Virus record (IMG/VR): IMGVR_UViG_3300021961_007515
Coordinates: 1-27,240 of that record
Origin: a virus
DNA length: 27,240 nt
Direction: 5' to 3' (one strand)
The position numbers were made by a program, and so were the translations under genes. A model generated the notes under the pieces. It had not been told where the DNA came from and searched no databases. It saw nothing but the letters and a program-made list of their open reading frames with translations. Shown here piece by piece: positions 1 to 27,240 of the stretch. How positions within the stretch are numbered: position 1 is the stretch's first letter; every line of letters begins with the position of its first letter.

Positions 1-292
1 CCTTGTGTCTTGTGAAACTTTCAAAGTCATCCATCAACCACTGCATATGTCCTTCTTTGACATCCTGTGGTTTTTTCAAATCTGTTCTGCAACTTGCATT
101 TACAGTTTCGTAGTCTGGCATTACGTTATACTGCTTTGTATATTCGTTAATGAATGCTGCTGCATCCTGCAACTTTCTATCAAACAATGTATAATCAAAA
201 ATACCCTGACAACGCACAAATGTTTCTGCGTCATTAAGCATCATTTCCAAATATACTTTTTGAACTTCGTAATCGTAATTTTTACTTGCCAT
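1..292 (-). CDS. 41: Replicative DNA helicase, gp41/DnaB-like, N-terminal part (runs off the window)
   Basis: The minus strand is open from an ATG at 292 to the window edge, giving 97 codons. The protein begins MASKNYDYEVQKVYLEMMLN and has the helical look of a DnaB-type N-terminal domain: short helices, a 'FVRCQGIFDYTLFD' segment and a 'NEYTKQYNVMPDYETV' segment, comparable with T4 gp41, the 5'-3' helicase of the primosome. The Walker motifs would lie beyond position 1, so the helicase core cannot be checked. The start is preceded by a Shine-Dalgarno-like AAGGTGAT about ten bases upstream. It is downstream of the primase and carbamoyltransferase on the same strand; in T4, gp41 and the gp61 primase form one complex, which supports the call. 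The plus strand across this stretch is also open, but that frame looks like a shadow. Confidence 0.72.
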   Translation of the reverse strand, partial: MASKNYDYEVQKVYLEMMLNDAETFVRCQGIFDYTLFDRKLQDAAAFINEYTKQYNVMPDYETVNASCRTDLKKPQDVKEGHMQWLMDDFESFTRHK

Positions 293-325
293 TAATTTTT
301 ATCACCTTCATACTTAATTATTTTA

Positions 326-1798
326 TTAGTATACACTCACACCATACTTGTGAGCAAACTTTTTTGCATCCTTTTGGTCATTAACCATAGGCTTTCCCTT
401 AATGTTTAGGCTGGTATTCAGTAACATTGGACAACCTGTTTTGGCATACCATCTTTCCAATAATTCTCTTAGACCAGAGTTATCATTCTTACCAACTGTC
501 TGCACTCTTGAAGTTCCATCAACGTGAACTATTGCAGGAAATTCATTTGGTTTTCGACACTTAGCAGTATATTGCATATAAGGACCAACTTCACCGTAAA
601 AATATTCTTCAGCATGCTCTGCCAAAATTGCAGGTGCAAACGGACGATACTTTTGTCTTTTCTTAATTGTGTTCACTAAGTCCTTTGTGTTCTTTCCTCT
701 CGGATCAGCAAGCAAACTCCTATTGCCTAATGCTCTAGGACCAAATTCTGCTTTGCCATTTGCCACACCAGCAATACTATTGTCCTTAAGTTCGCGGAAA
801 AGTTTGTCAACAGGATATTCACCTTCTATGTTATAACCGAGATATGGACTCTTCCATTCTATATGTTTTTGTTTCTTGGCTAGTACTGCACCAACACTTG
901 ATCCTGCATCACTCGGATTAGGCATGATCCATACGTTATCATAGTAACTATATGCTCTGCTGTTTGCCTTACAGTTTAATGCACAGCCTCCCATGACTAC
1001 TAAGTTTTTGCTTTTATACTCTCTAGAACAGTATTCAACTAGTCCTGAGAATATTTCTTCATAAATTTGCTGTGTTGCGGCAGCAATGTTTAACTTATCA
1101 GTCCACTTGTTAAGACCTTCGCGCCACCAATTGCAACCTCTGTGAAGATTTTGATTGAACTCAACGTTAGGAAAGTTCCAATGACTATGATCGCCTAGTT
1201 TAAAAAAACTTTCTCTCATGTTGTCATACAGTTTTTTGCTATCACCGTATGCACTCATTCCCATGAGAATGTATTCGTCTTCGTTGGCCTTTAGACCCAC
1301 ACGTTGAGTCATAGCACTGTACCATAACCCTATGCTGTGAGGATATTCTTGGCTAAAGACCTTGTGAATCTTATCTCCCTTTCCTTCCCATATGGTTAGG
1401 GTTTCAAATTCTCCTATGCTGTCAATGCATAATATAGTTGCATCATTATATTTGCTTGTATAATAACCAGCCGCTGCATGCGATTCGTGATGGCTACTGT
1501 AACTTATGGGTGTATTGATTCCGTATCCACGCAGATAAGTCTTAATGTTATTCTCATTCCAGTTCCAACCCTGTCCAGCAACTAATTGTCTAACAGTTTT
1601 CTTGAAGGGTTTTTCATACCATATGACTTCATTAGGATCTCCCCACTGTCGTGCATAATCTATTATAGACTTATTGAGATGAGGGTCATTTTTAAGTCCA
1701 CTAAATCTTTCTGTATGGCTAGCAAATACTAACTCGTCATTATCAAATACTGCTAATGAACCGTCGTGACTATTTGCTGAAATACCCCATGTTATCAT
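326..1798 (-). CDS. Carbamoyltransferase, NodU/CmcH/TobZ family
   Basis: 490 residues, close to a full-length member of the family that uses carbamoyl phosphate and ATP to carbamoylate a hydroxyl of a small molecule or sugar. Seen: an N-terminal ASKHA-like start (GISANSHDGSLAV), the histidine motif HHESHAA near residues 103-109, GGCALNC at 270-276, PNPSDAGSSVGA near 293-304, and the C-terminal YrdC-like region with EFGPRALGNRSLLADPR near 351-367 and NTSLN at 461-465. All expected motifs are intact, so it is probably active. It overlaps the membrane-protein gene upstream by ATGA, and an AAAGG lies about seven bases before the start. It sits between primase and helicase genes, which suggests acquisition into a replication operon. 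The acceptor is unknown; glycans made by the downstream islands, or nucleotides, are possible. The family call is secure, the substrate is not. Confidence 0.93.
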   Translation of the reverse strand: MITWGISANSHDGSLAVFDNDELVFASHTERFSGLKNDPHLNKSIIDYARQWGDPNEVIWYEKPFKKTVRQLVAGQGWNWNENNIKTYLRGYGINTPISYSSHHESHAAAGYYTSKYNDATILCIDSIGEFETLTIWEGKGDKIHKVFSQEYPHSIGLWYSAMTQRVGLKANEDEYILMGMSAYGDSKKLYDNMRESFFKLGDHSHWNFPNVEFNQNLHRGCNWWREGLNKWTDKLNIAAATQQIYEEIFSGLVEYCSREYKSKNLVVMGGCALNCKANSRAYSYYDNVWIMPNPSDAGSSVGAVLAKKQKHIEWKSPYLGYNIEGEYPVDKLFRELKDNSIAGVANGKAEFGPRALGNRSLLADPRGKNTKDLVNTIKKRQKYRPFAPAILAEHAEEYFYGEVGPYMQYTAKCRKPNEFPAIVHVDGTSRVQTVGKNDNSGLRELLERWYAKTGCPMLLNTSLNIKGKPMVNDQKDAKKFAHKYGVSVY

Positions 1799-2040
1799 TT
1801 CAAGCCTTTGTACTTTTTATAAGCCTTATGTAAAATATAAAACCAAACACCGTTAATCATTGGCTCTACGATAGCATCTACCGCAGCAAGATTAAATGGT
1901 GCGCCTGTAATAAAGTTATTACATAGCATTGCAATAACTATATGACCGATCGTGTATATGATAGCAAGCGATAGGCTGCTACCACCTATTAGTCTTTTTA
2001 ATAAATTAAAAATACCATCTCTAAACTCTGTCATATGCAT
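1795..2040 (-). CDS. Small membrane protein, DUF2061-like
   Basis: 81 residues with two predicted membrane segments (roughly residues 22-43 and 50-72) and a basic C-terminus (HKAYKKYKGLK). The pattern of a short basic N-terminus, a first hydrophobic span, then '...DAIVEPMINGVWFYILHKAYKK' resembles DUF2061 proteins, small bacterial membrane proteins of unknown function. The gene starts directly after the stop of the 30-residue ORF upstream (TAA followed by ATG) and overlaps the carbamoyltransferase by four bases (ATGA), so the three are very likely cotranslated. A second in-frame ATG two codons later is an equally good start. The call rests on residue pattern from memory; a profile search would settle it. 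Confidence 0.62.
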   Translation of the reverse strand: MHMTEFRDGIFNLLKRLIGGSSLSLAIIYTIGHIVIAMLCNNFITGAPFNLAAVDAIVEPMINGVWFYILHKAYKKYKGLK

Positions 2041-2133
2041 TTACTTGTATATAAAAGGATCCTTTTTCCTTAGTTCTTGTATTTTCTTTTTCATCTTCCA
2101 TTGAAAATACTTTTCTTTAATCCACTTCCACAT
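2041..2133 (-). CDS. 30-residue basic/aromatic small protein
   Basis: A very short ORF (ATG at 2133, TAA at 2041-2043) that reads MWKWIKEKYFQWKM... and ends DPFIYK. It is strongly basic with three tryptophans. It overlaps the end of the primase gene by 17 bases, and its stop directly abuts the ATG of the DUF2061-like gene, so it fills an otherwise unexplained 76-base gap exactly. Such perfect packing, and the ending DPFIY that I recall from short T4-like cyanophage proteins near the primase/helicase genes, argue for a real gene. Function unknown; it may form an amphipathic helix. An out-of-context AT-rich ORF of this size could arise by chance, so confidence is moderate. Confidence 0.5.
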   Translation of the reverse strand: MWKWIKEKYFQWKMKKKIQELRKKDPFIYK

Positions 2134-3145
2134 TTTGTTTCTCCAACTTACTCTTTAGAGTTTTTCTAGCAACATTTATTTTTATAGATCCTGCTTGTGC
2201 TGTTTTAATTGCATCAACGGTTACAAACAACTTACCGTAACGTTGTACAGCATCAGCAACATCCTTAACGTCATCTTCCCAAGTAGGAAATGACACACTC
2301 CATCCGTATTCTATTGCCTTGTTTATCAGGTTAAGACCTGCTTCGTCTTGATCAGGAATGACAATAACTTCATGACCTAATCCTTGAATTATTCTATATT
2401 GCTGTTCGGATATGTTATTTGTTAACAGTGCAACTCCGTTTATTGACAAAGCATCAAATGGACCTTCTGTCACAAATATATATCTTTGATCTTCAGATTG
2501 CTCGTCAACATTAAAAACAAACTGTGAATGATGATCACTCAAATATTTAGGGCGGCCTCCCTTGACTTTTCTTGCAGTGTTGCCAACTATCTTTCCGTTG
2601 TAATAAAAAGGAACAATAACTCTATCAGCATAACCATCTGCAGGAGACCAATAAAACATTTTGTTTAGAGGATCAAATCCTCTATCATAAATGTACTCAA
2701 CTACCTTTGCAAGATTATCTTCCAGTATAGAGTTACCAGCAAAATCAACTTCCATCCATTCACTGATAGGAAGGCTGTGTTCGGGAAGTTTCTTTTCAGT
2801 AAACGCTATCCTTACCTGTGATTCTCTAGGCTTGTAATCCGGTGATTCGGTTTTTAGTGCTTCGAATATCATGGCATTGATTGTATCTTCTGAAGCACCC
2901 AACCATCTACATAACGATTTAAATTTTTCTGATATAGGCCTACCAGGTTGCCAACTAGCAGTAAACTTACAATTGAAACAATTGTATATTACACCCAACT
3001 CGAACCTAATACCTGCTCTTTTTCTTTTATCTTGATTGTGTCCTCGATGATGACAACAGGGAGCATTAAAGGAAGTCCATCCACTCGGATTGGACTTTGC
3101 TCTCGCGGGAAGTAAAGATCGGAATGTGTCTACTACAAGTGTCAT
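2117..3145 (-). CDS. 61: DNA primase, T4 gp61-like
   Basis: 342 residues, the size of T4 gp61. It makes the RNA primers for lagging-strand synthesis together with the gp41 helicase. Seen: an N-terminal zinc-binding cluster with C30/C31, H32/H33/H36 and CFNC at 56-59, then a TOPRIM fold with the glutamate motif VTEGPFDAL (E227) and the aspartate pair IPDQDEAG (D265 and D267). All catalytic elements are present. The start ATG lies six bases downstream of a perfect TATAAT box (see the promoter entry), and no Shine-Dalgarno sequence precedes it, so the mRNA may be leaderless. It is the first gene of a short minus-strand run: primase, the 30-residue ORF, the DUF2061-like protein, carbamoyltransferase and gp41 helicase. 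Confidence 0.93.
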   Translation of the reverse strand: MTLVVDTFRSLLPARAKSNPSGWTSFNAPCCHHRGHNQDKRKRAGIRFELGVIYNCFNCKFTASWQPGRPISEKFKSLCRWLGASEDTINAMIFEALKTESPDYKPRESQVRIAFTEKKLPEHSLPISEWMEVDFAGNSILEDNLAKVVEYIYDRGFDPLNKMFYWSPADGYADRVIVPFYYNGKIVGNTARKVKGGRPKYLSDHHSQFVFNVDEQSEDQRYIFVTEGPFDALSINGVALLTNNISEQQYRIIQGLGHEVIVIPDQDEAGLNLINKAIEYGWSVSFPTWEDDVKDVADAVQRYGKLFVTVDAIKTAQAGSIKINVARKTLKSKLEKQNVEVD

Positions 3146-3151
3146 ACTAGT

Positions 3152-3180
3152 ATTATACTATCTATATAATACTTTGTCAA
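3152..3180 (-). promoter_or_regulatory. Perfect consensus sigma70-type promoter of the primase operon
   Basis: Read on the minus strand, the -35 hexamer TTGACA lies at 3175-3180, followed by exactly 17 bases and the -10 hexamer TATAAT at 3152-3157. Both hexamers match the bacterial housekeeping consensus at all six positions, with the optimal spacing. Six bases separate the -10 box from the primase ATG (first base 3145), so transcription is predicted to begin on or next to the A of the start codon. The promoter overlaps the last codons of the structural gene upstream. Such promoters in T4-like phages are usually read early by unmodified host RNA polymerase. Confidence 0.85.
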
Positions 3181-4057
3181 CTGTTCCTGTGTTTGATGTG
3201 TCCGGAGTATGCTTAATTCTAAACCAATTGTACTTTCCAGTAACATTATGGTATTCTTTTGAATTAGCACTGGTGATATTAAAAGTTTGAATATTGGTCC
3301 AAGCACCCTCTATTGGTTTGGCACCTTCACCCAAACTTCCTTGTAATATTACTTCTCCTTGATAGTTGTTGTAATAAAATTGGAATGTGTGTAGGCTTTG
3401 TGGTGTGGACATTCTTGGATTGGCATCTATGTGACTGCTGATATAGAATTCTTCGTAACCCGTTGTGTTATAGTTTTGAGCAAAGTTTGGTCTTGGACTT
3501 TGTAATTGCGGGCCGCTTGATGGTTGGGCAGCAACATCAAAGTTCGCAATCTTTCTAAAAGTATCAACGGTTTTAGTATCGTATGGTTTTCCTTCCATTC
3601 CGCCTATTACTTCCAGAGATGCTATTGCACCATATTGGCTATCCATGAATAATGGTAACTTTGTTAAAACTTTATAATCTGTTGAATCAACATTTGATCT
3701 AGTTTCTTTGTGGAAACTGTAGGTATAATATCCCGGCTCGATAGAAAGCAATTCGTCTTCGGTAATTGTTACATATACTCTACCCACTGCTAAATCATCA
3801 ACCGAACAATCCTTGCGAAGAACAAGATCACTGTTCTCTTTGTTCACGAGATTAAACACCACTATGCTGCCCGTTGCATTGAGTGCTTTCTGATCACTGT
3901 TTCTAAGTTGTAGATCTACCCTGTTATCAACGCCTCTATAGATCTTTAAATTACGATTGTATACCATATTGAATCTCTCCGGAGTCCAAGAAGCCGTGTT
4001 GTCACTTGTGTAAACATCCAACTTATTTGGATATAAATATATTGAGTTAATTTGCAT
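3158..4057 (-). CDS. Probable virion structural protein (beta-rich)
   Basis: 299 residues from the ATG at 4057 (MQINSIYLYPNK...); 23 further codons are open upstream but look non-coding. The N-terminal half (about residues 30-120) has the rhythm of an immunoglobulin-like domain, 'NLKIYRGVDNRVDLQLRN' then 'GYYTYSFH', comparable with N-terminal domains of baseplate or fibre-associated proteins. A proline- and asparagine-rich linker follows, then a C-terminal beta domain with 'TFQFYYNNYQGEVILQGSL' and an ending 'GTVDKVLYR' that I recall from cyanophage structural proteins. The gene lies between primase and small replication-block genes, and a GATAAATA late-type promoter sits just upstream, fitting late expression. 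No enzymatic motif is seen. Structural role is inference; baseplate, neck or fibre accessory protein are all possible. Confidence 0.6.
   Translation of the reverse strand: MQINSIYLYPNKLDVYTSDNTASWTPERFNMVYNRNLKIYRGVDNRVDLQLRNSDQKALNATGSIVVFNLVNKENSDLVLRKDCSVDDLAVGRVYVTITEDELLSIEPGYYTYSFHKETRSNVDSTDYKVLTKLPLFMDSQYGAIASLEVIGGMEGKPYDTKTVDTFRKIANFDVAAQPSSGPQLQSPRPNFAQNYNTTGYEEFYISSHIDANPRMSTPQSLHTFQFYYNNYQGEVILQGSLGEGAKPIEGAWTNIQTFNITSANSKEYHNVTGKYNWFRIKHTPDTSNTGTVDKVLYR
4032..4039 (+). promoter_or_regulatory. T4-type late promoter box TATAAATA (plus strand)
   Basis: An exact match to the T4 late promoter octamer, facing the plus-strand gene at 4090. It predicts a start near 4045 and a leader of about 45 bases. 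It lies within the first codons of the minus-strand structural gene. A second possible box, TATACT at 4076-4081, lies eight bases before the ATG, but I see no matching -35. In AT-rich DNA one such octamer can occur by chance; its position before one of only three plus-strand genes is the support. Confidence 0.45.
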
Positions 4058-4080
4058 ATGCTTAACATGAACCTTTATAC

Positions 4081-4088
4081 TATTTATC
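4081..4088 (-). promoter_or_regulatory. Late-type promoter box GATAAATA (minus strand)
   Basis: On the minus strand the octamer GATAAATA matches the T4 late promoter consensus TATAAATA at seven of eight positions. By analogy with T4 spacing, transcription would begin near 4075, giving an 18-base leader before the structural-gene ATG at 4057. It overlaps the upstream edge of the divergent plus-strand gene at 4090. Placement directly before a structural gene is the main support. Confidence 0.45.
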
Positions 4089-4089
4089 G

Positions 4090-4461
4090 ATGAGAATAAC
4101 AGAAAACTTACAACAAAACTGTCCATTTATCAGCGTATTAACGCATGCTGATAAGGAGTACGTTGGCATTATAATCAACCAAGATTCTAATGTTACGAGC
4201 TTCTATGACTATGAGCTCATACTAACGGAAGATCTCAAGAAGCGATTTTTAGAATTGGGAGAAGCCTGGTGGTGGGAATCAAATAGGCAAATACCCATCA
4301 ATATATTCCTGCGAAATGAAATACACATATTCGAAGGTGCAATTAGGAATTTTAATACAAAAGACGTTACAGTTACTCTAGGACCTATTACTAGCCTAAA
4401 CAATATAATTGTAAAAAGAATTAAGCGCAGATCTATTACTCTAGTCCGTAAACCTTCTTAA
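4090..4461 (+). CDS. Conserved phage protein of unknown function (plus strand)
   Basis: 123 residues, one of only three genes on the plus strand. It reads MRITENLQQNCPFISVLTHA..., has a run 'GEAWWWESNRQIPINIFL' and a basic C-terminus (KRIKRRSITLVRKPS). The combination of a 'GIIINQDSNVTSFYD' segment, the WWWESNR motif and 'TLGPITSLNN' matches a small family I recall from T4-like cyanophages, always hypothetical. The fold is probably a compact beta barrel of the Sm/OB kind, but that is a guess. It is divergent from the structural gene on its left, and its last 26 bases overlap the end of the small membrane-protein gene that converges from the right. A minus-strand ORF inside it (4209-4403) is a shadow. 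Confidence 0.72.
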   Translation: MRITENLQQNCPFISVLTHADKEYVGIIINQDSNVTSFYDYELILTEDLKKRFLELGEAWWWESNRQIPINIFLRNEIHIFEGAIRNFNTKDVTVTLGPITSLNNIIVKRIKRRSITLVRKPS

Positions 4462-4672
4462 GACCCACATAAGTAAAATAATCAAGCAATAGAAAAGTAA
4501 TGAAGAGCCCTTTGGCTGTTAATGCCATGCCAAATAACCAAGGTATGCCCACTAGGAAAATTCCCATACGTAAGAGATAACCTATTGCATAGAATTCAGG
4601 AACCTGCCAAAAGGGCCAAGTGCCTAATTTAGGTTTTTCAGGTTCTCTAAAATCGTTTACTTCGTAATTCAT
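4436..4672 (-). CDS. Small two-span membrane protein
   Basis: 78 residues: a polar, proline-rich N-terminus (about residues 1-25, EPEKPKLGTWPFWQVPEF), then two hydrophobic stretches (about 28-48 and 52-70), ending in a short charged tail. No signal peptide or known motif. It overlaps the DnaE-like gene upstream through ATGA, so the two are likely cotranslated, and its 3' end overlaps the convergent plus-strand gene by 26 bases with no room for a terminator. Function unknown; phage membrane proteins of this size can be involved in lysis timing, superinfection exclusion or envelope changes, but nothing here chooses among these. Confidence 0.62.
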   Translation of the reverse strand: MNYEVNDFREPEKPKLGTWPFWQVPEFYAIGYLLRMGIFLVGIPWLFGMALTAKGLFITFLLLDYFTYVGLKKVYGLE

Positions 4673-5247
4673 TGATGCCCGTAACTTATCTGTTCACAGA
4701 TTAAATTCATTTGCACGACTATTGCTACAGCATAGGCAGTTGCATGTGACTTCTTAAAGAAGTATTCTTCACCTTCAGGTTTCTTCCATACCTCTGTCAT
4801 AATGACCGGCCACGTCTGATCTATCAGATGTCGTTTTGCTGGCCTTATCATCGCTAGGACTGCTGCCAGTTGAGGTATCGTTGTCGGTTTCAACTTTCTC
4901 AGGATTTGGCCATGTCCGTTTACGTGAAACAGCAAGTCTGTGAAGTCGTCCTGCTCTAGTAGGTCCCATAGTGGTTCTGTCTCCATAAGTCTGTTAAGAT
5001 GTTCTTCATTCTTTATTCCTTTGTACAAGGATACATTTAAAAAATCTATTTTAAACAGTCCTTGATTCTCTGCTTCTTCATAGGGGACAGAACATAAATT
5101 ATTTTCTGGATCAAACGGAACTTCATGCATATAAACACCAGTGTTGTGTTTCACACTTTTTCCGTCTTCTACACGTTTTGCTCTAACGTGTTTGAAATAC
5201 TCGAGTGCTTCGTCTCTGTCAATAAAATCTATGTCAATATCAGGCAT
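4669..5247 (-). CDS. Miniature DnaE-like (C-family DNA polymerase alpha subunit) protein
   Basis: 192 residues that appear to line up with scattered parts of the bacterial DNA polymerase III alpha palm and fingers. Seen: MPDIDIDF at the N-terminus, equivalent to the DnaE 'MPDxDxDF' catalytic aspartate motif (D3, D5); KHNTGV at 34-39, like 'KHAGGV'; LFKIDFLNVS at 64-73, like 'VKFDFLGL', whose aspartate (D68) would be the third catalytic residue; 'FHVNGHGQILRKLKP' at 107-121, like 'FQLESRGMKDLIKRLQP'; 'AVLAMIRP' at 129-136, like 'ALVALFRPGP'; and FKKSHATAYA near 164-173, like 'FNKSHSAAYA'. The PHP, beta-binding and tau-binding regions and most of the fingers are missing; full alpha subunits exceed 1,000 residues. 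Whether it polymerises, binds DNA or acts as a decoy is unknown. It overlaps both neighbours by a few bases. Confidence 0.7.
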   Translation of the reverse strand: MPDIDIDFIDRDEALEYFKHVRAKRVEDGKSVKHNTGVYMHEVPFDPENNLCSVPYEEAENQGLFKIDFLNVSLYKGIKNEEHLNRLMETEPLWDLLEQDDFTDLLFHVNGHGQILRKLKPTTIPQLAAVLAMIRPAKRHLIDQTWPVIMTEVWKKPEGEEYFFKKSHATAYAVAIVVQMNLICEQISYGHQ

Positions 5248-5446
5248 GTTCTTTTAACTTTTTAAATTTTTTTTTCAAAAACCATTTATTGTCTTTAAAG
5301 TAATCATTAATATTATAATCAGTAACTACCTTTCCTGTCCAGGTAAATATTTCGTCTTTGTGTTTGTACCACATCTCTGTTACAAAATTTCTCCACACAT
5401 TAGGCTTAAATTTATATTCATAAGTTTCCTTAATTTGAAAAGTCAT
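5240..5446 (-). CDS. Small hypothetical protein, basic and lysine/aromatic-rich
   Basis: 68 residues from the ATG at 5446, chosen because a GAAGGA sequence lies about eight bases upstream; the reading frame stays open 25 codons further but without support. The protein reads MTFQIKETYEYKFKPNVWRN... and ends in a strongly basic helix (WFLKKKFKKLKEHA). No recognisable domain. It overlaps the upstream 63-residue gene by 17 bases and the DnaE-like gene by eight, which indicates one operon. Nucleic-acid contact is plausible from its charge, but unproven. Confidence 0.62.
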   Translation of the reverse strand: MTFQIKETYEYKFKPNVWRNFVTEMWYKHKDEIFTWTGKVVTDYNINDYFKDNKWFLKKKFKKLKEHA

Positions 5447-5621
5447 TTTTAATTTCCTTCCATTGTTTATAAATTTCATAATCACCACTTGCAGTATAAC
5501 ACTGACCTGTTTCCATGTCAATGATTTTCCATTTTTTAGGACATTTAGTTAATATGGTCAAGTTTACTGGCTTGGTCAATTCTTCGACTTCTGTTCCATC
5601 TTGCAAAATTCTTTTTTTCAT
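5430..5621 (-). CDS. Small conserved-looking hypothetical protein (63 aa)
   Basis: 63 residues, reading MKKRILQDGTEVEELTKPVN then 'CPKKWKIIDMETGQCY', consistent with a single small beta domain. The segment KW-x-I-[IV]-D-x-ETG-x-x-Y is one I recall from short T4-like cyanophage proteins, without function. The start ATG overlaps the stop of the zinc-finger-like gene upstream (ATGA), and the end overlaps the next gene by 17 bases. Three lysines, an arginine and a lone cysteine near the middle do not form a metal site. Function unknown. Confidence 0.65.
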   Translation of the reverse strand: MKKRILQDGTEVEELTKPVNLTILTKCPKKWKIIDMETGQCYTASGDYEIYKQWKEIKNDFSN

Positions 5622-6304
5622 CGATCAATCTTTGCTTCTCTTATAACTTCTTTTACTAATTCGGTATCCGCAGGTAGTGCTTTAAACCTTTTGATCCAAA
5701 ATGTTGGATTAATAAATGGTCCTATAATTTCTAATTGCTCATCATTTAACTTCGTTAACATTTCCTTCGCAGATTTTGAATTGAGCAATATCCAAGGACT
5801 AATTTTTCCTTCCTTGATGTGGTGCGTAATTCTATTAAGATTTGCATAACTGAAGTAATGATTCCAAGGAGCATTATTTGCATCAGCCCAATCCATCATA
5901 GTTTGTATCGATCTCTGTATCGCACCGTCGGCAGGTTCTAATTTTAGTAATTCTTCTAGGTAAGTATCATACAGTTCATCTCTGCACCAATGGTCTAATT
6001 TAACTCCACTCTTGATGACAAAATCTATGAATTTTTCTGGATATATGGGATTGGTATTGCTCATGAAACTACCAAATTTGACGAAAGCATTGTAGTACGG
6101 ACTATCTACAAATTCGTCAAACGTTTTCTTCTTGCTTGTCTTTTGACTAATTTCATAAAATCGCTGATAGGTTAAAAGAGCCATCTGTACGTGTTTCTCA
6201 TTTCGAGAAAGATGGCGTCTCTTTGGTTCACAGATATGAACCATCAGCGTTTTTTCTCTAGCGAAAGACTTTTCGCAATACCCGCACTTATAGTTTAATT
6301 CCAT
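5618..6304 (-). CDS. Zinc-finger-like conserved phage protein
   Basis: 228 residues from the ATG at 6304; an earlier in-frame ATG at 6337 would overlap the upstream gene by 50 bases and adds a poorly fitting end. The N-terminus carries a single C2HC-type finger, C7-G-Y-C10 ... H23-I-C25, typical of DNA- or protein-binding fingers. The rest is mainly helical and rich in aromatic residues, with 'FDEFVDSPYYNAFVKFG' at about 73-89 and 'FINPTFWIKRFKALPADTE' near the C-terminus. I recall homologues of this general architecture in T4-like cyanophages, uncharacterised. It overlaps its upstream neighbour by 17 bases and its downstream neighbour by four (ATGA). A transcription or replication accessory role is possible; there is no direct evidence. 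Confidence 0.72.
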   Translation of the reverse strand: MELNYKCGYCEKSFAREKTLMVHICEPKRRHLSRNEKHVQMALLTYQRFYEISQKTSKKKTFDEFVDSPYYNAFVKFGSFMSNTNPIYPEKFIDFVIKSGVKLDHWCRDELYDTYLEELLKLEPADGAIQRSIQTMMDWADANNAPWNHYFSYANLNRITHHIKEGKISPWILLNSKSAKEMLTKLNDEQLEIIGPFINPTFWIKRFKALPADTELVKEVIREAKIDR

Positions 6305-6758
6305 TGACTTCTTTTTTATCCCAGCCAAGTTCAGCACAATATTCTTTTATCTCTTTATCTGTAGTAATTTTTGAAAGAGTTTCTAGATCGGCAGTTTTCA
6401 TGTTCGGAAAGAGCTTGCCTAGGAACTCCACTTTCTTATCTTTGGACTTGTTTAGTTTTAACCATTTGTGTGTGAACACATTCTTTGACTCGTGTCCGCA
6501 ACTACAGGCCAATTGCCACAGTAATTTTGGATGCTTGTTTAAGAGCAAAAATAGGTTCTTATTAAAGCGTTCATTTCCTAGCAGTACAAAGTGTTCCTTT
6601 TCTTCTCGAGACCCTTGTACGACGCTTATATAGCGATTAAGCGTAAAGAAAACGATACTCTTACGTTGCTCTTCTGTAAGATCGTCCCAAACGTCCTTTC
6701 CGTTTAGATCAACGGCTGCCAAAATTTCATTTAATCTTAAACCTGCCTCTTTAGTCAT
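6288..6758 (-). CDS. Hypothetical protein (156 aa)
   Basis: Starts with two consecutive ATG codons (6761 and 6758). A GAGAGG is too close to the first but five bases from the second, so 6758 is preferred. The protein is helical: 'VWDDLTEEQRKSIVFFTLNRYISV' type N-terminus, then 'ERFNKNLFLLL', 'LLWQLACSCGH' and 'THKWLKL', and a C-terminal segment of short acidic and basic helices. The CSCGH with the later H could bind a metal but is not a standard finger. Overlaps with both neighbours place it in the same operon. Size and position invite comparison with small T4 clamp-loader or helicase-loader subunits, but I do not see enough to assign it to gp62 or gp59. Confidence 0.68.
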   Translation of the reverse strand: MTKEAGLRLNEILAAVDLNGKDVWDDLTEEQRKSIVFFTLNRYISVVQGSREEKEHFVLLGNERFNKNLFLLLNKHPKLLWQLACSCGHESKNVFTHKWLKLNKSKDKKVEFLGKLFPNMKTADLETLSKITTDKEIKEYCAELGWDKKEVNGIKL

Positions 6759-6978
6759 CATTGCCTCTCGATAAGTTATATAACAGTTTAAGTTCTTTTA
6801 GTGAATTTTGCAAGCCCTTATTTCCCCTATTTGCCAAATGCTGGATTTCCGAAAAATCATGGTCATCTATGTACCAATCCGGATATTCTTTTTTTACAAT
6901 TAGTGTGCGTTCACCTGTTTTGGTGTCTCTTTCAAACACTGTTTCGCCGCCATCTGGTGATTCGTATATCTTAGCCAT
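6751..6978 (-). CDS. Small conserved-looking hypothetical protein (75 aa)
   Basis: 75 residues: a beta-hairpin-like N-terminus (MAKIYESPDGGETVFERD, then TGERTLIVKK) and a helical C-terminus. The opening 'KIYESPDGGETV' is reminiscent of short proteins in other T4-like marine phages. It overlaps the oxygenase gene upstream by eight bases and the next gene by eight to eleven, depending on that gene's start. Only a weak GAAG precedes the start, so translation is probably coupled to the upstream gene. Function unknown. Confidence 0.66.
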   Translation of the reverse strand: MAKIYESPDGGETVFERDTKTGERTLIVKKEYPDWYIDDHDFSEIQHLANRGNKGLQNSLKELKLLYNLSRGNDD

Positions 6979-7501
6979 TCTTCAACTTAGTTGTATCGAC
7001 AACAAACAAACTTAAATTAGCAGAAATTATAGTTTTTCTAGAGTCAGTGGTATTTTTAGGAGATCTGTGTGGTGCTTTTGAATCAAAAATTATTATATCA
7101 CCTTCCTGCACTTCGGGTTGAACTATTTTTTGTGTATCGGTATCATAAAATTCTGTAGAAATGTCCTTGTTAGGAAGTTCAACAAAATAAATCAAGGACC
7201 ATTGGCATCCTCCGTGTGTGTGCCAATTGTGATTGTCATTTTTTTGATATTGTTGGAACCAAAAATTGTGAATTTCCCAGTTTTTGCAAAAATATAAATC
7301 CTTTATCTTCTCAATGCTAGGCGACACTGCATCAAAAAATGTGTCTCTATATTTTTTCTCGTCAATCCTAGTATGATAGTCAGTTACCGTGATAGTTTCG
7401 TCATTTAAAAAATGACTACTTGCTTGAGATTGAGATATTTCTCGAATTAACGAGTCCTTGGTTTCCTGATGATTAAAATTTCTTAGTACATTTATAAACA
7501 T
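6971..7501 (-). CDS. 2OG-Fe(II) oxygenase-like protein
   Basis: 176 residues with the layout of small phage and bacterial 2-oxoglutarate/iron-dependent dioxygenases. Seen: 'NWHTHGGCQWSLIYFVELP' at about 92-110, giving first metal ligands (H94 and H96), 'EGDIIIFDSKAPHRSP' at 133-148 with the distal histidine H145, and R155 ten residues later as the likely 2-oxoglutarate carboxylate ligand. The usual HxD is HxH here, which some members of the family use or replace. It begins the first glycan/methylation island, so hydroxylation of a sugar, lipid or protein is plausible, but the substrate is unknown. An upstream TATAAATT is noted under rejected items. Confidence 0.78.
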   Translation of the reverse strand: MFINVLRNFNHQETKDSLIREISQSQASSHFLNDETITVTDYHTRIDEKKYRDTFFDAVSPSIEKIKDLYFCKNWEIHNFWFQQYQKNDNHNWHTHGGCQWSLIYFVELPNKDISTEFYDTDTQKIVQPEVQEGDIIIFDSKAPHRSPKNTTDSRKTIISANLSLFVVDTTKLKNG

Positions 7502-7507
7502 ATCAAT

Positions 7508-8191
7508 TTATATCAGACTGGGATTTCCTGTTAGTGAAAGTTTTCCTATATTTCCAACGTAATTTGGGTGCAATCTTACAATCGACGGTGTTGTAACCTG
7601 TATGTCAACGATAGCATCTCCGATTTGTTGATCGGCAGGAATAAAACCATTAACCTGTATCCAGTCTACAAGTTTTCTAGCAGCGTGTGGTTTAATAATA
7701 TATCCATATGCTCCTCTCATGTAGTTTCCTGTTTGATTTTTTTCTAAAAACTTTGCTTGATGATTGTGATACTTGGTAATTTCTATTTCTTGTTGCTCTG
7801 TTACATCTAAAAACATAGAATCATAACTTTTTGAATAAGGATCATGATTGTCAAGTTTTAGTACGTCACTAAATCTGTCAATTATGTCGGAAGGAAGAGA
7901 TTTAATAAAATATCCGTCGTGTTCTAAGATCAAATAAGGAACATTTTCCTCTTGGCACTGCTTCCATAGGTAGTAATGACTAAGGAAACATCCAAATACT
8001 CCTGCACGTCCTTTCTTAAATTTATATCTAGGAGAAATCTTTAATCTTTTTAAGTGTGCGGGATAATCATGACCGTGTATTGCATTAAATCGCAAAACAT
8101 CAACGCCAAACTTTTTTGCTTGTTCTATGCATTCGGCAGCGTGTGTTTCAGAAATATCATTTTCTTTTAATGTTATGATATATGCCTTCAT
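7508..8191 (-). CDS. Glycosyltransferase, family 25-like (LPS type)
   Basis: 227 residues. The opening MKAYIITLKENDIS, then 'VDVLRFNAIHGHDYP', 'GRAGVFGCFLSHYYLWKQC' at about 61-79 and 'VPYLILEHDGYF' at 84-95 follow the order of GT25 enzymes, which add galactose or related sugars to lipooligosaccharide or to collagen. The usual 'ILEDD' is ILEHD here, a change in the acidic nucleotide-sugar/metal motif that may matter for catalysis. A later 'RGAYGYIIKPHAARKLVDW' fits the family's 'AYxISxxGA' region. Its start overlaps the stop of the reductase gene upstream (ATGA). It probably adds a sugar that the two adjacent SDR enzymes help to make. Confidence 0.82.
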   Translation of the reverse strand: MKAYIITLKENDISETHAAECIEQAKKFGVDVLRFNAIHGHDYPAHLKRLKISPRYKFKKGRAGVFGCFLSHYYLWKQCQEENVPYLILEHDGYFIKSLPSDIIDRFSDVLKLDNHDPYSKSYDSMFLDVTEQQEIEITKYHNHQAKFLEKNQTGNYMRGAYGYIIKPHAARKLVDWIQVNGFIPADQQIGDAIVDIQVTTPSIVRLHPNYVGNIGKLSLTGNPSLI

Positions 8192-9006
8192 TTTATAAAA
8201 TCTTTTAACTCATTTAGTTGAATATCGTAATTAGGAATGTTAAAATCTTTCTTGGTGTTAACAAGAATTTTGTTTACGGTCTTAGGTCCTACAGTTTTGT
8301 TAACTATCTTTCCAAGTTCAAATATTTCGTTTATTTTAACGAGCAAATCATACTTACTGATACTAACTTCATTGTTTACAACATGAATTATGCCTGTTAA
8401 TGTTGGATCACTTATATATTCATCAATGCATTTTGCTAATTGAAGAGTTGTTAGTCCGTTCCACATTGCATTGGAGTAACCGCCAACTTCGTTTTCTGAT
8501 TTGTTTACAAACCAATGAAATAAACCCGTTCCAGTTTCCTTAATTTCAGGACCAATGATGCTCATTCTAAACGTAACGTCTTTGTCGTTATTAATTTCAC
8601 CAAGACTCTTAGATTTACCGTAATAATTTGTTTCTGTATGAACATCTTCTTCAAAATAATCTCCCTTGCTACCATCAAATACACAATCGGTTGATAAATG
8701 TATTAATTTAGTTTGCAAATTACTCAGGGAATGTGCTATTGCATGAGGAAACCACGAATTAATGATTGTTGCTCTGTCCGGGCGTTGAATACTATCCTGC
8801 ACCAACAACCCAATGCAATTTATTACAAAATCAAAATTTTTAGATTGCAATTCTGTTAAAAAATTTTCTACCTGTTGCTTGTTTTCTATATCCAAGCAGT
8901 AGTCGGCGTTGGATCTTGCAACAGTAGTTACATCGTGATGAATAGATAGGTACTTTACAAGTACGTGTCCAGCCATTCCGTTAGATCCCAAGACTAAAAT
9001 TTTCAT
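8188..9006 (-). CDS. RmlD-like nucleotide-sugar 4-keto reductase (SDR)
   Basis: 272 residues of the extended SDR fold. Seen: the Rossmann motif MKILVLGSNGMAGH at the N-terminus, 'DFVINCIG' near 79-86, 'LIHLSTDCVFDG' with the catalytic serine/threonine region, and 'NYYGKSKSLGE' carrying the YxxxK catalytic pair. This matches RmlD, which reduces dTDP-4-keto-L-rhamnose, and its UDP-sugar relatives such as WbvR. Its direct partner downstream of a UDP-sugar dehydratase suggests a UDP-4-keto-6-deoxy-HexNAc substrate rather than dTDP-rhamnose; no rmlA, rmlB or rmlC is present in the window. Both ends are joined to neighbours by ATGA overlaps. Family is secure; the exact sugar product is inferred. 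Confidence 0.85.
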   Translation of the reverse strand: MKILVLGSNGMAGHVLVKYLSIHHDVTTVARSNADYCLDIENKQQVENFLTELQSKNFDFVINCIGLLVQDSIQRPDRATIINSWFPHAIAHSLSNLQTKLIHLSTDCVFDGSKGDYFEEDVHTETNYYGKSKSLGEINNDKDVTFRMSIIGPEIKETGTGLFHWFVNKSENEVGGYSNAMWNGLTTLQLAKCIDEYISDPTLTGIIHVVNNEVSISKYDLLVKINEIFELGKIVNKTVGPKTVNKILVNTKKDFNIPNYDIQLNELKDFIK

Positions 9007-9986
9007 AGAAAATTACCTTTGGAAAGCATTTCCTTAATTTCCTGTTTGTTAAGAATTTTAGTCTTTGATGAAAAGGATTCATATGGAAATGGTTCTAAAT
9101 CTTGGTAGCGTATTGCTAATTTTTGATTGTATCCAACCGGCAATGTTAAAAAGTAGTTTTCGTCATAACAATAACTTAACTTAGACTCGTGGTGTGATAT
9201 TAATGTTTCATCTAATTTCTCACCAGGGCGAATTCCAGTTTCGATAACGTCAACTTTTCCGTATTCGTCTATTAATACTTCGGCTAATTCTTCAATATAA
9301 CAAGCAGGCATGTTCATAACAAATGTTTCGCCACCGATGCTATCAATGGAAGCCTTGAACAATAGATTAATTGCTTCTTCTAGTGTTAAAAAGAATCGTG
9401 TCATCTTTTTATCAGTAATAGTAATAGGGCCGCCTTTTTTAATTTGTTCTATAAAAAGAGGAATGACTGAGCCACTAGAGCCCATCACGTTACCACCTCT
9501 AATACAAACAAATCGTGTGTGATCGCTTAGATCGTTGGCTTGGATTATTGTTTTTTCTCCGACACTCTTGGTCATTCCGTAAAGGTTTATTGGTTCTACT
9601 GCCTTGTCTGAACTTACATCAATAACCTTTTTTACGCGGTTTTCAATTGCTGCTTTTACAACATTAATTGTTCCGTCTATGTTTGTCTTAATTGTTTCCT
9701 GAACGTTTATTTCACAAACAGGAACGTGTTTTAAGGCTGCTAAATGAAATATATAATCAACATTTTTTGTTGCATTATAGACAGCATCGTAATCTCTTAT
9801 ATCACCAATGATAAATTTTAATTTAGGATTATTATTAAATTTTCTTTTCATTAGTACCTGTTGTAACTCTCCTCGAGAGAAACAGATAATTTCTTCCACG
9901 CTATATTTTTCTAACAGCATAGTTGTTAGAGTCTGTCCCCATGATCCTGTTGCTCCGGAGATAAAAATTCTCGAATTATTAAACAC
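9003..9986 (-). CDS. UDP-GlcNAc 4,6-dehydratase-like SDR (PseB/CapE type)
   Basis: 327 residues from GTG at 9986. That start is chosen because a full TAGGAGGT Shine-Dalgarno lies five bases upstream and overlaps the alternative GTG at 9992. Seen: the glycine-rich SGATGSWG near the N-terminus, 'YIFHLAALKHVPVCE', then 'SSDKAVEPINLYGMTKSVGEK', the signature of the CapD/PseB/CapE branch with its active-site SDK and YxxxK, followed by 'RGGNVMGSSGSVIPLF' and 'TRFFLTLEEA'. This branch removes water from UDP-GlcNAc to give a 4-keto-6-deoxy sugar, often with C5 inversion. The next gene is a matching reductase. The likely output is a UDP-6-deoxy-HexNAc such as a rhamnosamine, quinovosamine or fucosamine type; which one is unknown. 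Confidence 0.9.
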   Translation of the reverse strand: MFNNSRIFISGATGSWGQTLTTMLLEKYSVEEIICFSRGELQQVLMKRKFNNNPKLKFIIGDIRDYDAVYNATKNVDYIFHLAALKHVPVCEINVQETIKTNIDGTINVVKAAIENRVKKVIDVSSDKAVEPINLYGMTKSVGEKTIIQANDLSDHTRFVCIRGGNVMGSSGSVIPLFIEQIKKGGPITITDKKMTRFFLTLEEAINLLFKASIDSIGGETFVMNMPACYIEELAEVLIDEYGKVDVIETGIRPGEKLDETLISHHESKLSYCYDENYFLTLPVGYNQKLAIRYQDLEPFPYESFSSKTKILNKQEIKEMLSKGNFL

Positions 9987-10539
9987 TAACACCTCCTAAC
10001 ATGTTGATAATTTCGTTATTGTTGTAAAGTTTACGACCTTTAATAAAATTGCTAAAGGTTGTGTACACAAGAGTTTTGTCTTCTTCATCTAATACGATTT
10101 CAGTGGCTGGCATTTTAACCAAAGTAAATCCAAAGTTTTCGTCCATAGGATATACTTCAAAATTTGTTTTAGTTAGAAGATGATACAATACTTTGTAAGA
10201 GTCAGAACATTTATATGACTTAGTATACTTCCTTCCCGGAGGTATCATGTCATGCATTAATACCCATTCGTTACAGCACTTAACACTGTTATTAAAATCT
10301 CTAACGACAAAATCATAATCATGATTAGCATCAATGAAAACAATATCATACTTTTTCTTTTTTTGCAGTCTTTCAAAAAATTGATCAGTAGTTCCAGTAA
10401 ACGTGCCGTTGCCGTTAATGTCTACTGATTCTTTAAGATGACATCTTATTTGATTAAAGTTTACTCCGTCATTGACACCTAACTCTAAATAAGTCTTATT
10501 TTCAATTCCGGGTAAATTATTAATGATTATGCTACTCAT
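9979..10539 (-). CDS. Class I SAM-dependent methyltransferase (Methyltransf_24 type)
   Basis: 186 residues. The SAM-binding motif I is KTYLELGVNDGVNF at about 15-28, and a 'KKYDIVFIDANHDYDFVVRD' segment gives the FIDxxHxY signature of the Methyltransf_24 group, which is often found in glycan and natural-product clusters. 'EWVLMHDMIPPG' continues the family's 'GG-hhhhHD' motif with a potential metal-binding HD. The start has GGAG seven bases upstream, and the gene overlaps both neighbours by eight bases. A sugar O-methyltransferase is the best guess from context. Confidence 0.78.
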   Translation of the reverse strand: MSSIIINNLPGIENKTYLELGVNDGVNFNQIRCHLKESVDINGNGTFTGTTDQFFERLQKKKKYDIVFIDANHDYDFVVRDFNNSVKCCNEWVLMHDMIPPGRKYTKSYKCSDSYKVLYHLLTKTNFEVYPMDENFGFTLVKMPATEIVLDEEDKTLVYTTFSNFIKGRKLYNNNEIINMLGGVSV

Positions 10540-11179
10540 ATCCTATCTCCAATCCTTCGTATTTTTTAATTTTTTTACAGAGTAATTTTGTATAACTCCA
10601 GGGTAAGAAATGAGTAGAGATGTTAGGACCAAAATTATAATTTAATTTAACTTCGTCTAATCTTCTGTACGTCTTACTATCGGTTTCATTAAGAAACCAT
10701 TTGTTATAAAAATGCTTTTTAGAAAGAGTATGATTCCATGAAGAGCTACTTTTAATGTAGCCCACTTCTTGGCTTAGATACATTGATAAATTTGCTTCTC
10801 TTAATCTAATATAAAAATCGTCATCTTCCCAACAACCACCAACATATCTTTCATCCATGGGACCTATTTTTCTAAACAATTCTTTTTTAAATCCAAAGAA
10901 TCCAAAACGATACATGCCAACAAATGCATATCCTTCCTCAATTAGTTTTACGGTTTTCTGTATATTCTCATCGATCGGTCTCATCTTATCTGACATAAGA
11001 ATAACGATTTCAGTGGTGCAAGATTCTACACACCGGTTTACTAGTTGTGAAAATGATTCAACTCCGGTTCCATCAAAGAAAGTAACACGCTCACTAATTA
11101 ATCCGCTAATTACATCCTTATGTAAATTAGGTTTGTTAGAAATTAGAAAACACGAATAATTTTTTATCTTTTTTGCCAC
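10532..11179 (-). CDS. GT-A type glycosyltransferase (family 2-like)
   Basis: 215 residues from a GTG at 11179. That start overlaps the previous stop as TAGTG and has AAGGA seven bases upstream; an ATG at 11221 would overlap by 43 bases and lacks such support. Seen: 'NYSCFLISNKPNLHKDV' opening, 'CTTEIVILMSDKMRPID' in the place of the DxD motif, 'GFFGFKKELFRKIGPMDERY', and 'GGCWEDDDFYIRLREANL', the acidic motif that usually supplies the catalytic base region in GT2 enzymes. The domain is short, so it may have minimal acceptor-binding parts. It presumably transfers one of the sugars made by the adjacent enzymes. Confidence 0.75.
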   Translation of the reverse strand: MAKKIKNYSCFLISNKPNLHKDVISGLISERVTFFDGTGVESFSQLVNRCVESCTTEIVILMSDKMRPIDENIQKTVKLIEEGYAFVGMYRFGFFGFKKELFRKIGPMDERYVGGCWEDDDFYIRLREANLSMYLSQEVGYIKSSSSWNHTLSKKHFYNKWFLNETDSKTYRRLDEVKLNYNFGPNISTHFLPWSYTKLLCKKIKKYEGLEIGYE

Positions 11180-12171
11180 TAGTAGGTCCTTACGGTGTAA
11201 CTCGCTTTTAATGTAGTACAATCTTTTACAGAAGGACTGCGCATGGGACGTTTTCTGTCTCTGATTTGTCCTATCAAATCTTCATTTGGAGTGAGGAAGA
11301 AAACTGCATCAAATTCATTATAATATTCTAAAGCTCTATAGTCAAACAATACAAATTTATCAAAATCTTTTAGTTGTTCAATCTCGATTTTATCAATACT
11401 GGTAGGTATAAGTATTCCTTCTTTATTTTCTTCTACTGTTTTAATATGCCGTAGATCGTCTATAACTGCATATCCGCTGTCATTTAACTGATTCCATGTT
11501 TCTGTTCGCATAGTAGATTTTCCAGATAGTGACTTTCCAACTACTGCAATTTTGTTGTATCCTAAACTTGTAAATAATTCCTTTGCTTCGTCGCTTGTTA
11601 ACACATCTCTAGTACATCTAAAGAACGGACGATTAACAGGAGTATCGCCTTTATAAATTATTTGTGAAAAATCTGTATAATCGATAATGTTCTGAAAATA
11701 TTTACTAGAAGGTTGCTTTCCGTGTCCCTCAAAGTACATGACTTTTTCTGTTTTAGCACACGCTCTAGAAAGAATACCATATCTATTTTCAAGTTCGTGG
11801 GTGTCAATGATAGCAAGAAACATAACAACATCTTTTTTAGATATGCTGTTCCAGAAAAAATTACTATCAAGATCGTCAACTACAAAATTTACATTGGATT
11901 GTAATTTTTCTTTTATTTCGTTTGCATTTGCAACTGCCGTTGCATCAAACTCAACACCTATTACATTCTTTGCACCCCATTTCTCTGCTTGGAATGCCAT
12001 TTGTCCCATGTTACAGCCTAGATCGATTACGGTTGCATCTTTAAAATCGTTGACATCATAATGCGCAATTCTGTCATTGACTTTTCTTGTGCCGGTTATT
12101 CCTAATTCTGGTATATCATGATATTCGGTAAACCAGTTATCTCTCTTCTGTCCGATGTTTTTCTTCCCCAT
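11179..12171 (-). CDS. Methyltransferase fused to a P-loop NTPase/kinase-like domain
   Basis: 330 residues in two parts. Residues about 45-190 are a class I SAM-dependent methyltransferase: motif I is VIDLGCNMGQ at 48-57, then 'VIGVEFDA' and 'NFVVDDLDS'. Residues about 207-330 start with a strand and an exact Walker A motif, GKSLSGKST at 212-220, followed by 'YAVIDDL', 'KFVLFDYRALEYY' and 'RDRKRPMRSP', like a small P-loop kinase with an arginine-rich lid. An open reading frame without interruption, with a good GAGGAAG nine bases upstream of the ATG, argues for a real fusion rather than a sequencing join. Its 3' end overlaps the GT gene by one base. The combined activity is unknown; the P-loop part may phosphorylate or sense a nucleotide in the same pathway. 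Confidence 0.76.
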   Translation of the reverse strand: MGKKNIGQKRDNWFTEYHDIPELGITGTRKVNDRIAHYDVNDFKDATVIDLGCNMGQMAFQAEKWGAKNVIGVEFDATAVANANEIKEKLQSNVNFVVDDLDSNFFWNSISKKDVVMFLAIIDTHELENRYGILSRACAKTEKVMYFEGHGKQPSSKYFQNIIDYTDFSQIIYKGDTPVNRPFFRCTRDVLTSDEAKELFTSLGYNKIAVVGKSLSGKSTMRTETWNQLNDSGYAVIDDLRHIKTVEENKEGILIPTSIDKIEIEQLKDFDKFVLFDYRALEYYNEFDAVFFLTPNEDLIGQIRDRKRPMRSPSVKDCTTLKASYTVRTY

Positions 12172-12173
12172 GA

Positions 12174-12230
12174 TTAATTTACTTCCTCGGTAAAAGAATC
12201 CAACGGAAGCAACAGTAAGATTTTTTTCAT
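12174..12230 (-). CDS. 18-residue ORF, possible gene remnant or leader peptide
   Basis: Reads MKKILLLLPLDSFTEEVN and stops two bases before the next start codon. Its ATG overlaps the cupin stop as TAATG, so ribosomes finishing the cupin could reinitiate here, and it fills the whole gap to the next gene. The opening resembles the first strand of many glycosyltransferase or B12-binding proteins, so it could be the stump of a deleted gene. It also contains the GAGGAAG used by the next gene as a ribosome site, so its role may only be coupling. Confidence 0.35.
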   Translation of the reverse strand: MKKILLLLPLDSFTEEVN

Positions 12231-12592
12231 TATTTTTTAACCTGTGTGCCTACAGTGCGTCTTACAATGTCATCGTGATTAAATTCTGCCCAATATAATT
12301 CAAATGCCACACCATCTTCAACTCCTTCAAATTGATGTATCTTGCCTGGCTTCACTTGTGTAAATTCTCCCGGGCCTAGGATAGTTTCGTCAACCAGTCC
12401 GTCTTGATCTCCAGACTGCCATACACGCACAATCATCTTTCCTGATTCTACAAAGAAACCATTCCATTTGTATTGATGCTCGTGTTCTGAACATTTAAAT
12501 CCTTTTTTAAACTCAATACGGTGAAACTCTAGCACACCGTTTGCATGGATCAATTCCGTCTGACCCCATATCTTACCTGCTTTCATAGTCAT
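12230..12592 (-). CDS. Cupin-domain protein
   Basis: 120 residues forming one cupin barrel. Seen: 'CSEHEHQYKWNGFFVESGKM' at about 34-53 (histidine cluster of cupin motif 1) and 'GPGEFTQVKPGKIHQFEGV' at 73-91 (motif 2, with its histidine). Metal binding is likely. Single-domain cupins in glycan clusters act as sugar isomerases, epimerases or regulators, and this could work on the keto sugar made by the SDR pair. The start has AAGGAAGAAAGG upstream; a second ATG two codons later is equally usable. A 39-base gap separates it from the upstream gene, and a TATAAT lies in it, but without a -35. Confidence 0.76.
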   Translation of the reverse strand: MTMKAGKIWGQTELIHANGVLEFHRIEFKKGFKCSEHEHQYKWNGFFVESGKMIVRVWQSGDQDGLVDETILGPGEFTQVKPGKIHQFEGVEDGVAFELYWAEFNHDDIVRRTVGTQVKK

Positions 12593-12631
12593 CCTTTCTT
12601 CCTTGCTCTATGGCGTTATTATATGTAATTA

Positions 12632-13138
12632 TCAGAGTAAGTTAGCCAATTCAACTACTTCTGACTGTCTGCTTATCTCTTTGACAAAATAAGCACAAGG
12701 TGGATTAGGTTCGTCGTGAAGCGGAATAGTTAATAATTGACCGTTCTTCATTTTTGGAAAATACCATCTTACGTCCTGATAGATATTAATAATTTCTACG
12801 GGCATAAACTCGCATCTATATCCTTTAATGGGATTAATTACAAATGCTTCAAACCCACGCTCATTAATAGAAGTTAATGGAAGAACTTCAGGATCGCTAC
12901 CGCAATCGCTATCTCCTACTAGGATGCACCAATCAAGTGGCATTTGAACTTCGTGTCCGCCAATCTTCATTAGTATAGCCGGACTATTAAAAGATTCTAA
13001 AAATATAAGTGGCTGAAAGAAAAAGTCTGGATTCTTTGGGTCAGAATTATCTAACACACTAAATCTAGCATCTTCAGAAACTTCTTCTGGTAATTCATTA
13101 AGGTCAAACGCCTTATTATCTAATGTTAATATTCTCAT
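12632..13138 (-). CDS. Conserved phage hypothetical protein (168 aa)
   Basis: 168 residues beginning MRILTLDNKAFDLNELPEEV and containing 'FFFQPLIFLESFNSPAILMK', 'VQMPLDWCILVGD', 'DPEVLPLTSINERGFEAF' and 'VRWYFPKMKNGQLLTIPL', ending 'FVKEISRQSEV'. I recall closely similar proteins in T4-like cyanophages, without function, so it may be a core gene of this phage group rather than part of the glycan island around it. The fold looks beta-rich. The start has AGGAG six bases upstream and overlaps the previous stop as ATGA. No catalytic motif can be pointed to. Confidence 0.75.
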   Translation of the reverse strand: MRILTLDNKAFDLNELPEEVSEDARFSVLDNSDPKNPDFFFQPLIFLESFNSPAILMKIGGHEVQMPLDWCILVGDSDCGSDPEVLPLTSINERGFEAFVINPIKGYRCEFMPVEIINIYQDVRWYFPKMKNGQLLTIPLHDEPNPPCAYFVKEISRQSEVVELANLL

Positions 13139-13674
13139 TGGTTCTCCTGTAAACCTGGGTATGTTTTTTCATGTCTGGCTATCCAAACATTATCGGGTCC
13201 TACTTCGTAAAATCCAATAACGTCCATAACTGCTTTTTCAACGGACGGATAATCTATATCGTGTCCCATCATCCAGCCATCATGTTTTAGTTTAGGCATC
13301 CAGGCAATTAAATCTTTTCTTACATTTTTATAAGTATGCGAAGCATCTATAAAGAAAAAATCTAAACTGTTATCAGCAACAAAATCTGGAGATACTCTAC
13401 TATCGGTTTCATAAGTTTTTAATCTATGTCCGTATTTCTCCTTGACCTTGTCATTAAAAAATTGTGTAATATCCTTGTCTATGGCATACATTTCACACAT
13501 AGGATTGTTGTCTAGAATATGGAACGTTGTTTTTCCTGTCCGGACACCAATTTCTGCACCTAATTTAAGATTATTGTTTTTAACAATATCGCTTAAAAAA
13601 TGTTCTCTCGTACCGCTAGTTTCTGATGTATACTTAACAATCAAATCTAACTTTTCGTTGTTAATTACTTTCAT
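13135..13674 (-). CDS. Class I SAM-dependent methyltransferase (Methyltransf_24 type)
   Basis: 179 residues from the ATG at 13674, chosen for the GAGGA six bases upstream; two earlier ATGs lie in the same frame but inside the previous gene. Motif I is 'LKLGAEIGVRTGKTTFHIL', and 'NSLDFFFIDASHTYKNVRKD' gives the FIDxxHxY signature, followed by 'GWMMGHDID' as the HD motif. It is a paralogue-level relative of the methyltransferase at 9979-10539, sharing the same motif order. It likely methylates a sugar or related small molecule. It overlaps the FkbM-type methyltransferase gene upstream by 14 bases, which gives a tandem methyltransferase pair. Confidence 0.8.
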   Translation of the reverse strand: MKVINNEKLDLIVKYTSETSGTREHFLSDIVKNNNLKLGAEIGVRTGKTTFHILDNNPMCEMYAIDKDITQFFNDKVKEKYGHRLKTYETDSRVSPDFVADNSLDFFFIDASHTYKNVRKDLIAWMPKLKHDGWMMGHDIDYPSVEKAVMDVIGFYEVGPDNVWIARHEKTYPGLQENQ

Positions 13675-14233
13675 TATTGTCCTCATAAAAAGCAATTGTA
13701 TCACTCTTATATTTTTTAACGGTAAATCCTAAATCTAATAGAAATATAATTGCTTCATCTGCTTCGTTTCTTTTATTCTCAAACATGATCGTCGGTCTGT
13801 TCTTTTTTAAAGTTTTTACAGCACCTTTGATTACATTAAGTTCGTATTGTTCTGTGTCAATTTTTATAAAATCGACATCATTAAAAAACTTATAATCGTC
13901 CAATCGTTTTACTTGAACTTCAAACTTTTCTCCATCAGTCCAATCCTTGTTTCTTAATTCAGAAATAGATCCGTGTTCTGGATTTTGTGTTTCGCTGTTT
14001 ACAATTAGTGTTTTAATTTCTTCACTATCTCCTAATGCAACATTATAACATTCTAAAAGTTTATTACTAGAAAGTTCCACAAAACTTTTTGGATTTGGTT
14101 CAAAACAAATAATTCTTTTAAACTTATCAACATACGGAAAAGATGTTTTTCCATTACTTGCACCTATGTCAATATATGTACGGAAATTTTTTATCTTAGG
14201 CATTGCCCAATCATCTATTTTAACTTCGCTCAT
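13661..14233 (-). CDS. FkbM-family methyltransferase
   Basis: 190 residues. Motif I is 'RTYIDIGASNGKTSFPYV' at about 18-35, then 'RIICFEPNPKSFVEL' and 'VDFIKIDTEQYELNVIKGA', the signature of the FkbM family in which a KID[TV]E(G/Q) segment contacts SAM and substrate. These enzymes methylate sugar or polyketide hydroxyls. The ATG overlaps the UvsW stop as ATGA and has AAGGTGG about five bases upstream, so this island gene is translationally coupled to a core recombination gene. Residues 150-190 ('TIMFENKRNEADEAI...') form the usual final strand-helix pair. Confidence 0.87.
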   Translation of the reverse strand: MSEVKIDDWAMPKIKNFRTYIDIGASNGKTSFPYVDKFKRIICFEPNPKSFVELSSNKLLECYNVALGDSEEIKTLIVNSETQNPEHGSISELRNKDWTDGEKFEVQVKRLDDYKFFNDVDFIKIDTEQYELNVIKGAVKTLKKNRPTIMFENKRNEADEAIIFLLDLGFTVKKYKSDTIAFYEDNNESN

Positions 14234-15681
14234 GTATCCACCTTTGTTACTGTGTGAGGATATTTTGCTTCTTTATAGAATCTTTTTCTCTCTGTTAAAT
14301 GTCTTTTTGCATACTTACAGGTAGAAGTAATATCCCAAATCTGTACAAAATCCTTATCCTCTGCCTTTCTTATTCCGCGCCCAATGCTTTGAATAACACG
14401 GACAAAACTTTTCCCGGGTTCAATAAGAACCAAATTAAAAATACGAGGAATATTAATACCAACAGCGGCAACCCCATAAGTAGCAATAATAATCTTTCCG
14501 TCACTTGTTTTAATTTCGTCATATTGTTCTTTTCTATCGTCTAGTTTCACATCGCCTTTAATAAATGTTGCTTCGGGAATATTCTTTAACAGTTTATTAC
14601 CTGTATCGATTCTATTAACTAGGACAAGAGTATTACCATTCTTAGCAACGGTATTAATATGATTAGCAATGTATTTTAAACGCTTCTCGTCGGTCACTAA
14701 CCAAGTATATTCTTCTTGGTAACTTCTAAACTCTTCAATATCTTTTGTTTGTAAAATTTGAATATCAAGTTTTGCTAATACACCCTTTTCTTGTAGGTCG
14801 TGTGCTGATACGTTGTTAATTACTGGTCCTATACTAGCAAGGATTCCTTGAAACTCCCATTTTTCCTTAGGCACAGTTCCTGTTAAACCCCAGCGTATAG
14901 GAGCATTCCTAAAATTTACTGTAAGTAATTTTTTAAGAACATCTGCCTTTGCTTGGTGTACTTCGTCTATGATAATTGCTCTTACACCTTCTGTAAATTC
15001 TGCAAGAGTTAGTGTATCACTGTCGTAACTTTTCTTGTCAAGAACATTAAGACTTTGCCAAGTACAAATAGTATGTGTATGATTTAATTCCTTGCGATCA
15101 CCAAAGTAAACACCTACATCAAGTCCTAAATTTTTGTAATCTTCTTCAGTCTGAACAACAAGGCTCTTGTTTGGTACAATAACCATTGTGCGGCCATAAG
15201 GCTCACATAAATGCGAAAGGGTAGCAGTCGTAATAGTCTTACCGGCACCTGTTGCAACCTCCTGTAACGATTGTGGATTTTCTAAAAATTGATTAACGAC
15301 ATCGTATTGATAGTCACGCAACACTATAGGTTGTCCTGCCTGTTGATGTCCTTCGGGCCAAACCTTTCCCTTGTCAGCCCAGTAATTTTCATCAATTTTA
15401 CTAAAGTCAAACTTATGATGCTCTCGCTGATCTATTACCTCAATATCATATCCGTCATTTTCAACTATAGGAAGTGCAACATCAAGATGTGCCAAGAAAC
15501 CGTTTCCACCAATTCCAAAGAAACTAACAGTTCCGTCCCAGCGTCCTAGTTTGAAAGCAGGCATGTGTCGTGCATAAGGAAGATCGTATTTTAATTTGTT
15601 AGCGATCTTCCTTCTAGTCTCGACAGCAAGTCCTTCGAACTTGATGTTTACTTCGTCTTTTATAATAAGTTTACAGTTCAA
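14230..15681 (-). CDS. uvsW: UvsW-like ATP-dependent DNA helicase
   Basis: 483 residues of superfamily 2, the size and layout of T4 UvsW, which remodels branched DNA and R-loops during recombination-dependent replication. Seen: a small N-terminal DNA-binding domain (about 1-100), 'RDYQYDVVNQFL' as the Q-motif region, Walker A ATGAGKT at 143-149, the DEVH box at 239-242, 'WGLTGTVPKE' as motif III, and 'VIQSIGRGIRK' as motif VI near the C-terminus. The start is TTG at 15681: an AAGGA lies eight bases upstream, no in-frame ATG fits, and the gene overlaps its upstream neighbour by 11 bases. All helicase motifs appear intact. Confidence 0.94.
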   Translation of the reverse strand: MNCKLIIKDEVNIKFEGLAVETRRKIANKLKYDLPYARHMPAFKLGRWDGTVSFFGIGGNGFLAHLDVALPIVENDGYDIEVIDQREHHKFDFSKIDENYWADKGKVWPEGHQQAGQPIVLRDYQYDVVNQFLENPQSLQEVATGAGKTITTATLSHLCEPYGRTMVIVPNKSLVVQTEEDYKNLGLDVGVYFGDRKELNHTHTICTWQSLNVLDKKSYDSDTLTLAEFTEGVRAIIIDEVHQAKADVLKKLLTVNFRNAPIRWGLTGTVPKEKWEFQGILASIGPVINNVSAHDLQEKGVLAKLDIQILQTKDIEEFRSYQEEYTWLVTDEKRLKYIANHINTVAKNGNTLVLVNRIDTGNKLLKNIPEATFIKGDVKLDDRKEQYDEIKTSDGKIIIATYGVAAVGINIPRIFNLVLIEPGKSFVRVIQSIGRGIRKAEDKDFVQIWDITSTCKYAKRHLTERKRFYKEAKYPHTVTKVDT

Positions 15682-16852
15682 CTATATCTTCCTTATCTTT
15701 AACAGGTTTGTATTCTCCAATAAAAACAACGCATGGGTGATTATTAAACATCGCCCTTGCTGTGGAATTCATACCCGGTAATAATTCATTTGTAGCAACT
15801 ATTATAACATCATTTACGTCTTTGAACAACCACTTTGCTGGCTTCTGTTGGAAGATTAGGAACTTTGCGTCCTGTATTTTTCCACCAAAACCGCTTTGAT
15901 TGACCCATTTGTTAAAATCTGGATTCTCTTTATTGCTTGATCTAAAACAAACTCTAAAGTCAGTCCTGTCATAACCTAGTTTTTCTATTTCAAAAGCAAG
16001 ATGCCTAATCCAATCTTCTGCACGCTCGCTTCTTTCCAAGATCAATAGTATCTTACCCTCAACTCCGTAAGACAATTGTAAAAATTGTTCTATATCTCTA
16101 GCGAAAAAGCGGTTTCCTTTATTACTTGCAATTTTTTCAAAAACGTTATTTGGTTTTTCGTTATATATGTAACCCATGTTCTTTGCTAGAATTAAATCAG
16201 CAGATACTTTATTAGATTTGTGACTATTAAAGTAATCCAGGGCATCCTCAGGAGCATTCCTTAGGAATACTTGATTGTTTTCAATAACAGATCTTCGTTG
16301 ATGAAATTTTTGATTTTGCCAAATTTCCTCAACATTTGATAATGCTTCCATAAAAGATTCGTCGATTTCAAAATCTCTTTCTTTACAAAAATCAAATACA
16401 GGCATTGAGTTATAATCGTAGAATTTTAATTTTCTAATTTTCCTTTCTCTGTCCCATTGGCTTGACTGCGATGCCCATCCTTGTTGAGAAATAATTTCTC
16501 TATCAAATTCTTCCTTTAACTGAAATGGAAATCTAAAGCACATCCATATTTCTTTGCCATCCTGTTCAACCCAGACCTTCTTTGACTGATCTATAATTCT
16601 AAAAGAATTTTTCCAAAGAGGTTGTTCTAAGTGAACTATGAAATCATAATAGGGCTGGCAGGTGTTTCTATATTTTGTTAATATTCTGAGTATGTACTTT
16701 GCTTGATTTTCAGTTAGTTGTGCATTAGAATTTAGACTAGTATAAAAACTTACAGCGGCACTCCTATCATTAGGCTGCATGAAAATTCTATTCGTCGACA
16801 TTGTGTCGAAGAATTTCAAAAATATATCTTCAATGTAGAATGGTTCTTTCAT
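15671..16852 (-). CDS. Large uncharacterised protein next to UvsW
   Basis: 393 residues. The N-terminal part has 'RSAAVSFYTSLNSNAQLTEN' and 'AKYILRILTKYRN', a helical pattern like the substrate-recognition regions of some helicases. The C-terminal third alternates strands and helices ('KILLILERSERAEDWIRHL', 'DFRVCFRSSNKENPDF', 'AKFLIFQQKP', 'DVIIVATNELLPG', 'PCVVFIGEY'), which resembles a RecA-like fold, but I see no Walker A. It may be a degenerate helicase-like or DNA-repair accessory protein. Its promoter has the same -10 region as the primase promoter, and its end overlaps the UvsW gene by 11 bases, so the two are coexpressed. I do not recognise the family. Confidence 0.72.
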   Translation of the reverse strand: MKEPFYIEDIFLKFFDTMSTNRIFMQPNDRSAAVSFYTSLNSNAQLTENQAKYILRILTKYRNTCQPYYDFIVHLEQPLWKNSFRIIDQSKKVWVEQDGKEIWMCFRFPFQLKEEFDREIISQQGWASQSSQWDRERKIRKLKFYDYNSMPVFDFCKERDFEIDESFMEALSNVEEIWQNQKFHQRRSVIENNQVFLRNAPEDALDYFNSHKSNKVSADLILAKNMGYIYNEKPNNVFEKIASNKGNRFFARDIEQFLQLSYGVEGKILLILERSERAEDWIRHLAFEIEKLGYDRTDFRVCFRSSNKENPDFNKWVNQSGFGGKIQDAKFLIFQQKPAKWLFKDVNDVIIVATNELLPGMNSTARAMFNNHPCVVFIGEYKPVKDKEDIVEL

Positions 16853-16858
16853 TCTGTT

Positions 16859-16887
16859 ATTATACTATCTCTGTTAACAAAAATCAA
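16859..16887 (-). promoter_or_regulatory. Sigma70-type promoter of the 15671-16852/uvsW operon
   Basis: On the minus strand, TTGATT (16882-16887), 17 bases, then TATAAT (16859-16864); six bases later comes the ATG whose first base is 16852. The -10 is perfect and the -35 matches four of six positions. The 13 bases AGATAGTATAATA around the -10 are identical to the primase promoter. Transcription is predicted to start at or next to the start codon, and no Shine-Dalgarno sequence is present, so a leaderless mRNA is likely. Confidence 0.75.
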
Positions 16888-17741
16888 GAGTTTAGTTGTG
16901 CTAAAATATGATTTTCTAATCTTTTAATAGGAATGCCCTTGGATATTTCTTCCACGGTCCACTCGGTATGTGCTACCTTGACTAACCAATCCTGCCTATC
17001 GGGCAATACAGGATTTAGAATATTTTCAAATGTATCAGATACAGGATATGCTAGGCTAGACGAATCACATATGATAGGAGTACCTGCGATAGCAGCATGG
17101 ATTGGAACTCCGCTGTTATGATTGATTACACAATGATAATCATACCGTATATCAAAGTCGTCATAGGTTCCATCTATCTTAACTGGATTTTGCCTTATGA
17201 CATTTTTAAATTCGTGTTCTATTCCAGGCATTGGTGATCTTGGATGTGGTCGCAAAACTATTGTTTGATCTGTTTTTTCTCTTATTCTTTCGACAACAGA
17301 ATACACCCAAGAATCTACGGAAGGCATCCCTTCCCATTGCAAACTCTTAGAATGCTGTGTTGCAACTAGTATACTCTTTGATCTATATTTGTTTTCTTCC
17401 TTGAGATATATTCCTAACTCAGCAGGACGATCGATATCTAAATTAGCATCATTTCCAAATATTCCTAAACCGTGTATATGATTTAGACATATTCTCCACG
17501 TTATGTTTCTCTTCAGATTTCCTACTTCTATAATTACAATGGGTTTATTGTTTTTCCTGGCATTTTCAAAAATTAACTTGTTAGGTAACATACGTCCGTT
17601 CCATAACACCGACCAGATGACTGAAACATCCTCGTTATCGCTAACGACTTCGTGCCCTGCATGTTTGAGACCTTGCTCAAATGCATTGAAAATGTCTGGA
17701 CTGTTTAATGCACCGTGCTCTCTGAAAAGTTTGAACCGCAT
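16884..17741 (-). CDS. KpsC/KpsS-like glycosyltransferase, paralogue 1
   Basis: 285 residues, a GT-B-like protein of the capsule-synthesis type. Seen: 'IVLRPHPRSPMPGIEHEF' (RxHP motif), then 'CVINHNSGVPIHAAIAGTPI' (the 'N-S-x-x-x-x-x-A-x-x-G-x-P' sugar-nucleotide region), and a C-terminal 'WLVKVAHTEWTVEEISKGIP' shared in outline with four other proteins in the window. An N-terminal segment has 'SVLWNGRMLPNKLIFENARK', apparently the acceptor side. The start has GGAG about five bases upstream. It is the most distant member of the set and is divergent from the plus-strand pair at 17781. Polysaccharide transferase is the best guess; donor unknown. Confidence 0.68.
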   Translation of the reverse strand: MRFKLFREHGALNSPDIFNAFEQGLKHAGHEVVSDNEDVSVIWSVLWNGRMLPNKLIFENARKNNKPIVIIEVGNLKRNITWRICLNHIHGLGIFGNDANLDIDRPAELGIYLKEENKYRSKSILVATQHSKSLQWEGMPSVDSWVYSVVERIREKTDQTIVLRPHPRSPMPGIEHEFKNVIRQNPVKIDGTYDDFDIRYDYHCVINHNSGVPIHAAIAGTPIICDSSSLAYPVSDTFENILNPVLPDRQDWLVKVAHTEWTVEEISKGIPIKRLENHILAQLNS

Positions 17742-17750
17742 GTTCTCTCC

Positions 17751-17758
17751 AATAAATA
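17751..17758 (+). promoter_or_regulatory. Late-type promoter box AATAAATA (plus strand)
   Basis: The octamer AATAAATA matches the T4 late consensus TATAAATA at seven of eight positions and lies in the 39-base divergent gap before the plus-strand gene at 17781. Using T4 spacing, transcription would begin near 17764 with a 17-base leader. It is the only promoter-like sequence I can see for this plus-strand pair. Confidence 0.42.
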
Positions 17759-17780
17759 TAGTAGTATTTAATGGTTTAAG

Positions 17781-18179
17781 ATGAATAAATTTAAAAAAAG
17801 AATATCAAAAAACGTAAAAAAAGTTCCAATTGACTGCCTAGTTGTTGGTAACGGATTTGGAAACTTTGATAATTTACTAGAAATGTTTAATACAGTGTTC
17901 GTCTATGAAACTGACATAACAACCAAATCAAGAAATCTAGTTTTTAGAAAAACTATTGAAAGTACCTTTGATTTGAGAGACGTTACTGCTATTTTTATAG
18001 ATTTAGATAAATTACATATAATGGATCAGTTGTCGCCATTAATAACTAAAGTTGAGCCAGACATTTTTATAGAAGGCGAGGAAGTAATTCCTAAAACTCA
18101 AAGTAAACTGTTATATCAAATAGGATATAAAGCAATAGCACAATTAGGTTGGTGCCATCAATGGAGTAGATTAAAGTGA
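17781..18179 (+). CDS. Hypothetical protein, small Rossmann-like (plus strand)
   Basis: 132 residues: a basic N-terminus (MNKFKKRISKNVKKV), then strand-helix units 'IDCLVVGNGFGNFDNLLEMF', 'TVFVYETD', 'VTAIFIDLDKLHI' and 'PDIFIEGEEVI', ending 'GWCHQWSRLK'. The pattern resembles a minimal methyltransferase or FkbM-like fold that has lost parts, with GNGFG in the place of motif I, but the SAM motif is not convincing. It overlaps the glycosyltransferase that follows as GTGA, so the two form a small operon on the opposite strand from the rest of the island. No Shine-Dalgarno sequence is seen before the ATG. Confidence 0.66.
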   Translation: MNKFKKRISKNVKKVPIDCLVVGNGFGNFDNLLEMFNTVFVYETDITTKSRNLVFRKTIESTFDLRDVTAIFIDLDKLHIMDQLSPLITKVEPDIFIEGEEVIPKTQSKLLYQIGYKAIAQLGWCHQWSRLK

Positions 18180-19024
18180 GTATAACCGTAGTAACAACTT
18201 TCCATAAACAAGGATATGAACAATACGGAAAAAGGATGATTGAATCCTTTTTAAGAAATTGGCCTGCAGAAATAAAACTTTATGTGTATGCTGAAGATTG
18301 CACAGTGCAAGAGTCTGCACCTAACTTAATTGTAAAGAATCTTCATCAGGCAAGTCCTGAACTTGTTGCTTTCAAGGAGAGATGGAAAAACATTCCCAAG
18401 GCAAACGGAGACGTTAGTTCTGATCCAATTAGAAGTAAAAGAAAAGATTCAGGAAAAGGGTTTAAATGGCATGCAATAAGATTTGCACACAAGGTATACA
18501 GCATTTTTTCATGTGCCAAAGAATGTAATACAAAATGGTTGATGTGGATGGATGCAGACACTTATTGTCATAGTCCTATAAGTTCAAAGCAACTAAATGG
18601 ACTTCTTCCTGGCAAGCAAGAACTTTGTTACCTAGGACGAAAAGGAAAATATAGCGAATGTGGACTTTATGCTATGAACATGGAATCACAAAGTACTAAA
18701 GATTTCTTGACAGAATTTCAAAGAGTATATGACGATGCGGAAGGTCAGGGTGGAATATTTTCAATGATTGAGTGGCACGACAGTTTTGTCTTTGATGTTG
18801 TTAGACAAAGATTTCCTAACCTTAAACAGTATGATTGGGCAGCATCTTTACATGATTTAAGACCACGACCTGGTATGTCTAACGGTGAAGGACATCCTCT
18901 TATAAACTGCGAATGGGGTGCGTATTTAGATCACCTTAAGGGCGGAAGAAAGCAATTAGGTAAAAGTAAAAGAGACGATTTAAAGGTTCCTAGACCAGAA
19001 CCGTATTGGCAACAGTTTAAATAA
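18176..19024 (+). CDS. Glycosyltransferase, GT-A fold with DxD (plus strand)
   Basis: 282 residues from GTG at 18176, which overlaps the previous stop (GTGA) and has GGAG nine bases upstream. Seen: 'MSITVVTTFHKQGYEQYGKR' opening, 'KWLMWMDADTYCHSPIS' with D126-A-D128 as the nucleotide-sugar/metal motif, 'CYLGRKGKYSECGLYAMNM' and 'WHDSFVFDVVRQRFP', consistent with an inverting or GT8/GT2-like sugar transferase. The last eight bases overlap the end of the converging minus-strand gene, with no space for a terminator between them. Donor and acceptor are unknown. Confidence 0.78.
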   Translation: MSITVVTTFHKQGYEQYGKRMIESFLRNWPAEIKLYVYAEDCTVQESAPNLIVKNLHQASPELVAFKERWKNIPKANGDVSSDPIRSKRKDSGKGFKWHAIRFAHKVYSIFSCAKECNTKWLMWMDADTYCHSPISSKQLNGLLPGKQELCYLGRKGKYSECGLYAMNMESQSTKDFLTEFQRVYDDAEGQGGIFSMIEWHDSFVFDVVRQRFPNLKQYDWAASLHDLRPRPGMSNGEGHPLINCEWGAYLDHLKGGRKQLGKSKRDDLKVPRPEPYWQQFK

Positions 19025-19952
19025 ACTTTCTAAAAAACTGCCATGCTTCTCCGGAACGCAGTTCATCAAAGTTCCAATGACACATTGATAATTTTTCTAC
19101 CCAAGCCTGTCTTTCAAACATCTTTGGATCTTCAATCCTTTTAAGATTTGTGTTGCACACACCGAACGACTGGCTAATTTCGACCTGAGGGTCTGTAACA
19201 AAAGTTGGAACTCCGTCGATTGCACTAGCAATACTAGGTGAACTGTTATAAACAATCGATGCCCAAGCGTTAATAAGGTCTTGTCTAATATGGTTTTTAC
19301 TTAATGTAATATGTTTGTATTTTCTAAATATAGACTGATCAAACCATCTCTGCCATTTTTTATCTCCAGGGTGGACTCTTATAACAATGGGTCTGTCTGA
19401 AAAGGATCTTACCTTCGCAACAGTTTCTAACAGCCATTGATTAACAGATAATCCTTTCATACTCCAGCCACCATTTCTTTGACAACAAATTAGTATATGA
19501 GTTCCTTGTGTTCTCCAAGGTTTAAGTGATAGTCCTAGATTAGCACTTATCTTTTTCCATCTTAGCGGATCAACTTCGGTATCAAAATAAAATCCAGTTG
19601 TAGGAAAAACTCCATCAAAACTATATCTTAGATATGTCTTTGTATTTCCAGGATCTGCAAATAAAAATAAGTTACTATCAACTATCAAAGAACGCTTTCC
19701 ATTTTGTTTTTGCATATCAATTGCGTTTTGTCTTAGAGTTAAATGCGGAACTCCTTTCTTCCCGTCCTCATGCACGAATCCTTGTACAAATGCCACATCA
19801 CAAGGAATAGCATTCATGCCTCTGTGATCAACACCTTCGTCTCCCGAAGCTCTTACTCCTTGTAGAAAGTTATCTAAAATTAGAGGCTTTTCTGGATTAT
19901 TATTGTTTGGCGGAATTCCACCATAGTATGCAACTGCTTTAAATTTTGACAT
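19017..19952 (-). CDS. KpsC/KpsS-like glycosyltransferase, paralogue 2
   Basis: 311 residues. Seen: 'PLILDNFLQGVRASGD' near the N-terminus, 'RSLIVDSNLFLF', 'FYFDTEVDPLRWKKI', then the shared core: 'DRPIVIRVHPGDKKWQRWF', 'ASIVYNSSPSIASAIDGVPT' and the C-terminal 'WVEKLSMCHWNFDELRSGEA'. These match paralogue 1 in order and outline and the RxHP/NSxxxxxA...GxP pattern of capsule Kdo-transferase-like proteins. It overlaps the gene upstream by 14 bases, and its end overlaps the converging plus-strand glycosyltransferase. Only a weak GAGA precedes the start, so coupling is likely. Confidence 0.7.
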   Translation of the reverse strand: MSKFKAVAYYGGIPPNNNNPEKPLILDNFLQGVRASGDEGVDHRGMNAIPCDVAFVQGFVHEDGKKGVPHLTLRQNAIDMQKQNGKRSLIVDSNLFLFADPGNTKTYLRYSFDGVFPTTGFYFDTEVDPLRWKKISANLGLSLKPWRTQGTHILICCQRNGGWSMKGLSVNQWLLETVAKVRSFSDRPIVIRVHPGDKKWQRWFDQSIFRKYKHITLSKNHIRQDLINAWASIVYNSSPSIASAIDGVPTFVTDPQVEISQSFGVCNTNLKRIEDPKMFERQAWVEKLSMCHWNFDELRSGEAWQFFRKFI

Positions 19953-21072
19953 GATATTTCTCTATAATACGTTTTGCTGTTCCGTTCATTAATTCTTCTT
20001 TTGTGAATTGACTATAACTTAACATACAAAGCCAGTCGGTAATTTTTCCATAATATAGATCATTGATATCAGAAAGACTGTTTTTTGTAATGGGATTAGT
20101 AATGTGTTTTCCTAATGTAATTGCCGGAATACCTGCCCAAATTGCTTCAGTTGTTGCATTAGAATTAATGCTTATAACACAATAGTAATCCTCATTAAGT
20201 AGTTCTTTAAATAAATTAGTTCTTTGATTTAAAGGTGCTTTTTCTCTAAATTTGATAGGCTTATCTGTATACTTCCTTAATTCTGCTTCCACATCGTATT
20301 TCCAAGTTTTTAAATCGCAATGAAAAATACTTGCAGCAAACGGACCCGGTTCAATGACATATATAACATCACCGTTCTTTCTCCACGGAACAGGAAACTT
20401 AACGAAGTTCTCTAGCCTAGATGTAGGAGCATCAAAGTATTCACCATAGTGTAAATGATTTCTCACTAGTCTATGCCATTTTTTATTGGGCTCTAAAAAG
20501 TTTGTATAACCGCTATCTATAAACCAAAAAGGATAATTGTTATCTATTTTAGTGACCAACAGTTCTTCGTTACCTACTGTATTTCTAATTAAACAATCTT
20601 GATCATAGGAAACAAAATCTTTTCTTCGTATAAATGTTCCGTTTGAGTCTAAACTTAAACCTGTTCCCTTGACAAAATTTTTATATTTGCTGTTTTTATA
20701 ATTTTCAAATATAGTTTCTAATCCTAGGGTGTTAATAATCTTTTCAAGATTTTTATGTATTGTGTTAAAATCACTATTTTTCTTTTCTTTCAGCCAATCT
20801 CTTATGTAAGAATAATAATTTTCCATGTCCTTGGCTATCGCTTTTTTTAATTTATTATAGAACTTTTGTTTGGTATTATCATCCCAAGAATGTTTTGGTT
20901 TTACATAAACTTTTTTATTATCTAGTTTTCTTGCAACTTCCTTTTCGATGAACAATTGTTTTACATAGTTTACATTGTCCTCAGGCACAGGTTGTTTTTT
21001 TGCATCGCGATGTGTATCAACAAGGCTATGTAAAAAATTTGCAATTTCCTTATCGTTTAAAAGTAGTTTCAT
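19939..21072 (-). CDS. KpsC/KpsS-like protein with long N-terminal helical extension, paralogue 3
   Basis: 377 residues from the ATG at 21072, which overlaps the previous stop as ATGA; an ATG at 21153 would overlap by 85 bases. The first roughly 165 residues are lysine-rich and helical ('KFYNKLKKAIAKDMENYYSY') and have no match in the sister genes. The rest follows the family: 'FWFIDSGYTNFLEPNKKWHR', 'YCVISINSNATTEAIWAGIP' and 'WLCMLSYSQFTKEELMNGTA'. The RxHP position is 'KPIKFREKAPL', so the histidine is lost and activity may differ. The extension could be a scaffold or an oligomerisation domain. Confidence 0.7.
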   Translation of the reverse strand: MKLLLNDKEIANFLHSLVDTHRDAKKQPVPEDNVNYVKQLFIEKEVARKLDNKKVYVKPKHSWDDNTKQKFYNKLKKAIAKDMENYYSYIRDWLKEKKNSDFNTIHKNLEKIINTLGLETIFENYKNSKYKNFVKGTGLSLDSNGTFIRRKDFVSYDQDCLIRNTVGNEELLVTKIDNNYPFWFIDSGYTNFLEPNKKWHRLVRNHLHYGEYFDAPTSRLENFVKFPVPWRKNGDVIYVIEPGPFAASIFHCDLKTWKYDVEAELRKYTDKPIKFREKAPLNQRTNLFKELLNEDYYCVISINSNATTEAIWAGIPAITLGKHITNPITKNSLSDINDLYYGKITDWLCMLSYSQFTKEELMNGTAKRIIEKYHVKI

Positions 21073-21845
21073 GAGTATTTCTCTGTAAGTTCGTATGCCA
21101 TGCCATTTAAAATCTCTTCCATGGTAAATTGTCCGTATGCTAAGTTCATGCATTGCCTTTCTATTAAACTAGGATCAGGTTTAAATGGATTAGAAATAGT
21201 TGAAATGTCGGAACCTGCAATGGGTGTGGCACAGCAAGGAACACTCACTGTTGCAGGAACACCATATGCTACCGATTCTAGTGCTGCTATACTATTAAAT
21301 GCTACAGTAACAGCAGTTCCGCTATCTAGTGCATCATATATGGAATATGTATTATTACGATCACTTCGTGAACCTTTTATTCGTACTTCTACAGGTAACT
21401 TACTAAATTCTTTTAATTTATTTTCAGTTTCCTTAACCCATTCGTCATAATTTACATTATAATATTTGCAGGCCTTTGGATTAGGCATTACTAGTAATAT
21501 TTTTTTATTGTAATTTTTCCAGCCCTTCCATTCTAATCTAGGATCTTGTTTAATTAATTGTTCCCAACGATCGCTTGGTACATTTCTAATAATTGAGTGC
21601 TGATTCTCATTCTTAACTACTCTGTGCCATATTTTTTTACCACTTGGATTTCCTTTACTTGGAAAATTTCCTAAGTATCCAGTATCTATGTAGTAAAAGT
21701 CTCTTCCGGTTTCGATACATCTATTCACGTGATCTTTTTTAATAACGCCTCTCAGTACCAAGGGCTTGGAAGTTTCGTTGGTGTCGGTAGTAAGCCTATT
21801 TCCTGAGCCTATTACTAATGCTTCTTCTAAAGAGTAATCTTTCAT
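21069..21845 (-). CDS. KpsC/KpsS-like protein, paralogue 4
   Basis: 258 residues and the closest relative of paralogue 5 (22516-23322). Shared blocks: 'PLVLRGVIKK', 'RDFYYIDTGYLGNFPSKGNP', 'KIWHRVVKNENQHS', 'NYDEWVKETENKLKEFSKLP' then 'VEVRIKGSRSDRN', 'AVTVAFNSIAALESVAYGVP' and 'QCMNLAYGQFTMEEILNGMA'. Where capsule Kdo-transferases have RxHP this protein has VEVRIKG, as does paralogue 5. The start lies two bases past the stop of the GT8-like gene upstream and lacks a clear ribosome site. Family-level glycan function is inferred; a sugar-binding or transferase role is likely. Confidence 0.7.
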   Translation of the reverse strand: MKDYSLEEALVIGSGNRLTTDTNETSKPLVLRGVIKKDHVNRCIETGRDFYYIDTGYLGNFPSKGNPSGKKIWHRVVKNENQHSIIRNVPSDRWEQLIKQDPRLEWKGWKNYNKKILLVMPNPKACKYYNVNYDEWVKETENKLKEFSKLPVEVRIKGSRSDRNNTYSIYDALDSGTAVTVAFNSIAALESVAYGVPATVSVPCCATPIAGSDISTISNPFKPDPSLIERQCMNLAYGQFTMEEILNGMAYELTEKYS

Positions 21846-21847
21846 AA

Positions 21848-22519
21848 TTACTTCATCATCTCAAATAGTTCTTTTTTCCACAGATCAGAAAATTCACATT
21901 CTCTATAGTTTTCAAACCAAGGGCCGCCTTCTGTATAGTGTATTAGTTTAGGCGTTTCATAATCGTCATAAACTCCAACTAGGTAATTCCAAGTATGATC
22001 CAATTTTCCGATTTCTTCGTCTTTCAACCAACTAAATCGGTGCATATACTTTCCAGTTGTTTCAAGATTATTGATTAAGTCAGTAGTTACAACCTTATTA
22101 CTAGGATGACCGCAGTTCCATAATACAACACTTGACCAATTCTTACGTGGATATACTGTTTGTTTTTGTCCATCCATTTTTACACCTTCTTGTACTTTGT
22201 AATCGTGATGGACACACATAACAGCATACTTGTCGTCTGCTTGATCAAAAAGTTCCTTGATGTCTGTTGTAAGGATCATATCACAGTCCATAAACAATGC
22301 CCAGCCCTCAAAATTTGTAAGTTCTGGTATAAGGAAACGTGTAAAAGTAAATTCTGTGCTTGCAAGTTTATCTACAGGTCTAGTGTACCATCCTGCATCT
22401 CTTAGTTCTTGCTGTTTTAGCGGTTGAACATCCGCATTTGGCTGTTTACTTATAATACTGTGTTTACATACCTGATATGCAATGTCTTCTCTTGTGTCGT
22501 ATCCTACAAATACTTTCAT
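21848..22519 (-). CDS. Glycosyltransferase, family 8-like
   Basis: 223 residues from the ATG at 22519, supported by a TTGGAGGA four or five bases upstream and an ATGA overlap with the previous gene; a longer frame to 22600 is unsupported. Seen: 'MKVFVGYDTREDIAYQVCKH' opening, 'STEFTFTRFLIPEL', the DxD motif 'WALFMDCDMILTTDIKELF' with D78-C-D80, 'VVLWNCGHPSNK' and 'PKLIHYTEGGPWFENY', the order found in GT8 enzymes that use UDP-sugars. It sits between two of the KpsC/S-like paralogues, so it may act on the same polymer. Confidence 0.83.
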   Translation of the reverse strand: MKVFVGYDTREDIAYQVCKHSIISKQPNADVQPLKQQELRDAGWYTRPVDKLASTEFTFTRFLIPELTNFEGWALFMDCDMILTTDIKELFDQADDKYAVMCVHHDYKVQEGVKMDGQKQTVYPRKNWSSVVLWNCGHPSNKVVTTDLINNLETTGKYMHRFSWLKDEEIGKLDHTWNYLVGVYDDYETPKLIHYTEGGPWFENYRECEFSDLWKKELFEMMK

Positions 22520-23322
22520 TTTTCCTCCAACATCCTTTTGGCTTTGCCTGTTTGTAACTCGCTTATATGGAATTGACCATACGCTAGGTGACAACCCCAT
22601 TCAAATAATTTATCTCTATCGGGATAGTATGGAGTTTCAATCTTTGATAGATCTTTTAAAGAAACTGGTGCCGCTGCTGTTTGAGGTGCTAATGCAAATA
22701 CTGGAATGCCATGAAATATAGACTCGACTGCTGCGTTGCTATTAAAAGTTACAAGTGCAAATACGTCATTGTCTAATGCATCTTGTAATGTATCTGTAGT
22801 TAATCTGTCTAATCTTAATTTATTTCTTTTTCTAACTTCAACAGGTCTGTCGGTATGTTTTTTAATTTCCGTAATTGTTTCTGCGACCCAATTGTCATAA
22901 TCAATACCATAAAATTTCATAGGTTTTTCATCAGGTGCAGCAATTAATATTTTTCTTCCGTCTTTCTTCCACGGATTAAATTTTTTTCTAAATGCTTCAA
23001 ATCTATCTGCAGGTCTTTTAATTATTTCGTCACCGTGCTGTAAATTATTTTTAACTATTCTATGCCAATATTTCCAACCGTTGGGATTGCTTTGAGTTCT
23101 CTCATTTCCAAAGTATCCTGTGTCCATGTAATAGAAATCTCTTTGATCTGCCCAGCACTTGAACATAAATTTTTTCTTCAGTATTCCTCTTAACGCTATG
23201 GGTTCGTCGGATTCATTATAGTCAAAAAGGTCAGGATCAACTGGATCTGATCCGCAACCCCGAGCAAACATATTCATATAAGGGTCGTCTTTTCCTTTAC
23301 TTAAAAAAATCCATTTGCTCAT
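22516..23322 (-). CDS. KpsC/KpsS-like protein, paralogue 5
   Basis: 268 residues. Shares all blocks with paralogue 4: 'PIALRGILKKKFMFKCW', 'RDFYYMDTGYFGNERTQSNP', 'KYWHRIVKNNLQHGDE', 'DYDNWVAETITEIKKHTDRP' then 'VEVRKRNKLRLDRL', 'FALVTFNSNAAVESIFHGIP' and 'WGCHLAYGQFHISELQTGKA'. Its stop overlaps the GT8-like start (ATGA), and its start overlaps the stop of the cytidylyltransferase-cupin gene upstream in the same way, so all three are cotranslated. The likeness of paralogues 4 and 5, placed on either side of the GT8 gene, suggests a tandem duplication followed by an insertion. Function unknown at substrate level. Confidence 0.72.
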   Translation of the reverse strand: MSKWIFLSKGKDDPYMNMFARGCGSDPVDPDLFDYNESDEPIALRGILKKKFMFKCWADQRDFYYMDTGYFGNERTQSNPNGWKYWHRIVKNNLQHGDEIIKRPADRFEAFRKKFNPWKKDGRKILIAAPDEKPMKFYGIDYDNWVAETITEIKKHTDRPVEVRKRNKLRLDRLTTDTLQDALDNDVFALVTFNSNAAVESIFHGIPVFALAPQTAAAPVSLKDLSKIETPYYPDRDKLFEWGCHLAYGQFHISELQTGKAKRMLEEK

Positions 23323-24080
23323 CTTCTTTCTATATCCTCTTCAACGCAGGCTTCGCCGTATTGAACTTCTAAAATGTGTGCTAGGTCAGTTCCCGGATTT
23401 GATGCTTTGTGCCAAGTTCCTACAGCAATATCGTAACCCTTTTTTAATGCCTTTAATGTTTGTTGTTCTTTTCTTTCTTCCCATTCAGTAACCATGCTAA
23501 CTGTTCCTTTTAGGACATACCACATTTCGCTGCGTTTAAAATGTCGTTGATCCGATAAACTCTTTCCTGGTTCGATTACTAATTCCTTGACTTTGAATCC
23601 ATTTTGTGGTTGATCATCTAACACTCTATACCAACCCCAATTGCGTATAGTTTTGGGTGATTTCCATTCTGTTAGGATCCAACTCGAACTGTTCTTTTTG
23701 TCCGCGCCGCCGACACTAAATTCAAATGATAAATTTTGATCTGTGTGCGACATTTCTGGAATATTAGTTGATGTTCTATCTCCGCCGTTGGCAAAGATAA
23801 TGTGTGCTTCTGGATATAACAGTCTAGCATTATTAATCGCTTCTAAGGCTGAACCATCAGTATCATCAAACAAAAAGACATTATCGACCATTTCTAAGTG
23901 TCTAATAATTTGTGTTCGTTCGGTGCTTGGCATGAATGCTTTGCCTTTTTTGCGTTCGAGCCATCCGTCCGAATTAATACCAACTAACAGTTTATCCCCT
24001 AGTTGTTTTGCTGCTTTTAAATACTCAATGTGACCTGAGTGTATAGGGTCAAACCCACCAGTAACTAACACTATTTTCAT
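23319..24080 (-). CDS. Cytidylyltransferase-cupin fusion (activated-sugar synthesis)
   Basis: 253 residues in two domains. Residues 1-130 are a nucleotidyltransferase of the HxGH class: TGGFDPIHSGHIEYLKAAK with H14 and H17, then 'GDKLLVGINSDGWLERKKGK' and 'FANGGDRTSTNIPE', like the C-terminal part of HldE or glycerol-phosphate cytidylyltransferases. Residues about 145-253 are a cupin like the C-terminus of type II mannose-6-phosphate isomerase/GMP: 'NWGWYRVLDD', 'VKELVIEPGKSLSDQRHFKR' with H180, 'SEMWYVLKGTVSM' and 'GTWHKASNPG'. It may make a CDP- or ADP-linked sugar. The start follows an exact TATAAATA by five bases (see the promoter entry), predicting a leaderless late mRNA; it is the first gene of the second island's minus-strand run. 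Confidence 0.83.
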   Translation of the reverse strand: MKIVLVTGGFDPIHSGHIEYLKAAKQLGDKLLVGINSDGWLERKKGKAFMPSTERTQIIRHLEMVDNVFLFDDTDGSALEAINNARLLYPEAHIIFANGGDRTSTNIPEMSHTDQNLSFEFSVGGADKKNSSSWILTEWKSPKTIRNWGWYRVLDDQPQNGFKVKELVIEPGKSLSDQRHFKRSEMWYVLKGTVSMVTEWEERKEQQTLKALKKGYDIAVGTWHKASNPGTDLAHILEVQYGEACVEEDIERR

Positions 24081-24085
24081 GCTAG

Positions 24086-24093
24086 TATTTATA
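24086..24093 (-). promoter_or_regulatory. Late promoter TATAAATA immediately before the island gene at 24080
   Basis: On the minus strand the exact T4 late octamer TATAAATA is followed by CTAGC and then the ATG whose first base is 24080. With T4 spacing, transcription would start on that A. It lies in one of the few true intergenic gaps (24081-24128), which strengthens the call. It would express the second glycan island late in infection. Confidence 0.65.
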
Positions 24094-24128
24094 TGGTCAG
24101 ATAATTATGAAAATATATTATGGATTAA

Positions 24129-24704
24129 TTAATAAACCCAAGAAACAAAAGAATATCTCGTTCCTTTGGTAATTGTGTCTACTCGATGGGGATATAAAAA
24201 TAAACTAGGAAATATTAACAGATCGCCTTTAGACAATGGTATCTTTGTATCTGTAAACATTACAAAATCACCGCCGTCGAAATCATCGTTGAGCAATCCT
24301 ACTACACTCAACGTTGGAATTCCTTTTATTTCCCCGTCAAAACAAGCATGAATATGGTCAATATGTTCAGTCATTAATGACGATTCATTATAGATATTAT
24401 ATTTTGGAACAGTAAATCCATTCCAACTCTTGTGCCAATCAAAATTATAATGATTGTAATAATCATTAACTCCGTTCCAGACAGCCTCCATTAACGCTTC
24501 TCTAGTTTTAATTGGAACCGCATCCGAACCTTGTATCTCATAACGCTCTTCTTCGCCGGGATTAACCTTTTGTTCGCCCTGATAGTTTAGAAAGGTTGCT
24601 TTTTTTGCATTAAGGTTAGGAATATCGTTAATAGTATCATTACAAATATCAGATGATACTCGATTTTGTAAAACCATTACATAATTGTCTAAATTTTTTT
24701 GCAT
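24129..24704 (-). CDS. 2OG-Fe(II) oxygenase (prolyl-4-hydroxylase-like)
   Basis: 191 residues with a complete metal-binding set: 'SSLMTEHIDHIHACFDG' at about 108-124 (H114-x-D116), 'VVGLLNDDFDGGDFVMF' at 134-150, 'KGDLLIFPSLFLYPHRVD' at 159-176 (H173), and 'KGTRYSFVSWVY' at the end with R183 as the 2-oxoglutarate ligand. This is the pattern of P4H-type oxygenases found in many T4-like marine phages. Substrate unknown; protein or nucleic-acid hydroxylation is possible. The ATG overlaps the previous stop as TAATG. A second, more divergent oxygenase lies at 6971-7501. Confidence 0.9.
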   Translation of the reverse strand: MQKNLDNYVMVLQNRVSSDICNDTINDIPNLNAKKATFLNYQGEQKVNPGEEERYEIQGSDAVPIKTREALMEAVWNGVNDYYNHYNFDWHKSWNGFTVPKYNIYNESSLMTEHIDHIHACFDGEIKGIPTLSVVGLLNDDFDGGDFVMFTDTKIPLSKGDLLIFPSLFLYPHRVDTITKGTRYSFVSWVY

Positions 24705-25489
24705 TACAACCTGTTCAATAATTTTTTTGTTGATTCAAGAAAAGACTTCATGTCTCTTCTAAATTCTTTGTGTGCAAGATAACTCCACGCTGTAGAAACA
24801 TACTTATCGTTATCATTTGCCTCTTCAACAATTAGGTCAACATCTAAATTTCTATTAATAGGAATTAATTGACAAAGCGGAGTTCCTGCTTTTATTAAAA
24901 TTTTATCATTGAGTTTATGCCAAAATAATTGAACATTAATTTCTATCTGCGTATTACAATCTATAATTCCGTGTGCGGCAGTAAAAATATTATGATCGGG
25001 ATACGGAACTGGCATTTGTAAGAAAACAATATCGCTGGTGCTTGATATTCTCCATCCGGTTTGTATTTTAACCAAACACTCTAATGTGTCTTCTCTAAAT
25101 GGTAAGAATTTTGATAACTGATCTGCTGAGTGAGATCCAACATAAACATCAGGAAGACCATACTGTCTTACATCTATTGGACAAGACCAATCGAAGGCTT
25201 TTTTATTTTCTATCTTCGTTTCAATTACAAAGTCAATAGGTGCTGTAATTATAAAACCTTTCTTAAACAGTTGCCCAATTCCAGGACATCTGCTAGTGCC
25301 ACCGAATAGGTATTCATCTGGTTGTGAATTATTTGCAGTCGTCTTGTAATCAATTGCAGATTTTTTAAACCATTCAAATGGATAGTCTTGTGATCTTACT
25401 ACAGGATGAGAAACTTCAACACCAGGAAGTAAATTTACAAATCTTGCTTTTGTCTTTTTCTTCCAAAACATGTTAAAGTGTTGCGTCAT
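24704..25489 (-). CDS. Conserved-looking hypothetical protein (261 aa), DUF6065-like in outline
   Basis: 261 residues with a basic start (MFWKKKTKARFVNLLPGVEV) and several beta-rich segments: 'CPGIGQLFKKGFIITAPIDF', 'FLQMPVPYPDHNIFTAAHGI' and 'INVQLFWHKLNDKILIKAGT' then 'PLCQLIPI'. The last part resembles DUF6065, a family of small beta proteins of unknown function often near oxygenases, but this is from memory. The first in-frame ATG (25489) overlaps the upstream gene; a second ATG at 25471 would remove most of the overlap. It is cotranslated with the oxygenase that follows (TAATG), so the two may act together. Confidence 0.68.
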   Translation of the reverse strand: MTQHFNMFWKKKTKARFVNLLPGVEVSHPVVRSQDYPFEWFKKSAIDYKTTANNSQPDEYLFGGTSRCPGIGQLFKKGFIITAPIDFVIETKIENKKAFDWSCPIDVRQYGLPDVYVGSHSADQLSKFLPFREDTLECLVKIQTGWRISSTSDIVFLQMPVPYPDHNIFTAAHGIIDCNTQIEINVQLFWHKLNDKILIKAGTPLCQLIPINRNLDVDLIVEEANDNDKYVSTAWSYLAHKEFRRDMKSFLESTKKLLNRL

Positions 25490-25928
25490 CTAATCCAGCA
25501 GTTCTTAGTTTTACAATGTTTGATAACTGCCATTGTTTAATGTCGAGACCCTTAATAATACCTAACCATTTATTACGTAGTAAGGCAAATTCATTAATAA
25601 TCTTTTCAAAATCAACAACGTCTGCTTCGCCGTCTACAAACTTCTCAGCATCTCTAGAACTTAATGAACGTTGATAATTTTCAACATATCTTCTAAAGTG
25701 AGATGCTCGTAAACGACGAAGTTCTATGTTAAGATATTCTAGGATCGCTTCAATTTCTTGAAGTTGGCTAAAACGAGTTTCAACAGTTGCTGGCATTGTT
25801 GCCGCAGCCATTTCAATTCTACCTCTGATGTTAGTTTCTTTCTTGGCTTCTATTAGTTCACCTTCGAAATACTTCACAGCATCAGGTATAGTTGAAATGT
25901 CCTTAGAAACTCTATCGTACCAATTCAT
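25473..25928 (-). CDS. Helical coiled-coil protein next to UvsX, possible recombination mediator
   Basis: 151 residues, almost entirely helical, with 'RFSQLQEIEAILEYLNIELR' and 'RLRASHFRRYVENYQRSLSS' and an acidic 'DAEKFVDGEADVVDFEKIIN' stretch. The C-terminal 'GIIKGLDIKQWQLSNIVKLR' followed by TAG resembles in outline the end of T4 UvsY ('...IKHIQDMRAFEAG'), the mediator that loads UvsX onto ssDNA. Size (137 residues in T4) and position two genes from UvsX fit, but sequence likeness is faint, and marine T4-like phages also carry a better recognised UvsY elsewhere. I therefore name it only as a candidate. It lies four bases from the acidic protein gene upstream. Confidence 0.7.
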   Translation of the reverse strand: MNWYDRVSKDISTIPDAVKYFEGELIEAKKETNIRGRIEMAAATMPATVETRFSQLQEIEAILEYLNIELRRLRASHFRRYVENYQRSLSSRDAEKFVDGEADVVDFEKIINEFALLRNKWLGIIKGLDIKQWQLSNIVKLRTAGLDDATL

Positions 25929-25932
25929 TTAA

Positions 25933-26154
25933 TTAATCGTCCCATTCGTCATTGTCACCGGGTTCTTCATCTATTGCGTACTCGATTGCTGTGTCAAGAT
26001 ATGTGTCGATACCCATCATGCCTTCGAGTGTTGATTCGGAAATTCCGTAATCAAGCAACGTGGTTATGTATTCCGATGCGGCCTCCTGCTTATCCTTGTC
26101 AGGAATGCGTTCGCCTAACACATTCCAAATATCAGCAAGTAGATCCTGATTCAT
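25933..26154 (-). CDS. Small acidic protein directly after UvsX
   Basis: 73 residues from the ATG at 26154, supported by GGAG nine bases upstream; an ATG at 26169 would overlap UvsX. The protein reads MNQDLLADIWNVLGERIPDK then 'YGISESTLEGMMGIDTYLDT' and ends in a strongly acidic tail (DEEPGDNDEWDD). I recall a similar small acidic protein downstream of UvsX in T4-like cyanophages. The acidic tail could mimic DNA or bind a basic partner, but function is unknown. It has a four-base gap to UvsX and a four-base gap to the next gene. Confidence 0.72.
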   Translation of the reverse strand: MNQDLLADIWNVLGERIPDKDKQEAASEYITTLLDYGISESTLEGMMGIDTYLDTAIEYAIDEEPGDNDEWDD

Positions 26155-26158
26155 ATTT

Positions 26159-27232
26159 TTACTCTCCATTGACAGATTCTGTTTCTACCTCCTTAACGGT
26201 TTCTTCTGCATCTGCAATGTCTGGCTTGTTGGCAATGTCATTAATAATCATGTCTAACTTTTCACCAACCCATGCCTTTCGGTAATCCAAATGCACTTCT
26301 CCGTTAAGGTCAGTGTATTTAAGTCGATTGCCGTCTTTCTTGAGTAAACCCTTCGCTTCGAAGAGATCAACCAATCCACTGTAAGGATCCATTCCTGTTT
26401 CGTACGGAATCTTAACTTGGACTGATTCAAATGGTTTTGCGTAACGTGTCTTCATAACCTTACAGGCTGCACGAATACCACGCACATCTGTTACCTTGTT
26501 ACCATCTTCATCTTCTTTTAGTTTCAATTTACGCATTGCTACTACAATAGATGAAGCATAGATAAATCCTTGTCCACCACTAATCTTGTCATCTGGATCA
26601 AACATATCCTGTGATGCATACGTGTGGTTAGTACATACCATACCTACGTTGTAACTACCAATCATGTTAACTGTATTACGCACGAGTGATGTCAGTGCCT
26701 TAGGCTTACGGCCCATGTCACCCTTCATATCACCCTTTTGGAATTGATCAACATCAGTTGGTGTTAGTAACATACCTAACGAGTCAATAACGAACAACAC
26801 CTTAGGTCGTTCTTCTTCCGCCATTTCTCTGTACTCTTTCATAAACTCACTAATAGTTTTTGCTACGTCGTCAATCATTGACATATTGAGTTTAAGTAGT
26901 TTTTCTTCTGATGTATCAACATTCAAAGCCTGCAACCACTTTTCATCAAGTGCATTCTCTGAGTCAACTAGTACTACAAAGATGCCTTGATCCTGTGCTG
27001 CCTTTACAATGTTTGCTGAACAAAAGTAAGATTTACCTGAACCGGATTCTCCAGCGAACACAGTAACCTTACCTAGCGGAACTCCCTTGTGGAAGTCACC
27101 ACTGATCAAATAGTTTAGAGCAAGGTTTCCAGTAGAAACCCAATCAGTAGGATCGTTAAATCCAATACCTAGTCCGTCAATGCTCTTTGTCAGACTTTTT
27201 CTAAATTTAGAAATATCAAATGCTTTTGCCAT
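26159..27232 (-). CDS. uvsX: UvsX RecA-like recombinase
   Basis: 357 residues, the size of a T4-type UvsX, which forms filaments on ssDNA and drives strand exchange for recombination-dependent replication and repair. Seen: 'STGNLALNYLISGDFHKGVP', Walker A GESGSGKS at 61-68, 'VVLVDSENALDEKW', Walker B 'VLFVIDSLGML', L1/L2-region 'KPKALTSLVRNTVNMIGSYN' and 'SQDMFDPDDKISGGQGFIYA', and an acidic C-terminal tail (EETVKEVETESVNGE). All motifs are intact. An AGGAC lies five bases before the ATG, and only eight bases remain to the window edge, so the promoter is outside. It heads the minus-strand block with the acidic protein, the coiled-coil protein and the second oxygenase. Confidence 0.96.
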   Translation of the reverse strand: MAKAFDISKFRKSLTKSIDGLGIGFNDPTDWVSTGNLALNYLISGDFHKGVPLGKVTVFAGESGSGKSYFCSANIVKAAQDQGIFVVLVDSENALDEKWLQALNVDTSEEKLLKLNMSMIDDVAKTISEFMKEYREMAEEERPKVLFVIDSLGMLLTPTDVDQFQKGDMKGDMGRKPKALTSLVRNTVNMIGSYNVGMVCTNHTYASQDMFDPDDKISGGQGFIYASSIVVAMRKLKLKEDEDGNKVTDVRGIRAACKVMKTRYAKPFESVQVKIPYETGMDPYSGLVDLFEAKGLLKKDGNRLKYTDLNGEVHLDYRKAWVGEKLDMIINDIANKPDIADAEETVKEVETESVNGE

Positions 27233-27240
27233 AATGTCCT

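Follow-up and report, generated by a model that had tools for sequence, protein, structure and literature searches.

The marine phage sequence studied here encodes five KpsC-like proteins, K1–K5, that probably build a sugar chain by altered chemistry. We favor the reading, with a probability of about 0.6, that all five are ancient, belong to a phage branch of the KpsC/WbbB/KrkA superfamily, differ from one another in function, and build one defined glycan in the infected cell. All positions refer to the window, the whole 27,240-nucleotide stretch of viral DNA that was analysed.

Gene content of the island

All five open reading frames proposed in a first-pass annotation are present, each on the minus strand. 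K1 (16884..17741, 285 aa), K3 (19939..21072, 377 aa) and K4 (21069..21845, 258 aa) were assigned to the KpsC-fold family by BLASTP and a motif census, and K2 (19017..19952, 311 aa) and K5 (22516..23322, 268 aa) through structural models. K3 has an N-terminal extension of about 120 aa; its start is placed at 21072, where the ATG overlaps the K4 stop, and the longest open reading frame reaches 21153. Between K2 and K1, on the opposite strand, lies a putative glycosyltransferase, GT7 (18176..19024, plus strand), a position conserved by synteny; its match to PF00535 (GT2; E 0.08) is below cut-off. P8 (17781..18179, plus strand), a small island protein without a family in our search, is kept next to K1.

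A GT8-family glycosyltransferase (21848..22600, minus strand; PF01501 E 1.5e-5, over cut-off) occurs in 64/64 complete islands and belongs to phrog_28018, as does the gene adjoining the K-type genes of Caulobacter phages. An HldE/TagD-like nucleotidyltransferase fused to a PMI-type cupin (23319..24080, minus strand; PF01467 E 1.7e-15, PF01050 E 3e-18, TIGR02199 below cut-off), present in 61/64 islands, is probably a donor-sugar enzyme. The island is flanked by a UvsW-like helicase (14230..15681, minus strand; PF04851/PF00271) and a UvsX/RecA-like recombinase (26159..27232, minus strand) closest to those of the jumbo phages Atu_ph07 and Phosso (67–68%). More glycan genes lie at 7508..14233 on the minus strand (GT25, RmlD-like, a PseB/FnlA-like dehydratase, methyltransferases including FkbM, GT7C and a cupin), and a NodU/CmcH-type carbamoyltransferase (PF16861 E 3e-52, PF02543 E 6e-40) at 326..1798, also minus strand.

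K1–K5 are homologous and conserved as an ordered array

K1–K5 are genuine, homologous, KpsC-like proteins. All-against-all BLASTP links K4 and K5 most strongly (42% identity, E 5e-61), followed by K3-K5 (30%, 1e-33), K3-K4 (28%, 5e-23), K2-K5 (25%, 7e-14) and K1-K2 (24%, 3e-11); K1-K3 (E 1e-10), K1-K5 (3e-10) and K2-K4 (7e-8) also match, and the lowest-scoring pairs are K2-K3 (1e-4) and K1-K4 (8e-4). Control searches with other proteins of the region never gave an E-value better than 0.1. The similarity reaches well past the C-terminal 25 residues, as the K1-K2 alignment spans 291 residues. The N-terminal FYYIDTGY/WHRVVKN block that had been noticed in three members is found in K3, K4 and K5, and the NSxxAxxS and C-terminal blocks occur in all five in degenerate form. 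In a tree of 255 representatives, five orthologue groups are resolved (K1 100, K2 99, K3 100, K4 97–99, K5 92).

The order of the K genes between uvsX and uvsW is fixed across 64 complete islands, half of which (32) carry the exact K5-K4-K3-K2-K1 array. K2 is the most conserved member (64/64), and K1 has orthologues in 61/64. The dN/dS values of the K genes, 0.036–0.045, are similar to those of the neighbouring uvsX and uvsW.

The first-pass annotation had read the five copies as repeated duplication selected for glycan diversity or receptor mimicry, and had suggested dN/dS between copies as a check. Five copies within 6.5 kb do fit recent duplication under diversifying selection. However, orthologues of every copy occur in unchanged order across dozens of phages, the paralogues are only 19–42% identical to one another, and a dN/dS of about 0.04 indicates strong purifying selection, so that we consider recent diversification highly improbable. 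The copies are ancient paralogues in a conserved assembly line; the accompanying suggestion of one enzyme per linkage is still plausible.

K2 and K5 are modelled with the fold of retaining β-Kdo transferases

AlphaFold (AF2) models of K2 and K5 have high confidence (pLDDT 97 and 96.3). In Foldseek, the best 24 PDB matches of K5 are all Kdo transferases, namely KpsC (GT107), KrkA (GT140) or WbbB (GT99), with a best E of 5.4e-6. The best match of K2 is KpsC (E 1.1e-7), with TM-scores of 0.48–0.57 to KpsC versus 0.28–0.37 to other GT-B proteins, although general GT-B proteins are also matched at E 1e-5. Overall the TM-scores are moderate (0.4–0.57; rmsd 7–10 Å). The HP-motif inverting sialyltransferases (GT38/52/80) do not share this fold: their best representative, polysialyltransferase 5wcn, ranks 48th for K2 with a TM-score of 0.30. 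A KpsC/WbbB-type fold is thus modelled for K2 and K5 and extended to K1, K3 and K4 through sequence homology to these two.

Sequence profiles connect the families less directly. None of K1–K5 reaches the cut-off of PF05159, the family with which the first-pass annotation proposed to compare them; this was also the case in 7 long contigs, and two relatives with an intact QxxxD motif scored 13–14 bits against a cut-off of 20. A PHROG search of K1–K5 returned no useful family, PDB sequence profiles gave WbbB weakly among the matches (E ~2), and deeper profiles added nothing useful. Direct hhalign comparison with KpsC was insignificant for the K1, K3, K4 and K5 groups and gave 41–50% for K2. Because of these results, membership rests on the fold together with intermediates. 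The QxxxD subgroup is matched to KpsC/KpsS with a probability of 96.9% (E 1.3e-10, 194 columns); Q, D, HP and the base Glu fall into corresponding columns, and column shuffles (n=20) gave at most 0.4%. The register of K2 against the QxxxD motif was confirmed by hhalign, and the K1 base aligns with the Glu of KpsC EDGF. Residue equivalence between K proteins and KpsC is defined here by profile alignment. The original KpsC/KpsS-like assignment therefore holds through the common fold of the two modelled members and a transitive profile link.

Active-site states differ between groups

The QxxxD motif is invariant in all three known retaining Kdo transferase families, and its Gln binds the Kdo carboxylate (PMC10148158, PMC12887879). 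Its Asp nucleophile is absent from all five K proteins, and each group has its own replacement. K1 reads Q129-H-S-K-S133 (17343-17357), with R164-P-H-P167 (17241-17252) and E73 at the general-base position; QxxxS with RxHP is seen in 60/60 of its group. K2 reads Q158-R-N-G-G162 (19467-19481), with R192-V-H-P195 (19368-19379) and D92 as base, and QxxxG with RxHP recurs in 56/56. The (K/R)xHP CMP-binding motif is therefore kept in 116/116 of K1, K2 and their orthologues.

In the K3–K5 groups, RxK or RxR stands in its place, the HP His being replaced by Lys or Arg. K3 has P242-G-P-F-A246 (20335-20349), R276-E-K-A279 and base D187, with P for Gln and RxK each in 48/48. K4 has P121-N-P-K-A125, R155-I-K-G158 and base D53 (RxK in 32/32); in both groups the nucleophile Asp has become Ala or Ser. 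K5 has P130-D-E-K-P134, R164-K-R-N167, base D67 and ribose-Glu E200; P/P/Rx(R,K) is found in 29/29, with Asp replaced by Pro in all 29. The base acid is always E or D (K1 E59/60 and one D, K2 D56/56, K3 D48/48, K4 D31/32 and one E, K5 D28/29 and one E). In K3–K5, where Gln, Asp and HP are gone, the base acid, phosphate Ser and ribose Glu are kept.

The family split by RxHP that had been noted earlier is real and fixed by clade. The histidine loss in K3–K5 had been seen correctly, but the absence of the nucleophile from all five had been missed, and HP loss alone is too narrow a marker of the split.

The missing nucleophile, joined in K3–K5 by the loss of HP and Gln, could mean that some or all of K1–K5 are catalytically dead and act as nucleotide-sugar- or glycan-binding scaffolds or as chaperones for GT8 or sister QxxxD enzymes. 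We find this quite improbable: dN/dS is about 0.04, the base acid and phosphate Ser are near-invariant, the active-site residues are lineage-specific, and five parallel scaffolds without a QxxxD partner in most islands would be unparsimonious.

Relatives with the canonical motif

The complete signature (QxxxD, RxHP, base Glu and ribose Glu) is found in 13 phage QxxxD paralogues, in L003 and in the bacterial relative L219, which scores above the DUF6716 (PF20471) cut-off (32.4 vs 27 bits). A genome scan with K2 found no close bacterial relative; when 398 genomes from the phylum were screened by HMM, two clear cellular members emerged. Some related phages carry QxxxD paralogues, in some cases with their own KdsA and KdsB; in L113 and L203, KdsA (above the TIGR01362 cut-off) and KdsB stand in tandem near the island. 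Where a contig carries a QxxxD paralogue, KdsB occurs in 5/15 cases, vs 1/22 where it does not (Fisher p 0.03). This association is weak; the contigs are incomplete, and near-copies are among them. NeuB was sought and is absent from the tested contigs.

A proposed glycan pathway

We infer catalytic activity, donors, reaction order and acceptor from these patterns. The K proteins would most likely act one after another as glycosyltransferases in a glycan pathway of the phage, and together with GT8, the nucleotidyltransferase-cupin and the sugar-modifying enzymes they may form a fixed assembly line for one glycan. The K proteins would descend from a transferase that used CMP-Kdo (or a different CMP-ulosonate) and had the QxxxD nucleophile, which sister paralogues in related phages retain. 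K1 would have exchanged Asp for Ser and K2 for Gly, while both retained the Gln that binds the carboxylate, the nucleotide-binding RxHP and the base acid. Since they keep these three elements, K1 and K2 probably still bind a CMP-ulosonate; they would either transfer it with no covalent Asp intermediate or have taken on another role. K3–K5, having lost Gln, Asp and HP but kept the base acid, phosphate Ser and ribose Glu, probably use a different nucleotide sugar.

It is tempting to speculate further that K1 and K2 are active and need no Asp to transfer an ulosonic acid, either because they invert or because a different residue, for instance the invariant K1 Ser, serves as nucleophile. In that case they would stand, in mechanism, midway between the retaining Kdo transferases and inverting enzymes of the sialyltransferase type, while their sister paralogues still use the canonical Asp; we regard this as tentative.

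Our first guess for the acceptor is a phage structural (virion) protein. Three points count for a virion acceptor: no Wzx flippase was found in 16 long contigs; Caulobacter phages have their K-type genes directly behind a tail gene, accompanied in C1 by the same GT8; and proteomic work on the jumbo phage XacN1 detected glycoproteins (PMC5852040).

The pathway could instead alter host LPS or capsule during infection, which would exclude superinfecting phages or mask receptors; such a role has been proposed for polysaccharide clusters of cyanophages and jumbo phages. The combination of dehydratase, reductase, cupin, HIGH-family nucleotidyltransferase and paralogous glycosyltransferases is that of clusters assigned to O-antigen or capsule modification (PMC7824862), GT25 and GT8 are LPS-type enzymes, and phage KdsA/KdsB would supply LPS-type sugars. 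Nevertheless, the missing flippase and the tail-gene neighbourhood speak against it, as do the K arrays, which show conservation and purifying selection instead of polymorphism; modification of the host LPS core at the cytoplasmic face would still be compatible with all of this. We regard a host-surface role as possible but rather unlikely.

Glycosylation of hypermodified phage DNA seems very unlikely. The island does lie among replication and recombination genes, and glycosyltransferases acting on DNA are described as common in phages in work cited in PMC12619734. Against this, no ThyA-type pyrimidine hydroxymethylase or thymidylate synthase was found in the 16 long contigs, the fold matches Kdo transferases rather than T4 DNA glucosyltransferases, and the Caulobacter relatives lie in a tail module.

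Retaining Kdo transferases have been described as puzzling in evolutionary terms: they depart radically from the remaining GT-B enzymes, their Asp nucleophile is invariant, and where they came from is unclear (PMC10148158). The phage family holds many natural intermediates side by side, with the complete QxxxD, the nucleophile alone replaced or the whole donor motif replaced, so that the way in which the mechanism evolved becomes open to direct test. For hundreds of marine and jumbo phage proteins that lack annotation, the family is also a specific pointer to function, and it places KdsA and KdsB in phages near KpsC-fold enzymes.

Comparison with known systems

KpsC (GT107) and KpsS, the retaining β-Kdo transferases of E. 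coli group 2 capsules, share their fold with the K proteins and also a block order: a base acid at a strand end (EDGF ~ DTGY/EVG), a strand-Q loop and S..E, with RxHP in K1 and K2, the only members to carry it. The profile link runs via the QxxxD subgroup. Unlike KpsC/KpsS, K1–K5 are single-domain, phage-encoded, unmatched by PF05159 and without the Asp nucleophile, and K3–K5 also lack HP and Gln. WbbB (GT99) and KrkA (GT140), the next-best structural matches, follow a like QxxxD and HP logic and differ from K1–K5 in the same residues, with direct sequence similarity detectable in the HP-NS region only. To the putative glycosyltransferases of DUF6716 (PF20471), K1–K5 score below cut-off with at most 40 residues matched (K5 weakly, 16 bits).

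Pelagibacter phage Mosig EXVC030M and Caulobacter phages C1 and CcrPW encode distant K-family members annotated as hypothetical, two copies each versus five here, in the states QxxxG/RxHP and QxxxW/RxKP; in Mosig and C1 the copies adjoin GT8. The first-pass annotation knew of no described phage system with this set, which holds, as far as we found, for this specific family but not for the surrounding cluster type. Co-located epimerase/dehydratase, cupin, HIGH-superfamily nucleotidyltransferase and paralogous glycosyltransferases place the island among the polysaccharide-modification clusters already described in cyanophages and jumbo phages (Iyer 2021, PMC7824862). Unlike those clusters, the present island is built around five KpsC-fold members whose order is fixed, with KdsA/KdsB added in some relatives.

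A conserved array of probable glycosyltransferases between uvsX and uvsW

Judging from their sequences, the homology of the five minus-strand proteins K1 (16884-17741), K2 (19017-19952), K3 (19939-21072), K4 (21069-21845) and K5 (22516-23322) is beyond doubt. K3, K4 and K5 share a branch at 28-42% identity, K1 and K2 stand further apart (19-25%), and the weakest pairs, K2-K3 and K1-K4, are joined via the remaining members. The sequence blocks listed in the first-pass annotation are visible in alignments of the five and of 255 representatives, and the tree contains five supported orthologue groups (a second tree was made with support values).

The window is a complete 27,240-base IMG/VR fragment of a T4-like phage, whose glycan island sits between genes for a UvsX-like recombinase (26159-27232) and a UvsW-like helicase (14230-15681). 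The nearest relatives of its UvsX are from the Rhizobiales jumbo phages Atu_ph07 and Phosso (67-68%), and also the CBB/XaC1/Munch group. A second glycan stretch, downstream of uvsW, encodes GT25, a PseB/FnlA-like dehydratase, an RmlD-like reductase, methyltransferases, a cupin and a carbamoyltransferase. The 239-residue protein at 5618-6337 has an N-terminal C2H2-like zinc finger (PF00096, E 3e-4, slightly under the cut-off), and a similar protein adjoins KdsB in locus L233.

Scanning IMG/VR with K5, K2 and K1 yielded ~190 loci, on related phage contigs of up to 198,723 bases. HMM annotation gave a single architecture: uvsX, orf254, nucleotidyltransferase/cupin, K5 and GT8 (21848-22600, minus strand), K4, K3, K2, K1, P10 and uvsW, with GT7 (18176-19024) and P8 (17781-18179) on the opposite strand between K2 and K1. 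In the 64 distinct islands that span the whole interval between uvsX/orf254 and uvsW, K2 and GT8 are present in all 64, K1 and the nucleotidyltransferase-cupin each in 61, K5 in 51, K4 in 42 and K3 in 41; 32 carry the exact K5-K4-K3-K2-K1 set, and this order is broken in none. P10 (15671-16852, 393 residues, between K1 and uvsW) is kept in most islands, lacks a Pfam family and has a weak PHROG match. On seven long contigs, every K-family member lies inside the uvsX-uvsW island.

The fixed order and the five orthologue groups indicate that the array is old and conserved. When codons of the window were compared with those of relatives 94-96% identical to it, dN/dS was 0.036-0.045 for K1-K5 (uvsW, 0.023; uvsX, 0.056), which contradicts diversifying selection. 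The recent diversification proposed in the first-pass annotation is therefore wrong; this is a real, conserved phage glycosyltransferase array.

Loss of the nucleophile in every copy

The AlphaFold2 model of K2, built on a 95-sequence alignment, had a pLDDT of 97.0, and that of K5, built on 88 sequences, one of 96.3. In Foldseek searches of the PDB, ranks 1-24 for K5 were exclusively retaining beta-Kdo transferases (KpsC, KrkA, WbbB; best E 5.4e-6), and KpsC ranked first for K2 (E 1.1e-7), with TM scores of 0.48-0.57 against KpsC versus 0.28-0.37 against other GT-B proteins.

In GT99, GT107 and GT140, the families of WbbB, KpsC and KrkA, QxxxD is invariant: its Asp forms a covalent Kdo adduct, its Gln binds the Kdo carboxylate, and CMP is bound by (K/R)xHP (PMC10148158; PMC12887879). 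We read the corresponding states from the alignment of 255 representatives. K1 has QxxxS, RxHP, base Glu and a replaced ribose Glu (mostly Q/H); K2 has QxxxG, RxHP, base Asp and A/G in place of the ribose Glu. At the Q and D positions K3 and K4 have P and A/S, with RxK, and K5 has P and P, with RxR/K; all three have base Asp and retain the ribose Glu. Each state is near-invariant within its orthologue group. Caulobacter-phage members have QxxxG/RxHP and QxxxW/RxKP, and L220, a second bacterial member, has RVKP. The family split noted earlier is thus correct, with RxHP in the K1 and K2 groups and RxK/RxR in K3-K5. The main point, however, was overlooked: the nucleophile is lost in every copy. 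Because the Asp is absent from all five window proteins in the alignment, none shows the key mark by which retaining Kdo transferases are recognised, and despite this they belong to that superfamily.

Single K groups did not reach significance against KpsC in profile alignment. We also aligned a QxxxD subgroup, comprising 13 representatives of extra paralogues (same islands, related phages), the podovirus protein L003 and the bacterial protein L219 (from a search of 398 genomes), with the signature Q-x-x-x-D-x-S, RxHP, base Glu and ribose Glu/Asp. Compared with a KpsC/KpsS alignment, this alignment scored a probability of 96.9% (E 1.3e-10) over 194 columns, and its Q, D, HP and base Glu all fell in register; none of 20 column-shuffled controls exceeded 0.4%. 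The KpsC/KpsS-like assignment in the first-pass annotation is borne out by this link and the Foldseek matches. L219 neighbours sulfotransferases, GT2 and a GT29-like gene. In Pelagibacter phage Mosig (L001:13491-15753), two K-family genes flank a sulfotransferase, with GT8 adjoining; sulfotransferase neighbours are thus common to Mosig and L219. Two or three QxxxD paralogues adjoin K2, K5-like and K1 genes in L111:3692-8010 and L119:6985-13782, and these islands are natural sets for comparing mechanisms.

Donor sugar and acceptor

Tandem genes for KdsA (Kdo-8-P synthase) and KdsB (CMP-Kdo synthetase) lie downstream of the glycan island in three marine phages: L113 (15964-17350), which carries a QxxxD paralogue, has them a few kb from the island and its KdsA is over the TIGR01362 cut-off; L203 (8672-10091) and L193 (15728-16850) are alike. 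We found no paper describing a phage-encoded tandem, literature matches being mostly bacterial genome papers. A KdsB-family gene occurs in 5/15 contigs with a QxxxD paralogue versus 1/22 without (Fisher p 0.03); this association is no more than suggestive, since the contigs are fragmentary and include near-copies. NeuB was not found in the contigs tested. As no KdsB was seen in the 27,240-base window, K1 and K2 would draw on host CMP-Kdo from Gram-negative LPS synthesis. The HldE/TagD-like nucleotidyltransferase fused to a PMI-type cupin (23319-24080) presumably supplies another activated sugar.

Host LPS or capsule as the acceptor would fit the cluster logic of PMC7824862 and is a close rival to a phage structural protein. 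Wzx-type flippases and ThyA-type enzymes are absent from 16 long contigs. A large tail protein (phrog_11660) precedes the K-type genes of Caulobacter phages C1 and CcrPW; those of C1 are accompanied by a sialyltransferase-like and a GT9-like gene and by a GT8 that shares its PHROG with the GT8 of the window, with a lysozyme after them. Glycoproteins were detected in the virion of the Xanthomonas jumbo phage XacN1 (PMC5852040). From these observations we infer that a phage structural protein is the likelier acceptor.

The nearest named structures among those predicted for viruses belong to 'Capsule polysaccharide biosynthesis protein' paralogues of Tetraselmis virus 1 and to one CcrColossus protein. 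This giant algal virus has at least four paralogues of the K5 fold (A0A2P0VNK4, A0A2P0VP54, A0A2P0VP74, A0A2P0VP72), two of them so named, and they are a multi-copy expansion separate from K1-K5.
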